This document shows positions 1 to 64,000 of a DNA stretch of 64,000 bases, piece after piece (positions within the stretch are counted from its first letter, which is position 1; every line of letters starts with the position of its first letter). The stretch comes from Mycoplasmatota bacterium. Lineage in GTDB: Bacteria; Bacillota_I; Bacilli_A; Izemoplasmatales; Hujiaoplasmataceae. The notes beneath the pieces are model-generated. The model was not told where the DNA came from and searched no databases. It worked only from the letters and a program-made list of their open reading frames with translations. The DNA lies in contig CP076020.1 in assembly GCA_018622675.1 (NCBI GenBank), positions 558,001 to 622,000 of the forward strand, read 5' to 3'. The position numbers and the translations under genes were made by a program.

Positions 1-183
1 ATGATTAGTGATTTTTTCATAGAGAGATTATTTATTGATGATGAAGAATATTATGATACAATTAGAGCTTATATAGATAATGAAGCTCGTAAAAAATTTG
101 AGAAAAAATATATAAGTAATTTTAATAGTGGGTTTTATTATTTGCCAACTGAGAAAACCAAAGGTGAACGTCATGTTGACTGA
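1..183 (+). CDS. C-terminal piece of a gene, probably a TrhP1/YrrN-like U32 peptidase-family protein (cut by window edge)
   Basis: The frame is open from the first base and ends in TGA 60 codons later, overlapping the next gene by 11 bases, so it is most likely the tail of a longer gene that begins upstream. The visible tail carries a short Gly-Phe-Tyr stretch like the C-termini of U32-family proteins. In Bacillus the gene before yrrO (trhP2) is its paralogue yrrN (trhP1), and the two act together in forming 5-hydroxyuridine at the tRNA wobble position. The identification rests mainly on this synteny and overlap. Too little protein is present to see a domain, and an unrelated small gene starting exactly at base 1 cannot be excluded. 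Confidence 0.4.
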   Translation: MISDFFIERLFIDDEEYYDTIRAYIDNEARKKFEKKYISNFNSGFYYLPTEKTKGERHVD

Positions 184-1357
184 GTTACTAGCACCAGCAG
201 GAAATTTATATAAAGCCAAGATAGCGCTCTTATATGGTGCGGATGCAGTATATATTGGGGGTAAACAATTTTCTCTTAGAGCACGTGCCTCAAATTTTGA
301 TTTATCAATGATTGATGAGTTGGTAGGATTTGCTCATGAAATCAATAAAAAAGTATATGTAACAATGAATATGGTTTTTCATGATGAAGATGTATATGGG
401 TTAGAGGATTATTTGTTAGGTCTAGATAAAATTGGTGTGGATGCAATTATATGTTCAAACATGATTGTTATAGAGAAAGCTAAATTACTAACTAATTTAG
501 AAATTCATCTATCAACCCAATTCTCTTTGACGAATTCAGCGTTAGCTAATTATTTTTATGATCAGGGTGTTAAGCGTGTTGTTTTATCTAGAGAAGCTTC
601 ATTAGAAGAGATAAAAATGATTCAAGACCAATCTAAAGCTGATTTGGAAGTATTTATTCATGGTGGAATGTGTGTGTCATATTCTGGGCGCTGTACTCTA
701 TCTAATTACACCGTTCTAAGAGACGCTAACAGAGGTGGTTGCGCACATACTTGTAGATGGTTATACAATCTTTATCAAGGTGATAAACTAATTTCAGACG
801 ATTATGATTTTCAAATGTCTTCTAAGGATTTAGAAGCAACTAATCATATAAAGGATTTATTAGAAATGAAAGTTTCTTCCCTTAAAGTTGAAGGTCGAAT
901 GAAATCAATACATTATATAGCTACTGTCATTAATACTTATAGAATGATGATTGATGATTATCAAGCTGGATGCATGAGACCAATTGATCATTATCAAAAC
1001 GAAATCAAAAAAGCTGAAAATAGATTAACATCTCATGGCTTTTTTGAAGGCGATACAACGGTTGAACAGCAACTTTATAATAGTCGAAGTGAAGTTCCAA
1101 CGAAAGAGTTTGTTGGCTTGGTTAAAGCTTATGATAAGAACAAAAAGGAAATCATTATTCAACAAAGAAATTATTTTGAGCCTGGGGATCGTTTAGAAAT
1201 CTTAATGCCAGATAAGACGATTATCCACTTAAAAACACAAACCATAAAAGATGAAGAAGACACGGAACTTGATGCGGCTAGACATCCATTACAAACGATA
1301 AGAATATCTAGTCCCATAGAAGTTGTTGAGAATAGCATGGTAAGAAAAATTACCTAA
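173..1357 (+). CDS. trhP2: U32 peptidase-family tRNA hydroxylation protein (TrhP2/YrrO-like)
   Basis: This 394-residue protein begins MLTELLAPAGN, the typical U32 N-terminus, and carries the U32 signature at HGGMCVSYSGRC followed by GGCAHTC. Cys167, Cys174, Cys190 and Cys194 are the likely iron-sulfur ligands. Members of this family (E. coli TrhP; B. subtilis YrrN/YrrO) use prephenate to make 5-hydroxyuridine at position 34 of tRNAs. The ATG is chosen because AAGGTGA lies seven bases upstream; an in-frame GTG 15 codons earlier lacks the family N-terminus and lies inside the preceding gene. The overlap with that gene suggests translational coupling. The family is clear; the exact role is taken from Bacillus homologues. 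Confidence 0.85.
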   Translation: MLTELLAPAGNLYKAKIALLYGADAVYIGGKQFSLRARASNFDLSMIDELVGFAHEINKKVYVTMNMVFHDEDVYGLEDYLLGLDKIGVDAIICSNMIVIEKAKLLTNLEIHLSTQFSLTNSALANYFYDQGVKRVVLSREASLEEIKMIQDQSKADLEVFIHGGMCVSYSGRCTLSNYTVLRDANRGGCAHTCRWLYNLYQGDKLISDDYDFQMSSKDLEATNHIKDLLEMKVSSLKVEGRMKSIHYIATVINTYRMMIDDYQAGCMRPIDHYQNEIKKAENRLTSHGFFEGDTTVEQQLYNSRSEVPTKEFVGLVKAYDKNKKEIIIQQRNYFEPGDRLEILMPDKTIIHLKTQTIKDEEDTELDAARHPLQTIRISSPIEVVENSMVRKIT

Positions 1358-1362
1358 AAAAT

Positions 1363-1393
1363 CTTTAAGAATATAATAAATATATGTTATAAT
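1363..1393 (+). promoter_or_regulatory. greA promoter (extended -10)
   Basis: TATAAT at 1388-1393 is preceded by TG one base away, giving an extended -10 (TGTTATAAT). The -35 region is weak (CTTTAA or TTTAAG, 18-19 bases away). It lies in the only gap before greA, which has the ribosome site AAAGGGG. Confidence 0.6.
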
Positions 1394-1417
1394 ATAAAAA
1401 TGTAAAGGGGACACAAT

Positions 1418-1888
1418 ATGGAAAACAAATTTAAATTAACACAGTCTGGTTATGACCAGCACAAAGAAGAATTAGAAGAATTAAAAGGTCCAGTTAGAGA
1501 GAAAAACTTGCAAGATTTAAAAGAAGCTAGAGCACAAGGGGATTTATCTGAGAATGCTGATTATGATGCTGCTAGAGATGAACAAGCCCGCATAGAAGCA
1601 AGAATAAAAGAAATAGAGAATATATTAAAAAATAGTGTAATTATTAATGAAAATAGTCGTTCTAGATTAATTTCTGTAGGGAAACAAGTCACTGTTAAAT
1701 TTGTGAAGCAAGATCTCGAAAGACAATTGAAAATTGTTGGTTCTGTTGAAGCTAATCCTTTAAACAACCAAATTTCTGATGAATCACCATTAGGAAAAGC
1801 ACTTATTGGTCAGAAAAAAGGTCAAACTGTTCACTATAAAGCTGAAACAGGGAAAGATATTACAATTGAAATTGTAGATGTAAAATAA
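1418..1888 (+). CDS. greA: Transcription elongation factor GreA
   Basis: At 156 residues this is normal length for GreA. The N-terminal coiled-coil carries the ENADYDAARDEQ motif, whose acidic tip enters the RNA polymerase secondary channel and stimulates cleavage of backtracked transcripts. The C-terminal FKBP-like globular domain has the SPLGKALIGQKKG motif. It follows the U32 gene and precedes mtnN, as in Bacillus, but the udk gene usually found between the U32 gene and greA is absent. It has its own extended -10 promoter and a good ribosome site, and mtnN begins 19 bases after its stop, so the two are probably cotranscribed. Confidence 0.97.
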   Translation: MENKFKLTQSGYDQHKEELEELKGPVREKNLQDLKEARAQGDLSENADYDAARDEQARIEARIKEIENILKNSVIINENSRSRLISVGKQVTVKFVKQDLERQLKIVGSVEANPLNNQISDESPLGKALIGQKKGQTVHYKAETGKDITIEIVDVK

Positions 1889-1907
1889 CTTTTGAGAGGA
1901 CATAACT

Positions 1908-2609
1908 GTGATTGGAATCATTGGAGCACTTGATATAGAATTGAATTTTTTCTTTGAGAAAATGGTTATAGCAAAGACAGAGTTGATTGGTGATAAAACC
2001 TTTTATTTAGGTAAAATTAATAATCAAGAAGTCGTGATTGCTAAATCAGATATAGGCAAAGTGAATGCAGCGATTACTGCAACTATTTTGGCAAACCATT
2101 ATCATGTCAAAGTTTTAATTAATACTGGAATTGCAGGAGGCTTAAAACCTGCAAAACTTGGTGATATCATTTTAGGCCAAGGTTTAGCTTACTTTGATGC
2201 ATCTTTAACAGCTATTGATGATCTACCATATGGACAAATGGGTGACGATCCATTAATTGTTCACAGTAATAAAAAATATATGGAATTAGCCAAAGATATT
2301 TTTAATAAACTTGGATATGAATATAAAGTAGGTAATATAGTTTCTGGTGATAAGTTTGTTACCAAACTACGTTATCTTGATAAAATTAGTAAAAACGTTT
2401 CTAACATCCTTGCTTGTGAAATGGAAGGTATGGCCATTGCTATGACAGCTCATAAGTTTCAAATACCTTTTGTATCTATAAGGGGCATATCTGATATGGT
2501 TGAAGATAATTCTCAAACTGTTTCATATCAAAAAATATCAAAAGAAGTTGCTAGGAAAAGTTCTAATTTTGTCATCTCCTTTTTAGAGGCGTTAAATGAA
2601 TCAAATTAA
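1908..2609 (+). CDS. mtnN: 5'-methylthioadenosine/S-adenosylhomocysteine nucleosidase
   Basis: This 233-residue protein hydrolyses methylthioadenosine and S-adenosylhomocysteine to adenine and the thioribose derivative, recycling by-products of SAM use. Glu11 in IIGALDIEL aligns with catalytic Glu12 of the E. coli enzyme. The ribose-binding CEMEGMA motif and the catalytic Asp in RGISDM are both present. The start codon is GTG, with GAGAGG upstream. The next gene begins inside its last 14 bases, so translation is coupled. Confidence 0.95.
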   Translation: MIGIIGALDIELNFFFEKMVIAKTELIGDKTFYLGKINNQEVVIAKSDIGKVNAAITATILANHYHVKVLINTGIAGGLKPAKLGDIILGQGLAYFDASLTAIDDLPYGQMGDDPLIVHSNKKYMELAKDIFNKLGYEYKVGNIVSGDKFVTKLRYLDKISKNVSNILACEMEGMAIAMTAHKFQIPFVSIRGISDMVEDNSQTVSYQKISKEVARKSSNFVISFLEALNESN

Positions 2610-3273
2610 TCTTGATAATTATTTAATTAATTATCAAGTTTTTTTCAAAAATATTAAGCACATGTATTTGAGATATGAAAACAACATGGTTAAAATTACA
2701 TGTCATAAAAATATAACTGAAGAAGCCATAGAGTTATTTATTCTCAACCATAAAAAATGGATTCTAGATAGACATCAACTAAAAAAAATTGAATTATATA
2801 GCGAGAAGAGTATGTATATCTTTGGCAAAGAATATCCCGTATTCATTGACTCAAAATTAAAGGATTATATTCAATTTGATTCTGATCGTATACTGATGAG
2901 GGAATATCCTTTAGACAGAAAAAAAATTGAAAACTTTTATAAAAAAATAACTATTTTAGAAATGAATCATCTTGTTAAATCGAATAAATCGCTTTTATCG
3001 AAATATATTAATAGCAACCATTTGGTATTTAAAGCTCAATTAATGAAAACAAGATTAGGAAGTTGTATAGCTAATAAGAGAGTCATTAAGTTGAATTCAT
3101 TATTAGCCCGTTTTGATAGGGAGTACATAAAACTTGTTTTATTTCATGAGTTATCACATTTAAAAGAAGCTAACCATTCAAGACGTTTTTATGATTTGTT
3201 TGGAAAATTGTATCCTAATTATAAGATCATGAATCAAAATTTAAAGAAATTAACCAAAAGGTTTATTTTTTAA
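2596..3273 (+). CDS. YgjP-like (DUF45/M48-type) zinc metalloprotease
   Basis: This 225-residue protein has a C-terminal zinc-binding motif HELSHLKEANHSRRF: two His in HELSH, the catalytic Glu, and a third His in NHS, the arrangement of the YgjP-like metallopeptidase family. No signal peptide or membrane segment is visible, so it should be cytoplasmic. It overlaps mtnN by 14 bases with a GAGG ribosome site inside mtnN. The substrate is unknown for most of the family, and its place at the end of the greA-mtnN unit gives no clear functional clue. Confidence 0.8.
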   Translation: MNQINLDNYLINYQVFFKNIKHMYLRYENNMVKITCHKNITEEAIELFILNHKKWILDRHQLKKIELYSEKSMYIFGKEYPVFIDSKLKDYIQFDSDRILMREYPLDRKKIENFYKKITILEMNHLVKSNKSLLSKYINSNHLVFKAQLMKTRLGSCIANKRVIKLNSLLARFDREYIKLVLFHELSHLKEANHSRRFYDLFGKLYPNYKIMNQNLKKLTKRFIF

Positions 3274-3298
3274 GTGTTTTTCTATGCTTATGAAAAAA

Positions 3299-3327
3299 TA
3301 GACTTTTACAAATCTTTTATGTATAAT
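3299..3327 (+). promoter_or_regulatory. Promoter of the yqeG-yqeM operon
   Basis: TAGACT at 3299-3304 and TATAAT at 3322-3327 are separated by 17 bases. This good sigma-A-type promoter lies in the gap before yqeG. Confidence 0.65.
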
Positions 3328-3349
3328 ATGTTTAGTGCTGGAGGAAATA

Positions 3350-3910
3350 ATGATTGAGATTTTTTTAAGAAATAAATATTTTTATCCTAATGAATATCAC
3401 AAAACTATTTATGATGTCAATTTTAATAATCTAAAACAGAAAGGCTTTCGTTATATTTTAATTGATTTGGATAATACATTAATTCCATATGATGAAAACC
3501 TTGCGAATGAAAACGTGGACATGCTTATAAAAAAGATAAAATCTCTTGGTTTTGAAGTGATGATTATATCTAATAATAAAGAAGATAGGGTGAAAAAATT
3601 TTCTGAGAGCATTCAATGTTCATATATATATAGTGCAAGAAAACCTTTTAAATTTGGCTTTAAAAAAGCTTTAAAAAAATTGAATAATCCTAGTAAAGAT
3701 CAAGTGGTTTTAATAGGTGATCAGTTTATGACAGATGTTTTTGGTGGCAATAGAATGGGCTTTTATACCGTTGTAGTTGATGCTATTAAAAGGAAAACAG
3801 AGAAATGGTATACCAAATTGAATCGAAAACTTGAAACTAGAGTATTAAATAGATTAAAAAGAAAAGATTTTGAATATTATGAGAAATTACATTTAGGGGA
3901 AAAGAGGTAA
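3350..3910 (+). CDS. yqeG: YqeG-family HAD-IIIA phosphatase
   Basis: This 186-residue HAD-superfamily protein has motif I LIDLDNTL, motif II MIISNNKE, the conserved Lys in ARKPFKFG, and motif III LIGDQFMTDVFGGN. YqeG is a phosphatase-fold protein found next to the ribosome-assembly GTPase YqeH in most Firmicutes; some relatives act on phosphatidylglycerophosphate, but its substrate here is unproven. The ATG is preferred because GGAGGA lies just upstream; an earlier in-frame GTG would include that ribosome site in the coding region. The stop is immediately followed by the yqeH start. Confidence 0.9.
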   Translation: MIEIFLRNKYFYPNEYHKTIYDVNFNNLKQKGFRYILIDLDNTLIPYDENLANENVDMLIKKIKSLGFEVMIISNNKEDRVKKFSESIQCSYIYSARKPFKFGFKKALKKLNNPSKDQVVLIGDQFMTDVFGGNRMGFYTVVVDAIKRKTEKWYTKLNRKLETRVLNRLKRKDFEYYEKLHLGEKR

Positions 3911-5035
3911 ATGATGCTAGAAGATGCTTATTGTAGTGGCTGTGGATCAAAAATTCAAAGTGAAGATAATACAAAACCTGGATACATTAGTGAAGAACTT
4001 TTGTCAAACAAATCTAAAGATGAGTTAGTATGTCAACGTTGTTTTAGAATCAAAAACTATTCTGAAACATTTCCTTATGAAGTTTCAAATGATGAATTTT
4101 TAGAAGTGATAAAGAAAATTAAACAAGAAGATGCATTAATTGTTAAGATTGTTGATATATTTGACTTTTCTGGTTCTTTTGTACCAGCAATTCAGACACT
4201 AACAGAAAAGAAAGATGTTATATTGGTAGGGAATAAAGTTGATCTTTTGCCTAAGAATGTTAAATCTAAAAAAATCTTGAATTGGTTAAAAATCATGTTA
4301 AAGAACCAGGGGTTTTCTGTTTTAGATAGTGTATTGTTATCTGCTAAGTATGGCGATAATTTTGATGAATTAATGAGATTGATTTACAAACATAAAGGCA
4401 AAAGGAATGTTTACATTGTGGGTTCGACTAATGTTGGAAAGTCTAAAATTATAAATCAAATTTTAAGACGATATCTTGGTGCGGCTTCAGATATAGTTAC
4501 AGAGTCTTTATCACCACACACAACACTTGGTTTAATTGGCTTTAATTTGATAGATGGTTCTATTATCTACGATACACCTGGTGTGATTAATAAGCATCAA
4601 TATATGCATTATTTATCAAGAAAATCATATAAGTTAACCTATCCTCAAAAAGAAGTAAAACCATTAGTCTTTCAATTAAATGAAGAACAAACTTTATTTT
4701 TTGGTGGTTTAGCAAGATTGGATATAATTTCTGGTGAAACATGTGATGTTATTAATATAGTCACTTATTTTTCCAATAAATTAAATATTCATAGAACTAA
4801 AACTGAAAAAGCTAGTCGTTTATACAAGGAAAAATTGTATAGTTTATTATCTCCACCTACATCTAGTCAAGAAGAATTACCTAGATGGGTTTTCCATGAA
4901 TTTAGAATAAGAGATAATCAAAAATATGATATCGTATTTTCAGGGTTAGGTTTTGTTACATTACGTGCTCCATTTCATATAAAAGCATATGCACCATTTG
5001 TAGTTGGTGTTTATACTAGAATGGCGATTATTTAA
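3911..5035 (+). CDS. yqeH: Ribosome biogenesis GTPase YqeH
   Basis: This 374-residue protein is a circularly permuted GTPase needed for 30S subunit assembly. An N-terminal zinc finger (CSGCG, then CQRCF) precedes G4 NKVD, G5 SAK, the P-loop GSTNVGKS and G3 DTPG, and an RNA-binding C-terminal region follows. The order G4-G5-G1-G3 is diagnostic. It starts directly after yqeG and its stop overlaps the yqeK start. In Bacillus aroE, yhbY and nadD lie between yqeH and yqeK; none is present here. Confidence 0.95.
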   Translation: MMLEDAYCSGCGSKIQSEDNTKPGYISEELLSNKSKDELVCQRCFRIKNYSETFPYEVSNDEFLEVIKKIKQEDALIVKIVDIFDFSGSFVPAIQTLTEKKDVILVGNKVDLLPKNVKSKKILNWLKIMLKNQGFSVLDSVLLSAKYGDNFDELMRLIYKHKGKRNVYIVGSTNVGKSKIINQILRRYLGAASDIVTESLSPHTTLGLIGFNLIDGSIIYDTPGVINKHQYMHYLSRKSYKLTYPQKEVKPLVFQLNEEQTLFFGGLARLDIISGETCDVINIVTYFSNKLNIHRTKTEKASRLYKEKLYSLLSPPTSSQEELPRWVFHEFRIRDNQKYDIVFSGLGFVTLRAPFHIKAYAPFVVGVYTRMAII

Positions 5036-5625
5036 TGAATGATAAAATTATTGGTGACATATATACATATCTAAATAAAACATTTGAATTCGATACTCAT
5101 AGATTAAGGCATACTTTTAATGTTAGAGATATGGCTTTAAAACTCGGAAAAATTTATCATGCGGATTTAGATAAATTAGAAATTGCTTCACTCTTACATG
5201 ATTTTACTAAAAATAACTCGGTTGAAAATTCTTTCAAAATAGCAAGTGAAAAATTTAACCAAGAAACCCTTGATACAGTCCCTAAAGGTTGTTTACATGC
5301 TTATTCAGCAGCCGTTCAAGCAAGTAAATTGTTTTCAATTTCTGATTCAGAGATATTGGATGCTATCACATATCATTGTAGTGGAAGAATTTTTAAATCA
5401 ATAATAGAACAAATAGTTTTTATTAGTGATTATATTGAAGAGTCAAGGGATTTTGTTGATGATTCATTAAGAGAGATTGCCTATAAAGATTTAGATTTAG
5501 CCACATATCATATATTCAGTTATACAATTGAATACTTAGAAAACAAAAATTGGACTGTATCTTCTTTATCAAAAGAAGCATACAGTTATTATAAAAATAA
5601 AATGGAGGTTATTAATGAGCGTTAG
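5035..5625 (+). CDS. yqeK: HD-domain hydrolase YqeK (symmetrical Ap4A hydrolase)
   Basis: This 196-residue HD-domain protein has RLRHTFNVRDMA, LLHDFTKN (the HD pair) and a downstream His in ITYHCSG as metal ligands. Bacterial YqeK proteins split diadenosine tetraphosphate symmetrically to two ADP. It overlaps yqeH by one base and rsfS by 11, so all three are probably translated from one message. nadD, normally its upstream neighbour and sometimes fused to it, is absent. Confidence 0.9.
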   Translation: MNDKIIGDIYTYLNKTFEFDTHRLRHTFNVRDMALKLGKIYHADLDKLEIASLLHDFTKNNSVENSFKIASEKFNQETLDTVPKGCLHAYSAAVQASKLFSISDSEILDAITYHCSGRIFKSIIEQIVFISDYIEESRDFVDDSLREIAYKDLDLATYHIFSYTIEYLENKNWTVSSLSKEAYSYYKNKMEVINER

Positions 5626-5962
5626 TTTAGAAAAGGTATACAGCACTTTGTCGGATTTAAAATTATATGATATATCAATTTATGATTTTCGGGGACAATC
5701 TCCTTTTTTTGATTATCAAATAATAGCATCAGCTTCTAATGAAAGACAAGCTCATTCATCGATAGAATTTATCAAAAAAATACTAAATAATCATGATGAT
5801 TTTCATGTTGAAAGTGATACTAATAATCGATGGGTTCTTATAGATTTAAAGAATATCATTATTCATGTAATGCATAAAGATACAAGGAATGATTACCAAA
5901 TTGAAAAACTATTTTTTGACAGAAAAAAAATCATTATCGAGGATCTTGATCATGGAATATGA
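5615..5962 (+). CDS. rsfS: Ribosome silencing factor RsfS
   Basis: This 115-residue protein belongs to the RsfS/Iojap family, which binds L14 on the 50S subunit and blocks subunit joining when nutrients are scarce. The family pattern is visible as YDFRGQSPFFDYQIIASA, then SNERQ and a C-terminal WVLIDLKNIIIHV segment. The start has GGAGG upstream within yqeK. The next gene begins inside its last 11 bases. Confidence 0.93.
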   Translation: MSVSLEKVYSTLSDLKLYDISIYDFRGQSPFFDYQIIASASNERQAHSSIEFIKKILNNHDDFHVESDTNNRWVLIDLKNIIIHVMHKDTRNDYQIEKLFFDRKKIIIEDLDHGI

Positions 5963-6641
5963 TTATCTAGCTAACTTTTATGATGCCTTTATTGATGATG
6001 ATGTTTATGAACAATATCTTGATTATATTTCAAAATACTCTACACTAGGATCTGTTTTAGATATTGGCTGTGGCACAGGCAACCTATCTATTCAACTCGC
6101 AAGATTGGGTAATCATGTGGTAGCTACTGACTTGAGTGAGAATATGTTGTACATCGTTTCTCAAAGAGCTGAAAATGAAGGACTAGATATTGAAGTTGGC
6201 GTGTATGACATGTTAGATCCAATTGATTATGACTTTGATTTAATCATTGCTTCAATGGATGTTATCAATCATCTATCAGATCTAGAAGATGTGGAGTTTG
6301 GCTTTACTAATATATACAATAGTTTAAAAGAAAATGGTATTTTTATTTTTGATGTACTATCGGTAGAGTTTATTGATGCTTTTGATGGTTATGAAGAAAT
6401 TGACGATGAATTTAATTTTCATTGGCAGAGTGAAAAAGGTGAAAAACCTCATAGCATCGTTCATACTATAAAAGTAAAAGACCAAGAGAATCCACAAGAA
6501 ATACATATTCACGAACAAACTCATGAATATGAAGAATATGAGAAAATACTTAAAAAGACTGGTTTTAAGTTGATTGATTCAAAGACCATGCCTGAAAGAA
6601 AAATATATGTCGTTCAAAAAGCAGAAATAACACTCGAATAA
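5952..6641 (+). CDS. yqeM: SAM-dependent class I methyltransferase (YqeM)
   Basis: This 229-residue Rossmann-fold methyltransferase has motif I VLDIGCGTGNLS, an acidic motif II ending VATDLS, and the MDVINHL post-motif seen in YqeM. Its start overlaps the rsfS stop, and GAGGA lies nine bases upstream; a longer frame beginning 63 bases earlier lies inside rsfS and lacks a ribosome site. YqeM follows rsfS in many Firmicutes but its substrate is not established. A strong terminator overlaps its stop codon and ends the operon. Confidence 0.88.
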   Translation: MEYDYLANFYDAFIDDDVYEQYLDYISKYSTLGSVLDIGCGTGNLSIQLARLGNHVVATDLSENMLYIVSQRAENEGLDIEVGVYDMLDPIDYDFDLIIASMDVINHLSDLEDVEFGFTNIYNSLKENGIFIFDVLSVEFIDAFDGYEEIDDEFNFHWQSEKGEKPHSIVHTIKVKDQENPQEIHIHEQTHEYEEYEKILKKTGFKLIDSKTMPERKIYVVQKAEITLE

Positions 6642-6656
6642 GAGTGTTATTTTTTT
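6627..6656 (+). terminator. Intrinsic terminator of the yqeG-yqeM operon
   Basis: A nine-base-pair stem (ATAACACTC with GAGTGTTAT, six-base loop) is followed by six T. The loop covers the yqeM stop codon. Confidence 0.85.
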
Positions 6657-6702
6657 AAAGATTTTTTTTTGCTTTCATGTATTATTCTATTGAGGTGATA
6701 GG

Positions 6703-8427
6703 ATGAGGTGGTTAAAAAATAATATAGGTATTGTATTAATCATTGTTGGAATAGTTAGTTTTGTCTTTATAAACAATATTTTTCCAATAGAAGAAATAAA
6801 GGATAGCGAAGGAATAATTGCTACTGAAGTAAATACTAATTCAAATGAAATACAAGTAGAGATAAAAGGTGAAGTTCAATTGCCTGGAATATATACATGT
6901 GATAGAAATGATAGAATAGTTGATCTAATCAATTTGGCTGGTGGGCTCACTAATTATGCATCTATAGATCATATTAATCGTTCCCAAAAATTAGAAGATG
7001 AAATGGAAATTGTTATTCCTAGAGTGGCTCACAAACCCTCTGAAACCCCTATAATCCATAGGTATATTAACGTTGAGGTTAAAGGGGAGGTTATAAGCCC
7101 AGGTTTATATAAACTAAAGGAGAACGCAATTATTAATGATCTTATTTTAGCCGCAGGAGGCGTTAGTGATAAAGCTAATCTTTCTATGATTAATTTAGCA
7201 GAGAAACTTAATGAAGGTGATTCAATTCTTATTGGCAGTTATAATGATTCAAATATTTATGTTGAAATAAAGGGTCAAGTTAAGTATCCTGGAGTATATT
7301 TCATGCAAGAAAATGATTTAGTTATTGATTTAATCAATGAAGCAGGTGGTTTGTTAGACGATGCAAAAACAAATAATATTAATTTAGTCAAGAAACTTAA
7401 TAATCATGAAGTGATTATAGTAGAGAATAAACTTCCAATGAATGAATCTTTAGCAATTGATATTAAGGGTGCAATCAAACATCCAGGTGTTTATTATTTT
7501 AGCGAAGGTGTAAGATTAATAGATGCAATAAACATGGCAGGAGGTTTAAAAGAAAATGCAGATTATGAAAAAATAAATTTATCAAAATTATTAAGTGATG
7601 AAGAAGTCATATTCATTCCAGAAATAGTATCAGAAACGATGATCACAATTGACTTAAAGGGTCAAGTTAAATATCCTGGCGTGTATTTCTTAAAAGAAGG
7701 GTCAAGAGTCGTTGATTTGATAGCTTTAGCGGGAGGTTTTAGACCGGAAGCGGATACGGAAAATTTAAATTTTTCAGAGATTTTAATGGACGAATCATTA
7801 ATTGTGGTTGATAAGATATCGATTATTACTGATAAAATATTTGTTGAAATTAAAGGAGAAGTATCTTTTCCTGGTATTTATGCATTGCATCAAGGTCAAA
7901 GACTCATTGACTTAATTCAACGTGCAGGAGGATTTACTTCCTATGCTGATAAGGATGAAGTCAATCGAACTAGGATTTTAAAAGATGAAGAAATAATATC
8001 TATACCAAGCATACAAGATGAAAAAATATATTTTTTAATTACAGGCGAAGTGTTTAATCCTGGGACATACTATGTGAATAGAGGAATTGATATCATTGAC
8101 TTAATATATAAAGCAGGCGGATTAACTATAAATGCAGATATACAAGCTATTGACTTTAACCTTGTTTTTGTTAGCCCTGGATCAATAAATATTCCTTCTA
8201 TAAATGATGATCCTTCACTGCCACATATGCCAGTTGATAAAATCAATATCAATACCGCTGGTCTTGAACAATTACAAAGTTTATCAGGTATTGGGATTAT
8301 TTTAGCTGAAAGAATTATAGAGTATAGGGATAATATTGGACACTTTGAAAACATTGAAGATGTCATGAAAGTATCAGGAATAAAAGAATATATTTATGAA
8401 AAAATTAAAGACGATATTACTGTCTAG
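6703..8427 (+). CDS. comEA: ComEA-like DNA-uptake receptor with seven tandem SLBB domains
   Basis: The 574-residue protein has an N-terminal membrane anchor (about residues 7-28), then seven repeats of 63-72 residues from about 52 to 499, then a ComEA-type helix-hairpin-helix DNA-binding domain from about 512 to the end (ININTAGLEQL, LSGIGIILAERI, VSGIKEYI). Each repeat has the SLBB pattern KG-(E/Q)-V-x-x-PG-(I/V)-Y, DLI and AGG. Repeats begin near bases 6856, 7072, 7261, 7456, 7648, 7843 and 8032. Ordinary Gram-positive ComEA has one SLBB and about 200 residues. It overlaps comEC by 32 bases. The extra repeats should make a long stalk holding the DNA-binding tip away from the membrane (inference). 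Confidence 0.9.
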   Translation: MRWLKNNIGIVLIIVGIVSFVFINNIFPIEEIKDSEGIIATEVNTNSNEIQVEIKGEVQLPGIYTCDRNDRIVDLINLAGGLTNYASIDHINRSQKLEDEMEIVIPRVAHKPSETPIIHRYINVEVKGEVISPGLYKLKENAIINDLILAAGGVSDKANLSMINLAEKLNEGDSILIGSYNDSNIYVEIKGQVKYPGVYFMQENDLVIDLINEAGGLLDDAKTNNINLVKKLNNHEVIIVENKLPMNESLAIDIKGAIKHPGVYYFSEGVRLIDAINMAGGLKENADYEKINLSKLLSDEEVIFIPEIVSETMITIDLKGQVKYPGVYFLKEGSRVVDLIALAGGFRPEADTENLNFSEILMDESLIVVDKISIITDKIFVEIKGEVSFPGIYALHQGQRLIDLIQRAGGFTSYADKDEVNRTRILKDEEIISIPSIQDEKIYFLITGEVFNPGTYYVNRGIDIIDLIYKAGGLTINADIQAIDFNLVFVSPGSINIPSINDDPSLPHMPVDKININTAGLEQLQSLSGIGIILAERIIEYRDNIGHFENIEDVMKVSGIKEYIYEKIKDDITV

Positions 8428-10522
8428 TGGATCAAAGTATGTTCATATATCCATATTTTTATCAATATTACTATTTTCATCTTTATATCCTTATTTGCTA
8501 ATAATAAATATGATATATTTTATTTATATAGTAAAAAAAATGAAGCAAACAGCTTATATTCTGCTTTTCGTCATTTTAATCATAGCTTTAAGGATGCACC
8601 ATATGAACCAATCAACATTAGAGCCTTTACCTATAAAAGCTGAAATTATTGAAGTCAATAGTGAATATTTGCTTATTAAAAGTAAAAGTAAATATATTGT
8701 ATATACTGATCAGCCTGAACAATATAAGGCGGGAATGATTGTTTATGTGAAAGGAAAATTGATAGAAACAGATGAAAAAAATATTGAACACACCTTTTCT
8801 TATAATCAGTATTTAAGGACTCAAAATATTATGGGAAGGATTAAAGCAAACCAAATAGAAATTATATCAACCCGGTTTAATCTCAATACCATTCCTAGAG
8901 TCATCAATAAATTTTTTGAACAAAATTATTCTGAAAAAGTATCAACTTATCTAAAACTATTTATTCTTGGTTATAAAGATGACCTTAATGAAAGTATTAG
9001 CAGAGGGTCTAGTGATTTAGGGATCTCACATTTATTTGCTATTTCAGGAATGCATTTAACTATCTTTGTACTTATTCTTAATAAATTTTTAGATTTATTC
9101 TATATGAAAAAAAGAACTCATCATTTGATTTTGGGTGTCTTTTTACTGATTTATAATATCATTAGTGGGTTTCCGATATCAATCATGAGAGCTTCTATTT
9201 TTATGTTTTTATTATTGGTATTTAAACATACAAAGTATAAGATGAATGCAAGTGATTATTTATCATTTGTTTTTATAGGAATGCTTATCTATAATCCCTA
9301 CTATATATTTAATTTAGGCTTTCAATTATCTTATTTAATATCATTTGTATTAATTTTATTTAAACACTTATATATAAAACAAAAAGGTATTAAAAAGATA
9401 TTCTACGTGAGTATTATAGCGGTAGTCTGTTCTCTGCCTATGATACTGTCTGCAAATAAAACAATAGGTGTGTTTAATGTTTTATTTAATCCCATATTTA
9501 TCATCTATGTAAGCTATATATTGTTGCCAGGAGCTATTTTAGTTTTGATATGTCCTTTGCTATCATCCTTATTCGAAACTTTTATATTGGCATTTGAAAG
9601 ACTAATTATATTTTTTTCTGAAGAAAATCTTTATCTAAACTTGAGTTTCTCACATAGTTTATTGGTTGTTTTGTTTTGGATGATGATCGTATTATCAATC
9701 ATGTTTTTTAATAAATATAGAAAAAAAATAGTATGGTTATGGATGACATATATTTTTCTTATTTTCTCTGTAAACTCTCTAATTATAGAAGAAAAAGTAA
9801 TCATATTCGATGTGAATCAAGCAGATGCCACATATATTCAAACCAAGGATTGTAAAATACTAATAGATACTGGTGATAAGGATGATTATGACAGTTTGAT
9901 TCATTATTTTAAGGGTGAAAACATTCAACATCTTGATGGCATTTTTTTAACTCATCAGCACGAAGATCATTATGGAGAGATTAACGATTTAATTAGTAAT
10001 CTCAACGTAAATAAAGTTTATGTATCAAAACTATATGACACTTTTGACTTATCAATCCAAAGTTTAGTAGTTGAAGGAGATGTGATCGAATGTGGAGACA
10101 ATGCAATCCATGTCCTGCACAGTCATCAAGAATCTAACAATGAAAACAATAATTCTTTAGTTTTGTATACTCTAATCAAAGGTGAAAGTTGGCTATTTAC
10201 AGGTGATATTGAAGAAGAAGTTGAAAAATATCTTATTGATAAATATCATCTAGAAGTGAATCATTTGAAAGTTGCTCATCATGGTTCAAAAACTTCAACG
10301 TCTAAAGCATTTTTAAACCATTTTAAGCCTGATCATTCTTATATATCAGTTGGAAATAATAGTTATGGAATACCTGATAAAGATGTTATTAACTTATTAG
10401 AAACCTATTCAAAAAGTCTCCATGTGACAAAGGAAGTTGGTAGTATTGTAAATGTATACGGAAAACTTATAAATTATAGGTACTATTATTATCAAGGCAA
10501 GAAGCATTATCATTTGACTTGA
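8396..10522 (+). CDS. comEC: ComEC/Rec2-family DNA internalisation channel
   Basis: This 708-residue membrane protein takes single-stranded DNA across the cytoplasmic membrane during transformation. It has N-terminal membrane segments and a soluble DUF4131-type region, the Competence domain with the hallmark AISGMHLTIF, and a C-terminal metallo-beta-lactamase-like domain with HQHEDH and AHHGSKTS, intact for metal binding. Length is typical for full ComEC. The start lies inside comEA with no good ribosome site, so translation may depend on coupling and the exact start is uncertain. The comEB gene usual between comEA and comEC in Bacillus is absent. Confidence 0.94.
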   Translation: MKKLKTILLSSGSKYVHISIFLSILLFSSLYPYLLIINMIYFIYIVKKMKQTAYILLFVILIIALRMHHMNQSTLEPLPIKAEIIEVNSEYLLIKSKSKYIVYTDQPEQYKAGMIVYVKGKLIETDEKNIEHTFSYNQYLRTQNIMGRIKANQIEIISTRFNLNTIPRVINKFFEQNYSEKVSTYLKLFILGYKDDLNESISRGSSDLGISHLFAISGMHLTIFVLILNKFLDLFYMKKRTHHLILGVFLLIYNIISGFPISIMRASIFMFLLLVFKHTKYKMNASDYLSFVFIGMLIYNPYYIFNLGFQLSYLISFVLILFKHLYIKQKGIKKIFYVSIIAVVCSLPMILSANKTIGVFNVLFNPIFIIYVSYILLPGAILVLICPLLSSLFETFILAFERLIIFFSEENLYLNLSFSHSLLVVLFWMMIVLSIMFFNKYRKKIVWLWMTYIFLIFSVNSLIIEEKVIIFDVNQADATYIQTKDCKILIDTGDKDDYDSLIHYFKGENIQHLDGIFLTHQHEDHYGEINDLISNLNVNKVYVSKLYDTFDLSIQSLVVEGDVIECGDNAIHVLHSHQESNNENNNSLVLYTLIKGESWLFTGDIEEEVEKYLIDKYHLEVNHLKVAHHGSKTSTSKAFLNHFKPDHSYISVGNNSYGIPDKDVINLLETYSKSLHVTKEVGSIVNVYGKLINYRYYYYQGKKHYHLT

Positions 10523-10545
10523 ATATATAAATTCAGTGTCTTATA

Positions 10546-10554
10546 TGGTATAAT
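10546..10554 (+). promoter_or_regulatory. holA promoter (extended -10)
   Basis: TGGTATAAT is an extended -10 upstream of holA. A TTGACT further upstream is 29 bases away, too far to be its -35. Confidence 0.55.
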
Positions 10555-10580
10555 ATATATAATTAAAAAGTGAGGGATAC

Positions 10581-11540
10581 ATGAATAAAAACTGTTATTT
10601 ATTATATGGTAATAACCATTTTTCAATTAAAGAAAGAACAAATAAAATATTTGAACAATTTGAAGTGCCTGAAGACGCAATAGAAGTATATGATTTTGAG
10701 GAATCAGGTCTGCATATAGCATTATCTAATGCATTAACTTTGCCTTTTTTGGTTGATAAAAAAGGTGTTATTATACGTAACGCAAGCTTTTTAACCAAAC
10801 AAGGTAAAGTGACTGATGATGAATTAGAAGATCTTATGCGTTTTTGTAACTTGAATATTAAAGAAACTATACTTCTGATTCAGGCGCCTTACGAAAAAAT
10901 TGATAACCAAAAGAAAATTGTGAAATTTTTAAAAAAGAATATAGTTAGTGAAACATATACACACAATAAGAATTTTAATGTTTATGATTTTGTTAAAGAA
11001 AAACTACATGAAAATGAATTAAAAATTGAACCTTTTGCTTTAACACAATTTGTAAATAGAATTAATCATGATTTAGATAGTGTGAATAACGAAGTTTCGA
11101 AACTAATATCTTTTGCCAAAGATAAAGATGTTATCAATTCGGATATGGTTATGCAAATTACAAGCAAAGATATCGATGAAAATATTTTTAATTTAGTCAA
11201 TGCTTTAATTGAAAAAAACAAAGTTAAACTCATGGATATATATAAGGATTTGAAAGAAATAAATACAAGTGAAATTTGGATGTTATCAACAATATCTAAT
11301 AAATTTATAGAAATGTTACATACAAAATCACTTTTAAATTTGGGTTATTCACAAAAAGATATAATGACATACTTTAAAGTGTCAAGTGGTAGAGCTTATT
11401 ACATGAAAAAGAATGCGGAAGAGATAAGCTATGAACAATTAATACAACACATCTCATCTTTATCTGACCTTGATTTTCAAATCAAAAGTGGTCGAATAGA
11501 TAAAGCTACAGGGGTAGAATTGTTTTTATTAAAAGCATAA
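10581..11540 (+). CDS. holA: DNA polymerase III subunit delta
   Basis: This 319-residue protein fits the HolA family. The N-terminal part begins with YLLYGNNHFSIKE, the middle holds a degenerate AAA+ fold, and the C-terminal collar helices include the SYEQLIQHISSLSDLDFQIKSG region, where the LxxLDxxIKxG pattern is typical. The delta subunit opens the sliding clamp in the clamp loader. It sits between comEC and convergent rpsT, exactly as in Bacillus. It has its own extended -10 promoter and a terminator right after its stop. Confidence 0.92.
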   Translation: MNKNCYLLYGNNHFSIKERTNKIFEQFEVPEDAIEVYDFEESGLHIALSNALTLPFLVDKKGVIIRNASFLTKQGKVTDDELEDLMRFCNLNIKETILLIQAPYEKIDNQKKIVKFLKKNIVSETYTHNKNFNVYDFVKEKLHENELKIEPFALTQFVNRINHDLDSVNNEVSKLISFAKDKDVINSDMVMQITSKDIDENIFNLVNALIEKNKVKLMDIYKDLKEINTSEIWMLSTISNKFIEMLHTKSLLNLGYSQKDIMTYFKVSSGRAYYMKKNAEEISYEQLIQHISSLSDLDFQIKSGRIDKATGVELFLLKA

Positions 11541-11570
11541 AAGACACCGCTAAAAACAGTGTCTTTTTAT
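11539..11570 (+). terminator. holA intrinsic terminator
   Basis: AAAAGACAC pairs with GTGTCTTTT across an 11-base loop and continues into a T-rich tail. The stem begins at the stop codon. Confidence 0.8.
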
Positions 11571-11577
11571 ATATAAA

Positions 11578-11601
11578 TAAAAACGTTCGCAATACGAACG
11601 C
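11578..11601 (-). terminator. rpsT intrinsic terminator
   Basis: On the minus strand CGTTCG pairs with CGAACG around a five-base loop and is followed by a T run. It is about 30 bases beyond the rpsT stop. Confidence 0.75.
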
Positions 11602-11630
11602 TATTCATTATTTATGATAATGCTAGTGTT

Positions 11631-11891
11631 TTATAGTGTGTTTACTTTTTTAGATAAACGAGCTTTTTGTCTGCTAGCATAGTTTTTGTGATGGATACCT
11701 TTAGCAACACTCTTATCAATTTTTTTGAATGCATAATTAAGATAGTTTACAGCATTGTCTTTTTCCCCATTTTTAACAGCTACTTCAACTTTTTTGATTG
11801 CTGTTTTTAAAGAAGATTTAAAAGATGCATTTGCAAGACGTCTTTTTTGATTTTGGATATTTCGTTTTATTTGTTGTTTGTTATTAGCCAT
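11631..11891 (-). CDS. rpsT: 30S ribosomal protein S20
   Basis: This 86-residue, very basic protein begins MANNKQQIKRNIQNQKRR and matches S20 throughout, including the KGIHHKNYASRQKARL segment. S20 binds 16S rRNA early in 30S assembly. The chosen ATG has GGAGGTG seven bases upstream; a start five codons earlier would put that ribosome site inside the gene. Opposite orientation to holA is the usual Firmicutes arrangement. Confidence 0.97.
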   Translation of the reverse strand: MANNKQQIKRNIQNQKRRLANASFKSSLKTAIKKVEVAVKNGEKDNAVNYLNYAFKKIDKSVAKGIHHKNYASRQKARLSKKVNTL

Positions 11892-11921
11892 GATTTTCAC
11901 CTCCATACGTATAGCGTTATT

Positions 11922-11950
11922 ATTTTATCAAATAAACATAAAAAAAGCAA
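11922..11950 (-). promoter_or_regulatory. rpsT promoter
   Basis: On the minus strand TTGCTT, a 17-base spacer and TAAAAT, with TGA directly before the -10, give a well-formed promoter. Confidence 0.65.
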
Positions 11951-12000
11951 CAAATAAAAATTTAAAAAACCAATTAAATATCATATTATTATCTATGACT

Positions 12001-12028
12001 TGGTATAATGATAGAAAAAAGATATAAT
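12001..12028 (+). promoter_or_regulatory. Promoter region of the GH65-like gene
   Basis: Two -10 candidates lie here: an extended TGGTATAAT at 12001-12009, and TATAAT at 12023-12028 with TTGGTA 17 bases before it. Either places the transcript start before the chosen ATG. Confidence 0.5.
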
Positions 12029-12061
12029 ATAATCAATCAAGCAAAAGGAGCGGCAATATTT

Positions 12062-13963
12062 ATGGAGTTAAAGACAACTGATATTACAAAAATCGATTAT
12101 AATAATCATCGTTTTTCTTTGACAAATGGACAACTTTTTTTGCTAGGCGTTTTAGAGGAAAACGCAATAAAAGACACACCAATATTAAAAGCAGAAGTCG
12201 GGTTAGAAAATAAGGTTTTATTTAATCCTTTATTTTCTATTTTAAAAGTTAATGATCAATTTTTAAGTCCCAAATTACATAAGCCAATCCACCATTCGCA
12301 AACATACCGCATAGAGGAAGATGTCTTATATCGTGAAACTAGTTATGTAATTGATGGTGTAAAAATTACTGTTTCTAGTGAACGCTTTTTAGATCACAAA
12401 GATATGCTTATATATACTCAGTATAACTTCAAAACCAGTCATCCAGTCAATATTGATTTTTTTCATGGTATTGATGATACATCGATTCATAATACACAAG
12501 GTGTCAATTATATTAAATCAAAATTACATGAAATAAGTATGAAAACAAAAGTCGATGATTATCTGGTACTAATGTATAATAAAAATTTTAGACACAAGAA
12601 TTATAATCAAAAGAATGAACCTACTGAGCATTATAAAATAACGACTGAAGCAAATAGACAATATACGATTACCAAAATGATTGGTTATGGCCCTCGTATT
12701 AGGGAACTGAAGAAATTAATCAATTATAAAATGAATCAATCATATGATAAATTAAAAGAGGAACATATTATATCCAAAACAGCTCTTTTAGAAGAAAACA
12801 AAATGACTATTGTTAATAACCGAAAAGTTGATTTTTTATTAAAATACGTATATAGACAACATTTTAACCAATATTCTTCTCTTAATTCCACCAACCAAAC
12901 TGGTATTGAAGATTACACACGGATCATTTTTTATTTATACAACAAACCTCAATTTGCTAAGAATATACTTTTAACAAAATTAGCTAAATTTAAAGAATAT
13001 AAAGGCTTCGCTGAAATGATCGGTTACAAGGGTGCTTTCGTAACAAATAATATACAAGATTTTACAATCGGACACCGATTAATATATGAGGGCGCTTTAT
13101 TCATATACTTATTTAATATGTATGAGGAAATGACACTTGATAAGTCAATGCATAGAGAATATTTGCATCTATCAATTGATATTTGCCGATTTTATATGAG
13201 TTATGCATCTTTAAACGAAAATCAAAGCCACTACAATTTCAATAATGTTTCTAATGCAAATAAATCTTTAAATCATATTAATAATCATACTTTAACAAAT
13301 TATCTAATTAAAAATGCACTTTTTATCACGCGGTCTATTTTAAATAAATGTATAAATGATGAAAAATGCGATGAATATAATGTTAATAATGATTCAACTT
13401 TTATAAAAGAATTGAAAACTTTTGAAAAGAAAATATATGTACAAAAACCAGATATTAATCATCTTATTTATCCCTATCAGGATTTTAAAAAAGATATTCA
13501 TAACAGCCGATTAGAAATAAATGATAATAAAAATATAATATTATTTGATCAATTATACTTATTTATTCTCTTTAGTGATTTATATAGTAAAAAAATGATT
13601 AATGCTCATATTAAATACTATTCTCGATTTACGAGTAAGAAAAGTTTAAATTATATCCTTTTAAAAATGATTTCAAATGATATAATTAGTAGTGATGAAA
13701 TAGAAGAACTTGTTAGAACACTTTCTTTAAAAAAAGAGTCACTCATGATAAACCACAAGGGAATAGATTTAGGTATACAAGGCCTATTATATATATTTAT
13801 GATACATCGATTAAGTGGTTTGCGGTTTAGTGGAACTCATTTTATGGTAGATTCCTTACTTCCAAGAAATATTAGAAGAGTGGAATTTAATATCAAATAC
13901 AAAAGTTACAGTGGTCATATAAAAATTAAAAGAAATAGTGCTCATTTATATTGGAGCAATTAA
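12062..13963 (+). CDS. Glycoside hydrolase family 65-like protein with altered catalytic site
   Basis: The 633-residue protein has the GH65 architecture: an N-terminal beta-sandwich (FSLTNGQLFLLGVLEEN, GVKITVSSERFLDH), an (alpha/alpha)6 barrel (GYKGAFVTNNI) and a C-terminal sheet domain. Family enzymes are maltose, trehalose or kojibiose phosphorylases and hydrolases. The GH65 catalytic segment G-P-(D/N)-E-Y..NN..YTN aligns without gaps to SNANKSLNHINNHTLTNY, so the catalytic Glu is Lys401 and the preceding residue is Asn400. It is probably not an ordinary phosphorylase. AAGGAG lies 11 bases upstream of the chosen ATG. Pyruvate kinase begins 14 bases after the stop, so the two may be cotranscribed. 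Confidence 0.7.
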   Translation: MELKTTDITKIDYNNHRFSLTNGQLFLLGVLEENAIKDTPILKAEVGLENKVLFNPLFSILKVNDQFLSPKLHKPIHHSQTYRIEEDVLYRETSYVIDGVKITVSSERFLDHKDMLIYTQYNFKTSHPVNIDFFHGIDDTSIHNTQGVNYIKSKLHEISMKTKVDDYLVLMYNKNFRHKNYNQKNEPTEHYKITTEANRQYTITKMIGYGPRIRELKKLINYKMNQSYDKLKEEHIISKTALLEENKMTIVNNRKVDFLLKYVYRQHFNQYSSLNSTNQTGIEDYTRIIFYLYNKPQFAKNILLTKLAKFKEYKGFAEMIGYKGAFVTNNIQDFTIGHRLIYEGALFIYLFNMYEEMTLDKSMHREYLHLSIDICRFYMSYASLNENQSHYNFNNVSNANKSLNHINNHTLTNYLIKNALFITRSILNKCINDEKCDEYNVNNDSTFIKELKTFEKKIYVQKPDINHLIYPYQDFKKDIHNSRLEINDNKNIILFDQLYLFILFSDLYSKKMINAHIKYYSRFTSKKSLNYILLKMISNDIISSDEIEELVRTLSLKKESLMINHKGIDLGIQGLLYIFMIHRLSGLRFSGTHFMVDSLLPRNIRRVEFNIKYKSYSGHIKIKRNSAHLYWSN

Positions 13964-13977
13964 AAAGGAGAATAACT

Positions 13978-15399
13978 ATGAAAAGAAAAACAAAAATTGT
14001 ATGTACAATTGGTCCTGCAATTGATACACCAGAAATGATAGAAAAAATGATAGATGCGGGAATGAATGTGGGACGTCTTAATTTTTCACATGGAAATCAT
14101 GAGGAGCATAAAAACCGCATCACTATGATAAGATCTATTTCAAATAAACTTAATAGATATATAGGGATAATGGCTGATACTAAAGGTCCTGAAATTAGAA
14201 CAGGAGACTTTAAAGATGGTGGACAAGAGTTTACTAAGGGAGATACTGTAAAAATTGTTAAGGAACCTGTGCTTGGAACCAAAGAGTCATTTTATATTTC
14301 TTCTGAAGAAGTCTTTGAAGATGTAAGTGTAGGAGATTTCCTTTTGATTGATGACGGTAAAATGCGCTTAGACATTCAAAAGATAGAAAAAGATGGCTTA
14401 GAGTGTATTGTATGGAATTCTGGCGTTATTAAAAGCAAGAAGGGCGTTAATATTCCTAATGCTAAATTAACGATGCCATTTATTTCAGATAAAGATGCTT
14501 CTGATATTCGTTTCGCAGTTGAACAAAAAGTTGATATGATTGCCTTATCATTTGTTAGAAGAAAAAGTGATATTTTAGCTGTAAGAAATATCCTTGAAGA
14601 AATTGGTGGGCAAGATATTGAAATCATTGCTAAAATAGAAAATCAAGAAGGTGTAGATAACTTAGATGAAATTCTTGAAGTTACTGATGGTATTATGGTA
14701 GCTAGAGGTGACTTAGGAGTTGAAGTTTCAACTCAACTAGTTCCCATATATCAAAAGAAAATTATCGCTAAAGCAAATGAAGTTGGAAAACCAGTGATTA
14801 CAGCAACTCATATGTTAGAGTCAATGATGTCTTCACCAAGACCAACTAGAGCAGAAGCAAATGATGTTGCGAATGCGATTTTAGATGGTTCAGATGCAAT
14901 TATGTTATCTGGCGAAACTGCTGCAGGAGAATATCCAATAGAGTCAGTTCTAACCATGGATACCATTGCTAAAGCTATTGAAGAAACAATTGATTATAAT
15001 GTTAAACTATCAAAATCAATTAAAACATCTCATCAAACAACAAATGATGCTATAGGAATTGCTGTTAGTCAAACGGTGTTAGCATTACCTCACGCTGAAG
15101 TCATAATAGCTTTCACAGAAACAGGTGGAACTGCAAAAAGAATGGCTAAATTTAGACCAGCTGTTCCAATAATCGCCATTACTGATAGTATAGAAACTTG
15201 TCAAAGACTTTCTTATTATTGTGGTGTTTTTGCATCAATGGGCGAAAATGTTACCGATTTGAAACTCCATGATAAAGTTGCTATAAAAGTAGCAAAAGAT
15301 TTTGGCTTTAAAGTTGGAGATACATTAGTTATCACATCTGGTTGGGGTCAAAAGCATGGATATACAAATACAATGAGAATTATTGATATAGAAGAGTAG
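13978..15399 (+). CDS. pyk: Pyruvate kinase
   Basis: This 473-residue enzyme makes pyruvate and ATP from phosphoenolpyruvate and ADP, the last step of glycolysis. Visible motifs are KIVCTIGPA, NVGRLNFSHG, MADTKGPEIRTG, the active-site block IIAKIENQEGVDN, GIMVARGDLGVE and the adjacent THMLESM. It lacks the extra C-terminal PEP-utiliser-like domain of Bacillus pyruvate kinase. The ATG has AAGGAG upstream. Its natural terminator appears to be the hairpin at 24884-24910, now separated from it by the inserted composite transposon. Confidence 0.97.
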   Translation: MKRKTKIVCTIGPAIDTPEMIEKMIDAGMNVGRLNFSHGNHEEHKNRITMIRSISNKLNRYIGIMADTKGPEIRTGDFKDGGQEFTKGDTVKIVKEPVLGTKESFYISSEEVFEDVSVGDFLLIDDGKMRLDIQKIEKDGLECIVWNSGVIKSKKGVNIPNAKLTMPFISDKDASDIRFAVEQKVDMIALSFVRRKSDILAVRNILEEIGGQDIEIIAKIENQEGVDNLDEILEVTDGIMVARGDLGVEVSTQLVPIYQKKIIAKANEVGKPVITATHMLESMMSSPRPTRAEANDVANAILDGSDAIMLSGETAAGEYPIESVLTMDTIAKAIEETIDYNVKLSKSIKTSHQTTNDAIGIAVSQTVLALPHAEVIIAFTETGGTAKRMAKFRPAVPIIAITDSIETCQRLSYYCGVFASMGENVTDLKLHDKVAIKVAKDFGFKVGDTLVITSGWGQKHGYTNTMRIIDIEE

Positions 15400-15402
15400 T
15401 AT

Positions 15403-15410
15403 AAATAAAA
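15403..15410 (+). repeat. Left copy of the 8-bp target-site duplication of the composite transposon
   Basis: AAATAAAA directly abuts the outer end of the left IS copy. The same eight bases directly abut the outer end of the right IS copy. ISL3 elements typically duplicate 8 bp. The sequence is simple, so chance identity is possible but unlikely at exactly these two positions. Confidence 0.7.
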
Positions 15411-16885
15411 GGTTGAATGTCAAGGATAGGGGTCTTTGATATTTAAGAAAAGAATTTAAAGATGATATTTCGAAAGAAGTATTGTCTTTTTTCTTTTGTT
15501 TTAAAGTGAAGTAATAGGTAAATCATTATAAGTTAAGGCAAATATTCTTAATCTAAAGTGATCAAAGTTTCTATAGCCAAAAGCTATACGCTTTATCACT
15601 TTAATTTTATTGTTTAAACCTTCAATAAAGCCATTGGTTAATTGTTTCTTATCATAGGTAATAAACGAATTAATAATTTCTTCTTTCCAGTTTTTATAAG
15701 TTCTAGCGACTTTTTTAAATTCAGGTAGTTTTGATTTGTATAAATCATCGATAAATTGATTTATTACATCTCTAGCTTCAAGATAAGATGTGCTATGCAT
15801 CATTTCATAGAAGGAATCCTTTAAATCAATGGCCTTTTTCATATCGCGATCAAAGTGTCTAACCTTATCAATAATCTCTCTCGCAGTTATATGATAGCCT
15901 AGCTTATAGTCTTTAAAGTGATTAATTGATAGGTTGTAAGTATAAGCGAGTATATTCTTCCAGTATTTCTTTAGATAATGATATTCAAAAGAACCCTTTG
16001 GATATTTCTTCATGACTCTAAGTCTTACATCTTGGACAGCCCAATACATTTGTCTAATGAAGTGGTATTTATCAGCGATTAATTGAGCTTTAGGAAAGTA
16101 TTTATGTATTAATTGTCTATAGGGATCCCATAAGTCAGAAATCACGTATTTGACCTTATCACGTTCTTCTTTATCAATATGAGAGAAGTAATACTCTAAA
16201 TTGTTTTTCCTTCGATTAGGGAAGACATCGATGACTTTCTTATTGACTGGATCAGTCATTAAGAATGCATATTTACCATGACCATGAGATAAGTTCTTAA
16301 ACTCATCAATACTCAATACTTCAGGTAATCTTTGTCTTCTAGGATGAATATGTGTTTTAATATGTCTCATGACTGTATGGAAGGATATATTTAAGTGTCT
16401 TCCAACATCACTAACAGATTGTTTAAAACCATATTCTTTAATAATTAATTGTTTTGTATAATTACTGATCTTATGATACTTTCTAACAAATTGATTGTCT
16501 TCTGGAAAACGTTTTTGACAATCCTTACATAAATATCTTCGTCTTCTATAAAGTAAGATAACTTTATAACCTAGTTCGTATTGATGTTTAATCTTTCTTT
16601 CCCTGTAATCATGGACTCTCTTGGTTAAACAACCACAATGAGGACATACGTGTTCTTTAACAGGTAGTTCTAATTTAATGTACTTAGTACCTCTTACTAT
16701 AGAAATATCTTTAATGATAATATCTTCATCTTTTAAATCTAACAATTTATTGATATAATGTTTATGCATGGATAGGTCTCCTTTCGATTGGTTGTCGTTA
16801 ACTTAATTATAAAGGATTAAACCTATTCATGCACTTTTAATTTATAAACATCTTTTATTAACACCCCTAAGAAAATTATAGAACC
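15411..16885 (-). mobile_element. ISL3-family insertion sequence, left copy
   Basis: The boundaries come from where this copy and the copy at 23404 stop matching. The 1475-bp element has imperfect terminal inverted repeats of about 24 bases: both ends begin GGTT and share TAGGGGT at positions 17-23, with a variable middle. It holds a single transposase gene on the minus strand. The two copies differ in the coding region by one base (T at 16692 versus A at 24685). Near-identity implies recent transposition or gene conversion. Confidence 0.88.
15501..16769 (-). CDS. ISL3-family transposase (left copy)
   Basis: The 422-residue protein has an N-terminal zinc-finger pair (CPHCGC at 42-47, CKDC at 81-84), a helix-turn-helix region (SVSDVGRHLNISFHTVMRHI) and a DDE catalytic core with Asp155 (LSIDEF), Asp212 (SDLWDPY) and Glu383 (FIEGLNNKIK). 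This is the ISL3 layout and usual length. AAAGGAG lies before the ATG, and TATAAT within the right end could serve as its -10. Residue 26 is Arg here and Ser in the other copy. It appears intact. Its strand is opposite to the pyruvate kinase transcript that now runs into it. Confidence 0.93.
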   Translation of the reverse strand: MHKHYINKLLDLKDEDIIIKDISIVRGTKYIKLELPVKEHVCPHCGCLTKRVHDYRERKIKHQYELGYKVILLYRRRRYLCKDCQKRFPEDNQFVRKYHKISNYTKQLIIKEYGFKQSVSDVGRHLNISFHTVMRHIKTHIHPRRQRLPEVLSIDEFKNLSHGHGKYAFLMTDPVNKKVIDVFPNRRKNNLEYYFSHIDKEERDKVKYVISDLWDPYRQLIHKYFPKAQLIADKYHFIRQMYWAVQDVRLRVMKKYPKGSFEYHYLKKYWKNILAYTYNLSINHFKDYKLGYHITAREIIDKVRHFDRDMKKAIDLKDSFYEMMHSTSYLEARDVINQFIDDLYKSKLPEFKKVARTYKNWKEEIINSFITYDKKQLTNGFIEGLNNKIKVIKRIAFGYRNFDHFRLRIFALTYNDLPITSL

Positions 16886-16910
16886 TTTTTAAGCTTTAAT
16901 TTTCAAATCA

Positions 16911-16940
16911 TAGACAAATTCAAGTGATTCTTGTTATTAT
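16911..16940 (+). promoter_or_regulatory. Promoter of the DUF4301 gene at the cargo's left end
   Basis: TAGACA at 16911-16916 and an extended -10 TGTTATTAT ending at 16940 are 18 bases apart, upstream of a strong ribosome site (GGGAGG). Confidence 0.55.
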
Positions 16941-16965
16941 AGAATAAAGAATGGGAGGTAGGTAT

Positions 16966-18315
16966 ATGAACGAGTATATAAGAAAGTTTAAACAAGGCAC
17001 TCAATTCATCAATATTGTTGGACCTGTCACGAAAAACGAATTGACAGATGACCATAAAATTTCTGATGAATATTTAAAGAAAGATTGTTTAAAGTTTGTA
17101 CCTGCGAGTGGGGCTGCCACCCGCATGTTTAGAGATTTGTATGTCTATCTAAACCACCAAAAAGAAACAGACTTTATTAAAAAGTTTTTTGGTCAGTTGG
17201 AAAACTTTTCTTTTTACGAAGAAATTAAAGGGGCTGATTTTGACCGCAACCGTTTGGGTGACCGGGTTGAAATCATCAACTGTATCTTAAGAGATAAATT
17301 AAACTACGGCAAATTACCCAAAGCCTTAATTAAAATGCATGCATATGATGATTTATTTGCGACACCAATTGATGAACATATCTATGAAGGTGAACAGTAT
17401 TTAAATCCTGACCATATTAGGATTCATTTTACCATTTCTAAAGAACACGAAGATTTATTTAATGATTATGTATTAGAGGCCACCAAAGGAAAAGACAATA
17501 TTGAAATTACCTATTCATTCCAAAAAGAAGAGACCAATACCTTGGCCGTTGATATGGACAATGAGCCCATTATTAAAGAAGATGGCCAGCCTTTATTTAG
17601 GCCTGGTGGTCATGGGGCTTTAATAGAAAACCTCAATGATTTAGATGCCGATATTATTTTTATAAAAAATATTGATAATGTTTGTCATCGTTCCAAAGTC
17701 AAAGACACCATTAAATATAAGAAAAAATTAGCCTCGATTGGTTTAGACGTTAAAAAACAAATCGATAAACATATTAAGGGCTTACTATCCAATGATTATG
17801 ATTTGGATGAAGTCAATGATTTCTTAAAAGAAACTTTAAACATCTATTACATGAATGAGCTGACAAGAGACAGGGCTTTAACCTTCTTAAACAGACCATT
17901 AAAGGTTTGTGGTGTGGTTAAAAACCAAGGAGAACCTGGTGGGGGACCATTTATTGTCAATAATGGCGAATACACCGATTTACAAATCTGTGAAACTTCT
18001 GAAATTGATTTGTAACTTGATGAGAATAAGGACATATTAAGTCAATCGGCTTACTTTAATCCAGTAGACTTGGTCTGTTTTGTTAAAGATTATAAAAATG
18101 AAAAATTTAATTTATTGGATTATACCAATAATGACCGGTACTTTGTGACTGAAAAAACCTACCACGGACAAAAGATTAAGGCCATCGAACATCCTGGTTT
18201 GTGGAACGGGGCCATGCATGATTGGAATACCTTGTTTGTTGAAGTCCCATTATCGACCTTTAATCCGGTTAAAACCGTCAATGATTTATTAAGGAAGGGT
18301 CACCAAGACCATTAA
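16966..18315 (+). pseudogene. DUF4301-family protein interrupted by an in-frame stop codon
   Basis: One continuous frame of about 450 codons is broken by a single TAA at 18013-18015. The part before it has FVPASGAATRMF (a nucleotidyltransferase-like loop), FRPGGHGALIENLN and GEPGGGPF. The part after it continues the same family with SAYFNPVDLVCF, WNGAMHDWNT and FNPVKTVNDLL, in the same frame. A one-base substitution, for instance CAA to TAA, explains it. The downstream piece has no clear start of its own. DUF4301 proteins are uncharacterised and resemble sugar nucleotidyltransferases. A sequencing error or stop readthrough would restore an intact gene. Confidence 0.8.
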
Positions 18316-18330
18316 AAGCTTATATAGACC

Positions 18331-18361
18331 ATAAAACCATCAATTTGATGGTTTTATTTGC
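18331..18361 (+). terminator. Intrinsic terminator after the DUF4301 gene
   Basis: AAAACCATCAA faces TTGATGGTTTT in a near-perfect palindrome and leads into a T-rich tail. It separates the DUF4301 gene from the metal operon. Confidence 0.75.
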
Positions 18362-18374
18362 TTTTTTTAGGCTC

Positions 18375-18407
18375 ATTCATAATTCATTCATATTTGTTTA
18401 CTATAAT
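18375..18407 (+). promoter_or_regulatory. Promoter with repeated TTCAT boxes ahead of the metal-handling operon
   Basis: TATAAT at 18402-18407 is the -10. In the -35 region ATTCAT occurs at 18375 and 18382, and TTCAT again at 18387. Short direct repeats at this position are typical of OmpR-type regulator binding, and an OmpR-type regulator is encoded downstream. Binding is inferred only. Confidence 0.4.
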
Positions 18408-18428
18408 ACAGTTGAGGAAGTGAGAGAG

Positions 18429-18755
18429 ATGAAAAAAACTTATGAAAGAATATTTATCGTCTTAATAGTATTTATCGTACTAGGTCTATTGTTAAGACTG
18501 CTTGCACCAATGATTTGGGGCAATTATTATGGTGGGTATTCTAACCATATGTTTGGTGGCATGATGTTCCCTATCGGTATGCTGGGTATGGCAGCCTTTT
18601 GGCTCATTGTGATTGTCTTTGTATTTGGTTTAATTAACAAGGATGGGCAAGATGATAAGGATTCAGCCATTGAAACTTTAAAGAAAAGATTATCAAAGGG
18701 TGATATCACCATTGATGAATATGAAGAATTAAAGACAAGAATTAGAAAGGAATAA
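18429..18755 (+). CDS. Small membrane protein with C-terminal SHOCT domain
   Basis: The 108-residue protein has two membrane segments (about residues 6-24 and 45-68), joined by a Tyr/Gly/Met-rich loop with GGMMFPIGM, and ends in a SHOCT motif (LKKRLSKGDITIDEYEELK). SHOCT tails are common on small membrane proteins and often mediate oligomerisation. Similar proteins frequently accompany copper-resistance genes. The start is chosen for the purine-rich GAGGAAGTGAGAGAG directly before it; a longer frame runs into the terminator. The next gene's start overlaps its stop. Confidence 0.75.
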   Translation: MKKTYERIFIVLIVFIVLGLLLRLLAPMIWGNYYGGYSNHMFGGMMFPIGMLGMAAFWLIVIVFVFGLINKDGQDDKDSAIETLKKRLSKGDITIDEYEELKTRIRKE

Positions 18756-19192
18756 TGATGAAAAAATTTATTTTTGGAGCACTTATAGTAATCGGTGTAT
18801 TAATTGGCGGTTTAATGATTGTGAGAGGACAAGACCTTTACAGAAACAATCATTACTCACAAGATCAAACAACAGAGGATGAATCAGACTTTTATGCATG
18901 GATGCATGATGACGATACATATGGCCACATGGGTTATGGCATGATGGGTCGTAACTATGGCTCTTACGGCGCTTGTCATGGATACGATCAAGAAGAAGAA
19001 CAAGCGACTTATGAATTCTTATACAGTCATTTATCATTAGAAGACCAAGATAAAATTGATGTCTTATATGCTGAAATGCTTGATGACTATGATTTTACTA
19101 CAATGACCGAAACAGAAAAATTAGAAGCCATTGAAAGCATTAAAGATACTTTGGTGGATGAAATATTAGAAAACTATTCAAGAGGTTGGTAA
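18755..19192 (+). CDS. Membrane-anchored or secreted Met/His-rich protein, possible metal binder
   Basis: The protein is 144-145 residues, with ATG codons at 18755 and 18758. One N-terminal hydrophobic segment (about residues 5-24) acts as signal or anchor. A following extracytoplasmic region contains HDDDTYGHMGYGMMGRNYG and a nearby Cys-His pair, then a helical acidic tail with FLYSHLSLEDQDKIDVLYAE. I do not recognise a named family. Clustered His and Met in a secreted protein beside CueP and an HMA protein suggests copper binding, which is inference from composition and neighbours. Confidence 0.65.
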   Translation: MMKKFIFGALIVIGVLIGGLMIVRGQDLYRNNHYSQDQTTEDESDFYAWMHDDDTYGHMGYGMMGRNYGSYGACHGYDQEEEQATYEFLYSHLSLEDQDKIDVLYAEMLDDYDFTTMTETEKLEAIESIKDTLVDEILENYSRGW

Positions 19193-19193
19193 G

Positions 19194-19736
19194 ATGATAA
19201 AATACGTAATGATTGTGATTGCCGTATTTGGCTTAATTTTATTGGGGACTGAACTCATCGGCAATCAAAAAGAATCTACTTTATTAGAAAGCTATGGTTT
19301 TGATGAATTAAATATTGCTGAACTGATAGACAACTTAGAAAATGAAACTTATGGTTCTGAGGTACAAGCAAGCATAGGTAGAGACGCCCTTGCCCTTAAC
19401 TTAGAGGGTGAGGCTTATACATTTTCTATCCCAAATGATTTCTTCTACATATCATTTGGCCCATATATAAATTCTACTCATGAATGCTACACCCATTCTT
19501 TAACGGGTTGCCAAGGTGAACTTGCTAATGAAGACATGTTGGTTAAGATTTATGATATTAATGGAAATTTAATCCAAGAAAAAACCATGAATACTGGCGA
19601 TGACGGCTTTATTGGCCTATACCTAGATAGAAACACTGAATATACAATCCAAGTAAGCTATGAGGGTTTAAACAGTAGTTTCAAAGCCGATACAAGTGGT
19701 GACCAAACCTGCTTTACAGAGGAGCGATTAAGTTGA
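19194..19736 (+). CDS. cueP: CueP-family extracytoplasmic copper-binding protein
   Basis: The 180-residue protein has an N-terminal hydrophobic anchor (residues 3-20) and the CueP core: FYISFGPYINSTHECYTHSL, TGCQGEL, DGFIGLYLDRN and a final QTCF. Cys98, Cys106 and Cys173 correspond in spacing to the three conserved cysteines of Salmonella CueP, which binds periplasmic copper, helps supply SodC and favours reduction of Cu(II). In a Gram-positive cell it would be anchored outside the membrane. It starts one base after the previous stop, and the HMA gene overlaps its end. Confidence 0.85.
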   Translation: MIKYVMIVIAVFGLILLGTELIGNQKESTLLESYGFDELNIAELIDNLENETYGSEVQASIGRDALALNLEGEAYTFSIPNDFFYISFGPYINSTHECYTHSLTGCQGELANEDMLVKIYDINGNLIQEKTMNTGDDGFIGLYLDRNTEYTIQVSYEGLNSSFKADTSGDQTCFTEERLS

Positions 19737-19960
19737 GTTATCAAGTAAAAATTAAAGTTGATGGTATTAAATGCGGTGGATGCTTTTCACGCATCAATCG
19801 TGAAGTGTCTAAAGTTGATTTAGAGTTTTATGACATTGATCACGCCAATCAAATCGTGACCTTGTATTATGACGATGATAAGGACACTTATAAAGAAGTG
19901 ATGGAAAATATAGAAAACGCTGGTTATAAACCAACATTCCTATTCATTTCTGAAGAATAA
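19733..19960 (+). CDS. HMA-domain metallochaperone (CopZ-like)
   Basis: This 75-residue single-domain protein has the heavy-metal-associated fold, with Cys14 and Cys17 in GIKCGGC where CopZ has MxCxxC. The start is TTG, overlapping the cueP stop, with GAGG about 10 bases upstream. Such proteins carry Cu(I) in the cytoplasm and normally hand it to a P-type ATPase; none is encoded in this cargo, so the partner must lie elsewhere or the role differs. Confidence 0.8.
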   Translation: MSYQVKIKVDGIKCGGCFSRINREVSKVDLEFYDIDHANQIVTLYYDDDKDTYKEVMENIENAGYKPTFLFISEE

Positions 19961-19972
19961 AGAGGACATAAC

Positions 19973-20001
19973 TTAACTATTTATAAAAGATATATTATAA
20001 T
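19973..20001 (+). promoter_or_regulatory. Promoter of the cargo two-component system
   Basis: TTAACT at 19973-19978 and TATAAT at 19996-20001 are 17 bases apart, upstream of the response-regulator gene. Confidence 0.55.
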
Positions 20002-20021
20002 AGACTTAAGTAGGTGTTCTT

Positions 20022-20705
20022 ATGAAAATATTAATCGTTGAAGATCATTTAAAAATTAACCGGTTATTAGCGAGTTTTGCGAGGAGTGAAAATCACAGGG
20101 TTACACAGACCTATGATGTTGAATCAGCTCTAGATCAACTTGCCAACCAATCGTATGATGTCATCATCACAGATTTAATGCTGCCAAAAATGCAAGGTGA
20201 AGACTTGATTAAGGCAGTTAGAAAGATCAGTGATGTATATATTATCGTCATATCGGCCAAGGTCGATAGAGACGACAGAATAGATGTATTAAAGCTTGGG
20301 GCGGATGATTATCTCACCAAGCCTTTTTCTGTTGAAGAGGTTATGATTAAACTTAAAAATGTTGAAAGAAGAATCAACCAACAAAAACCAACCTTTTTAA
20401 GCTTTAATCAAGGTCAGTTAAAGGTCATGCCTTTAAAAAGACAAGTCACTTTTAATGAAAAATTATTAGATTTAACAAAATATGAGTATGATGTCTTGAT
20501 CTATATAATTACCAATGCAAAGCAAATATTATCAAGAGACCAGATTATTGATTATGTGTCCAATGATAGTGAAGCATTTGATCGGGTCATTGATGCATAT
20601 ATTAAAAACTTAAGAAAAAAATTAAAGGACAACCCAAAAGACCCCAAATATATTAAAACCCATTATGGGGTGGGTTATCAGTTTATAGGTGATTTAGATG
20701 ATTAG
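20022..20705 (+). CDS. OmpR/PhoB-family response regulator
   Basis: The 227-residue protein has a receiver domain with Asp51 as phosphoacceptor (VIITDLMLP), the conserved Glu-Asp near the N-terminus (IVEDH) and Lys in LTKPFS. A winged-helix DNA-binding domain ends with HYGVGYQFIG. Its stop overlaps the sensor kinase start. Placement next to cueP and the HMA gene suggests it controls the metal operon in response to copper or envelope stress (inference). ATTCAT repeats in the SHOCT promoter are a candidate target. Confidence 0.93.
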   Translation: MKILIVEDHLKINRLLASFARSENHRVTQTYDVESALDQLANQSYDVIITDLMLPKMQGEDLIKAVRKISDVYIIVISAKVDRDDRIDVLKLGADDYLTKPFSVEEVMIKLKNVERRINQQKPTFLSFNQGQLKVMPLKRQVTFNEKLLDLTKYEYDVLIYIITNAKQILSRDQIIDYVSNDSEAFDRVIDAYIKNLRKKLKDNPKDPKYIKTHYGVGYQFIGDLDD

Positions 20706-21966
20706 TTTTAAAACATTTTTTAAACAAAGAACGGTCAAGTTCTTTGTCATACTTTTTGCATCCATCTTATTATTTTCTAATATTGCCCTATATGGTGTAT
20801 CCAATTACCAATACACCCGGGAATATGAAAGAGAAATGAATGCCTATCAAGAGATGATGGAACACTTAATCACCATGGAAGATGAATCCATGGCCATTAC
20901 CTATACAGAACATTACTACCATACCCAAGGGATAAGGATTGCTTATTATAATGAAGATGACCAATTATTATATGAAACGCCTGTAGCCCCTTCATTAAAT
21001 GAAGCTTTTGCCTTATATGATGAGGATGGCAATATTATAGGTAGTGTTGTCTATGATGATCAAAGTTCAATTCTAGGAAAAGAATTATCTTATGGCTTAC
21101 TGATTTTAAATGGTTTATCAATCATACTCTTCTTAGTCTTTTTAAGATTACTTTATTGGTATTTAAACCATTCGTACCAATTACTAGAAAGTGATTTTGA
21201 AATTCTTGGTAAGAAAAGCCAAGGTTTTAATTTCTCTGATTTAGAAATCATTAGTGAAAAAATGATTGAATTGATTGAAAGCGAAAAGAGAATCCGGGCC
21301 TACCAAAAGGAATATGTAAAAATCCTAGCCCATGATATTAAAACACCTTTAACGGTCATCAAAGCTTATTTAGAAGGCATTCAATTAAATAAGTTAGAAT
21401 TTAGTGAGGCCATTAATCAGGACATGGTTCAAGAAGTTGAACAAATTGAAAAAATGATTCCGAAATTTATGACCCAAAACCCAGACTTCACCTCAACCAA
21501 ACAAAATATCAAACCCATTATTGAAAGCATCACCAAAAGATTAAAAGAAGTCTTTAAGACCAAAGACATTAAGGTCAATCAAAGTCTTGATGACTTTGAC
21601 TTAAATATTGCTTATATTGATATATCTAGAATTGTTGAAAACTTATTGTTTAATGCTTTTTATTACACCAAGGAAGGTCAGTCTATTCAAATCAAGTTAA
21701 GCAAAGAAAATCATGCTTTATTCTTTAAAGATTCAGGCATTGGTATGGACCAAGAAACCATTGAATTAATTAAGAAAGGTCCATACCGTTCAAAGAAAGC
21801 CTTTGAACTTCATGAAAAAGGATCAGGCATGGGCTTGCAAATTGTTTTTGAAATCATTGACCGTTTGGGCTATGATATTGATATCCAAAGCCAAAAAGGA
21901 AAAGGGACTCAAATCACCATCTATTTTAAAAAAGAAAAGAGTGATGAAAATGATTCAAGTATTTAA
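20698..21966 (+). CDS. Sensor histidine kinase
   Basis: The 422-residue protein has two membrane segments (about 14-34 and 132-155) enclosing a roughly 100-residue external sensor region that contains Met and His (EHYYHTQG). The phosphoacceptor is His212 in ILAHDIKTPLTV. The ATPase domain has the N box NLLFNAFYYTKEG, DSGIGM and GSGMGLQIV. It overlaps the response regulator by eight bases and the next gene by 23. The signal is unknown; copper is suggested only by context. Confidence 0.92.
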   Translation: MISFKTFFKQRTVKFFVILFASILLFSNIALYGVSNYQYTREYEREMNAYQEMMEHLITMEDESMAITYTEHYYHTQGIRIAYYNEDDQLLYETPVAPSLNEAFALYDEDGNIIGSVVYDDQSSILGKELSYGLLILNGLSIILFLVFLRLLYWYLNHSYQLLESDFEILGKKSQGFNFSDLEIISEKMIELIESEKRIRAYQKEYVKILAHDIKTPLTVIKAYLEGIQLNKLEFSEAINQDMVQEVEQIEKMIPKFMTQNPDFTSTKQNIKPIIESITKRLKEVFKTKDIKVNQSLDDFDLNIAYIDISRIVENLLFNAFYYTKEGQSIQIKLSKENHALFFKDSGIGMDQETIELIKKGPYRSKKAFELHEKGSGMGLQIVFEIIDRLGYDIDIQSQKGKGTQITIYFKKEKSDENDSSI

Positions 21967-22324
21967 AGACTTTATTCAAACAATAGAAAACAAAGATCAT
22001 CAAGAAAAATTCAAGGAATTATTGACATGGGTCAGTCAAGCCTACCCACAGTTAGAACCCGTCATTAAATGGAATCAACCCATGTTTACCCATCACGGGA
22101 CCTATATCATTGGTTTTTCTGTTTCAAAAACCCATATCGCTGTCGCTCCTGAACAAAAAACAATGCTCATGTTTAAAGATGATATCATTCGTTCAGGCTA
22201 TGGCTATGGAAAAATGATTGTTAGGTTCCCATGGGACCAAGCCATTGACTACGATTTAATTAAAAAGTTTATTGAATATAATTTTCAAGATAAAAAAGAC
22301 ACGAATTTATTTTGGAGAAAATAA
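21944..22324 (+). CDS. DUF1801/YdhG-like small protein
   Basis: The protein is about 126 residues; ATG codons at 21944 and 21950 are both possible, inside the end of the kinase gene. It matches the DUF1801 family, whose members include Bacillus Fra-like proposed iron chaperones: VIKWNQPMFTHHGTYIIGFSVSKTHIAV and a C-terminal helix with YDLIKKFIEYN. A longer frame overlapping the kinase has no ribosome site and unrelated residues. Coupling to the two-component system fits a stress or metal role, but the function is not established. Confidence 0.75.
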   Translation: MKMIQVFKDFIQTIENKDHQEKFKELLTWVSQAYPQLEPVIKWNQPMFTHHGTYIIGFSVSKTHIAVAPEQKTMLMFKDDIIRSGYGYGKMIVRFPWDQAIDYDLIKKFIEYNFQDKKDTNLFWRK

Positions 22325-22347
22325 AGTTTATTTGCGTTTTCTTTTCA

Positions 22348-22382
22348 ATAGTTATTGTTATATACAACTATTAAGATATACT
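22348..22382 (+). promoter_or_regulatory. Promoter with inverted repeat ahead of the DUF2975 gene
   Basis: TTGTTA at 22355-22360, a 16-base spacer and TATACT at 22377-22382 form a promoter. AATAGTT (22348-22354) and AACTATT (22366-22372) are an exact inverted repeat straddling the -35, a likely repressor site. Confidence 0.5.
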
Positions 22383-22403
22383 TAAGATGAAGAGGATGGT
22401 TTT

Positions 22404-22868
22404 ATGAAAGATTTCCATGTGACTTACTTAAAAATAACAACCATATTAGCTGGTTTACCCATATTGTATCTTTGCTTATATCAATTTCCTGTTCTTTTCA
22501 TTGCAGGTATGGAAAGTGATTCTGTTTACATCCCTTATTTGTTTGTACTCATGATTTCTATTTATATCATTGCTTTTCCCTATATTTTTGCTTTGATTGA
22601 AACCTTTAAAATACTACTGAATATTCAAAAGGAAAAGTATTTTAGCAAATCTACAGAAAAATCATTGAAAAATATCTGTGGATTGGCTTATTTGATTGCT
22701 TTTATATTATTCTTGGATTTACCTTTTATCTATAGGATTGCAAATATGGATGACGCACCTGGTTTGATTGTTATTGGTTTGTTTTTTATGATGTTTACTT
22801 TATCCATTGGTGTCTTTGCTGGCTTACTAAAAAGAATAGTAACTAAGCAATTACAACAAGATGAATAA
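22404..22868 (+). CDS. DUF2975-family membrane protein
   Basis: The 154-residue protein has four predicted membrane segments, with the DUF2975 signature in the second half of the first cytoplasmic loop (FSKSTEKSLKNICGLAYLI). The function of the family is unknown; it is usually adjacent to a small Cro/C1-type repressor (YozG-like), which is missing here. The next gene's frame begins close to its stop and its ribosome site follows immediately, so the two membrane genes form an operon. Confidence 0.75.
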   Translation: MKDFHVTYLKITTILAGLPILYLCLYQFPVLFIAGMESDSVYIPYLFVLMISIYIIAFPYIFALIETFKILLNIQKEKYFSKSTEKSLKNICGLAYLIAFILFLDLPFIYRIANMDDAPGLIVIGLFFMMFTLSIGVFAGLLKRIVTKQLQQDE

Positions 22869-22884
22869 ATATAGGAGGAAAAAA

Positions 22885-23388
22885 ATGTTAAAAAAGTATA
22901 GTAAATCTTTACCTTTATTAACAATTGTTTTTGCAATACTAATTGCACTAATGATGATCTTTTCAGTGTTAAGAACAGATGATGGTGATAGCATCATGTC
23001 TGGTATTACTGCCGTCTTCGGTGGAGAAGTTGGATCTATTGGGGATTTTGTTTCTGTCAATGTTAGCTTTAACTTAGCGGTATTTTTCGCTTTTCTATTA
23101 CCACTCATATTTACCCTAGTATTTCTTGTTTTAACCAAAAATCAAAAATACTCAAACAGCATGAGGGTATTATTCAATGTCTTAATCTTAGTCAGTTTCA
23201 TATACTCTTTAATTGTCTTTTTAAATCTTGGTATGTATACTGAAGGAACCACGACTATTTTTGGTGGGACCGTCACTTATTCATATGAAGGGGCGCGTTT
23301 AGGATTTGGAACTATTCTAGCAATTGTCTTTAGCATTGGTGGCATAATTACCTCAGGGTTGAATACCTTTTCATTGGTTTCAAAATAA
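22885..23388 (+). CDS. Four-TM membrane protein of unknown function
   Basis: The 167-residue protein has four hydrophobic segments (about 9-27, 60-81, 90-110, 140-163). I do not recognise a family. An exact AGGAGG five bases before the chosen ATG decides the start; an earlier ATG would overlap the upstream gene and swallow this site. It is the last cargo gene, ending 15 bases before the right IS copy, and has no terminator of its own. Confidence 0.65.
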   Translation: MLKKYSKSLPLLTIVFAILIALMMIFSVLRTDDGDSIMSGITAVFGGEVGSIGDFVSVNVSFNLAVFFAFLLPLIFTLVFLVLTKNQKYSNSMRVLFNVLILVSFIYSLIVFLNLGMYTEGTTTIFGGTVTYSYEGARLGFGTILAIVFSIGGIITSGLNTFSLVSK

Positions 23389-23403
23389 AACTATATATAT
23401 ATT

Positions 23404-24878
23404 GGTTGAATGTCAAGGATAGGGGTCTTTGATATTTAAGAAAAGAATTTAAAGATGATATTTCGAAAGAAGTATTGTCTTTTTTCTTTTGTTTTAAAGT
23501 GAAGTAATAGGTAAATCATTATAAGTTAAGGCAAATATTCTTAATCTAAAGTGATCAAAGTTTCTATAGCCAAAAGCTATACGCTTTATCACTTTAATTT
23601 TATTGTTTAAACCTTCAATAAAGCCATTGGTTAATTGTTTCTTATCATAGGTAATAAACGAATTAATAATTTCTTCTTTCCAGTTTTTATAAGTTCTAGC
23701 GACTTTTTTAAATTCAGGTAGTTTTGATTTGTATAAATCATCGATAAATTGATTTATTACATCTCTAGCTTCAAGATAAGATGTGCTATGCATCATTTCA
23801 TAGAAGGAATCCTTTAAATCAATGGCCTTTTTCATATCGCGATCAAAGTGTCTAACCTTATCAATAATCTCTCTCGCAGTTATATGATAGCCTAGCTTAT
23901 AGTCTTTAAAGTGATTAATTGATAGGTTGTAAGTATAAGCGAGTATATTCTTCCAGTATTTCTTTAGATAATGATATTCAAAAGAACCCTTTGGATATTT
24001 CTTCATGACTCTAAGTCTTACATCTTGGACAGCCCAATACATTTGTCTAATGAAGTGGTATTTATCAGCGATTAATTGAGCTTTAGGAAAGTATTTATGT
24101 ATTAATTGTCTATAGGGATCCCATAAGTCAGAAATCACGTATTTGACCTTATCACGTTCTTCTTTATCAATATGAGAGAAGTAATACTCTAAATTGTTTT
24201 TCCTTCGATTAGGGAAGACATCGATGACTTTCTTATTGACTGGATCAGTCATTAAGAATGCATATTTACCATGACCATGAGATAAGTTCTTAAACTCATC
24301 AATACTCAATACTTCAGGTAATCTTTGTCTTCTAGGATGAATATGTGTTTTAATATGTCTCATGACTGTATGGAAGGATATATTTAAGTGTCTTCCAACA
24401 TCACTAACAGATTGTTTAAAACCATATTCTTTAATAATTAATTGTTTTGTATAATTACTGATCTTATGATACTTTCTAACAAATTGATTGTCTTCTGGAA
24501 AACGTTTTTGACAATCCTTACATAAATATCTTCGTCTTCTATAAAGTAAGATAACTTTATAACCTAGTTCGTATTGATGTTTAATCTTTCTTTCCCTGTA
24601 ATCATGGACTCTCTTGGTTAAACAACCACAATGAGGACATACGTGTTCTTTAACAGGTAGTTCTAATTTAATGTACTTAGTACCACTTACTATAGAAATA
24701 TCTTTAATGATAATATCTTCATCTTTTAAATCTAACAATTTATTGATATAATGTTTATGCATGGATAGGTCTCCTTTCGATTGGTTGTCGTTAACTTAAT
24801 TATAAAGGATTAAACCTATTCATGCACTTTTAATTTATAAACATCTTTTATTAACACCCCTAAGAAAATTATAGAACC
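23404..24878 (-). mobile_element. ISL3-family insertion sequence, right copy
   Basis: The length is the same 1475 bp as the left copy, in the same orientation, with the same GGTT...TAGGGGT ends. By eye the sequences match apart from A at 24685 instead of T. The outer flank is AAATAAAA, the inner flank TATATATT. Confidence 0.88.
23494..24762 (-). CDS. ISL3-family transposase (right copy)
   Basis: It is identical in protein sequence to the left-copy transposase except Ser26 for Arg26. The zinc-finger cysteines and the DDE residues (Asp155, Asp212, Glu383) are intact, so either copy could drive transposition of the unit. ISL3 elements move by cut-and-paste with 8-bp target duplications. Confidence 0.93.
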   Translation of the reverse strand: MHKHYINKLLDLKDEDIIIKDISIVSGTKYIKLELPVKEHVCPHCGCLTKRVHDYRERKIKHQYELGYKVILLYRRRRYLCKDCQKRFPEDNQFVRKYHKISNYTKQLIIKEYGFKQSVSDVGRHLNISFHTVMRHIKTHIHPRRQRLPEVLSIDEFKNLSHGHGKYAFLMTDPVNKKVIDVFPNRRKNNLEYYFSHIDKEERDKVKYVISDLWDPYRQLIHKYFPKAQLIADKYHFIRQMYWAVQDVRLRVMKKYPKGSFEYHYLKKYWKNILAYTYNLSINHFKDYKLGYHITAREIIDKVRHFDRDMKKAIDLKDSFYEMMHSTSYLEARDVINQFIDDLYKSKLPEFKKVARTYKNWKEEIINSFITYDKKQLTNGFIEGLNNKIKVIKRIAFGYRNFDHFRLRIFALTYNDLPITSL

Positions 24879-24886
24879 AAATAAAA
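24879..24886 (+). repeat. Right copy of the 8-bp target-site duplication
   Basis: AAATAAAA directly follows the outer end of the right IS copy, matching the eight bases before the left copy. Confidence 0.7.
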
Positions 24887-24910
24887 AAAGAAGACTTAGT
24901 CTTCTTTTTT
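24884..24910. terminator. Bidirectional terminator, originally shared by pyk and the PAP2 gene
   Basis: GAAGAC and GTCTTC around a three-base centre are flanked by A and T runs on both sides, so the hairpin works in either direction. It overlaps the stop of the minus-strand PAP2 gene. Removing the transposon and one target repeat puts it about 20 bases after the pyk stop. Confidence 0.8.
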
Positions 24911-25627
24911 TTGTAGATTAAATTTAAAATTAAGTTTTGTAAATATATGGCCAAAAAATTTATGTATTTTAAATTTTAATACTATCCAATAAAGACCCTC
25001 AGTTAATATTACTCCAACAATCAAGTCGATAATATAATGCTGCTTTAATGTCTGTGTAGCGATGATAATCATCAATGCTAATATATAAATGATGATCTTA
25101 TTTACTTTTGGCATATTCTTATCAAGTCTAGCACCAATAATCGCTATCCAACTAGAAATGGTATGCATAGAAGGTAAAGCGTTTCTTGGACCAGCAGACT
25201 GATAAATCCACATCACAATTTTTTCGGTAAAATTCAAATCTGTTCTAGGCATAGAGTAGTTACCATCTATGAATAATCCAGATGTTACTCTCCAAGCTTC
25301 AACATCAGATTGCCAAAAGAAATACCATATACCACAAATTGTAAAAGCGATAATAGCAATAGCTGAAATGATGAACATATTTCTTTGTGATCGATATCCT
25401 ACATATAAAAAAGTAAAAAACCAAAATGGATAAGCGATAATATAAGGATAAATGTGCCAACTAATAAATGGTACACTATCATTAAAACCTTTAAATATAT
25501 AACTGTAATCGACTCCTGGATTACCAAAAGTATCTGCATACCATTGATTACCAAAATATGTTATCAACAAAAATAGCATAACAATGGCCATTGGGATTAT
25601 TGTTTTTTTTAGTTTAGTTGTATCCAT
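24896..25627 (-). CDS. PAP2-superfamily membrane phosphatase
   Basis: This 243-residue protein has about six membrane segments and the PAP2 core: PRNALPSMHTISSW, containing the conserved PSxH, and a later TLKQHYIIDLIVG with the catalytic His and the following Asp. Family members dephosphorylate phosphatidic acid, phosphatidylglycerophosphate, undecaprenyl pyrophosphate or related lipids at the membrane surface; the substrate here cannot be told. AGGAGG stands before the ATG. It is convergent with pyk. Confidence 0.82.
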   Translation of the reverse strand: MDTTKLKKTIIPMAIVMLFLLITYFGNQWYADTFGNPGVDYSYIFKGFNDSVPFISWHIYPYIIAYPFWFFTFLYVGYRSQRNMFIISAIAIIAFTICGIWYFFWQSDVEAWRVTSGLFIDGNYSMPRTDLNFTEKIVMWIYQSAGPRNALPSMHTISSWIAIIGARLDKNMPKVNKIIIYILALMIIIATQTLKQHYIIDLIVGVILTEGLYWIVLKFKIHKFFGHIFTKLNFKFNLQKKED

Positions 25628-25657
25628 AAATACCTCCTGAATGACATTACTTTTAAA

Positions 25658-25666
25658 ATTATATCA
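25658..25666 (-). promoter_or_regulatory. PAP2 gene promoter (extended -10)
   Basis: On the minus strand TGATATAAT is an extended -10 about 30 bases before the start codon. No convincing -35 is seen. Confidence 0.5.
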
Positions 25667-25710
25667 TAAATAAAATAATAAATATAGACAGATTATACAT
25701 TTGTTTTATA

Positions 25711-25739
25711 TTGCTAAAGAGTGCGATTTGTGATAAAAT
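25711..25739 (+). promoter_or_regulatory. Promoter of the E2-like acyltransferase gene
   Basis: TTGCTA, 17 bases, then TAAAAT preceded by TGA: the same architecture as the rpsT promoter. Confidence 0.6.
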
Positions 25740-25765
25740 TAATAAGTACGAAAAGTGAGGGAATT

Positions 25766-26632
25766 ATGTTTGGATTTAGAAGCGATGGGAAAAGGGTAAA
25801 AAACATAGAACCATTCATGAAAATTGTTCCACATATTATGTTTCAAAGGAACGATGCAATGGTTATGAAGACAGAAACGTTAGATTGTTCAAAATTAGAT
25901 GCTTATATTTTAAATAAAAGACGTGAAGAAGGTATTAAAATTGACTATATGGATATAGTCGTTGCTGCTTTTGTTAGAGTTATTTCTCTTAGACCTAAGT
26001 TAAATCGATTCATTGTTAATGGGAGGATATTTAAAAGAAACAATATCCAATTATCATTTGCCATAAAAAAAAGATTGGTTGATACTTCAGAAGAAACGAC
26101 TTTGAAATTAACTTTTGATGGGACAGAATCTATTTATGATGTTCAAAATCAAATCCATGATATCTTGAAAGAGAATAAAGGGGAACAAAAGGTTAATATT
26201 GTAGATAAATTAGCAAAATTATTTACGAAGGGACCTAATTTCATGATTAAGTGGACAGTTAGATTTTTTATGTGGTTAGATAAACATGGTATGTTACCAA
26301 AAGTTCTTCTCGATGCATCACCTTTTCATACATCTGTATTTTTAGTTAATTCAAGATCAATTAAAATGAGTCCTGTGTATCATCATATTTATAATTTTGG
26401 GACGACTGGAACTTTTGTTTCTATCGGAAAAGAAACATATCAGCCAGTTGTAACTAACCCTAATAGTAATGAATTTTCTGTTAAAAAAATTATGGAACTA
26501 GGTATTGTAATTGATGAACGTATCTGTGATGGATTATATAATAGTTTATCATTAAAAGAACTTAATCGTATTTTATCAAATCCAAACATATTAGATCAAA
26601 AAAACAATAATGTAGTAAAGGATGAAGATTAA
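25766..26632 (+). CDS. 2-oxo-acid dehydrogenase E2-like acyltransferase domain protein, catalytic His replaced
   Basis: The 288-residue protein resembles the catalytic (chloramphenicol-acetyltransferase-like) domain of E2 acyltransferases, with no lipoyl or subunit-binding domain. Matching parts are IDYMDIVVAAFVRVI, the TSVFLVNSRS strand, FGTTGTFVSIGK, and a C-terminal DERICDG where E2 enzymes have DHRxxDG. The catalytic His is therefore Glu251. No dehydrogenase partner genes are nearby. GTGAGGG sits before the chosen ATG. The next small membrane gene overlaps its stop, so a membrane-linked acyl-transfer or non-catalytic role is possible (inference). Confidence 0.7.
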   Translation: MFGFRSDGKRVKNIEPFMKIVPHIMFQRNDAMVMKTETLDCSKLDAYILNKRREEGIKIDYMDIVVAAFVRVISLRPKLNRFIVNGRIFKRNNIQLSFAIKKRLVDTSEETTLKLTFDGTESIYDVQNQIHDILKENKGEQKVNIVDKLAKLFTKGPNFMIKWTVRFFMWLDKHGMLPKVLLDASPFHTSVFLVNSRSIKMSPVYHHIYNFGTTGTFVSIGKETYQPVVTNPNSNEFSVKKIMELGIVIDERICDGLYNSLSLKELNRILSNPNILDQKNNNVVKDED

Positions 26633-26865
26633 TGATAATTGTACCGAGTTTATTTACAATAATTTTTGGATTATTTTTCGGATTGATAGGCTTTAAATTT
26701 CTATTTAAGCCAGATCCAACCATTAGAAGATTACAAGATATGAAATACAAAAGTTCTAGTACACCATCGAAGCAAGCAATAATGATGACTAGAATATTTG
26801 GTGTTATACTTATGATTATTGGTTTGTATTTTATTGGTGTTGGCATCAATATTTTAATTAGCTAG
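26632..26865 (+). CDS. Small two-TM membrane protein
   Basis: The 77-residue protein has two hydrophobic segments (about 3-24 and 52-75) linked by a basic loop with PDPTIRRLQDMKY. I do not recognise a family. Its ATG overlaps the stop of the E2-like gene, indicating a coupled pair. Confidence 0.6.
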   Translation: MIIVPSLFTIIFGLFFGLIGFKFLFKPDPTIRRLQDMKYKSSSTPSKQAIMMTRIFGVILMIIGLYFIGVGINILIS

Positions 26866-26890
26866 GAAACAGAGAAATCTGTTTCTTTTT
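26866..26890 (+). terminator. Terminator-like hairpin between the small membrane gene and the ABC-F gene
   Basis: GAAACAGA pairs with TCTGTTTC across a GAAA loop and is followed by five T. Only about 21 bases separate it from the ABC-F start, leaving no room for a separate promoter. Confidence 0.7.
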
Positions 26891-26911
26891 GTTTAAATAA
26901 GAGGTATATTT

Positions 26912-28759
26912 ATGAGTTTACTAAGATTAAACCAAGTTTCAAAATCTTTTGGTGCAGATTTGCTATTTGAAAATATAAGTTTTGATATCAATCAAAATGA
27001 TAAAATTGCACTTATTGGAAAAAATGGAACAGGAAAATCAACTTTATTTAAAATCATATTAAATGAGTTATCACCTGATCAGGGTGACGTATTTGTACAT
27101 GGTCAAACTAAAATAGGTTATTTGTCACAAAATATAATTGATAATGAAAATAACACTTTATATGAAGAAGTATTAAGTGTTTTTAATAATATTATTGCTA
27201 TAGAGAAAAAAATGACACTTTATCAAAATAAAATGAAAGAGGATTACACACCTGAACTTTTAGAAAGATATTCTAGAATAGAAGAAGAATTCAATCATTT
27301 AGGTGGTTATAGTTACTTAGTAAAAATTGATACACTTTTAAGTCATTTTGGATTTAGTAAAGATGTTTATGATAGAAAAATAAGTTCTTTTTCCGGTGGA
27401 GAAAAAACGCGAATAGCCTTTGCAAAACTATTGATGGTTGAGCCTGATATTCTCCTGCTTGATGAACCTACAAACCATATGGATATTGAAATTATAGAGT
27501 GGCTAGAAGACTATTTAAAATCATATGAAAAAGCAGTATTTGTCATCACTCATGATAAATATTTCATCAATAAAGTTTGTAGAAAAATTCTAGAAATTGA
27601 TCAACGTTCACTAGAAGTTTATCATGGAAACTTTGATGATTATGAAGTTGAAAAAGTTAAACGATATGAAAAAATGTTAAAGTTATATGAAAAGCAACAA
27701 AAAGAAATTGGTCATTTACAAAGTTTTGTAGATAGATTTAGATATAAGGCAAAAAAAGCAAAATCAGCTCAAGACAGAATTAAAAAAATTAATCGTATGG
27801 ATAAAATAGATAAACCAACTCAATCAAAAGCAAAAGTTAACATTGGTTTTAAATCAAAAAGACCTACAAATATCCATATTATAGAATTAAATAATCTTAG
27901 TATTGGTTATGAAGAGCCTTTGTTAAAATCCATTAATTTTAAAATGAGAGGATTTGAAAAAGTGGGAATCATTGGTCCTAATGGATCAGGTAAGACGACA
28001 TTGATTAAAACTATCATGTCAATTATTCCTCCTATTGATGGTGAAATTAAGTTTAATAAAAAACTTAAAATAGGTTATTTTGATCAAAATCTACAACAAT
28101 TTGATAAAAGAAAAACTTTATTAGAAACTATACACTCAATCTATCCAGCAAAAACACTAACAGAAGTAAGAAAAGACTTGGCAAAAGTGATGTTTACTCA
28201 AGAAGATGTGTATAAAAATATTTCAGTTTTGAGTGGCGGAGAATTAGTAAAATTGCATTTATTATTTTTGATGTTAGAAGAGCCTGATCTACTGATACTA
28301 GATGAGCCAACCAATCATCTTGATATTGATACAAAAAATGTTATAGAGGATGTTTTTGAGGCATATGAAGGACCAATGCTTTTTATATCACATGATAGGT
28401 ATTTTATTAACAAAGTCGCAAGTAAAATAATTTCTATAGGTGAAAGGTTAGAGGTTTATCACGGAAATTATTCAGATTATATCGGAGATAAAGTAAAAAA
28501 AGAAATCAATCAATCAAAGAGTAAGGTCAAAAGTAAAAAAGTTAAAAAAATTTCTATAGAAAAAGAAATGGAAAAAATTGAAACTTCTATTGTTGATTTA
28601 GAAAATAAAATCGAGGTACAAAAACAATTATTGTTTGAGGAAGAAATTTACTCGAATAAGAATCGATATGATAAAGAAAATAATCATTTAAAAGAACTAG
28701 AGAAAAAATTGAATGAAAAATATCTTGAATTAGAAAAGTTGATGAAAAAAGAATATTAA
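26912..28759 (+). CDS. ABC-F family ATPase (translation factor type)
   Basis: The 615-residue protein has two ABC cassettes and no membrane segment. The first has GKNGTGKST, FSGGEKTR and DEPTNHMD; the second GPNGSGKTT, LSGGEL and DEPTNHLD. A linker of about 80 residues rich in Lys and Arg lies between them (the P-site tRNA-interaction motif region), and a C-terminal coiled-coil follows. ABC-F proteins act at the ribosomal E site to relieve stalls or protect against antibiotics. The C-terminal extension resembles the YdiF/Uup branch; no substrate or resistance can be assigned. It starts after AAGAGG. Confidence 0.9.
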   Translation: MSLLRLNQVSKSFGADLLFENISFDINQNDKIALIGKNGTGKSTLFKIILNELSPDQGDVFVHGQTKIGYLSQNIIDNENNTLYEEVLSVFNNIIAIEKKMTLYQNKMKEDYTPELLERYSRIEEEFNHLGGYSYLVKIDTLLSHFGFSKDVYDRKISSFSGGEKTRIAFAKLLMVEPDILLLDEPTNHMDIEIIEWLEDYLKSYEKAVFVITHDKYFINKVCRKILEIDQRSLEVYHGNFDDYEVEKVKRYEKMLKLYEKQQKEIGHLQSFVDRFRYKAKKAKSAQDRIKKINRMDKIDKPTQSKAKVNIGFKSKRPTNIHIIELNNLSIGYEEPLLKSINFKMRGFEKVGIIGPNGSGKTTLIKTIMSIIPPIDGEIKFNKKLKIGYFDQNLQQFDKRKTLLETIHSIYPAKTLTEVRKDLAKVMFTQEDVYKNISVLSGGELVKLHLLFLMLEEPDLLILDEPTNHLDIDTKNVIEDVFEAYEGPMLFISHDRYFINKVASKIISIGERLEVYHGNYSDYIGDKVKKEINQSKSKVKSKKVKKISIEKEMEKIETSIVDLENKIEVQKQLLFEEEIYSNKNRYDKENNHLKELEKKLNEKYLELEKLMKKEY

Positions 28760-28773
28760 ATCATTAGAATTTA

Positions 28774-28782
28774 TGATAAAAT
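28774..28782 (+). promoter_or_regulatory. argS promoter (extended -10)
   Basis: TGATAAAAT lies upstream of argS, the same extended -10 form as for rpsT. No good -35 is visible. Confidence 0.45.
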
Positions 28783-28804
28783 TATTATGTTTAGGGGTGG
28801 TAAT

Positions 28805-30508
28805 ATGATTAATATAATCAAAAATACAATTAAAAAAGAATTAGAGCTTTTTCTATATAATACTTTTAATGAGAAGATTGAGGTAACTGTTGAAAAACCT
28901 AAAAATCAAAAGATGGGTGATATATCTATCCCTGTGTTTTCTGCAGTAAAAGTGTTAAGAAAGCCTCTGCCACAGGTGGTTGAAATCATTAGCGAAGAAG
29001 TATCAAAATCAAAATATGCTAATTTTTTTGATGAAATCAATAAGGTATCAGGTTTTATTAATATTTCACTAAATAAATCTGAATTTTCTAAAAGTGTTGT
29101 AAATGAAGTTAAAAAAACAGAAAACTATGGAGAAAGTGATTTTGGTCAAGGGAAAACCATTGTTATGGATTATTCTTCTCCAAATATTGCTAAACCATTT
29201 TCAGTTGGACATTTACGGTCAACAGTCATAGGTAATGCGATAGGAAATATTTTAGAGAAGTTAAATTACAAAGTTATTAGAATCAATCATTTAGGCGATT
29301 TTGGAACTCAGTTTGGGAAAATTATTTATGCATATTTAAATTATGGAGATAAGAAAAAAGTTGAAGAGAATCCTATTGAGGAATTGATGAAACTTTATGT
29401 AGATTTTCATGAAAGAGCAAAAAATGATCCTTCTATCGAAGATAAAGCACGCGAGATATTTAAAGATTTAGAACAAGGAAAACCTGAATATGTTAAGTTA
29501 TGGGAACACTTTAGAGAAGTTTCCCTTGAAGAATACATGAAAGTATACCATGTATTAGGTGTTAAATTTGATTCATATAATGGAGAGGCTTTCTACAATG
29601 ATAAAATGCAAGCTATTGTTGAAGAATTAAAAGAGAAAGATCTTTTAGTTAAGGATCAAGGAGCGATGATTGTATCCTTATCAGAGAATCTACCACCAGC
29701 ATTAATTCAAAAAAGTGATGGCTCAACATTATATATTACTCGTGATTTAGCCGCTTTATTTTATCGTAAAAATACTTATAACTTTGATGAAGTTCTTTAT
29801 GTTGTAGGTAATGAGCAAAAACTGCACTTTACTCAACTTAGAGAAGTAGTTAAGAGAATGGGTTATCATTATTATGAAGATATTCACCATATAAATTTTG
29901 GGTTAGTATTACAAGATGGAAAGAAAATGGCGACTAGAAAAGGCAAAATTGTTAAATTGATGGATGTTCTTAATGAAGCCACTAAGTTATCACTAGATTA
30001 TATTAATGAAAAAAATCCAAGTTTGGAAAACAAAGAAGATATCGCGCAAAAAGTTGGTGTAAGTGCTATTATTTTTAATGATTTAAAAAATTATCGTGCA
30101 AACGATATTGAGTTTAATTTAAGTGATATGGTTAATTTTGTCGGACAAACAGGACCGTATCTCCAATATACTTCAGTAAGGATTTCTTCAATTATTGAGG
30201 AAAACACTATTGATCAAGATAATATTGATTATGAATTATACACATCTAGTGCTAGCTTTGAACTTATAAAAACGATTGATGAATATCCTGAAGTGCTTAT
30301 TAAAGCTAAAGAAGAATATTCGCCGTCAATTTTAGCGAAATACCTACTAACACTAGCGAGTTATTTTAATACATATTATGCTCAAGAAAAAGTAATGGTA
30401 GAAGATATCATTGAAAGAAACACAAAATTGTTCTTAATTTCAATCGTTAGGGATATCCTTGATGATGGAATGAAATTGTTAGGAATGCAAGTGATAAAAA
30501 AAATGTAA
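28805..30508 (+). CDS. argS: Arginine--tRNA ligase
   Basis: This 567-residue class I synthetase has the HIGH-type motif in SSPNIAKPFSVGHLRST, preceded by the ArgRS-specific N-terminal Add1 domain. A KMSKS-like segment reads KMATRKG, and the C-terminal DALR anticodon-binding domain is present (YLLTLASYFNTYY). Length and order are typical. The ATG is placed after GGGGTGG; an upstream start six codons earlier would include that site. Confidence 0.96.
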   Translation: MINIIKNTIKKELELFLYNTFNEKIEVTVEKPKNQKMGDISIPVFSAVKVLRKPLPQVVEIISEEVSKSKYANFFDEINKVSGFINISLNKSEFSKSVVNEVKKTENYGESDFGQGKTIVMDYSSPNIAKPFSVGHLRSTVIGNAIGNILEKLNYKVIRINHLGDFGTQFGKIIYAYLNYGDKKKVEENPIEELMKLYVDFHERAKNDPSIEDKAREIFKDLEQGKPEYVKLWEHFREVSLEEYMKVYHVLGVKFDSYNGEAFYNDKMQAIVEELKEKDLLVKDQGAMIVSLSENLPPALIQKSDGSTLYITRDLAALFYRKNTYNFDEVLYVVGNEQKLHFTQLREVVKRMGYHYYEDIHHINFGLVLQDGKKMATRKGKIVKLMDVLNEATKLSLDYINEKNPSLENKEDIAQKVGVSAIIFNDLKNYRANDIEFNLSDMVNFVGQTGPYLQYTSVRISSIIEENTIDQDNIDYELYTSSASFELIKTIDEYPEVLIKAKEEYSPSILAKYLLTLASYFNTYYAQEKVMVEDIIERNTKLFLISIVRDILDDGMKLLGMQVIKKM

Positions 30509-30533
30509 ATAAATTGGTTTAGGAGGATTACAA

Positions 30534-32357
30534 ATGGTCAAAGCAAAAACAAAGCCTAAACGTCAAATCAGCAAACACTTAAAATTAATGGCCAAATGGA
30601 CAGGTAAATATGGTTTTTTATTGATTCCAATATTTTTGATTTTGTTCGCAGAATCATATTTACGAACAATTGTTCCATTGTTTGGACAACATATTATTGA
30701 TGTTATTTTAGAAGGAGATAAGCCTTCTAAGTTACCAGAGATTCTAGCAAATTTATTGATTGTTGACTCAGTTTGGCATCAACTATTATTAGCAGCAGCA
30801 ATGATTGTCGCGACTGCTTTAGTAAGAAGTATTTTTATTTTTACCAGAAGATTAATTAATGGTTTTTATGCAGAAAGAACTGCATATAACCTTAGAAACA
30901 ATTTATATCGTCATCTACAAGATGCGGACTATGGATTTCATTCTCACGCTGAAACTGGAGATTTAATTCAAAGATGTACAACAGATGTTGATATGTATAA
31001 ACGCTTTATTTCAGATCAAGTTGTTGAAGTTGGACGTTTAATATTTTTAGTAGGTTTTTCAATTTGGCAAATGTCTAGATTAAATTTAAATATGACATTT
31101 ATTTCATTGGTAATTGCACCAGTATTATTTGTGATAGCGATTTTCTATTTTAGAAAAGTGGAAAAAATGTTTCATATTATAGAAGATAATGAAGCAAAAA
31201 TGACAACGCATGTACAAGAAAATGTTTCTGGAGCACGTGTTGTTAAAGCATTTGCAAATGAAGCTTATGAAGTTGAAAAATTTGATCGTTTAAGTCGTAC
31301 ATTTACTGATTCTGATTATCAATTAGTAAAGAAAATGTCAATTTTTTGGTCTGTTACAGACTTGTTATCTTTTGTTCAGTTTTTTATGATTGCTATTTTT
31401 GGAATTGTATATGCTTCAAAAGGGATTATTACTTTAGGGATGTATACGGCATTTTTAGCTTATGCAGGTAATATTATATGGCCGATGAGACAATTAGGAA
31501 GACTTGTTGGAGATTTTTCAAAGGCTATTGTAAGTGTATCACGACTTGATAAAATCATTTCGGATCCTGGAGAATATATTAACGAAACTAACAAAGAGAA
31601 ACCTGAAATTAAAGGAAGTATCAAATTTGAACACGTTTCATTTAAATTTGATGATGGTCAGAGTGATCAAATTATTGATATAGACTTTAATGTTAATAAA
31701 GGCGAAACTGTTGCTATTATCGGTAAGACTGGTTCTGGTAAGTCAACACTAATTAATTTGTTAGTAAGATTACTAGACTATCAAAAAGGTCATATTTTGA
31801 TTGATGGTGTTGAAGTCAAAGATATTGAAAAACATCATTTACGAAAAAATATTGGTTTTATTTTACAAGAACCTTTCTTATTTTCTCGTTCGGTAGAAGA
31901 GAATATCAAAATAGCTGATAAGAATACTCCTCAAGATCGTGTTACAACCGTGGCTAAAATAGCACAAGTACATGATGATATTGTAAATTTTGAAGAAGGT
32001 TATAATACACTTGTAGGAGAACGAGGAGTCACCTTGTCAGGTGGACAAAAACAACGCGTTGCGATTGCAAGGATGCTTATACAGCCTAAACCAATTTTGG
32101 TTTTTGATGATAGTTTATCTGCTGTAGATACTGTAACTGATATTCAAATTAGAAGAGCGTTGAAAAAGGAATGGATTGATTCAACTGTTTTAATTATCAC
32201 GCATAGAATTACAACTGCTTCAGAAGCAGATAAAATTCTTGTCATTGATGATGGACGTATTGTTGAATCAGGGACACATGAAGAACTGATCAAAAGAGAA
32301 GGTTCATACAAAAGAATATGGGAAATTCAATCAAAAATTGATTTCCGTCTTAAATAG
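30534..32357 (+). CDS. ABC exporter half-transporter A (degenerate catalytic site)
   Basis: The 607-residue protein joins a six-TM exporter domain to a nucleotide-binding domain with GKTGSGKST, LSGGQKQR, Walker B and H-loop ITHRI. The residue after Walker B is Asp (FDDSLSAVD) instead of catalytic Glu, the hallmark of the degenerate partner in heterodimeric exporters such as TM287/288 and BmrCD. A 12-base gap with a ribosome site separates it from its partner. Likely roles are drug or lipid export; the substrate is not predictable. Confidence 0.92.
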   Translation: MVKAKTKPKRQISKHLKLMAKWTGKYGFLLIPIFLILFAESYLRTIVPLFGQHIIDVILEGDKPSKLPEILANLLIVDSVWHQLLLAAAMIVATALVRSIFIFTRRLINGFYAERTAYNLRNNLYRHLQDADYGFHSHAETGDLIQRCTTDVDMYKRFISDQVVEVGRLIFLVGFSIWQMSRLNLNMTFISLVIAPVLFVIAIFYFRKVEKMFHIIEDNEAKMTTHVQENVSGARVVKAFANEAYEVEKFDRLSRTFTDSDYQLVKKMSIFWSVTDLLSFVQFFMIAIFGIVYASKGIITLGMYTAFLAYAGNIIWPMRQLGRLVGDFSKAIVSVSRLDKIISDPGEYINETNKEKPEIKGSIKFEHVSFKFDDGQSDQIIDIDFNVNKGETVAIIGKTGSGKSTLINLLVRLLDYQKGHILIDGVEVKDIEKHHLRKNIGFILQEPFLFSRSVEENIKIADKNTPQDRVTTVAKIAQVHDDIVNFEEGYNTLVGERGVTLSGGQKQRVAIARMLIQPKPILVFDDSLSAVDTVTDIQIRRALKKEWIDSTVLIITHRITTASEADKILVIDDGRIVESGTHEELIKREGSYKRIWEIQSKIDFRLK

Positions 32358-32369
32358 AGGTGAAATTAT

Positions 32370-34238
32370 ATGAATGATCATTTACGAGACGAAGAGCATT
32401 TCTCCTCAAGAAAAATTGATTGGCAAGTATGGAAAAAGATATTTTCTTTTATGAAGCCATTAAAAAAATTCATTATATTAGGACTATTAACTGTTGCTTT
32501 ACTAGCAACTGCTGATGTGATATATCCTTACATCACAAAATTTGCAATTGATGATATTATTAAACCCAATATTCCAATTGTTGAAGCTGGTGGACAAGCA
32601 GACTTTTCTAAGTTAAATGTTCTAATTATATTATTTGTTGGGTTTATGTTGTTACAAGCTTTCTCGGTTTACTTGTTTATTTTGTTTGCGGGTAAAATTC
32701 AGACAGAATTAGCATTTAACATTAGAAAAAAAGCTTTTCACCATTTACAACAACTTCCTTTTTCATATTATGATAGGACAAGAGTTGGCTGGATCATGGC
32801 GAGAATGACATCAGATTCAAGAAACTTAAGTGAAATTTTATCTTGGGGATTTATCGATTTAGCTTGGGGTTTATTTTTAATTATTATCTTAACAGGATTT
32901 ATGTTTGTTATTAATTTTAAACTTGCTTTAACAGTTTTAGCTGTTGTTCCAGTATTAGTATTGATTTCAATATTTTTTAGAAAATATATTTTAAAAGCTT
33001 ATCGTTCTATAAGAAAGGTTAATTCAAAAATAACCGGAGCTTTTAATGAAGGTATTACAGGTGCTGTTACAACCAAAACATTGGTTTTAGAAAAAGAAAA
33101 TTTTGATGAATTTGATGGATTAACTTTAGATATGAGGCAACAATCCATCAAAGCACATATGCTTCAAGGCTTATATTTTCCTTCAATGTTATTTATTATT
33201 TCTATTGGAGTCTCATTAGTGTATTTGGTTGGCGGAAGAATGGTTTTAGATCCTATTGTTGCTTTAGAGATAGGTACATTATATTTGTTTACTAATTATG
33301 TTTGGCAGTTTTTTGAACCTGTTAATAATGTCGCAAATATCTATGCGAGTTTTCAACAAGCACAAGCTTCAGCTGAAAGAATTGTGTCATTAATTGAGAC
33401 TGAGTTGGAGATTAAAGATTCTGATGAAGTCATAGAAAAATATGGAACTTTATTTGATTATAAAATTGAAAATTTTGAGAAAATTAGAGGCGATGTTGAA
33501 TTTAAAAATGTTGATTTTAAGTATAATGTCGGTGAAAAGGTATTATCAAATTTCAATCTGAGTGTCAAAGAAGGACAAACCATTGCTTTAGTTGGCCACA
33601 CTGGTGCAGGAAAAACAACTATTATTAATTTAATATCTCGATTTTATGAACCTACTTCTGGACAAATCCTTATTGATGGTAAAGACTATAAAGAAAGAAG
33701 TTTGGGTTGGTTGCATTCAAATTTAGGTTATGTATTACAAACACCACATTTATTTAGTGGATCTGTGATGGAGAATATACGTTATGGCAAATTAGATGCA
33801 AGTGATGAAGAAGTTATCAATGCAGCTAAGGCTGTAGAAGCACATGAATTTATTATGAAGTTTGAAAAAGGTTATGACACAGAATGTGGAGAAGGCGGGT
33901 CGAGGTTATCAGTCGGACAAAAACAACTTGTTTCTTTCGCTAGAGCCATCTTATCTGATCCTAAAATATTGATTCTTGATGAAGCCACTTCATCAGTTGA
34001 TACTGAAACAGAACAAGCCATTCAAATTGCGATTAATAAATTGCTTGAGGGTAGAACGTCATTTATAGTTGCACATAGATTGTCTACAATTGTACAAAGT
34101 GATAGAATATTAGTATTAGAAAATGGGCAAGTTATTGAAGAGGGTTCACATCAAGCATTAATTGATGCAAAAGGATATTACTATAAGTTATACACAAATC
34201 AATACTCTGAGGATATGCTAAATCCTCAGCAAAAATAG
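32370..34238 (+). CDS. ABC exporter half-transporter B (catalytic partner)
   Basis: The 622-residue protein has the same exporter layout, but the cassette has the complete Walker B with catalytic Glu (ILDEATSSVD), Walker A GHTGAGKTT and H-loop VAHRLS. The signature reads LSVGQ instead of LSGGQ. This is the expected counterpart to the upstream gene, so each dimer would have one active and one degenerate ATP site. A terminator follows its stop directly. Confidence 0.92.
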   Translation: MNDHLRDEEHFSSRKIDWQVWKKIFSFMKPLKKFIILGLLTVALLATADVIYPYITKFAIDDIIKPNIPIVEAGGQADFSKLNVLIILFVGFMLLQAFSVYLFILFAGKIQTELAFNIRKKAFHHLQQLPFSYYDRTRVGWIMARMTSDSRNLSEILSWGFIDLAWGLFLIIILTGFMFVINFKLALTVLAVVPVLVLISIFFRKYILKAYRSIRKVNSKITGAFNEGITGAVTTKTLVLEKENFDEFDGLTLDMRQQSIKAHMLQGLYFPSMLFIISIGVSLVYLVGGRMVLDPIVALEIGTLYLFTNYVWQFFEPVNNVANIYASFQQAQASAERIVSLIETELEIKDSDEVIEKYGTLFDYKIENFEKIRGDVEFKNVDFKYNVGEKVLSNFNLSVKEGQTIALVGHTGAGKTTIINLISRFYEPTSGQILIDGKDYKERSLGWLHSNLGYVLQTPHLFSGSVMENIRYGKLDASDEEVINAAKAVEAHEFIMKFEKGYDTECGEGGSRLSVGQKQLVSFARAILSDPKILILDEATSSVDTETEQAIQIAINKLLEGRTSFIVAHRLSTIVQSDRILVLENGQVIEEGSHQALIDAKGYYYKLYTNQYSEDMLNPQQK

Positions 34239-34266
34239 CCTATAAGTTTATTATAGGCTTTTCTTT
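34237..34266 (+). terminator. Terminator of the ABC exporter operon
   Basis: AGCCTATAA pairs with TTATAGGCT across a five-base loop, followed by a T-rich tail. The amidohydrolase start is only about 14 bases further. Confidence 0.8.
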
Positions 34267-34279
34267 TAGGAGGACAACA

Positions 34280-35674
34280 ATGAAATTATCAGGTTTTATA
34301 GATGGACATTTACATGTTCTAGGAATTGGCTATTATCAAACTATTGTAGATTTATCTAATGCCCAGTCAATTGAAGAAATCACTAATTTATTAAGGGAAA
34401 AGAAAGATCAAACAATAATTATTGGGCGTGGTTGGAATCAAGATCAATTTATTGAAAAGAGAATGATAAACAAAAACGACCTAAATAAAGTATCAAATAA
34501 GATACCAATTATTATTACTAGAGTTTGTGGCCACGTTTTAGTTACAAATGATTTTATGATGGAGATTGCTGGTATTAGTGAAAAAACTCCACAAGTCTCT
34601 GGTGGAAACTTTGATTATTTAACTGGAGTCTTTAGGGAAAGAGCCATGACTTTAATTCATAATAAAATGCCTAAACTCACAAAGAGTGACATTGAAAATT
34701 ATCTTGTTTTAGCAAATAAAACCTTGTTAAAAAACGGGATTACTTCTGTAGCGAGCGATGATTTTTCTTCTTTCAATGTTGATTATGAATTAATTATTAA
34801 TACGATGAAAGAATTATATGAAAAAAACAAAATTCAAGTTAAAATTACTCAACAAGTCAATTTGCCAATGACTAAACTTATAGATTTTTTAAATAAAGGC
34901 TATGCTAACAAGATGATACATCCAAAGTTTAAAATGGGGCCATTAAAAATATTGGCAGATGGATCATTAGGAGGAAGAACAGCTGCTATGTTAGAGCCTT
35001 ATACTGATGACCCTAGTAATTATGGTATTCAATCTTTCAGTGATGATGAGTTATATGAAAAAATGCGTTTAGCTGATCAATATGGTATGGATAGCGTTGT
35101 CCATGCCATTGGAGACGCCACTAGTTTACAGGTGATTAAGATATTGGAAAAAGTGATTGAAGAATCAAAAAGAAAGCATCATCACCACGCTATTATTCAT
35201 GCACAACTGACACCAAAATCACAAATACTTAGGATGGAGAAAAATAAAATAGGCGCTATTGTACAGCCTATATTTATGAATACAGATATCAAAATTATTG
35301 AAAGTCGTTTGGGTGATAGAAAAGATAATATATATTTATACAAAACAATGTTTGATAGAATCAATCTAGGGTTCAGCACAGATGCACCTATAGAACCTGT
35401 GAATCCATTTTATAATATCTATACTGCGATGACAAATAGAAGTATTAAATTCCCGTTTATCGATAGTTTTAATCCAAATGAGTGTTTTAGTCTTCAAGAT
35501 AGTTTAAAAGCTTATACAGTCAATAATTTATCTTATATATATGAAGATAAGCTTAATGATGGTGATTACATCATCATTGATCGTGATTTAGATCCAAATG
35601 ATCCAAATATGATTAGAGATACATTGGTCTTAAAAACTTACATTGACGGAGAAGAAGTTTTTTCTATTGATTAA
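34280..35674 (+). CDS. YtcJ-like amidohydrolase family 3 protein
   Basis: This 464-residue TIM-barrel hydrolase has the metal-binding FIDGHLHV close to the N-terminus, ADGSLGGRTAAMLEPY, VHAIGD, a further metal His in IIHAQL, and the terminal GFSTDAPIEPVNPF. These are the YtcJ/LAF3-type amidohydrolase landmarks. It lacks most of the N-terminal beta-sandwich strand that precedes HxH in longer relatives. Such enzymes cleave amide or ester bonds in small molecules; the substrate is unknown. The start has AGGAGG upstream. Confidence 0.82.
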   Translation: MKLSGFIDGHLHVLGIGYYQTIVDLSNAQSIEEITNLLREKKDQTIIIGRGWNQDQFIEKRMINKNDLNKVSNKIPIIITRVCGHVLVTNDFMMEIAGISEKTPQVSGGNFDYLTGVFRERAMTLIHNKMPKLTKSDIENYLVLANKTLLKNGITSVASDDFSSFNVDYELIINTMKELYEKNKIQVKITQQVNLPMTKLIDFLNKGYANKMIHPKFKMGPLKILADGSLGGRTAAMLEPYTDDPSNYGIQSFSDDELYEKMRLADQYGMDSVVHAIGDATSLQVIKILEKVIEESKRKHHHHAIIHAQLTPKSQILRMEKNKIGAIVQPIFMNTDIKIIESRLGDRKDNIYLYKTMFDRINLGFSTDAPIEPVNPFYNIYTAMTNRSIKFPFIDSFNPNECFSLQDSLKAYTVNNLSYIYEDKLNDGDYIIIDRDLDPNDPNMIRDTLVLKTYIDGEEVFSID

Positions 35675-35707
35675 AAAATAATCCTTTTATATTTTAAACA
35701 ATTATTG

Positions 35708-35713
35708 TATAAT
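35708..35713 (+). promoter_or_regulatory. tRNA-Leu -10 element
   Basis: TATAAT lies 13 bases before the tRNA. The -35 region is only T-rich. Confidence 0.5.
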
Positions 35714-35725
35714 ATATTTTGATGT

Positions 35726-35812
35726 GCCGGTATGGTGGAATTGGTAGACACGATGGACTCAAAATCCATTGCCGTTAAAAGCGTGTCGGTTCGAGTCCGA
35801 CTACCGGTACCA
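35726..35812 (+). tRNA. tRNA-Leu (anticodon CAA)
   Basis: The 87-base gene has the class II fold. The acceptor strand GCCGGTA pairs with TACCGGT (first pair G-U), followed by A73 and an encoded CCA. The anticodon stem ATGGA/TCCAT holds loop CTCAAAA with anticodon CAA at 35760-35762, reading UUG. A long variable arm and the GGTTCGAGTCC T-arm identify a leucine tRNA. Confidence 0.95.
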
Positions 35813-35842
35813 AATTATATTGAAATAACTTCCAAAATATAT

Positions 35843-35874
35843 AAAATCTCTTAGAAAAACTAAGAGATTTTTTT
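35843..35874. terminator. Bidirectional terminator between tRNA-Leu and the GGDEF/HD-GYP gene
   Basis: AAAATCTCTTAG pairs with CTAAGAGATTTT around five A. A and T runs on both sides let it serve both converging transcripts. It overlaps the minus-strand stop codon. Confidence 0.85.
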
Positions 35875-38328
35875 ATTTTTAATGATTTCTATAAAAATTT
35901 TCACAATGTTAGGATCAAATTTTTTTCCGGCATTATCAATGATATAGTTTAATGCTTTATCTTTAGAAATCGCTGATTGACGTGGCCTTTCTTCAATCAT
36001 TGAAGCAAATGAATTAGCAATAGCAATGATTCTAGAAAACAGAGGAATTGCTTCGCCTTTTAGACCTTGTGGATAACCTGTACCATCCCAGTTTTCATGG
36101 TGAGATAAAGCGTAAGTTGCAAGGTTTGAATAATAGTCAGCAGCTCTTAAAATATTATAGCCATTTTCAGTATGCTTTTTCATTAAGATATTTTCTTCTT
36201 TGGTTAATTTTACTTTTTTATTGATGATAGCATCTGGAATTGTTATTTTCCCTATATCATGATACAAACCTGCAAGTTCTAATTCTTTTAGATCATCTTC
36301 TTTTATATTCAAATCTTTGCCTATTAATAAACTTAGTTTTGAAACCATCATGGAATGTCTTTTTTCATGGTCATTTTTTTCAATAAAGACATCATATATT
36401 GCTTTAATTGAATTATTTCTTATTTTTCGACCTTCTCTAGCTTTGTTCATATACATTAAATGCTCAGCGCTTTTCATAAGTTTTTCTAAGTCATCATCAT
36501 TCGATTCACAAGTATCGTATCCTATAGCTATGGATAAGGGGATATTATGAATTTTAACCTTAGACAAATTAGACTGTATATTGATTTTTATTGTTTTCAA
36601 TAAAGTATCGGTCGATTTAGGTATGATAATGGCGAACTCATCTCCACCAATTCTAGCAACCGTTGCGTTTTGTGGTGAATATAATTTAATAATTTCAGCT
36701 GTTTTCTTTAAAGCTTGGTCACCATTTACATGACCATAGGCATCATTGAGTAACTTTAAACCATTTAAATCTAACATCATTAATCCTAGAGGATATGAAA
36801 GATTGCTATCTAAACTTGAAAATTTATCAACGAAATATCTTCGGTTAAATAATCCAGTTAAAAAATCATGGTTTGATATATATTCTATTTCTTTCTGTTT
36901 TTCCATCGCTTCTGTAATTTCCCTTGAAATTCCCACTGCCCCGACAATTTGATTTTCTTTATTGTATATAGGAGAAATAGAAGACTCGAAATAAAGGGTT
37001 TTGTTTTTATTAGAAAACTGCCAATCATAAATGGTGTGTTCTCCTTGCAAGGCATATGTATAGACTTGATCCCTTTCTATACCATCATTTCCAAAAACAT
37101 CTTTGACAGTTCTTCCAATAAAATCTTGTGAACTAAGATTTAGTTTTTGAATACCTTTACCAAAAACTGAAACAAATCTTTTATCCATATCTATTTCAAA
37201 TATGATATCAGCTGTAGACTCCATTAATAATTTAACTCTTTGATTTTCTATGATTAATTGTTGCTGTGATTCTAGATTATTATTGATGTGAGATTCAGTT
37301 GAATCAAGCGTTTTATTGAGGGCATTGATAATTGGTTTATAATCTCTTTTATTTGATGGATCAATGCGATATTTAGGATTAGTGTTTACATCTATTTTTA
37401 GAATAGAATCGATAACATCTCTAAAAGGTTCATCTATATGCTTATAATATAAGACTAAAATAATCAAAGAGCTCATAGCGAAAATTGCAAAAGATATAAT
37501 AAAGACTTGCCTAACTAGTATAATTGGAGAACTATATTCATTCATAGGTAAGAAAACACCTAATACGTAATGGTCACTAGCAATTAAGTCATAAGCTAAG
37601 ACACCATCAGTATCATTAATGATAACTGATTCAGTGAATCCTTCAGATGCAAATGAATCTAAATCAAAATTTTCAATAGGTAGTTCAATCAAAGATAAAT
37701 TATCAAAATCCAAATTATGATAGGCAACGACATGGTTATCACTATCAATAATAAAAGCAAAACCATCATTGCCAACTTCAGTATTTGTGACTATATTTGA
37801 AATTGATGAAATGTCAATATCAGTCGATAGTACGCCAACTAATTGATTATCTAGATAAATGGCTTTGGCAACATTGATAATAATTTTATCTTTAGTTGCA
37901 TTTAGGTAACCTGGTGTATAAATGAAACCGTCATTTTCAAGAGCCATTTCATACCAAGGTCTCGTTCTTAAATCGAAATCAGAGCCGGGTATGAATCCGC
38001 TCGAATTAATCATGGTTTTATCTGGTTTACCAAGGTAAATTGAGTAAAATAATTCGCTTTCATTAGCAATCGCTATCATATAATCAAGAAGTTCTTCATC
38101 ACTATAATTTTCTTCTAGAATAAATAGTTCTAAATTTGATAAGGTATTTTCAATTTTTTGAAAATAATACTCAACCTCTAATTTTGTATTATTGCGTTGA
38201 AAAAGTAGGTTTTCATTTTGCTTTCGTTCTATTAAATTAGTTGTGAAAAAGAAAGTGCTGACAATGATGATAAAAATGATGACTATGAAAAACGAAATTA
38301 AAATATAAGTTCTTTTTGTATTTTTCAT
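35860..38328 (-). CDS. Membrane sensor with Cache, PAS, GGDEF and HD-GYP domains
   Basis: The 822-residue protein starts with a membrane segment (about 9-30), then a double-Cache-like external region, a second segment (about 275-298), a PAS domain (about 370-480), GGDEF and HD-GYP. GGDEF is intact (ARIGGDEFAII, near residue 563) and no RxxD inhibitory site is seen before it. HD-GYP is intact (HDIGK near 690, GTGYPQGLKG near 752). It could both make and break cyclic dinucleotides in response to a small external ligand, as the Cache fold binds amino acids or carboxylates. AAGGGGAC precedes the ATG. It lies 10 bases after the nitrilase-family gene. Confidence 0.93.
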   Translation of the reverse strand: MKNTKRTYILISFFIVIIFIIIVSTFFFTTNLIERKQNENLLFQRNNTKLEVEYYFQKIENTLSNLELFILEENYSDEELLDYMIAIANESELFYSIYLGKPDKTMINSSGFIPGSDFDLRTRPWYEMALENDGFIYTPGYLNATKDKIIINVAKAIYLDNQLVGVLSTDIDISSISNIVTNTEVGNDGFAFIIDSDNHVVAYHNLDFDNLSLIELPIENFDLDSFASEGFTESVIINDTDGVLAYDLIASDHYVLGVFLPMNEYSSPIILVRQVFIISFAIFAMSSLIILVLYYKHIDEPFRDVIDSILKIDVNTNPKYRIDPSNKRDYKPIINALNKTLDSTESHINNNLESQQQLIIENQRVKLLMESTADIIFEIDMDKRFVSVFGKGIQKLNLSSQDFIGRTVKDVFGNDGIERDQVYTYALQGEHTIYDWQFSNKNKTLYFESSISPIYNKENQIVGAVGISREITEAMEKQKEIEYISNHDFLTGLFNRRYFVDKFSSLDSNLSYPLGLMMLDLNGLKLLNDAYGHVNGDQALKKTAEIIKLYSPQNATVARIGGDEFAIIIPKSTDTLLKTIKINIQSNLSKVKIHNIPLSIAIGYDTCESNDDDLEKLMKSAEHLMYMNKAREGRKIRNNSIKAIYDVFIEKNDHEKRHSMMVSKLSLLIGKDLNIKEDDLKELELAGLYHDIGKITIPDAIINKKVKLTKEENILMKKHTENGYNILRAADYYSNLATYALSHHENWDGTGYPQGLKGEAIPLFSRIIAIANSFASMIEERPRQSAISKDKALNYIIDNAGKKFDPNIVKIFIEIIKNKKIS

Positions 38329-38338
38329 TATTGTCCCC

Positions 38339-39154
38339 TTATTTTATGACATTATATTTAGAAATATCTTTTTCATTTTGAATAATAGGAATACTTTCTC
38401 TAGCCTCTTTAATGCGTTTTAGATCAATGTTAATCTCCATGAATGATTCAGATTCATTCAGTTCTTGAATAATTTCTCCGAAGGGATCAACAACCAATGA
38501 ATGACCATACGGTTCGTAAGTGCCAAAAGAATCTCTGGCTGGACTAGCTGATATAAAAAACATTTGATTATCTATTGCTCTTGCTTTGAAGGTAGTGTGC
38601 CAATGTAAAGGACCAGTATATGTGTTAAATGCAGCTGGAACAAAAATAACTTTTGTATCTAATTTTCTTATTGCACTAGCAAGATATGGAAATCTGATAT
38701 CAAAACAAATCATTAGGCCCATTCGACCAAACTCTGTATGGAATGAAACAATTTGATCGCCTGGAGAAAGGACTTCACTTTCTGAAAAGTATCTACCATC
38801 AGGATATTTGACTGAAAATAAATGAATTTTTCTATATTTAGCAATAATCTTGCCTTTACGATTAAAAACATAAGATGTATTATATATTTTATCACCTGAA
38901 GCTTCAGGAATAGAACCACCAATTAAATAAGCATTAAAATTTTTTGCTATTTTTGATAATGTGTCGATAACCTGGCTATCAGGCTTTTGTTTGTTTATTT
39001 TAAAATACTTTAGTTCATAAGGTGTCATAAACATTTCTGGTAAAAGAATAAAATCATAATTATTTCCAACCTTGTCTTGGATCAATGATTGTATATGCCT
39101 TAAGTTTTCGTTTACTTTCTTTGAAACAGTATTTTGAAGAACTAATACTTTCAA
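38339..39154 (-). CDS. Carbon-nitrogen hydrolase (nitrilase superfamily, omega-amidase-like)
   Basis: This 271-residue protein has the catalytic triad of the family: Glu in LLPEMF, Lys in YRKIHLF and Cys in LMICFDIRFP. The branch looks closest to Nit2/omega-amidase proteins, which hydrolyse alpha-ketoglutaramate-type amides. It starts with TTG behind a GGTGGTGG ribosome site. It is the first gene of a minus-strand operon with the GGDEF/HD-GYP sensor; whether the link is functional is unknown. Confidence 0.85.
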   Translation of the reverse strand: MKVLVLQNTVSKKVNENLRHIQSLIQDKVGNNYDFILLPEMFMTPYELKYFKINKQKPDSQVIDTLSKIAKNFNAYLIGGSIPEASGDKIYNTSYVFNRKGKIIAKYRKIHLFSVKYPDGRYFSESEVLSPGDQIVSFHTEFGRMGLMICFDIRFPYLASAIRKLDTKVIFVPAAFNTYTGPLHWHTTFKARAIDNQMFFISASPARDSFGTYEPYGHSLVVDPFGEIIQELNESESFMEINIDLKRIKEARESIPIIQNEKDISKYNVIK

Positions 39155-39174
39155 AAAACCACCACCTTTTCTTT

Positions 39175-39183
39175 AGTATATCA
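39175..39183 (-). promoter_or_regulatory. Promoter of the nitrilase-sensor operon
   Basis: On the minus strand TGATATACT is an extended -10 about 20 bases ahead of the TTG start. Confidence 0.5.
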
Positions 39184-39231
39184 TTTAAAAAGATTTAAGA
39201 AAAGTTATTTTAAAAAAACTTAAAAATAATA

Positions 39232-39237
39232 TATAAT
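39232..39237 (+). promoter_or_regulatory. -10 of the Crp/Fnr gene implying a leaderless transcript
   Basis: TATAAT ends six bases before the ATG, placing the expected transcription start at or next to the A of the start codon. No ribosome site is present. Confidence 0.5.
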
Positions 39238-39243
39238 ATAAAT

Positions 39244-39867
39244 ATGGAAAAAAAATGTAGAAATTGTATATATGGTACAATAAAAAGTCAGTTGACAAAA
39301 TTCGATGATAAAGCAATCATCTTTTTAGAGGGAGAACCTTTAAAAAATATCTATTCAATTCAAGACGGTTATGTAAAAATGAGTAAATTTTTAGATAATG
39401 GTGATGAATTTATAATTGGTGTATTAGGTCCGGGTGACTATATTGCACTTTTAGCTTTACTTCAAGATAAAGAACATTATATTGCCAGTGCAAGTTGCTT
39501 GTCTAAAGTTACATTAAGAGTAATGGAAAAACAAGATGTTTTATCAGCTTATCAATCTAATGTAGCTTTTAAAGATAATTGTTTAAAATGTGCGGTCACA
39601 CGATCTAATTTATTCCATACTCAATTACAACTTTCAGCACAAGCTGATGTTAAAGAAAAGATTATATTAATTTTAAAAAATTTATCTTATAAGTTCGGAT
39701 ATATAAAAGATAAGAGGAATATTATTGAACTTCCATTTTCAAAGACTGTTTTAGCCAATATTATTAATATTAGAAGAGAAACATTATCAAGACACCTTAG
39801 CGCACTGCAAAAAGCAAATATATTAAAAGTTGAAAAAAATACTTATATTTTAAATTATGTGATTTGA
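39244..39867 (+). CDS. Crp/Fnr-family transcriptional regulator with cysteine pairs
   Basis: The 207-residue protein has a cyclic-nucleotide-binding-type beta-roll, a long dimer helix and a winged-helix domain. Cysteines lie at 5, 8, 85, 113 and 116, and the CxxC pairs could hold an Fe-S cluster or zinc, as in FNR-type oxygen or NO sensors. The cAMP-contacting Arg-Ser of Crp is not seen. The recognition helix reads IRRETLSRHL; its Arg-Glu-Thr-x-x-Arg pattern is that of Crp and predicts TGTGA half-sites. An exact TGTGA-N6-TCACA lies at the end of this gene. No Shine-Dalgarno precedes the ATG. Confidence 0.88.
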   Translation: MEKKCRNCIYGTIKSQLTKFDDKAIIFLEGEPLKNIYSIQDGYVKMSKFLDNGDEFIIGVLGPGDYIALLALLQDKEHYIASASCLSKVTLRVMEKQDVLSAYQSNVAFKDNCLKCAVTRSNLFHTQLQLSAQADVKEKIILILKNLSYKFGYIKDKRNIIELPFSKTVLANIINIRRETLSRHLSALQKANILKVEKNTYILNYVI

Positions 39868-39883
39868 ATCACATAATTTTTTT
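39851..39883 (+). promoter_or_regulatory. Crp-type operator (TGTGA-N6-TCACA) that also forms a terminator hairpin
   Basis: TGTGA at 39858-39862 and TCACA at 39869-39873 are six bases apart, with symmetry extended by AAATTA on the left and TAATTT on the right. The centre (39865.5) is about 41.5 bases upstream of the expected start of the next gene's transcript, the class II activation position. The palindrome spans the regulator's own stop codon and runs into eight T, so it could also terminate that gene. Confidence 0.65.
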
Positions 39884-39891
39884 TAAAAATA

Positions 39892-39900
39892 TGCTATTAT
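39892..39900 (+). promoter_or_regulatory. Promoter of the DUF438/hemerythrin gene (extended -10)
   Basis: TGCTATTAT is an extended -10 with no -35 match, as expected for a promoter that needs an activator at the adjacent palindrome. Confidence 0.6.
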
Positions 39901-39921
39901 ATAGATGAAAAGAGGGATAAT

Positions 39922-41124
39922 ATGAGTGAATTTATTGATAATAATTCAAGAGAAAGACAAGCAAAATTAAAAGAATTAATTAAAAAAATACATGGAGGAA
40001 TGCCTTTAGAAGAAGCAAAAGCTTTATTTAAAAAGGATTTTCAAGAGATATCTACTGATGAAATTGTGAAACTAGAGCAAGGATTAATGGATGAAGGTAT
40101 GAGTATGGATGAGGTTCAAAGTTTGTGTGATGTTCATGCGGCGGTTTTTGATGGTTCTATTACAGATATTCATAAACCAAAATCAATGATGAACATACCA
40201 GGACATCCTGCAAAAGTTTTTTCGGATGAAAACAAAAATATTTTAGAGCTTATGGAATCAGAAATAAAACCTTATATTGGTAAAGAAGATCCTAACTCAT
40301 TTTTAATGTTAAGGATTGGAATAGAAAGATTAATGGAAATTTCTAAGCACTATTCTAGAAAAGAAAATTTATTTTTTCCAAGTTTAGAAAAAAAAGGAAT
40401 TACATCCATTCCCAAAGTCATGTGGGGAGTTGATGATGAAATCAGACAAGATTTAAAAGTTCTTAAATCTTTGCTAGATGATAAATCATCTAAGTATAGT
40501 GAAATTGAAAGAAAAACTTGGGCTGTTCTTGAAAGAGTATCAGACATGGTTATGAAAGAAGAGAATATTCTTTTACCTAAGTTAAGTGATGTAATGTCTT
40601 TTTATGACTGGATTTTAGCTGATAAGGGCAGTGATGAAATTGGTTATTTTCTAAAAGCCCCAAAAGAATCTTGGGCTGTTAAAGAGGAAGACAAGGAAAC
40701 TGAAGAAGAAATAGTCAATGGAGAAATGAAATTTGATGCTGGATCTTTATCACAAATAGAGTTGAATTCAATATTAAATACCTTGCCTTTAGATATGACT
40801 TTCGTTGATAAAGATGGGCATGTTAAGTATTTCACACAAGGAAAAGAAAGAATATTTAATCGTCCAGTTACTATTATCGGAAGACATGTTTCCTTATGTC
40901 ATCCGCCTAAATCTGTTCATGTAGTAGAAGATATTATAGAAAGTTTTAGAGATGGATCAAAAGATTATGAAGATTTTTATATTCAATTAAAAGAAATGTT
41001 TGTATACATAAGATATTTTGCAGTAAGAGATAAAGAAAATAATTATTTAGGAACTTTAGAAATTACACAGAATATAAAACCTATGAGAGAATTAGAAGGC
41101 GAAAAGAGACTTGTAAGCAAGTAA
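39922..41124 (+). CDS. DUF438-hemerythrin-PAS protein
   Basis: The 400-residue soluble protein has an N-terminal DUF438 domain (about 10-90, with DEIVKLEQGLMDEGMS and LCDVHAAVFDG), a hemerythrin-like four-helix domain (about 100-230: PGHPAKVF, HYSRKENLFFP, VMKEENILLP) and a C-terminal PAS domain (about 265-395) with the signature LCHPPKSVHVVE. Hemerythrin domains bind di-iron and sense or carry oxygen or NO; the second His normally in WGxHDE is Asp here, so iron binding may be incomplete. It has its own promoter behind a Crp-type site, and the YbaN gene overlaps its stop. Confidence 0.85.
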   Translation: MSEFIDNNSRERQAKLKELIKKIHGGMPLEEAKALFKKDFQEISTDEIVKLEQGLMDEGMSMDEVQSLCDVHAAVFDGSITDIHKPKSMMNIPGHPAKVFSDENKNILELMESEIKPYIGKEDPNSFLMLRIGIERLMEISKHYSRKENLFFPSLEKKGITSIPKVMWGVDDEIRQDLKVLKSLLDDKSSKYSEIERKTWAVLERVSDMVMKEENILLPKLSDVMSFYDWILADKGSDEIGYFLKAPKESWAVKEEDKETEEEIVNGEMKFDAGSLSQIELNSILNTLPLDMTFVDKDGHVKYFTQGKERIFNRPVTIIGRHVSLCHPPKSVHVVEDIIESFRDGSKDYEDFYIQLKEMFVYIRYFAVRDKENNYLGTLEITQNIKPMRELEGEKRLVSK

Positions 41125-41480
41125 TGAAAATTATATATATAAGTTTAGGGACTTTGTTTCTAGCTTTAGGAGTATTAGGAATAATTTTACCTATTCTTCC
41201 GACAGTACCATTTTTATTGTTAACAACTTATTTTTATTCTAAATCTTCTAATAAGTTTTATACTTGGTTCATCAAAACAAAAATATATAAAAATTATTTG
41301 GAAGACTTTGTTGAATCAAGAACAATGACAAGAAAAAATAAATGGCAATTAATGATATTTGTAGATAGTATTTTATTATTATCCTTTATATTAGTTGATT
41401 TTCTTCCTGCAAAAATATTAATTATATTATTATTCTTAATTAAACATTATTATTTTTATAAATATGTCCAAGTAGTTTAA
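41124..41480 (+). CDS. YbaN/DUF454-family membrane protein
   Basis: The 118-residue protein has three to four membrane segments and the family signature ILPILPTVPFLLLTTYFYSK followed by WFIKTKIYKNYLEDF. YbaN-like proteins are common but their function is unknown. Start and upstream stop overlap by one base, so it is cotranscribed with the DUF438/hemerythrin gene. A terminator follows. Confidence 0.85.
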   Translation: MKIIYISLGTLFLALGVLGIILPILPTVPFLLLTTYFYSKSSNKFYTWFIKTKIYKNYLEDFVESRTMTRKNKWQLMIFVDSILLLSFILVDFLPAKILIILLFLIKHYYFYKYVQVV

Positions 41481-41505
41481 ACCATAGTTATCTATGGTTT
41501 TTTCT
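41479..41505 (+). terminator. Terminator after the YbaN gene
   Basis: AAACCATAG pairs with CTATGGTTT across TTAT and runs into T. Confidence 0.8.
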
Positions 41506-41511
41506 TTAATA

Positions 41512-41539
41512 TTGAAGAATTTATGAAGTGTGATACAAT
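41512..41539 (+). promoter_or_regulatory. Promoter of the trxB-like gene
   Basis: TTGAAG, 16 bases, then TACAAT preceded by TGA. Confidence 0.55.
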
Positions 41540-41569
41540 ATATATGTTAAGAACTTTGCGAGGTGTAAA

Positions 41570-42478
41570 ATGGGAAATTTATTAGATGTTGTTATCATTG
41601 GTGCTGGTCCTGCGGGATTAAGTGCTGCTATATATGCGAAAAGAGCGATGCTCAATTTCGTTGTTTTAGAAAAGTTTCTTCCTGGTGGAGGCATAGCGAA
41701 TACATTTGAGTTAGAAAACTACTTAGGTTTAGGTAAAGTATCTGGCATGGAAATGGCAGATTTAATGTTAAAACACGTCAATGATTTAGGGATTGAAATC
41801 ACAACTGAAGAAGTAAGAGAAGTCTCTCTTAATGCAACTATTAAAGAAATCAAAACGGATAAAAAGACTTATCAAAGTAAAAATGTTGTCATTGCTTCTG
41901 GTGCTTCACCAAGAAAATTAGGCTGTTTAGGCGAAGATAAGTTTCTTGGCAGAGGTGTTTCTAATTGCGCAACATGTGATGGATTTCTCTACAAAAATAA
42001 AAAAGTCATGGTAGTCGGCGGTGGAGATGTAGCAGTTGAGGATGCAATTTATTTGTCTAGAATAGCAAAAGAAGTTATTTTAGTCCATAGAAGAGATCAA
42101 TTGCGTGCGGTTAAATCTCTACAAGAACGTGTCTTTAAAATTGATAATGTGAAAATTCTATGGGATAGTGAACTTCTTGAAATTAAAGGTGAAGATTTTG
42201 TTGAATCGACAACTGTCTTTAATAACAAAACGAAAATGAAAACAAGTCTAGATGTGGATGGTGTTTTTATTGCAGTAGGTTATAATCCAAATATTGGATA
42301 TCTAAACAATGATATAGAGAAAGATGATAGTGGATGGATTAAAACAAATCATCGCTGTGAAACAAATATAAAAAATGTATATGCAGTTGGTGATATAAGA
42401 GATACACTTCTAAGACAAGTAGCTACAGCTGTCAGTGATGGTGCTATTGCGATTTCTGATTTAAGTAAATCACTATAA
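41570..42478 (+). CDS. trxB: Thioredoxin reductase-like FAD/NAD(P)H oxidoreductase
   Basis: The 302-residue protein has the FAD-binding GAGPAGLSAAIYA, the redox-active CATCDG, the nucleotide-binding GGGDVAVEDA and the C-terminal YAVGDIRD. This is the standard low-molecular-weight TrxB layout. It reduces thioredoxin or a related dithiol partner in the cytoplasm. It starts after GCGAGGTG and lies 13 bases before the orphan permease. A second trxB elsewhere cannot be excluded, so it might serve a specialised partner. Confidence 0.88.
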   Translation: MGNLLDVVIIGAGPAGLSAAIYAKRAMLNFVVLEKFLPGGGIANTFELENYLGLGKVSGMEMADLMLKHVNDLGIEITTEEVREVSLNATIKEIKTDKKTYQSKNVVIASGASPRKLGCLGEDKFLGRGVSNCATCDGFLYKNKKVMVVGGGDVAVEDAIYLSRIAKEVILVHRRDQLRAVKSLQERVFKIDNVKILWDSELLEIKGEDFVESTTVFNNKTKMKTSLDVDGVFIAVGYNPNIGYLNNDIEKDDSGWIKTNHRCETNIKNVYAVGDIRDTLLRQVATAVSDGAIAISDLSKSL

Positions 42479-42491
42479 ATGAGGTGTATGC

Positions 42492-43439
42492 ATGATTAAA
42501 TATTTACTTCAAAGACTTATCTTCCTTGCCATATCACTATTTATTATAATGTCTATTTTATTTATTTTGACAAGAGTATCCATGTTAAGTATTTGGTCCC
42601 TACCACATCCAATTATTGTGGATTTTAGGATTGCATGGGCTGATTATTTAATTTATATAGAAAATATTTTTACAAAATGGGATTGGGGAACAACCAATAA
42701 TGGTATCCCCATGTGGAATTATGTTTTTCAAAAAATGATGATTTCTTTAAAATATAACTTAGTTGCTTTTGTTGTATATTTTACAGGTGGAGTTGCTATG
42801 GGTATATTAGCTGCATATTATAAAAATAAATTTTTTGATTATGTAGTTTCTTTTTTTTCTATGTTATTTAATTCAATACCAGGATTTGTTTTTATTTTCT
42901 TTTTAATTCTTGTTTTTGGCTATATATTAAATTGGTTCCCACCTCAAGAACCATTTGCTAATGCAGATACCTTAAGAAAAATAAAAGGATATTTCATTCC
43001 TGTTATTGCTTTATCTGTTGGCCCCATGGGTAAAATAGCTCAAACTATTCGCGGTGAGATTTTGGAATCAATGCAATCTCCCCAATACTTATTATTAAGA
43101 GCTAAAGGTTTAACTAAGAAACAAGCTTTTTTAAGACACGGCTTGAAAGACAGTTTAGTTGTTATGATACCTGAAACCATTCCCTTGTTTGTCTTTGTCA
43201 TTAATATGTCGTTCGTTATTGAATACACATATAATATTAATGGAATCGCGCTCTTGTTTTTTAAATCCTTAATTAGTTTTGGAGGTTCTAACAATGCAAT
43301 AATAGTTAATACTTCAGTGGCTGTGCCTGTTGGGGTTTTATTGGTTGGAACCATTATGATATTCTCTTTGATTTCAGATATGACCCTGGCATTCTTAGAT
43401 CCTAGAATATCTATTAAATCAAAAAAAACTGAACATTAA
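42492..43439 (+). CDS. OppB/DppB-type ABC permease lacking partner genes
   Basis: The 315-residue protein has six membrane segments and the binding-protein-dependent permease pattern: a large external loop after the first helix, and the EAA-like cytoplasmic loop QSPQYLLLRAKGLTKKQAFLRHGLKDSL. It resembles OppB/DppB of peptide importers. No OppC, ATPase or binding protein is adjacent: the upstream neighbour is trxB and a terminator follows. It may work with components encoded elsewhere, or be a remnant. Confidence 0.83.
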   Translation: MIKYLLQRLIFLAISLFIIMSILFILTRVSMLSIWSLPHPIIVDFRIAWADYLIYIENIFTKWDWGTTNNGIPMWNYVFQKMMISLKYNLVAFVVYFTGGVAMGILAAYYKNKFFDYVVSFFSMLFNSIPGFVFIFFLILVFGYILNWFPPQEPFANADTLRKIKGYFIPVIALSVGPMGKIAQTIRGEILESMQSPQYLLLRAKGLTKKQAFLRHGLKDSLVVMIPETIPLFVFVINMSFVIEYTYNINGIALLFFKSLISFGGSNNAIIVNTSVAVPVGVLLVGTIMIFSLISDMTLAFLDPRISIKSKKTEH

Positions 43440-43449
43440 GTTATATAAA

Positions 43450-43475
43450 AAGAAAGATTTTTCTTTCTTTTTTCT
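43450..43475 (+). terminator. Terminator after the OppB-like gene
   Basis: AAGAAAG pairs with CTTTCTT around a T-rich loop, followed by T-rich sequence. Confidence 0.6.
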
Positions 43476-43478
43476 TAT

Positions 43479-43507
43479 TTGTTAAGTTATTTTCAAAGTG
43501 ATATAAT
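43479..43507 (+). promoter_or_regulatory. Promoter of the aldehyde dehydrogenase operon
   Basis: TTGTTA, 17 bases, then TATAAT preceded by TGA. Confidence 0.6.
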
Positions 43508-43528
43508 AATTACAAAGGAGAAGATAAA

Positions 43529-44899
43529 ATGGAAATAAAAAAAATGGTTGATAAGCAAAGGGATTTTTATAACTCAGGAAAAACACTTAGCTACAAGTTT
43601 AGAAAAAATGCTTTAGATAATTTATATAATGCGGTTTTATCTTTCGAAGATGAGATTAAAACAGCTTTGTATAAAGACTTAAATAAGAGTGAAGCAGAAG
43701 CATATCTAACTGAAATAGGTGTGACATTGAAAGAAATTGCTTATTTAAGAAAACACTTAAAAAAATTAATGAAAAATAAAAGAAGAAAAACAGAAATAAC
43801 TAATTTTCCTGCAAAAAGTTTTATTTCACCTCATCCTTATGGCGTTACATTAATAATGAGTCCATGGAATTATCCAATATATCTTACCTTAGCCCCATTA
43901 GCTGGAGCTATAGCTGCTGGTAATACAGTTATGATTAAGCCAAGTAATTACAGTTTTGAAACATCAGATATTATCGAAAAATTAATTAAAAATACTTTTG
44001 ATGGTGAGTATATTAGTGTTGTAAAAGGTGGGCGTGAGGAAAATCAAGATTTGCTCAATCAAAAATTCGATTATATTTTCTTTACAGGTAGCACGACAGT
44101 AGGAAAAATAGTCATGGAAAAAGCCTCTAAAAATCTTACACCTATTAGCTTAGAGTTAGGCGGAAAAAGCCCAACTATAGTGACAAGAGATTCGGATATT
44201 GATTTGTCAGCAAAGAGAATTATTTTTGGTAAATTAATCAACGTGGGACAAACCTGTGTTGCACCTGATTATATACTGATTGATGAAAACGTTGAAGAAG
44301 AGTTTATTGGACGAGCTGTTCAATATATTAAACAATATTTCGGGGCTAAACCTATAGAAAACGTAAATTATGGAAAAATCATTAACAAAAAACATTTTGA
44401 AAGACTGACAGGATTACTTGAGAACCAAGAAGTTGTGTATGGTGGTCATAGTGACTCTAAAACACTAAAAATAGAACCCACAATTTTAAGAAATGTATCT
44501 GCTGAATCACAAGTAATGCAAGAAGAAATCTTTGGTCCAATACTACCTATTATAACTTATAAAGAGTTGGATGAGGCTATACATTTTGTTCAATCAAGAC
44601 CCCATCCTTTAGCCTTATATTTGTTTACTAAATCAAAAGAGACTATAAACAAGGTGATGAATCAATGTCAGTTTGGTGGTGGGTGTATTAATGATACAAT
44701 TATGCAAGTAGCAAGTGATTATTTACCTTTTGGTGGTGTAGAAAATAGTGGAATGGGTCAATATCATGGTGAAGCAAGTTTTAAAACCTTCTCACACTAT
44801 AGAAGTATTATTAAAAAATCTACACTTATTGATGTTCCATTAAGATATCATCCATTAACTGATAAAAAATTAAAATGGATCAAAAAAGTTTTAAAGTAA
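43529..44899 (+). CDS. Aldehyde dehydrogenase (ALDH3/YwdH-like)
   Basis: The 456-residue protein has MSPWNYP, GNTVMIKPSNYS, FTGSTTVGK, the catalytic-base Glu in LELGGKSP, the catalytic Cys in GQTCVAPDY and the C-terminal EEIFGPILP. The short length and the NxGQTC form place it in the class 3/fatty-aldehyde group, which oxidises medium or long aliphatic or aromatic aldehydes using NAD(P). It has its own promoter. The membrane gene after it starts one base beyond its stop. Confidence 0.92.
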   Translation: MEIKKMVDKQRDFYNSGKTLSYKFRKNALDNLYNAVLSFEDEIKTALYKDLNKSEAEAYLTEIGVTLKEIAYLRKHLKKLMKNKRRKTEITNFPAKSFISPHPYGVTLIMSPWNYPIYLTLAPLAGAIAAGNTVMIKPSNYSFETSDIIEKLIKNTFDGEYISVVKGGREENQDLLNQKFDYIFFTGSTTVGKIVMEKASKNLTPISLELGGKSPTIVTRDSDIDLSAKRIIFGKLINVGQTCVAPDYILIDENVEEEFIGRAVQYIKQYFGAKPIENVNYGKIINKKHFERLTGLLENQEVVYGGHSDSKTLKIEPTILRNVSAESQVMQEEIFGPILPIITYKELDEAIHFVQSRPHPLALYLFTKSKETINKVMNQCQFGGGCINDTIMQVASDYLPFGGVENSGMGQYHGEASFKTFSHYRSIIKKSTLIDVPLRYHPLTDKKLKWIKKVLK

Positions 44900-44900
44900 A

Positions 44901-45524
44901 ATGAAAGTATATCTACATAACACAATAAAAGTCTTAATTATCATCAGCAGTGGTCTTGGTGTTGTCTTAAATATCATTCAATCTAATATGTCGCTATATT
45001 CTCTAACATACTTCACTCATCAGTCCAATTTGTTTGTTTTCCTTGTGTATCTGATTTTCTTATTTATAAATCATAAGAATCATCGATTATTTGTTGTTGT
45101 TTTTTATCAAGCTATTGTAGGAATTGTTTTAACAGCTATGGTATACCATTTAATGTTGAGACCTTCTTTGATGGGGTCTTCATTTGAAGCTAATGATTTA
45201 GTTGATATTTTAGTTCATACTTTGACGCCTATTTTAGTAATTCTAGAACGTCTATTTTTCTCTGAAAAACAAATCCTTAAAAGAAATTATCCCCTGATGT
45301 GGTTAGCATTCCCATTTGTATATTATTTATTTACAATCATTTATGTGATAGCTGGTGGCATATTTAATAGAGGCACAGAATTTGAATCTAGATACCCTTA
45401 TTTCTTTTTAAATTTTGAAGAAAATGGTATTGTCTATTTCTTATTGGTTATTTTACTCATATTATCCATAGGATATAGTATGTATTTTTTAAATAGGAAA
45501 CCACTTATTAGAAAGCGAGATTAG
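44901..45524 (+). CDS. Pr6Pr-family membrane protein
   Basis: The 207-residue protein has six membrane segments and family landmarks YFTHQSNLFVFLVY, DILVHTLTPILVILERLFF and YPYFFLNF. Pr6Pr proteins are distantly related to the FAR-17a/AIG1 family, whose eukaryotic members hydrolyse lipid esters; the bacterial function is not known. It is packed between the aldehyde dehydrogenase gene and the second DUF438-like gene with one-base gaps. Confidence 0.78.
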   Translation: MKVYLHNTIKVLIIISSGLGVVLNIIQSNMSLYSLTYFTHQSNLFVFLVYLIFLFINHKNHRLFVVVFYQAIVGIVLTAMVYHLMLRPSLMGSSFEANDLVDILVHTLTPILVILERLFFSEKQILKRNYPLMWLAFPFVYYLFTIIYVIAGGIFNRGTEFESRYPYFFLNFEENGIVYFLLVILLILSIGYSMYFLNRKPLIRKRD

Positions 45525-45525
45525 T

Positions 45526-46698
45526 ATGGAATTATTTAAATATAATGAATCAAGAATAAACAAGATTAACGCATTTATGGATGCATTATTAAAATCAAGT
45601 ACGACTGAAGAAAAGGTCAATGCCTATCGAACTTATGAAAAAGACATTGAAAAAATGACTCCATTAGACATGTTTTATTTGCATCATTACAGTCTGGATA
45701 CTGACTTATCCATTGATGAAATCAAAAAGACCGCAAATAAATTTATTAATGTTTTTCATAAGGGTCTAGAAAAATATAGCTTGCAATTTAATCATTCAAT
45801 CATTCATTTATTAAATAAAGAAAGTGAAAAAATTGAAGCCCACCTTAATATATTAAAAGAATATTATAAAAGCCAAAAAATTGTAAAGTATCAAAAAGAA
45901 TTACTTAGCGGTTTTAAAAAATGTCTAGAGTTTGAATTAAAATTTATAAAATTTGAAAATATCATTTTTCCTAATCTTGAAGATAAACTACCTTCTACAA
46001 AACCTTTTGAAGTGCTATGGTCTTTACATGATGATGCAAGAGGGCAATTAAAAAAATTAATAGCTTTATTAGAAGAAGATTCAATCAACGAAAAAGAGAT
46101 TATTGAGAGAATTGGTGAATATTATTATCTTGTTTTTGGTATAAATCAAAAAGAAAGGTTGATTATCTTACCATTATTAGAAGAATTATTAAGTGAAGAT
46201 ACATTGAATCAGTTATTTAACGAATCAATTGAATATGGTTTTGTATTTATGGATAAACCTGAACCTTTAAGCATCAAAGAGAGTCAATCACTAAATCAAC
46301 ATTTATATGAAACAAAAACTGGATCTTTGAGTCATAAACAATTATCGCTTGTACTTAATCATATACCAGTAGATATCACTTTTGTTGGTAAAGATGATAA
46401 AGTGAAATACTTTAATAATAGAAAAGAAAGGCATTTTCCAAGAAATCCTTCTGTAATTGGACGTTTAGTAAAACACTGCCATCCACCAAAATCTATTCAT
46501 ATAGTTGAAAAGATAGTGAATGATTTCAAGGAAGGTAAAAGGGATTTTGCCGAATTTTGGATAGAGATTAACAATACTTTTTTATATATTACATATTATG
46601 CTATACGAGATAAAAATGGTCGTTATGAGGGTGTCTTAGAAGTATCTCAAGATGTAACTCATATAAGAGAGCTTAAAGGTGAAAAACGTTTATTATAA
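45526..46698 (+). CDS. Second DUF438/hemerythrin/PAS-like protein
   Basis: The 390-residue protein is a divergent paralogue of the protein at 39922. The C-terminal PAS domain is well kept (DITFVGKDDKVKYF, HCHPPKSIHIVEKI, ending RELKGEKRLL). The middle four-helix region keeps FENIIFPNLE and WSLHDDARGQL, with His present here where the paralogue has Asp. The N-terminal DUF438 part is weak. It ends the aldehyde dehydrogenase operon. A shared sensory role with the other copy is likely but untested. Confidence 0.75.
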   Translation: MELFKYNESRINKINAFMDALLKSSTTEEKVNAYRTYEKDIEKMTPLDMFYLHHYSLDTDLSIDEIKKTANKFINVFHKGLEKYSLQFNHSIIHLLNKESEKIEAHLNILKEYYKSQKIVKYQKELLSGFKKCLEFELKFIKFENIIFPNLEDKLPSTKPFEVLWSLHDDARGQLKKLIALLEEDSINEKEIIERIGEYYYLVFGINQKERLIILPLLEELLSEDTLNQLFNESIEYGFVFMDKPEPLSIKESQSLNQHLYETKTGSLSHKQLSLVLNHIPVDITFVGKDDKVKYFNNRKERHFPRNPSVIGRLVKHCHPPKSIHIVEKIVNDFKEGKRDFAEFWIEINNTFLYITYYAIRDKNGRYEGVLEVSQDVTHIRELKGEKRLL

Positions 46699-46806
46699 GT
46701 AATTAGATGTGTTTTTTGCATGAATCAACCTAATGGTAATCTTAATTATGACTTGATTTACTTAACGATGAAATGAAGGCGCATAATTTTATTATTTATA
46801 AATTTA

Positions 46807-46838
46807 TGTTATAATAAATTTGATGACTTTTGTCATCA
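46807..46838 (+). promoter_or_regulatory. Promoter and start-site palindrome of the PLP-GNAT gene
   Basis: The extended -10 TGTTATAAT ends at 46815. About six bases later TGATGAC (46821-46827) and GTCATCA (46832-46838) form an exact inverted repeat with a TTTT centre, followed by five T. It sits at the expected transcription start and could be a repressor site, a 5' stabilising hairpin or a weak attenuator. The rest of 46699-46862 shows nothing else recognisable. Confidence 0.5.
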
Positions 46839-46862
46839 TTTTTAATTTATGGGGGTAATGAT

Positions 46863-48071
46863 ATGAAAAATAGTGGCAAAACTCCTCTTTTGAGAGCGAG
46901 AAATATTGAAAAAAAATTAGGAATAAAGAGATTATATATTAAGTTAGAAGGTGCGAATCCTAGTGGATCAAAGCATGATCGATTAGCTTGGAGAATAGTT
47001 TTTTCAGCTATGTCACAAGATAAGTCAAATATCATCGCTGATGGATCAAAACCTTATATTAAAGCACTCTCTTACTATACAGAAATCTACCATATCAATT
47101 TAACAGTTATTCAATTTAAAAATCAATTATGGAAGTCGGAGTTAGGTAGTCATGTAAAAAGATTAGACTACACAGGTAAAGCCAAACCAAAAACCTATAA
47201 TCTATACCAAAAACTAGACATAGAAGATAAAGATTATTTAGCCGTTGAGGGTATGAATCACATAGAACTCAAAAGTATAGCTTTTGGTAGTATCGCTGAT
47301 GAAATCATTGCAAAAATGAAATATCCTGCAAATACTCTATTTTATACACATAAAGAAGATTATCAAAATAGTATTTATAATGCATATTTAAAAAACTATA
47401 TGAAAACAAGTCAAGAATTACCTGAATTGTTTTCTGTAATGTCTTCTAAAAAATCGAATTCAAGTGAAAATGATTTACTGGTTGATGATGATTTGATAGC
47501 TGAAGCATATTCAATGTTATCAAAATTCGAACATTTGAAAATGAAAAAGAAAGCAGCTATACCTTTTGCAGGTTTTTTAGCAAAATTTAAAAAAGGTGAA
47601 ATTTCTAAAGGTCATCATGTTATAGTTTTAGATACTGCTAAAACAAGGGTTGATATTAGACGTTTAGAGAACTTTGATGACATATCAAAAGACCAACTAC
47701 TTGATTATGTTGATCACTATTTGGATAGGTATTCAGACCCTGTAGAAGATGCCAAAGATGCTCTCGAAAATGCTATGGAAAAAGGTTTTATTTTAGTAGC
47801 AAGTAGAGGAGAAATTGTTGATGGAGTATGTGTTGTAGTGCATATGGGATTTAGTCAGTTTATACCTACTTATCATTTAGCTTATATAGGAATGAATCCT
47901 AAAAGCAAAGGTAGAGGTTTAGGAACTGAATTAATTGAATACGCTGTTGATTTAGCTGATGGAAAAATTTCATTACATGTAGATTTAGATAATTATAGAG
48001 CAAAGAAACTTTACGAAAAAATGGGATTTAAACACGTCTATAATCGTATGATTTTCCAAAATGAAGAATAA
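46863..48071 (+). CDS. Fusion of a threonine-synthase-like PLP-fold domain and a GNAT acetyltransferase
   Basis: The 402-residue protein joins two domains. Residues 1 to about 215 resemble fold-type II PLP enzymes: GKTPLLRARNIEKKLG, KLEGANPSGS, then SKHDR where threonine synthase and cysteine synthase relatives have S-F-K-D-R, so the PLP Lys position is His38 with Lys37 beside it. Residues about 265-402 are a GNAT domain with the acetyl-CoA loop KSKGRGLGTELIEYA and the terminal KLYEKMGFKHV. GGGGG precedes the ATG. The substrate is unknown; it might acetylate an amino acid bound by the first domain (inference). A terminator follows. Confidence 0.72.
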   Translation: MKNSGKTPLLRARNIEKKLGIKRLYIKLEGANPSGSKHDRLAWRIVFSAMSQDKSNIIADGSKPYIKALSYYTEIYHINLTVIQFKNQLWKSELGSHVKRLDYTGKAKPKTYNLYQKLDIEDKDYLAVEGMNHIELKSIAFGSIADEIIAKMKYPANTLFYTHKEDYQNSIYNAYLKNYMKTSQELPELFSVMSSKKSNSSENDLLVDDDLIAEAYSMLSKFEHLKMKKKAAIPFAGFLAKFKKGEISKGHHVIVLDTAKTRVDIRRLENFDDISKDQLLDYVDHYLDRYSDPVEDAKDALENAMEKGFILVASRGEIVDGVCVVVHMGFSQFIPTYHLAYIGMNPKSKGRGLGTELIEYAVDLADGKISLHVDLDNYRAKKLYEKMGFKHVYNRMIFQNEE

Positions 48072-48093
48072 CAGTTAATATCTAATCTAAAAT

Positions 48094-48127
48094 ATTTTCA
48101 CTTTATTAGAGTGAAAATGTTTTTTTT
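48094..48127 (+). terminator. Terminator after the PLP-GNAT gene
   Basis: ATTTTCACT pairs with AGTGAAAAT across a seven-base loop and is followed by eight T. Confidence 0.8.
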
Positions 48128-48145
48128 ATGACAATTAGTCTTAAA

Positions 48146-48156
48146 TATGATAATAT
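48146..48156 (+). promoter_or_regulatory. -10 region of the O-antigen ligase-like gene
   Basis: TATGATAATAT offers a -10 (TATGAT or TAATAT) only 7-12 bases before the likely ATG at 48164, so the transcript would have almost no leader. Confidence 0.35.
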
Positions 48157-48163
48157 ATTTAAT

Positions 48164-49486
48164 ATGAAAAACAGACAATTCTTTAATCAATCACTATATT
48201 TTTCCATACTTAGTGGAATTACCTTTTTAATCTGGTTAAACCAACTAGATTTTTTAGGCATGACTTTATTTGTTGTGGCTAGTTTTTTTATTTTGATATT
48301 TGTTAAAAATACGATTCATATTATACCATTTATTTTTAACATGTTATTTATGATTAGCCAAACTGAATGGTCATTGGATACTATACCTATTTACTTATAT
48401 GTCTTACCTATTTTATTGCTTCTTGGCTTTCTTATACATTATATAAAATTCAGAGATCAAGATAAAATAAAAGGAGCCTTGATAAAACCATTATTTCTTA
48501 TGTTTGTAGCCATGGTTTTCTCAATTTTCAATACAAGCATTATTGATTTTAATTATGGATTTTATCTTGTTATTGGATTGTTTTATCTGTCTGTGTATTT
48601 CTTTTTTGTAGAAACAATTAAAGGCGAGAATTTAGATTATTTGATAAAATTATTTGTAGTGTTAGGTATATTGATATCGACGCAAGTATTTTATTATTAT
48701 CTGTCCACTGGTGATATAGCTAAGGCGCTTATGACTGACAGAGTAGACTTAGGTTGGGGCATTTCCAACTTTATTGCTACTTACTTAATTATGTTTATTT
48801 CAGCAACAATTTTTTATGTTAAGACAAAAAAATATAGACTTATTACTGTTATCATTATTGCTTATGAAATATTGATGTTAATATTTACATTATCAAGAGG
48901 TGGAGTTTTATCATTCATAGCAATTATTCCTTTTATATTGTATTATTTATATCATGGTCAAAAAAATAAAATCATTACAACTTTATACCTAAGTATCATA
49001 TTAATTTTGCTTGTGACTGTTTTTGTCATTAAAACCGATTATTTTATTCCCTTGTTTGAGAGGTTTAAAACTTTGGATTTATATGAAGGAAATGGACGAG
49101 TTGAATTGTGGTATCAAGCTATTGATAAATTCAAGGAATTTCCTCTTTTTGGTGCTGGACTATTTGCTCGAGTTGAGGGAGATTATTTTGGATTTTATCA
49201 TAACACCATTCTTCATACGCTAGCATCACTAGGCATAGTAGGATTAGTATCATTAATATGGCAAGCCATAATGGTATTGAAGGTTATTTTTAACAAGATA
49301 AATTTACAAAAAGGGGTCTTGTTAATTGGACTTATTGGTGCAAATATTCATGGTATGGTTGATAATGTATACTTTATGCCACAATTTATGATTATATTCT
49401 TTGTAGTGGTAGCAACCATGGAAGTTTATAATAAGAATCAATTGAATAAGCCTATTATTTGGAGGTTGGAAGATGTCAAAAAGTAA
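48164..49486 (+). CDS. O-antigen ligase/Wzy-like membrane protein
   Basis: The protein is about 440 residues with roughly a dozen membrane segments. It has the Wzy_C/O-antigen-ligase signature FTLSRGGVLSFIAII and a large loop before the last helices with FGAGLFARVEG and FYHNTILHTLASLG. In Gram-positives such proteins polymerise or ligate surface polysaccharides or glycans. Two starts are possible: ATG at 48128, directly after the terminator T-run, and ATG at 48164, just after a -10. Neither has a ribosome site; the second is preferred. The CDF gene overlaps its end by 14 bases. Confidence 0.78.
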   Translation: MKNRQFFNQSLYFSILSGITFLIWLNQLDFLGMTLFVVASFFILIFVKNTIHIIPFIFNMLFMISQTEWSLDTIPIYLYVLPILLLLGFLIHYIKFRDQDKIKGALIKPLFLMFVAMVFSIFNTSIIDFNYGFYLVIGLFYLSVYFFFVETIKGENLDYLIKLFVVLGILISTQVFYYYLSTGDIAKALMTDRVDLGWGISNFIATYLIMFISATIFYVKTKKYRLITVIIIAYEILMLIFTLSRGGVLSFIAIIPFILYYLYHGQKNKIITTLYLSIILILLVTVFVIKTDYFIPLFERFKTLDLYEGNGRVELWYQAIDKFKEFPLFGAGLFARVEGDYFGFYHNTILHTLASLGIVGLVSLIWQAIMVLKVIFNKINLQKGVLLIGLIGANIHGMVDNVYFMPQFMIIFFVVVATMEVYNKNQLNKPIIWRLEDVKK

Positions 49487-50396
49487 AAAAATGAAATCAG
49501 AAAAAAGAATGTTTTTATCTTTTATATTAAATTTTATATTTACTATATTTGAATTTATCGGTGGTTTATTAACCGGATCAATTGCTTTAATGAGTGATAG
49601 TGTTCATGATTTTGGAGATTCAATATCAATTGGGGTGGCTATTTTTCTAGAAAAGAAATCAAAGCAGAAACCTGATTTTAAATATACATATGGATATTAT
49701 AGGTTTTCCTTACTTGGCGGTCTTATTTCATCGATTATTCTAATTATTGGGTCAACGTTGATTATATATAGAGCGATAGAAAGATTATTTAATCCAGAAC
49801 CTTTATTAAATCCACAATTATTAATTATTTTTGCGGTTATTGGTGTTATTATTAATGGGTTGGCTGCTTATAATGCCTCAAAAGGAACCAGCGCAAACGA
49901 AAAAGTCATATCCTTACATTTATTGGAAGATGTCTTTGGATGGGTTGCTTTACTTATCACTTCAATCTTGATTAATATCTTTGATATACATATTTTAGAT
50001 GTGTTACTATCACTATTATTCAGTGTTTATATTATTATTCATGTTTTCAGAAATTTAAAAAGTATTATGGAAGTCTTTTTAGAAAAAGCACCTTCCAAGC
50101 CAAAAATTTCTAAAATTAAAGAAATATTATTGGATATTGAAGATGTACTTGACATACATCATATTCATTATTGGAGTTTAGAAGGTTCAATTCCTATCAT
50201 TACTCTTCATGCAGTAGTAACTGAGAACAAGAGCGCAGAAGAGATACATAAGATTCAAAACCAAATTCATGAAGCACTGAAAAATATTGGAATCGAACAC
50301 TCTACAGTTCAAATAGAATTTTCAGGACTAGATTGTTTTGGTAAAGACTGTGATAACATTGAACTCAATGCGTCAAATCATCACCACCACCATTAG
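49473..50396 (+). CDS. Cation diffusion facilitator (zinc/metal efflux)
   Basis: The 307-residue protein has six membrane segments and a cytoplasmic C-terminal domain. The transport site is seen as DSVHDFGD in helix 2 and a matching HLLEDVFGW in helix 5 (His-x3-Asp type). The C-terminal domain has LDIHHIHYWSLEG. It ends in a natural run of five His, probably metal-binding. CDF proteins exchange Zn, Mn, Co or Fe for protons. The strong GGAGG ribosome site lies inside the upstream gene. Confidence 0.9.
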   Translation: MSKSKKMKSEKRMFLSFILNFIFTIFEFIGGLLTGSIALMSDSVHDFGDSISIGVAIFLEKKSKQKPDFKYTYGYYRFSLLGGLISSIILIIGSTLIIYRAIERLFNPEPLLNPQLLIIFAVIGVIINGLAAYNASKGTSANEKVISLHLLEDVFGWVALLITSILINIFDIHILDVLLSLLFSVYIIIHVFRNLKSIMEVFLEKAPSKPKISKIKEILLDIEDVLDIHHIHYWSLEGSIPIITLHAVVTENKSAEEIHKIQNQIHEALKNIGIEHSTVQIEFSGLDCFGKDCDNIELNASNHHHHH

Positions 50397-50405
50397 GAGG
50401 TAAAA

Positions 50406-51479
50406 ATGGAGTCTTATATTAACCAACTTAAAGAACGTTTACTAGATCATCATATAAGCACCAATTTACTTAATAATATATTAGATGAGTACAAGGAAAA
50501 ACTAAATAAAGATCAAGAATTAAAATCTGTTGAAGAAGAAGTAGAAGATTTAATTAAAATGCATGATTTAAAACTAAAAGAATACGAGGATAAAGAAATA
50601 TCTACTGTTATTGCTTTAGCACCTTTTGTTAGTTTAATATCATATTTAGGTTTAGGATTGGGATTAGATTTATGGCATCCTGGTTGGTTGATTTTTATAA
50701 TTGTTCCTATTTTATTTCTAGTTTTTTCTGTTTTTCATGATGATTTTTTAGCAGGAATACTAGCTTTAATACCCTTTGGTATCATCTTTAGTTATTTTTT
50801 TATTGGTTTTTATTTTCATATTTGGCATCCAACATGGTTGATTTTTATGTTATTGCCTGTAATAGGTGTGTTTACCCATTATAGAAGAAGAGGGATAAAA
50901 TCATTTTTATTTGCTTTGAGCCCTTTTTTATCATTGGTATTGTATATCATTTTAGGAAGCTATTTTCAACTATGGAGTAGAGCGTGGGTAGTTTTCCTAT
51001 TGGTTCCAATGATTGCTTCTTTACAAGAAAGAAAAAAGAAGATTTTAATCATCTATGAGTTATCTTTATTTGCTTCTATGCTTATAGGAATTATTTTACC
51101 TTATATCACTAGTTCATGGGGATATGCTTTCTTTGGATTGCTAATACCATCCATTGTCTTTATAAGTTTTGGAGAAGACAGTATTATCAAATTCTCTAAA
51201 GAAAATATTTTTGACTGGGTTCTTATATTATTTTTAGCGACATTTTATCTAATCTTTGGTATTATATTTAATATATGGGCTTATGGTTGGATGGTTTTAT
51301 TAATTATACCTGTTTATGAAATTGTTAAGCAATCGCCTGATCATTTTAAGTTTTACTATATCATGCCATTTGTGTCCATTGTTATATTTTTCTCATTAGG
51401 TTATTTTATGAATTTATGGGCGTATTCATGGTTAGCATTCTTATTAGTGATTATATCTTACATGATAGAAAGAGATTAA
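50406..51479 (+). CDS. Membrane protein with HAAS-like N-terminus and six Trp-containing membrane repeats
   Basis: The 357-residue protein has a soluble N-terminal helical region (1-65) like the HAAS domain of DUF1700 proteins. Six related membrane units follow, each an entry helix with PF or PYI, a hinge with one or two Trp, and an exit helix ending near Pro: LWHPGWLIFIIVPI, IWHPTWLIFMLLPV, LWSRAWVVFLLVPM, SSWGYAFFGLLIPS, IWAYGWMVLLIIPV and LWAYSWLAFLLVII. I know no function. HAAS proteins often pair with PadR regulators; none is adjacent. The start has AGGAGG. Confidence 0.72.
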   Translation: MESYINQLKERLLDHHISTNLLNNILDEYKEKLNKDQELKSVEEEVEDLIKMHDLKLKEYEDKEISTVIALAPFVSLISYLGLGLGLDLWHPGWLIFIIVPILFLVFSVFHDDFLAGILALIPFGIIFSYFFIGFYFHIWHPTWLIFMLLPVIGVFTHYRRRGIKSFLFALSPFLSLVLYIILGSYFQLWSRAWVVFLLVPMIASLQERKKKILIIYELSLFASMLIGIILPYITSSWGYAFFGLLIPSIVFISFGEDSIIKFSKENIFDWVLILFLATFYLIFGIIFNIWAYGWMVLLIIPVYEIVKQSPDHFKFYYIMPFVSIVIFFSLGYFMNLWAYSWLAFLLVIISYMIERD

Positions 51480-51483
51480 TGAT

Positions 51484-52284
51484 ATGGACAATAAAACAAC
51501 AAAAAAACGCATATGGGAACTAGATTTTTTAAGGGGTTTTGCTATTTTAATGATGGTTTTTGACCACTTAATGTTTAATTTTGCCTATTTGCGAGGATAT
51601 TTTTCTAATTTTGCTCAGGTTAATCATTCGCTTTTTAACTGGCTAAATGATTTAGGTATTGATTATTGGAATTCAACTATTAGATTAATTGGTAGAGAAT
51701 TTTTTGTGTTATTGTTTTTATTGATTTCTGGAATTAGTTTTACTTTTAGTAAAAATAACTCAAAAAGAGGTTTTAAGTTAGTTGGTGTAGCCATCATTAT
51801 AACTTTAGTTACCTTTCTAATGGATTTTCTTTTTGACTTTGGAGTTTTAATTGTTTTTGGTGTTATTCATATGTTCGCAATAAATACTTTATTGACCGTT
51901 TTAATTAGAAAATTTATTAAAAGTGAAATCATTATTTTATTTATCGGTATGGCTATTTTAACTTTATCATTCTACTTTGAATTATTTAATCCGCCAGCAG
52001 TAAGCTTGTCATTTGATAACTTACCTAAAATTATCATTGGATTAGGTAGATTTGGAGCTGATCATTTTGGTATATTGCCATATTTAGGAATTATTTTAAT
52101 CGGAACAGTTATTGGAAATACTTTTTATAGTCATAGAGTATCTTTGATACCACAGGTTCATTTATCACCTAAGAATATCTTTATGATTTCTGGTAGATAC
52201 TCATTATATATTTATGTCTTACACCAACCTTTAGTTTTATTGTTTGTTTCAATTCTTGCATATATTTTTGGTTATAGATTTTAA
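51484..52284 (+). CDS. DUF1624 (HGSNAT-like) membrane acyltransferase
   Basis: The 266-residue protein has seven to eight membrane segments and the family start RIWELDFLRGFAILMMVFDH, with the conserved Asp/His pair. DUF1624 proteins are related to heparan-alpha-glucosaminide N-acetyltransferase and probably move acyl groups across the membrane onto sugars. It lies four bases after the repeat membrane protein and 17 before the acyl-CoA synthetase, so the three may form one envelope-modification operon. Confidence 0.82.
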   Translation: MDNKTTKKRIWELDFLRGFAILMMVFDHLMFNFAYLRGYFSNFAQVNHSLFNWLNDLGIDYWNSTIRLIGREFFVLLFLLISGISFTFSKNNSKRGFKLVGVAIIITLVTFLMDFLFDFGVLIVFGVIHMFAINTLLTVLIRKFIKSEIIILFIGMAILTLSFYFELFNPPAVSLSFDNLPKIIIGLGRFGADHFGILPYLGIILIGTVIGNTFYSHRVSLIPQVHLSPKNIFMISGRYSLYIYVLHQPLVLLFVSILAYIFGYRF

Positions 52285-52301
52285 AAAGGGAGATTTTATT
52301 T

Positions 52302-53912
52302 ATGAAGGTAGATTTAACGTTATACCAAGCTTTAAAAAAAACTGCATCTAATTTCAATCATAGAAAAGCTTTGCTTTTCAAGGGTAAGTACTTAAACTAT
52401 GAGCAGTTAGTCGCTAAAGTGGATTATTTAGCTAGTGGATTATCTGAATTTGGTCTCTCTAAAGGAGATAGTATTACCTTTGCTATGCCAAATGTTTTTG
52501 AGGCTGTTTTTGGTTTCTATGCTAGTTCTAAATTGGGATTAAAATGTCATATGGTACATCCAATGACACCTGTTAAGCAAATGAAAAAGTATATGGAAGC
52601 TACCAATAGTAAAACCATTGTTATCATAGATACTTTTTATGATCATTATAAGGAATTATTATTAGATTCTCAGATGACTATGTTTTTGGTCAATCCTGTA
52701 GATCAATTTAATGTAATATTAAAAACAGCCTATCAATTTTTAAATAGAAAGAAACTAAAATATATTGATTATAATGAAAAGGTTAGAAGGTTCTCATCTT
52801 TATATTCAAAACGAGTTCAAAATGTGACAAACATTAATCCTTTATCAACTGCAGTCTATTTGCATAGTGGAGGGACTTCTGGACAAGCTAAAACAATTGA
52901 GTTATCTCATCAGGCTATTAATTATTTAGCATCCCAAGCGGGATATATTATGGGTGTAAGTGATTTCGATAGTAAGCACATGCTAGCTGTGTTACCAATG
53001 TTTCATGGCTTTGGACTTTGTATGGGTATACATGGTATGTTAATTAATGGTGGCGTGAATACACTGATGCCAAAATTTAATCCGACACAAGCAATAAAAT
53101 TAATCAGTAAAAACCAAATCAATTATATTATAGGTGTCCCATCTTTATTTGAATCTTTGTTAAAACAACCTGGTTTTAAATCAGAAAAGATGAAAAATAT
53201 AGACCAATCTTTTGTAGGTGGAGATTATGTAAGTACTGACCTTAAGAAAAGATTTGATAAGCAAATGATAGAAAATCATTCACCTGCAAGATTATTAGAG
53301 GGATATGGATTGACAGAAGTTGTAACTGTTTGTTGTGTAAATACATTAAAAGACCATCATCAAAATTCTGTGGGCAAGCCCTTACCAGGTATAGATATTT
53401 TGATTAAAGATTTAGAGTCTGATTTGATTTTGCCAGCTAATCAAGACGGTGAAATCATTGTGTCTGGACCAACTGTGATGAATGGATATTTAAATGATCC
53501 GCTATCAACGAATAATACAATGTTTACATATCAAGGAAAACAGTGGGTTAAAACTGGTGATTTAGGTTTTATTGATGAAGAAGGTTATATTCATTTTAAA
53601 CAAAGACTAAAAAGAATTATTAAAGTCTTAGGTATTCCTGTTTTGCCTGCTGAAATAGAAAATTTACTTATGAGTTACGAAGAGGTAAGTGAAGTTGCGG
53701 CTATATCTATTCCTGATGAACAAAAAGGAAGTGTTGTAAAACTCTTTATTGTTTGGAAAGATAAAAGTAATAAAATATCATTCAATGATATTAAATCAAT
53801 GATAAAAGAAAATATTAGTCCATATGCTGTACCGAAGTTAATGGTTGAAATGGATGAATTACCAAAAACACAAATTGGTAAAACTGATGTTCTGTCTTTA
53901 GAAAAAATATAA
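52302..53912 (+). CDS. AMP-forming acyl-CoA synthetase
   Basis: This 536-residue adenylating enzyme has the P-loop-like LHSGGTSGQAKTIELSH, GYGLTEVV, KTGDLGFIDEEGYIHFKQR, and the catalytic Lys region PKTQIGKTD near the C-terminus. The family activates carboxylic acids, commonly fatty acids, as acyl-AMP and then acyl-CoA. It is convergent with a TetR-family gene, the type that often controls fatty-acid metabolism, but the TetR operator cluster lies on the other side of that gene. Confidence 0.9.
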   Translation: MKVDLTLYQALKKTASNFNHRKALLFKGKYLNYEQLVAKVDYLASGLSEFGLSKGDSITFAMPNVFEAVFGFYASSKLGLKCHMVHPMTPVKQMKKYMEATNSKTIVIIDTFYDHYKELLLDSQMTMFLVNPVDQFNVILKTAYQFLNRKKLKYIDYNEKVRRFSSLYSKRVQNVTNINPLSTAVYLHSGGTSGQAKTIELSHQAINYLASQAGYIMGVSDFDSKHMLAVLPMFHGFGLCMGIHGMLINGGVNTLMPKFNPTQAIKLISKNQINYIIGVPSLFESLLKQPGFKSEKMKNIDQSFVGGDYVSTDLKKRFDKQMIENHSPARLLEGYGLTEVVTVCCVNTLKDHHQNSVGKPLPGIDILIKDLESDLILPANQDGEIIVSGPTVMNGYLNDPLSTNNTMFTYQGKQWVKTGDLGFIDEEGYIHFKQRLKRIIKVLGIPVLPAEIENLLMSYEEVSEVAAISIPDEQKGSVVKLFIVWKDKSNKISFNDIKSMIKENISPYAVPKLMVEMDELPKTQIGKTDVLSLEKI

Positions 53913-53939
53913 AAAAAAGACCAAATTTGGTCTTTTTTT
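53913..53939. terminator. Bidirectional terminator between the acyl-CoA synthetase and tetR-type genes
   Basis: AAAGACCAAA pairs with TTTGGTCTTT in an unbroken palindrome flanked by A and T runs. Confidence 0.85.
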
Positions 53940-53948
53940 AAAATCATG

Positions 53949-54527
53949 TTATTGATCAAACATTCTATTATCTAAATTTTTGAAATAGAATACAACTAAT
54001 TCAGCTAACAGTGTTTGTATTTTTTGCTCATTCATTATGTTGTTTTTAAAAATGAAGAATACAGCTTCAACAAAACTTTTCGAAATGACTTCTAAAAAGC
54101 TTCTAGTAAATTTGCCTGGATAATACTTACTAACTTTAAGAATAATTAAATTTTCAATTTGGCTTCTTAACCTCTGATGATGAGTGCCAGATGAATTGAA
54201 TATCATAATGAAAATTTCCTTTGTATAAGGTCCAATGATATTCATTACATAATTAATTAACTGGTTCAGATCTTCTTTTGATTGTATTTCCTTATTTTGT
54301 ATATTTTGATCAAAATCTGATAACCTATCAATTGCTTTTTCAGCAGGAGCTAATACCGCATCAAATAACTCCTTTTTATTCTTATAGTACCTATAGATAT
54401 TACCTACAGTAATGTTAGCATTGTGAGCGATGTCTCTCATGTTTGCACTCTGATAATCTTTTTTAAAAAATTCTGATACAGCACTTTGAACTATGGCTTC
54501 TCTAACGCTTTCTTTTAAGACTTGCAT
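53949..54527 (-). CDS. TetR/AcrR-family transcriptional repressor
   Basis: The 192-residue protein has an N-terminal TetR helix-turn-helix (REAIVQSAVSEFFKK, then MRDIAHNANITVGNIYRYYKNKKELF) and an alpha-helical ligand domain. GGAGG precedes the ATG. Its promoter (TTGCAT, 17 bases, TATAAT on the minus strand) is overlapped and followed by ATGTTT/AAACAT inverted repeats, consistent with self-repression. The divergent membrane gene and the convergent acyl-CoA synthetase are possible targets. Confidence 0.9.
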   Translation of the reverse strand: MQVLKESVREAIVQSAVSEFFKKDYQSANMRDIAHNANITVGNIYRYYKNKKELFDAVLAPAEKAIDRLSDFDQNIQNKEIQSKEDLNQLINYVMNIIGPYTKEIFIMIFNSSGTHHQRLRSQIENLIILKVSKYYPGKFTRSFLEVISKSFVEAVFFIFKNNIMNEQKIQTLLAELVVFYFKNLDNRMFDQ

Positions 54528-54544
54528 GACAAACCTCCTTTATC

Positions 54545-54650
54545 ATGTTTATTCAAACATCATATTTGTTCTTATGTTTATTATACAAAAATATACAGGT
54601 ATATGCAATTGATTTACTTTATAGTTAGCTTGTTTAGTTAAATCAAACAT
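54545..54650 (-). promoter_or_regulatory. tetR-type gene promoter with ATGTTT/AAACAT operator array
   Basis: The minus-strand promoter has TATAAT at 54580-54585 and TTGCAT at 54603-54608, 17 bases apart. ATGTTT and AAACAT face each other across four bases at 54545-54560. Further half-sites lie at 54574-54579 (between -10 and start) and 54645-54650. The spacing fits a dimeric TetR-type repressor. Confidence 0.5.
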
Positions 54651-54676
54651 AAATACTATAAAATGTGTGTGTATTA

Positions 54677-54705
54677 TTGACACATACCTCTTTTAGTTAT
54701 ATAAT
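54677..54705 (+). promoter_or_regulatory. Perfect consensus promoter of the unknown membrane protein gene
   Basis: TTGACA and TATAAT are separated by exactly 17 bases. ATGTGT and ACACAT form an inverted repeat around the -35, a possible repressor site. Confidence 0.8.
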
Positions 54706-54728
54706 TTTAGGTATTAAGGGGTGAATTT

Positions 54729-55898
54729 ATGAAGAAGTTTTTTGGCAACATTTATATCTTTGTATCATTGTTGCTCATATCGCTTGTAGCTATTCCGTGG
54801 AATGACTTTAGTGTATGGGGTTTAGACTTCAGTTTTTTAAGCACTTTAAAAGAAAATGAATTTTTAATTAAGAACAATGTATTAAGTTTTATTTTCATTT
54901 TTAGTTTGATTTTCTTATTTGTTTCTAATAGGGAATATAAGAAAACAAATAAAGTTTCAAGAATAAGTGCCTATGCTGTTTTAGTTCCACTAATGGGTTA
55001 TGTAATAGCATTTGTATCACATCTAACCTATATGATATATACAGATACCGATTTGAGTGAAGGAATAGGTATTAGTAATTTGAATTCTTTATATTTAATA
55101 GCTGGAGCGGCAATCATATTATTAACTTTAATCTTTTCTCATATTTTCATTAGATCTTATAGAGCTAGAGGTAATGCAGGTAGAATTGTTTATTTTGTTA
55201 TTTTCACCTTATTAAGTGCATTATTTGCAGCTTTAGCTTATCTATATAAAACATACGAAGCAATAGATTATAATGGAATGAGTGCAAAGTACATGGCATT
55301 AGTTGTACCTCTTGTAATGGTTTTATATATTATACATATTATCATTATTGTAAAAAATAAAGAGATAAGTGAATTTGATACATATGATAATTATGATAAC
55401 CTTGAGAATGCTATGGTTTCAGGGGATAATGATATTTCCTTTAAATCTAATAAAATTGAACCAAATGAAAATTTGTATCAAGCTGTTAAAGTAGATCCAG
55501 AATTTTCTAAACAAAATAAATTGAGAAATAAACCAAATTCGATTGAATATTATATAGAAAAACCAAAGATGTTTAAACCATTGAATCCAACTTTTGATAA
55601 GTTGGTTCAACATGTTAAAGAGTTTCCTGATGTTATAACTAAAATGGATGAGGAAAAAATTACTTTCTATGTTGCACGCTTACCTTTCCTAGTATTAATG
55701 AACTATGGAGATTATTATCGTATTGCTTTTAGATATGAGTTAGAAGAAGGTATTAGGTTAATCATCAAGTATCCTACGATTTCAAAAAACAAATCGACTA
55801 GAGAAGAATTGTGGTTTAAAGCAAATAACTATGGAGACTTACCAAAAGAGATTATATATAAAATTGTTAAAAATGCCTATGATTTAGTTTCGAGATAA
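54729..55898 (+). CDS. Membrane protein with cytoplasmic C-terminal domain, unknown function
   Basis: The 389-residue protein has six predicted membrane segments within the first 220 residues (starting near 8, 51, 80, 120, 155 and 188). An acidic linker follows (EFDTYDNYDNLENA), then a folded C-terminal domain of about 115 residues with MDEEKITFYVARLPFLVLMNYGDYYRIAFRYE. I do not recognise a family. It is expressed from the strongest-looking promoter in the window, with AAGGGGTG before the ATG, and is divergent from the TetR-type gene. It is monocistronic, with a terminator directly after it. Confidence 0.7.
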   Translation: MKKFFGNIYIFVSLLLISLVAIPWNDFSVWGLDFSFLSTLKENEFLIKNNVLSFIFIFSLIFLFVSNREYKKTNKVSRISAYAVLVPLMGYVIAFVSHLTYMIYTDTDLSEGIGISNLNSLYLIAGAAIILLTLIFSHIFIRSYRARGNAGRIVYFVIFTLLSALFAALAYLYKTYEAIDYNGMSAKYMALVVPLVMVLYIIHIIIIVKNKEISEFDTYDNYDNLENAMVSGDNDISFKSNKIEPNENLYQAVKVDPEFSKQNKLRNKPNSIEYYIEKPKMFKPLNPTFDKLVQHVKEFPDVITKMDEEKITFYVARLPFLVLMNYGDYYRIAFRYELEEGIRLIIKYPTISKNKSTREELWFKANNYGDLPKEIIYKIVKNAYDLVSR

Positions 55899-55905
55899 AA
55901 ATTAT

Positions 55906-55938
55906 AACCAATGAGAGAAATCTTATTGGTTTTTTTTA
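55906..55938 (+). terminator. Terminator after the unknown membrane protein gene
   Basis: AACCAAT pairs with ATTGGTT, with a partly paired centre, followed by a run of T. Confidence 0.75.
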
Positions 55939-55986
55939 TTATTTATGAGTTTTTTTTAAAAACGAATAGATTGGTTTTTTTTATTA

Positions 55987-55995
55987 TGATATAAT
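55987..55995 (+). promoter_or_regulatory. Promoter of the molybdenum hydroxylase operon (extended -10)
   Basis: TGATATAAT lies about 55 bases before mocA. No strong -35 and no complex leader fold or riboswitch is visible in the short leader. Confidence 0.5.
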
Positions 55996-56049
55996 ATATT
56001 TTAAAGAATTTGATAGACCATTTAATTTTTTATTATTAAAGAGGTTTTT

Positions 56050-56604
56050 ATGACGGACGGAATCATTCTTGCTGGCGGGTATTCATCTCGACTAGGAAAA
56101 AACAAAATGAATGTTTTATTTAGGAATAAGCCGGTCATTCTTCACACTATTGCACAAATGAAAGCGGTATGTGAAAATGTCTATTTAGTGACGGGCTTTT
56201 ATCACGATGAAATAAAAAGGCTCGTCAAAGATTTAGATGATATTAATGTGATATATAACGCTAACTATGCACAAGGTATGTTTTCTTCAATAAAACATGG
56301 CGTTATGTATGTTCAAAATAATTTTTTTATCATTCCTGGAGATTATCCATTAGTTTGCAGTGAAACATATAATAAACTAAAGCTAGGCACAAAAGCAATA
56401 CGTGTGCCTAGCTTTTCTTTTAAATTAGGTCATCCTATTTACTTTGATTTATCTTACAAAGAAAAAATATTAAAAACAAAAGTAAATGATTTAAAGTCGT
56501 TTAGAAATCAATATGATTTTGAGATTATAAATGTAAATGATTCTGGAATATTGTTTGATATTGATACTTTAGAAGATTTAAAAAAATTAAAAATGGAGGA
56601 GTGA
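56050..56604 (+). CDS. mocA: MocA-like molybdenum cofactor cytidylyltransferase
   Basis: The 184-residue nucleotidyltransferase has ILAGGYSSRLGKNKM at the N-terminus, a PGDYPLV catalytic Asp motif and a C-terminal IDTLEDL. MocA attaches CMP to molybdopterin for xanthine-dehydrogenase-type enzymes, which fits the hydroxylase genes that follow. AAAGAGG precedes the ATG. The next gene begins four bases after its stop. Confidence 0.85.
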   Translation: MTDGIILAGGYSSRLGKNKMNVLFRNKPVILHTIAQMKAVCENVYLVTGFYHDEIKRLVKDLDDINVIYNANYAQGMFSSIKHGVMYVQNNFFIIPGDYPLVCSETYNKLKLGTKAIRVPSFSFKLGHPIYFDLSYKEKILKTKVNDLKSFRNQYDFEIINVNDSGILFDIDTLEDLKKLKMEE

Positions 56605-56608
56605 TAGT

Positions 56609-57400
56609 TTGAACGTTAATGAATATGTTGTTGTTGAAAATATTGATCAAGCATATCAATTATTCAACCAAAACAAAAAAAACCAAATAATAGCTGGAGG
56701 CGCATGGTTAAAGTTATCTGTTAAAGAAGTTAACAAACTTATTTCATTGGATGATTTATCTTTAAACTATATTAAAACAAATGATAAGAGTGTTGAGATT
56801 GGTGCTTTAACAAGCTTAAGAGAAGTTGAAATGAACGATGTTGTTAATGAGATAGACCATGGCATTTTATCTACGGCAATTTCACAAATCATGGGAGTAT
56901 CAATTCGAAACCTAGCAACTATTGGCGGTAGCATTATGGGAAGATTTTCTTTTTCAGATATCATTCCAGTTTTACTTGTTTTAGATTGTCAATTATATTT
57001 TCACAATAGAGGGGAAATGACAATCAATGAGTTCATTACTTCTAAAGGATTAGATAGAGATATATTAACTTATATCAAGATTAATAAAAGCACGGGCCAA
57101 TCATACTTTAAAAAGATATCACATACAGCTTTAGATTTTTCAATGTTAAATGTGGCTATTACTTTCGATGGATCATTTAGGATAGCGATTGGTTCACAGC
57201 CCGGCATGGCGATGTTATGCGAACAAACCATGGCATTTTTAAATCAACAAAATGATATTAGTGAAGATGTTATTGAACAAGCTGTCTCTATAGCATTAAC
57301 TGAATTAAAACTATCTAGCAATATAAGAGCAAGTAAAGCCTATAGAGAGGTTTTAGCTAAAACCTATATTAAACGCGGATTAAGACAGGTGATAAAATGA
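56609..57400 (+). CDS. xdhB: Molybdenum hydroxylase FAD subunit
   Basis: The 263-residue protein resembles the FAD-binding subunit of xanthine dehydrogenases (XdhB/CoxM): IIAGGAWLKL and ATIGGSIMG for the flavin pyrophosphate, and a C-terminal domain with RASKAYREVLAKTYIKRGL. It passes electrons from the 2Fe-2S clusters to NAD or another acceptor. The start codon is TTG behind a GGAGGAG site. The iron-sulfur gene overlaps its end by four bases. Confidence 0.88.
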   Translation: MNVNEYVVVENIDQAYQLFNQNKKNQIIAGGAWLKLSVKEVNKLISLDDLSLNYIKTNDKSVEIGALTSLREVEMNDVVNEIDHGILSTAISQIMGVSIRNLATIGGSIMGRFSFSDIIPVLLVLDCQLYFHNRGEMTINEFITSKGLDRDILTYIKINKSTGQSYFKKISHTALDFSMLNVAITFDGSFRIAIGSQPGMAMLCEQTMAFLNQQNDISEDVIEQAVSIALTELKLSSNIRASKAYREVLAKTYIKRGLRQVIK

Positions 57401-57849
57401 AAATTAAAATAACTATTAATGAAAAAGATAAAATATTTGAAGTTGAACCAAGTGAATATTTGCTAGATGTATTAAGACGTAATAATTACACCAGTGTAAG
57501 AAGAGGTTGTGATAATACTAGTTGTGGAGTTTGTACTGTGTTATTAGATGATAAACCAGTTCCATCATGTTCATTACTTGCCCTTAAAGCAAATGGACAT
57601 AGGATTACCACAGTAGAAGGCATTCAAGAAGAAGCTCATAAGATTGGCTTGTATTTTGGAAATGAAGGTGCAGATCAATGTGGATATTGTAATCCATCTA
57701 TGGCATTGACTGTTTATTCTTTGAAATTAGAAAATCCCAAAGCCAATGAGCAAGAGATTAAAGAGTATCTAGTTGGGAACTTATGTAGATGTACAGGTTA
57801 TGTTGCTCAACATGAAGCGATAAAAAAATATTTAGGTGATCAATCATGA
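57397..57849 (+). CDS. xdhC: Molybdenum hydroxylase 2Fe-2S subunit
   Basis: The 150-residue protein has both clusters of the XdhC/CoxS type. The plant-ferredoxin-like site reads CDNTSCGVCTVLL with a later Cys in PSC; the alpha-helical site reads QCGYCNPSMAL with NLCRCTGY. All eight cysteines are present. It relays electrons from the molybdenum site to FAD. It overlaps its neighbours by four bases on each side. Confidence 0.94.
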   Translation: MKIKITINEKDKIFEVEPSEYLLDVLRRNNYTSVRRGCDNTSCGVCTVLLDDKPVPSCSLLALKANGHRITTVEGIQEEAHKIGLYFGNEGADQCGYCNPSMALTVYSLKLENPKANEQEIKEYLVGNLCRCTGYVAQHEAIKKYLGDQS

Positions 57850-60158
57850 AAGTTGTAAATCATAGAACTCCATCAGTCGATGGTTTAGGAATTATGAAAG
57901 GAAGAAAAGCATACACCGATGATTTCGCAGAAAAGGATTCTTTAATAATAAAAGTACTAAGATCTCCTCACGCTTTTGCTAAAATCAAGACAATTGATGA
58001 TGAATCAGCAAAAGCTTTAGATGGAATAGAAATGATCTTAACTTATAAAGATTTTAAAAGGAATGCTTTCACAAGAGCGGGACAAGGATATCCAGAACCA
58101 TCTCCTCATGATAAATTTGTTTTAGATGAATATGTTAGGTACGTAGGGGACGAAGTTTTGGCCGTTGTTGGAACGAGTGACGATATTTGTCAAAAGGCAA
58201 TGGACCTTATAAAAGTTGAATATGAGGTACTAGAACCTGTTTTAGATTTTGAAAAAGCCTTAGACCATAAAGTATTAGTACATCCTGAAGATGATATTCA
58301 TGAAATGTTTGATATAGGATTTGATCCTAAAAGAAATAAAGCTGCTAGTTACCATATGGAAATTGGCGATGTTAAGAAAGTATTAGATTCATGCAAATAT
58401 ACCATTAGTGAAACCTTTTATACTCAAGCTCAAGCTCATGTAATGTTAGAACCTCATACAGTCAATGCGAGAATAGACTATCAAGAAAGACTGGTTCTTT
58501 ATAGTTCAACACAAACTCCATTTCACATTAGAAGAATTATTTCACAAGCTTTAGAAATACCTCTTTCTAAGATAAGGGTTATCAAACCGAGAGTAGGTGG
58601 AGGCTTTGGTGGTAAACAAGCAATCCATGGGGAAATGCTTGTTGCTTATGTGACATACATTACTGGTAAAGCTTCTAAGATGGTTTATACAAGAAAAGAA
58701 GTATTTGAATCATCATATACAAGACATCCTATGAAGCTAGAAATTAGTCTTGGCGCTGATGAAAAGGGTATGTTAAAAGCAATAGATGCACATGTGTTAT
58801 CTGATACAGGCGCTTATGGAGAACATGCATTAACGGTATATATGGTTGCTGGATCAAAAGTTTTACCTTTATATAATAAAGTTGATGCAGTTAGATTTTA
58901 TGGTGATGTAGTATATACAAACCATACCCCGGCTGGAGCATATAGAGGTTATGGGGCAATACAAGGAAATTTTGCTCTAGAATCAGCAGTAGATATTTTG
59001 TGTAAAAAAATGAAAATGGATCCGATTAAGTTTAGAGAATTAAATATGATGAAGGAAAAAGAAACTTCACCTATATTTGCCATTATGGGTGAAGGGACTG
59101 AAGGTACTGCAATGAATATGGAAACATGTAAGTTAGAAGAATGTGTTTCTAGGGGTAAAGAGTTAATTCATTGGGATGATATATATCCCCATATAGATGA
59201 TGGAGATAAAATTCGATCTGTCGGTATGGCGATTGCTATGCAAGGTAGTGGTATTCCTTTGATTGATATGGGTAGCGCTAGTATTAAATTAAATGATGAT
59301 GGTTTTTATAATCTGATGGTAGGTGCTACAGAAATAGGACAAGGAAGCGATACAGTATTAAGCCAAATTGCAGCTGAAGTGTTAAAAACATCTGTAGATA
59401 AAGTGATTATTTATTCTTCCGATACAGATTTAACACCATTCGATGTAGGTGCTTATGCATCAAGTACGACTTTTGTTTCTGGAAATGCAGTTTATAGAGC
59501 CGCTGACGAACTTAAATCTATGATGTTGAAAGAAGTAGCTAGGATTTTTGAATGTGATAAGGATGATATAGACTTTGATGGTGAAAGATTTTACTATAAA
59601 GATAAAAAGATATCATTAATTGATTTTTCTAATGAAATCACATATTCAGAAGCACAAAAGCAATTACAAGCAACCTCAAGTTATGTAGGGCCTAAATCAC
59701 CGCCACCATTTATGGCTGGTTTTGTTGAAGTTGAATTTGACAAAGAAACAGCTGAAATGAAAGTCTTAAATTATGTAAGCGTAGTAGATTGTGGAACAAC
59801 AATTAATCCAATGCTTGCCAAAGGCCAAGTCGATGGTGCAATAGTTCAGGGCTTAGGTATGGCAATGTTTGAAGATGTTAAATATAGCAAAAATGGAAAA
59901 TTAATTTCAGGTGATATGTTAAATTATAAAATTCCAACAAGGTTAGATATAAAAAAACTTACGACTGAATTTGTTGATAGCTATGAAGAGAGCGGACCTT
60001 TCGGTGCAAAATCAGTTGGTGAAATTGGCATAGATACACCACCTGCAGCGATTGCAAATGCAGTCGAAAATGCTTTTGGAATTAGAATTAAATCACTGCC
60101 AATAACAGCAGAAAAAATTTTAAATAAAAAATGGGAGATAGAAAATGAAAAAAAATAA
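57846..60158 (+). CDS. xdhA: Molybdenum hydroxylase molybdopterin-binding subunit (xanthine dehydrogenase-like)
   Basis: The 770-residue catalytic subunit has the N-terminal a/b hammerhead domain and the molybdopterin domains, with GGGFGGKQ, AYRGYGAIQGNFALE, EIGQGSDTVLSQI and the C-terminal GPFGAKSVGEIGIDTPP, whose Glu is the catalytic base. It hydroxylates N-heterocycles such as purines with water as oxygen donor. The accompanying hydantoinase-like and SsnA-like genes resemble clusters for selenium-dependent hydroxylases of Clostridia and E. coli, but selD and yqeB are not in view, so selenium use is open. Confidence 0.92.
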   Translation: MKVVNHRTPSVDGLGIMKGRKAYTDDFAEKDSLIIKVLRSPHAFAKIKTIDDESAKALDGIEMILTYKDFKRNAFTRAGQGYPEPSPHDKFVLDEYVRYVGDEVLAVVGTSDDICQKAMDLIKVEYEVLEPVLDFEKALDHKVLVHPEDDIHEMFDIGFDPKRNKAASYHMEIGDVKKVLDSCKYTISETFYTQAQAHVMLEPHTVNARIDYQERLVLYSSTQTPFHIRRIISQALEIPLSKIRVIKPRVGGGFGGKQAIHGEMLVAYVTYITGKASKMVYTRKEVFESSYTRHPMKLEISLGADEKGMLKAIDAHVLSDTGAYGEHALTVYMVAGSKVLPLYNKVDAVRFYGDVVYTNHTPAGAYRGYGAIQGNFALESAVDILCKKMKMDPIKFRELNMMKEKETSPIFAIMGEGTEGTAMNMETCKLEECVSRGKELIHWDDIYPHIDDGDKIRSVGMAIAMQGSGIPLIDMGSASIKLNDDGFYNLMVGATEIGQGSDTVLSQIAAEVLKTSVDKVIIYSSDTDLTPFDVGAYASSTTFVSGNAVYRAADELKSMMLKEVARIFECDKDDIDFDGERFYYKDKKISLIDFSNEITYSEAQKQLQATSSYVGPKSPPPFMAGFVEVEFDKETAEMKVLNYVSVVDCGTTINPMLAKGQVDGAIVQGLGMAMFEDVKYSKNGKLISGDMLNYKIPTRLDIKKLTTEFVDSYEESGPFGAKSVGEIGIDTPPAAIANAVENAFGIRIKSLPITAEKILNKKWEIENEKK

Positions 60159-60783
60159 ATTAGAATTATTTGTAAAGATAGTATTTTTTGGAGGTCTTTG
60201 GGGACTAATAGAAGGCACTTTAGGTTATGCTTTGCATTTGGTGCCAGCTTTAATTTCTGGAACTATTATGTTCCCAATTGTGGCGTTTATCTTATATCAT
60301 GCTTATAAAAGCACAGGTTCAAGGAAGGCGATACTCTATATTGGCTTTATCGCCATTATGATAAAATCTACAAATTTGTTATTACCTATGTTGCCAGCTG
60401 CAAAAACAATTAATCCAATGATTGCTATGTTTCTTCAGAGTCTTTTAGTTTTCGCTCTTATTCCTATGTTGGATTCAAAAAGAGTATTATCAAAAGTATC
60501 AGGATTAATGGTTATTAGTTTTGCTTGGCGTTTAGGTGTCATAGCTTATTATGTGGTTAATTATTTAACAACAGGTTTTTTATCATTTCGAATAACTTCT
60601 TTTGATTCAATATTCACTTTTGTTGCCATTGAAGGCATATTATCTGGTGTATTAGCTATTATTTTGGTTATTGGACTTGATCAGTTTAGATTAACAAAAA
60701 AAGTAGATAAAATGAAAATACATCCTATATTTTCAGCACTTACACTTGTTCTAGCACTTGTGTTTACTTTGATTAAATTTTAG
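60145..60783 (+). CDS. Six-TM membrane protein embedded in the hydroxylase operon
   Basis: The 212-residue protein has six hydrophobic segments (about 8-27, 30-50, 60-78, 85-105, 110-140, 150-175), with a final one near the C-terminus. I do not recognise a family; size and topology resemble substrate-binding (S) components of ECF transporters, without an identifiable signature. It overlaps xdhA by 14 bases and precedes the maturation gene by eight, so it is cotranscribed. Uptake of the hydroxylase substrate or of a cofactor is a reasonable guess. Confidence 0.65.
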   Translation: MKKNKLELFVKIVFFGGLWGLIEGTLGYALHLVPALISGTIMFPIVAFILYHAYKSTGSRKAILYIGFIAIMIKSTNLLLPMLPAAKTINPMIAMFLQSLLVFALIPMLDSKRVLSKVSGLMVISFAWRLGVIAYYVVNYLTTGFLSFRITSFDSIFTFVAIEGILSGVLAIILVIGLDQFRLTKKVDKMKIHPIFSALTLVLALVFTLIKF

Positions 60784-60791
60784 GTGATCTA

Positions 60792-61634
60792 ATGGATATT
60801 TTCAAACTCATAAGTGAATTTAAACAAAAAAATATAGCAATGATGGCAGTTACAGCAGTGAGAAAAGAAGGCGCTGGTCCTGTTGAGGTTGGAAAAAAAA
60901 TGATTGTTTTAGACAATGGTAAAAGTATTGGTACAGTGGGTGGCGGAGCAATTGAATATTATGCTCAAAAAAAAGCAAATGAACTTTTAAAATCAAAAAA
61001 AAGTTTTTTAGAAACTTATGTTTTAGAGGAAGGTAAAATCAGACCAGAATCAAAAACTTTACCAATGGCCTGTGGTGGTATAGTAACTTTATTTTATGAA
61101 TATATAGGTCCTAAGGGAACGATATATATTTTTGGTGGAGGACACGTAGGCCAAGCCTTAGTAAATGTTTTAAAAACAATGAATTATCATGTAACCGTTA
61201 TAGATGAACGAAAAGAAATTATTGAGAAATTTACTGGAGCGGATGTTTTAGCTCATGAATCTTTTGTTGGTTATATTGATAAAGATACAATCAAAAATGA
61301 CGATTATATTATTGTCTGCACACCTAGTCATAAAAATGATTATCATGTGATTAATAAACTTTTAGAAAAGAAAATAAAGCCTAAATATTTAGGTATGCTT
61401 TGTTCGCCAGATAAGATCAAAGCCTATCTAAAATCTACATATGAGACTTTTGGAAGAGAAATTGATTTAAGTTTCTTTTACTCACCCATAGGCTTAGATA
61501 TTGGTGGGATGACTCCAGAAGAGATTGCGATATCTATTTCTTCTGAAATTTTAGCCATATCCTATAATAAAAAAGGACACAAACATATGAGGGAAATTTT
61601 AGATGGTCAAGATTGTTACTGGAAAAATAAATAG
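60792..61634 (+). CDS. XdhC/CoxI-family molybdenum hydroxylase maturation protein
   Basis: The 280-residue protein has an N-terminal XdhC/CoxI domain (GTVGGGAIEYYA, MACGGIV) and a C-terminal Rossmann domain (IFGGGHVGQAL), ending in the family hallmark SPIGLDIGGMTPEEIAISI. Such proteins bind the molybdenum cofactor and deliver it in sulfurated form to the large subunit. The name XdhC is also used for the iron-sulfur subunit, so no symbol is given. The next gene begins inside its last 32 bases. Confidence 0.9.
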   Translation: MDIFKLISEFKQKNIAMMAVTAVRKEGAGPVEVGKKMIVLDNGKSIGTVGGGAIEYYAQKKANELLKSKKSFLETYVLEEGKIRPESKTLPMACGGIVTLFYEYIGPKGTIYIFGGGHVGQALVNVLKTMNYHVTVIDERKEIIEKFTGADVLAHESFVGYIDKDTIKNDDYIIVCTPSHKNDYHVINKLLEKKIKPKYLGMLCSPDKIKAYLKSTYETFGREIDLSFFYSPIGLDIGGMTPEEIAISISSEILAISYNKKGHKHMREILDGQDCYWKNK

Positions 61635-62076
61635 TTTTAAATCAACGAGATTAAGACAATATTATGAACATATTAGAATGGGCGATGGTTTTATAGCTGA
61701 AAAAGTTATGAGTGGAAAGATTGTACACAGTTATCATCTGGTTAAGTTATCTACAGGTAAAAAAACACCTTTTATTATTAGAAATCAATATGATGATGGT
61801 TCTTATAAAGTGCAATATAAAATAGGTCCATATCACATTTTTGAATCAGCAATCAAGTATGTTGAACATGAGATTAATCAAATGATTGAGGATAAGATTC
61901 ATCCGATTTTCTTAGATGAAATTAGTCTGTTAGAGTTAGAGGGTAAGGGTTTCTGTCAGATTTTAAAGAAATTATTATCATTAAAAAAAGATATATGTAT
62001 GGTAGTTAGAGAAGATTTACTAGAAGCAGTACTAGATAAGTTTTCAATAAATGAATACGAAATAATAGGTGATTAA
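61603..62076 (+). CDS. Nucleoside-triphosphatase-like protein (NTPase_1/DUF2478 type) with altered P-loop
   Basis: The 157-residue protein starts with VTGKINSFKST, where related NTPases have a G-x4-GK-(S/T) Walker A; the Gly before the Lys is Phe13. Walker B is well kept (FLDEISLLELEGKGF), with the family's Asp-Glu and Glu-Leu. Members of this group accompany molybdenum hydroxylase genes and are thought to act in cofactor handling. GAGGG lies nine bases before the ATG, inside the maturation gene. ATPase activity is uncertain because of the Phe. Confidence 0.72.
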   Translation: MVKIVTGKINSFKSTRLRQYYEHIRMGDGFIAEKVMSGKIVHSYHLVKLSTGKKTPFIIRNQYDDGSYKVQYKIGPYHIFESAIKYVEHEINQMIEDKIHPIFLDEISLLELEGKGFCQILKKLLSLKKDICMVVREDLLEAVLDKFSINEYEIIGD

Positions 62077-63366
62077 ATGTATGATTTAGCTGTTATAAAC
62101 GGTAAGGTATGGATTGATAAAACGTTTGTTGATACTAACGTTTATATTGAGCATGGAAAAATAGTAAAAATAAATAAGAAAGAATTACCATCAAAAAAAG
62201 TAATTGATGTGAATAATGATTTAGTAATCCCTGGCCTTATAGACCCACATGTACACTTTAATTTAGATTTAGGACACATTCACTCTAAGGATGATTTTTT
62301 GACTGGGAGTAGGCAGGCAGTCTATGGTGGAATAACAACTTATATTGACTTTTTAGATCCAGTAGATAACCCTAGTGATTTAGAAAAAGCATACGATAAA
62401 AGAAAAGCAGAAGTAGAAAAGTCTTATGTTGACTACTTTTTTCATGCCACAATAAAAAACCCTCAGTGTGACTTAGAGGAATTTGTAAAAAAGATGTTGT
62501 CACTAAATATTCATTCTTTAAAACTTTTTACAACCTATTCAGATTCAAATAGACGTACTTACGATAAAGATATTATTGAATTATTAAAATTATCTGAAAA
62601 ATATCATTTTCTTCTTTTGGCACATATAGAAGATGATTCATTAATATATTTAAATGAATCTTTACAGTATAAAGATCTTCTTAAATCTAGACCATCAATA
62701 TCTGAAGAAAAAGAAGCATTAAAGCTAGCAAATTATGTTAAACAATACGGTGGTTTTTTATACATGGTTCACTTAAGTTCAGGAAGAACCTTAGATGGAC
62801 TGAAAAATGAGTTTTCAGAAATCATTAATTCAAAATTTTTTATAGAAAGTTGCCCACAATATTTCTTATTTACCAATGATTATCTTGAAAGAGAAGATGG
62901 ATTTTTATATACTTTAGCACCACCTTTAAGAACACGTGAAGAAAGAAAATTATTGAGAAGATACTTTCCTGATATTTATTCAATAGGCACAGATCATTGT
63001 AGTTTTAATAAGAAAGATAAAATCAACTTACCCTTAGTTAAAATGCCCTTAGGTATAGGAGGAATAGAATTTTCTTTTGATATGATGTATGCCTTGTTTG
63101 GCGAAAATGTCATCAATAAAATGTCAAAAAATATTTCAAAATTATATGAAAAGCTAAACAATCAAGGAAGCATAAAAGAAGGAAATGATGCCAATATAGC
63201 TGTTTATCATTTAGAAGATTGTGTCATAGATGAACATCACGGTAAAACAGATCACAGTTTATATTTAAATAAAAAGAGAAATGGTTATTTTGTTCATTCC
63301 ATTTTAAGAGGGCATATCATACTAGAGGATAAAGTTTTATTAGAACCCATAGGGAAGGAGCTATAA
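62077..63366 (+). CDS. Hydantoinase/dihydropyrimidinase-family amidohydrolase
   Basis: The 429-residue cyclic amidohydrolase has the metal motif GLIDPHVHF, a Lys likely carboxylated in SLKLFTTYS, His ligands in LLAHIED and MVHLSSG, and Asp in IGTDHCSF. The layout matches D-hydantoinase/dihydropyrimidinase and allantoinase-type enzymes, which open cyclic ureides. Beside a purine-type hydroxylase it may act on ring products. It starts immediately after the NTPase stop and is followed after two bases by the SsnA-like gene. Confidence 0.88.
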   Translation: MYDLAVINGKVWIDKTFVDTNVYIEHGKIVKINKKELPSKKVIDVNNDLVIPGLIDPHVHFNLDLGHIHSKDDFLTGSRQAVYGGITTYIDFLDPVDNPSDLEKAYDKRKAEVEKSYVDYFFHATIKNPQCDLEEFVKKMLSLNIHSLKLFTTYSDSNRRTYDKDIIELLKLSEKYHFLLLAHIEDDSLIYLNESLQYKDLLKSRPSISEEKEALKLANYVKQYGGFLYMVHLSSGRTLDGLKNEFSEIINSKFFIESCPQYFLFTNDYLEREDGFLYTLAPPLRTREERKLLRRYFPDIYSIGTDHCSFNKKDKINLPLVKMPLGIGGIEFSFDMMYALFGENVINKMSKNISKLYEKLNNQGSIKEGNDANIAVYHLEDCVIDEHHGKTDHSLYLNKKRNGYFVHSILRGHIILEDKVLLEPIGKEL

Positions 63367-63368
63367 AG

Positions 63369-64000
63369 ATGTATGCATTAATTAATGCTAAAATATATGA
63401 TTATAGAGAATATATAGACAATGGCTATATCGTTTTTAATCAAAAAATTCTAGATATTGGTCATATGGAAAACTATAAAAAAATAGATGATCTTATTGAA
63501 ATTAACTGTTTTGGAAAATTAATTATACCAGGTTTTGTGACTGGGCATACCCACTTATATTCTACTTTTGCTAGAGGTTTAAGTTTGCCAATTGATCCAA
63601 AAAACTTCTTAGATATTCTAAAGCAAATGTGGTGGAAAATTGATCACTTCTTAGATTTAGATATGATATATTATTCAGCATTAATGGGAGGAATAGATCA
63701 GTTATTAAACGGGACGACTACATTGATTGATCATCATGCAAGTTTTACAATTAGCCATAGCTTGGATAAGATAAAAAAAGCTTTAGTTGATCACCTAGGT
63801 TTAAGAGCTATACTAGCTTTTGAGACAAGTGATAGATTTGATATTGAAGAATCAATTAAAGAAAATTTGAGTTTTATCTCTAATCATCAAAGTGAAAATA
63901 TCTCTGGATTATTTGGCATGCACGCATCCTTATCTTTGTCAGATCATAGTTTGAGCAGCATAAAAGATCAGTTGGATGGTCATGGGATTCACATACATGT
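63369..64000 (+). CDS. ssnA: SsnA-like aminohydrolase (N-terminal part, cut by window edge)
   Basis: About 210 codons are present before the window ends, with no stop. The visible part has the amidohydrolase/deaminase metal site IIPGFVTGHTHLYSTFARGL, NGTTTLIDHHAS and, further on, FGMHASLSLSD. This matches SsnA-type putative aminohydrolases, relatives of guanine deaminase and chlorohydrolase, commonly encoded with hydantoinase and molybdenum hydroxylase genes. AAGGAG precedes the ATG. The operon clearly continues beyond the window. Confidence 0.82.
   Translation, partial: MYALINAKIYDYREYIDNGYIVFNQKILDIGHMENYKKIDDLIEINCFGKLIIPGFVTGHTHLYSTFARGLSLPIDPKNFLDILKQMWWKIDHFLDLDMIYYSALMGGIDQLLNGTTTLIDHHASFTISHSLDKIKKALVDHLGLRAILAFETSDRFDIEESIKENLSFISNHQSENISGLFGMHASLSLSDHSLSSIKDQLDGHGIHIH

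What the first reader, a model, noticed from the sequence alone, without database searches (positions are those of the whole stretch)
15403..24886. Composite ISL3 transposon with an 8-bp target duplication around the whole unit
Two 1475-bp IS copies in direct orientation differ by one noticed base. The 8-mer outside the left copy (AAATAAAA) equals the 8-mer outside the right copy, while both inner flanks differ. That is the signature of the full 9.5-kb unit moving as one. ISL3 composite transposons are rarely documented, and the two active-looking transposases suggest recent arrival.
Basis: partly seen in the sequence, partly recalled or inferred. Interest (0 to 1): 0.75.

Follow-up and report, generated by a model that had tools for sequence, protein, structure and literature searches.

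The report
Terminator-targeting ISL3 composite transposon carrying copper genes
Two nearly identical jumping DNA elements bracket a set of genes predicted to handle copper, and the whole 9.5-kb block likely jumped as one piece into the predicted stop signal that ends a neighbouring gene's transcription, the kind of predicted signal beside which all nine full insertions of this element group in the genome lie.

Summary
Two directly repeated 1475-bp ISL3 copies differ by one base, both outer flanks read AAATAAAA, and the inner flanks differ. All four same-genus relatives examined have an empty pyk-PAP2 junction; the sister species has one related 8-mer there. No other copy of this IS subtype was found in the genome. 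The eight other full copies are 13% diverged, each with its own perfect 8-bp duplication. The cargo (CueP, HMA protein, two-component system and others) resembles two contigs of a sister species. Unit transposition is the best reading; the rival is a circle recombining into a resident IS.

The larger result lies outside the finding. All nine full insertion sites in this genome sit within 17 nt of a terminator-like hairpin, eight within 4 nt; the same 8-mers elsewhere score 3.5% (12% intergenic). Among 59 other ISL3 insertions from 18 genomes of the class, 23 pass the same 4-nt test against 1.7-6.9%; 28 have no such hairpin within 17 nt. Insertion is polar: the neighbouring gene reads into the element's left end in 54 of 61 intergenic cases. 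That end is predicted to fold into tandem hairpins in that direction. Another genome holds a second ISL3 composite with an outer 8-bp duplication.

The parts
13978..15399 (+). pyk (pyruvate kinase), the target-side gene that reads into the transposon
   Evidence: PF00224 2.3e-132; orthologues in 4 of 4 genus relatives, 81-92% aa
15403..15410 (.). left outer 8-bp target duplication AAATAAAA
15411..16885 (-). IS-L, 1475-bp ISL3 element, GG...CC ends
   Evidence: 87% identical to 8 resident full copies
15413..15489 (+). tandem hairpins followed by a T-rich tract at the IS left end, predicted terminator in the direction of pyk transcription (the same structure is in IS-R)
   Evidence: -33 kcal/mol, z -8.05 on + strand against -10, z -2.31 on - strand; 87 of 87 cells pair in three distinct rows
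15501..16769 (-). transposase of IS-L, 422 aa
   Evidence: PF01610 3.1e-58; NF033550 ISL3 305.7 bits over cut-off 180
16886..23403 (.). cargo, 6518 bp; inner flanks TTTTTAAG and TATATATT
16951..18315 (+). DUF4301 gene with in-frame stop at 18013-18015; intact relatives exist in G002 and elsewhere in this genome
18429..18755 (+). SHOCT-domain small protein
   Evidence: PF09851
18755..19192 (+). 145-aa small protein, no Pfam or NCBIfam match
19194..19736 (+). CueP-family copper-binding protein, the only match in the genome
   Evidence: PF21172 2.2e-35; NF038094; PDB 4gqz 4.4e-28; single match in G000
19733..19960 (+). HMA (heavy-metal-associated) domain protein
   Evidence: PF00403 2e-10
20022..20705 (+). 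response regulator with C-terminal DNA-binding domain
   Evidence: PF00072 and PF00486
20698..21966 (+). sensor histidine kinase
   Evidence: PF02518 and PF00512
21950..22324 (+). DUF1801 protein
   Evidence: PF08818
22404..22868 (+). DUF2975 protein
   Evidence: PF11188
22885..23388 (+). 167-aa hydrophobic protein without family; IS-R starts 15 nt after its stop codon
23404..24878 (-). IS-R, 1475-bp ISL3 element
23494..24762 (-). transposase of IS-R, 422 aa
   Evidence: full-length relatives
24879..24886 (.). right outer 8-bp target duplication AAATAAAA
24890..24912 (+). predicted pyk-side intrinsic terminator: hairpin GAAGACTTAGTCTTC plus T-tract, 3 nt from the duplication; overlaps the 3' end of the PAP2 gene (24896-25627, minus strand)
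   Evidence: same hairpin in the G002 empty site

Best explanation
This is a 9.47-kb unit of two near-identical, directly repeated ISL3 elements around a predicted copper-response gene set, and it likely transposed as one piece from a related species into the foot of the predicted pyk transcription terminator. Likely history: in a donor close to G002, one ISL3 copy sat at the terminator of a degV-family gene and a second behind the stop codon of a small hydrophobic-protein gene. Together they bracketed DUF4301 and the CueP-HMA-two-component genes (inferred). The transposase then would have used the two outermost ends, cut the pyk terminator's A-tract with an 8-bp stagger and inserted the whole unit, duplicating AAATAAAA. 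It used the same kind of site and orientation as single copies: the neighbouring gene reads into the IS left end, whose tandem hairpins are predicted to stand in for the terminator it displaced. Shown: anatomy, outer duplication, empty sites in four relatives, no solitary copy of this subtype found, and position beside terminator-like hairpins. Inferred: unit transposition rather than recombination, the donor, recognition of terminator DNA by the transposase, and terminator activity of the IS end.
For: Outer 8-mers identical and inner ones different. 8 of 8 single full resident copies carry a perfect 8-bp duplication, so 8 bp is this group's signature. Of 12 DNA matches in the genome, only these two are of this subtype; 8 full copies are 87% identical and 2 are fragments. 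189-192 differences separate the two groups, spread along the element. Empty pyk-hairpin-PAP2 site in 4 of 4 genus relatives. Cargo matches G002 at 79% DNA over SHOCT to HK and 82% for DUF4301, gene order SHOCT to HK kept, and its left homology starts at cargo base 2, right behind a degV terminator-like hairpin in G002. Terminator targeting: 8 of 9 own sites within 4 nt and 9 of 9 within 17 nt of a strict terminator-like hairpin; the same 8-mers elsewhere give 47 of 1361, or 24 of 199 when intergenic, within 4 nt, Fisher 3.5e-11 and 1.1e-6. Other genomes: 13 of 28, 4 of 16 and 6 of 15 within 4 nt, against 120 of 1729, 14 of 628 and 6 of 361 for the same 8-mers. Polarity: left gene reads into the IS in 54 of 61 intergenic sites, 24:3 in tandem contexts, p 4.9e-5. 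Left-end fold z -8.05 on the strand facing the gene, -2.31 on the other.
Against: With A/T-rich targets the 8-mer identity alone has P 0.004-0.009. The pattern does not separate unit transposition from a circle (IS + cargo) recombining into an IS already at this site. The only full copy in G004 has a hairpin 11 nt from its end but unequal flanks TAAAAACA/TAAAATAT. In other genomes 28 of 59 duplicated sites have no strict hairpin within 17 nt, and 7 of 68 sites overall lie inside predicted genes. Sets 2 and 3 had no intergenic control. The sites were chosen by me from the listed matches, mostly multi-copy genomes. No vector was found: no match in plasmid or phage records. No transposition was observed.
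Confidence: 0.8

Rival explanations
1. A single foreign ISL3 copy first jumped to the pyk terminator (duplication AAATAAAA). A circle carrying one more copy plus cargo, a translocatable unit, then recombined into it, giving the same IS-cargo-IS structure with outer duplications.
For: Predicts the same outer and inner flanks. PMC9484755 calls homologous recombination more plausible for an ISL3-bounded liaSR unit in E. faecium because its neighbourhood is shared (passages read).
Against: Needs two separate arrivals of the same subtype, yet no solitary copy of it was found in the genome. The composite copies show no mosaic with the resident ones: differences run along the whole element, compared with one resident copy.
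Confidence: 0.15
2. The two copies inserted independently on either side of a resident gene block, and the outer 8-mers match by chance.
For: A/T-rich targets make 8-mer identity as likely as 0.4-0.9%.
Against: Cargo is absent from this place in 4 of 4 relatives. Neither copy has its own duplication, although 8 of 8 other full copies do. Cargo homologues lie elsewhere in relatives and the host keeps an intact DUF4301 at 972 kb.
Confidence: 0.02
3. The terminator association is a by-product of a preference for A/T-tracts or of selection against insertions inside genes, not recognition of terminators.
For: Targets are A/T-rich and many contain A or T runs. Control rates are higher in intergenic DNA, 12% against 3.5% for this genome and 13.6% against 6.9% for set 1.
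Against: The same 8-mers in intergenic DNA sit within 4 nt of a hairpin in 24 of 199 cases against 8 of 9 observed, and 93 of 682 against 13 of 28 in set 1 (Fisher 1.1e-6 and 4.9e-5). Orientation relative to the upstream gene is polar (24:3 in tandem contexts), which a tract preference alone would not obviously give.
Confidence: 0.15

Closest known systems
ISL3-bounded pseudo-compound structure around liaSR in Enterococcus faecium (PMC9484755, passages read)
   Same: Two directly oriented ISL3 elements around a chromosomal gene block.
   Different: There the target duplications were left to further work and recombination was thought more plausible; here there are an outer 8-bp duplication, empty sites in relatives and apparently foreign cargo.
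TnSha1 / IS1272 (IS1182 family), Staphylococcus (PMC4923244, passages read)
   Same: IS-based unit that targets hairpins, several of them confirmed terminators, and carries a chromosomal gene from a related species.
   Different: IS1272 leaves no target duplication, deletes part of the stem and appeared to lack an orientation preference; the ISL3 group duplicates 8 bp, is polar, and carries a structured left end.
ISL3-associated insertion of vanHAX DNA into an rRNA-operon terminator, E. faecium (PMC11702846, passages read)
   Same: 8-bp duplication, an ISL3 element at one end, insertion inside a putative rho-independent terminator.
   Different: One site, with an ISL3 copy named at the 3' end only, and an uncharacterised mechanism; no general targeting proposed in the passages seen.
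Tn7546 (S. hominis; PMC9782665) and ISPpu12a (Pseudomonas; PMC4133298), ISL3 transposons with metal genes inside one element (passages read)
   Same: ISL3 transposase; metal-related cargo (mercury; a putative divalent heavy-metal antiporter); Tn7546 has an 8-bp duplication.
   Different: Single-element transposons, not two IS copies around cargo.
Tn7 at the glmS terminator (recalled, no call)
   Same: Polar insertion just behind a gene, at its terminator.
   Different: Tn7 uses a dedicated target selector and one site; here one transposase gene and many terminators.

Membership tests
ISL3 family insertion sequence | ISL3-type DDE transposase with N-terminal zinc ribbon | tested here: met
   PF01610 and PF14690; NF033550 at 305.7 bits over cut-off 180
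ISL3 family insertion sequence | imperfect terminal inverted repeats and 8-bp target duplication | tested here: met
   GGTTGAATGTC / GGTTCTATAAT ends; 8 of 8 single full copies with perfect 8-bp duplications
Composite transposon | two copies of one IS flanking non-transposition cargo | tested here: met
Composite transposon | one target duplication around the whole unit, none around each IS | tested here: met
Composite transposon | empty site in relatives | tested here: met
   4 of 4 genus relatives
Composite transposon | observed movement of the unit | not testable with these tools
   needs an assay
Pseudo-compound transposon / translocatable unit | movement by recombination at a pre-existing IS copy | tested here: inconclusive
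   sequence pattern identical; no solitary copy of the subtype found
Hairpin-targeting IS (IS1272 type) | insertion in stem with deletion and no target duplication | tested here: not met
   perfect 8-bp duplications in 8 of 8 single full copies; hairpin present beside 9 of 9 own sites

The most novel reading that the evidence does not exclude
ISL3 elements are terminator-swapping transposons. Their transposase homes with polarity to intrinsic terminators, lands between a gene's stop codon and its hairpin, and supplies a new terminator with its own left end. Because most copies sit between transcription units, two neighbouring copies bracket whole operons, which then move from terminator to terminator as composite transposons without breaking genes. 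The copper unit here and a mannose/sorbose-type PTS unit in genome G492 would be two examples.
Probability: 0.45. Interest if true: 0.8.

Novelty: new variant of a known kind. Interest (0 to 1): 0.62.

Why it matters
It supplies what PMC9484755 left open for ISL3 (passages): duplication-level evidence that an ISL3-bounded block moved as one. It also points to a rule for at least part of the family, polar insertion at transcription terminators, which would explain how these elements reach high copy number with little damage to genes and why their composites can carry intact operons. Hairpin and terminator targeting is known for IS1272. In ten searches of open-licence papers no title, abstract start or passage that I saw states it for ISL3. 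I looked into eight of the papers found, by passages only; the others were seen as listings.

Tried and rejected
Named donor: the plasmid and phage searches with the whole unit gave no match. The genome-contig scan with the transposase confirmed no relative. The CueP protein search found at best a 77% relative besides the window's own. So the closest source seen is G002.

Treating the 8-mer alone as proof was rejected: with A/T-rich targets its chance is 0.4-0.9%.

A relaxed RNAfold hairpin detector gave 8 of 9 own and 21 of 28 other sites within 4 nt, but its null was 13-15%, so the strict detector is used for all claims. Insertions that look by eye like hairpin-loop insertions (for example L266, L272, L274, L326) are not counted.

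Dropped rows: 60 loci from 19 genomes, chosen by me from the matches listed, were fetched. 28 had perfect duplications by the first end-finder, 16 more after aligning copies; the other 16 were dropped (ends not found or no perfect duplication; two of these, L281 and L284, have a strict hairpin at 0 nt). Of 21 copies in the 20 stretches, 15 were used and 6 dropped, two of these being the G492 composite. For the five G499 copies the right end was chosen by its match to the left duplication. G315, G350, G345, G318 and G486 gave no usable site. The two IS fragments in this genome (L011, L012) were not tested.

Compensatory changes in the left-end hairpins: 4 one-sided changes all keep pairing, none two-sided, in 3 distinct rows; the shuffle control is uninformative there (500 of 500 shuffles as high). 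This is weak support.
Full report
OBSERVATION. The two IS copies at 15411-16885 and 23404-24878 are 1475 bp each, in direct orientation, and differ at one base, IS position 1282, which changes transposase residue 26. One copy of each resident group and the G004 copy read as IS-L at this position, so IS-R likely carries the derived base; the residue is variable across the 28 aligned transposases. The outer flanks are AAATAAAA twice and the inner flanks TTTTTAAG and TATATATT. IS-L's transposase meets the ISL3 models; IS-R's differs by one residue.

THE SUBTYPE. The genome (one contig, 1.648 Mb) holds eight further full copies, all 87% identical to the composite's copies, and two fragments. The eight fall into two groups two bases apart, and each has a perfect 8-bp duplication of its own. 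The two composite copies have none of their own. So this IS duplicates 8 bp, and the only copies found of the divergent subtype are the two around the cargo. Among 90 non-cognate flank pairs, only the composite's outer pair matches.

EMPTY SITES. Pyk and the PAP2-family gene are neighbours with a hairpin between them and no insert in 4 of 4 same-genus genomes. The sister species G002 (pyk 92% aa identical) reads TAG GGC AAACAAAA AGAAGACTTAGTCTTC; the window with the unit taken out and one 8-mer kept reads TAG TAT AAATAAAA AAAGAAGACTTAGTCTTC. By equal contig length, G002 is likely MAG Tenericutes bacterium GH50 and G003 Candidatus Izimaplasma Tobar14m-G21. The class is taken to be Bacilli from such record titles; no call names it.

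CARGO. DUF4301 (with an in-frame stop at 18013), a SHOCT protein, a 145-aa protein, CueP, an HMA protein, a response regulator and histidine kinase, DUF1801, DUF2975 and a small hydrophobic protein. CueP matches PDB chain 4gqz (that this is Salmonella CueP is recalled), and it is the only CueP match in this genome. G002 carries SHOCT to HK at 79% DNA and the last gene at 72%, with a DUF1801 remnant, on a 6.6-kb contig, and DUF4301 at 82% on a 4.2-kb contig. G004 has DUF4301, DUF1801 and a DUF2975 relative adjacent. The host has its own intact DUF4301 at 972 kb and a DUF1801-DUF2975-last-gene set at 935 kb. A copper role is inferred from families and was not tested.

DONOR EDGES. The cargo's left homology to G002 begins at cargo base 2, and in G002 that point lies right behind the terminator-like hairpin of a degV-family gene. 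IS-R starts 15 nt after a stop codon; in G002 the DNA behind that gene is not similar, and its first clear hairpin by eye lies further on. So the left inner edge, at least, appears to be a terminator site too.

TERMINATOR TARGETING. Joining the flanks of all nine full insertion sites (eight single, one composite) shows a terminator-like hairpin beside each. A strict detector (stem 7 or more, at least two G/C pairs, 6 of 8 T or A beside the core) places the hairpin within 4 nt of the duplication in 8 of 9 and within 17 nt in 9 of 9. Controls: random A/T-rich 8-mers in 384 kb of this genome, 1.8-3.2% within 3-6 nt; intergenic A/T-rich 8-mers, 5.5-7.6% within 4 nt; the very same nine 8-mers elsewhere, 47 of 1361, and 24 of 199 when intergenic. 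In G004 the full copy has a strict hairpin 11 nt from its end but unequal flanks, and a right-end remnant has one 28 nt away.

OTHER GENOMES. Of 60 ISL3 loci in 19 other genomes of the class, 28 sites from 10 genomes had perfect duplications at once and 16 more, from 5 genomes, after aligning copies. A third set, with criteria noted before the sequences were analysed, gave 15 sites from 3 further genomes. That makes 59 sites from 18 genomes. Strict hairpin within 4 nt: 13 of 28, 4 of 16, 6 of 15. The same 8-mers nearby: 120 of 1729, 14 of 628, 6 of 361. Fisher 2.1e-8, 6.3e-4 and 1.1e-6; set 1 against intergenic 8-mers only (93 of 682) 4.9e-5. Sets 2 and 3 had no intergenic control. Within 17 nt: 16, 7 and 8, so 31 of 59; 28 of 59 have none.

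POLARITY. With the transposase drawn on the minus strand, the nearest gene on the left reads into the IS in 9 of 9 own sites, 19 of 24, 14 of 15 and 12 of 13 intergenic sites. Convergent gene pairs give this by construction, so only tandem contexts inform: 2:0, 10:2, 7:1 and 5:0, together 24:3, p 4.9e-5. Genes here are crude ORF calls. Seven of 68 sites lie inside predicted genes.

LEFT-END STRUCTURE. Read in the direction of the neighbouring gene, the first 95 nt of the IS fold into two hairpins in a row, with a T-rich tract: -33 kcal/mol, z -8.05, against -10 and z -2.31 for the other strand. The resident subtype and the G004 copy give z -7.94 and -6.85 in that direction. Over 120 nt the other strand also scores z -3.9 in those two. 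All 87 cells of two named helices pair in three distinct rows; four one-sided changes keep pairing, none is two-sided, and the shuffle control is uninformative. Of 18 left ends from other genomes, 11 have z -3 or lower in that direction and 7 on the other strand. I read this as a replacement terminator; activity is untested.

SECOND COMPOSITE. G492 holds two identical 1473-bp ISL3 copies in direct orientation bounding 11,807 bp, outer flanks AAAATTCT twice, inner flanks different. Its cargo includes a PRD-domain protein, mannose/sorbose-type PTS subunits, a SIS protein and an amidohydrolase. The strict detector finds no hairpin at its outer site; by eye a 6-bp stem with a 12-nt loop adjoins it, and a clear terminator-like hairpin lies at one inner edge. 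No empty site was sought for it.

LITERATURE. Passages of PMC9484755 call ISL3-bounded structures new for the family and leave target duplications to further work. PMC11702846 passages report ISL3-associated DNA with an 8-bp duplication inside an rRNA terminator. PMC4923244 passages show that IS1272 targets hairpins, terminators included, without duplication and apparently without orientation preference. PMC9782665 and PMC4133298 passages describe ISL3 single-element transposons with metal genes. Passages of PMC10266640, PMC6382973 and PMC10100801 added nothing on targeting. Nothing I saw in the listings states terminator targeting for ISL3.

VERDICT. The finding is right: an ISL3 composite transposon with a whole-unit duplication, most likely moved as one. 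It is a new variant of a known kind. The habit it exposes in this IS group and many relatives, polar insertion at terminators with a structured end that may replace them, is the more valuable result and is directly testable.

Noticed in passing
G000 sites L003-L010 and the composite: All nine full insertions of this IS group sit beside terminator-like hairpins, with the nearest left gene reading into the IS left end.
   Followed up: yes
L309 (G492) 5619-17425: Second ISL3 composite: two identical direct copies, outer 8-mers AAAATTCT on both sides, cargo with mannose/sorbose-type PTS genes.
   Followed up: partly
window 15413-15489 and the same stretch in IS-R: Tandem hairpins with a T-rich tract, strand-asymmetric in folding, at the IS left end; likely a terminator in the direction of the neighbouring gene.
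   Followed up: partly
window 18013-18015: In-frame stop in the cargo DUF4301 gene; an intact relative lies elsewhere in the same genome (972 kb).
   Followed up: partly
G000:C1:1108442-1108526 (L011): 85-nt match, 77% identical, to the IS left end: an IS remnant or small derivative.
   Followed up: no
G013 (L039, L042, L044, L046 and two more places): Six listed places share the first 23 bp of this IS exactly; in the four loci fetched the stretch ends about 70-150 bp after the element begins, so its interior is probably not assembled.
   Followed up: no
L310-L321 (G473, G470): ISL3 elements of 2.4-2.5 kb, most with perfect 8-bp duplications, longer than a transposase alone needs.
   Followed up: no
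L119 (CP017949.1): A pyruvate kinase gene lies on a record titled plasmid of Tenericutes bacterium MO-XQ.
   Followed up: no
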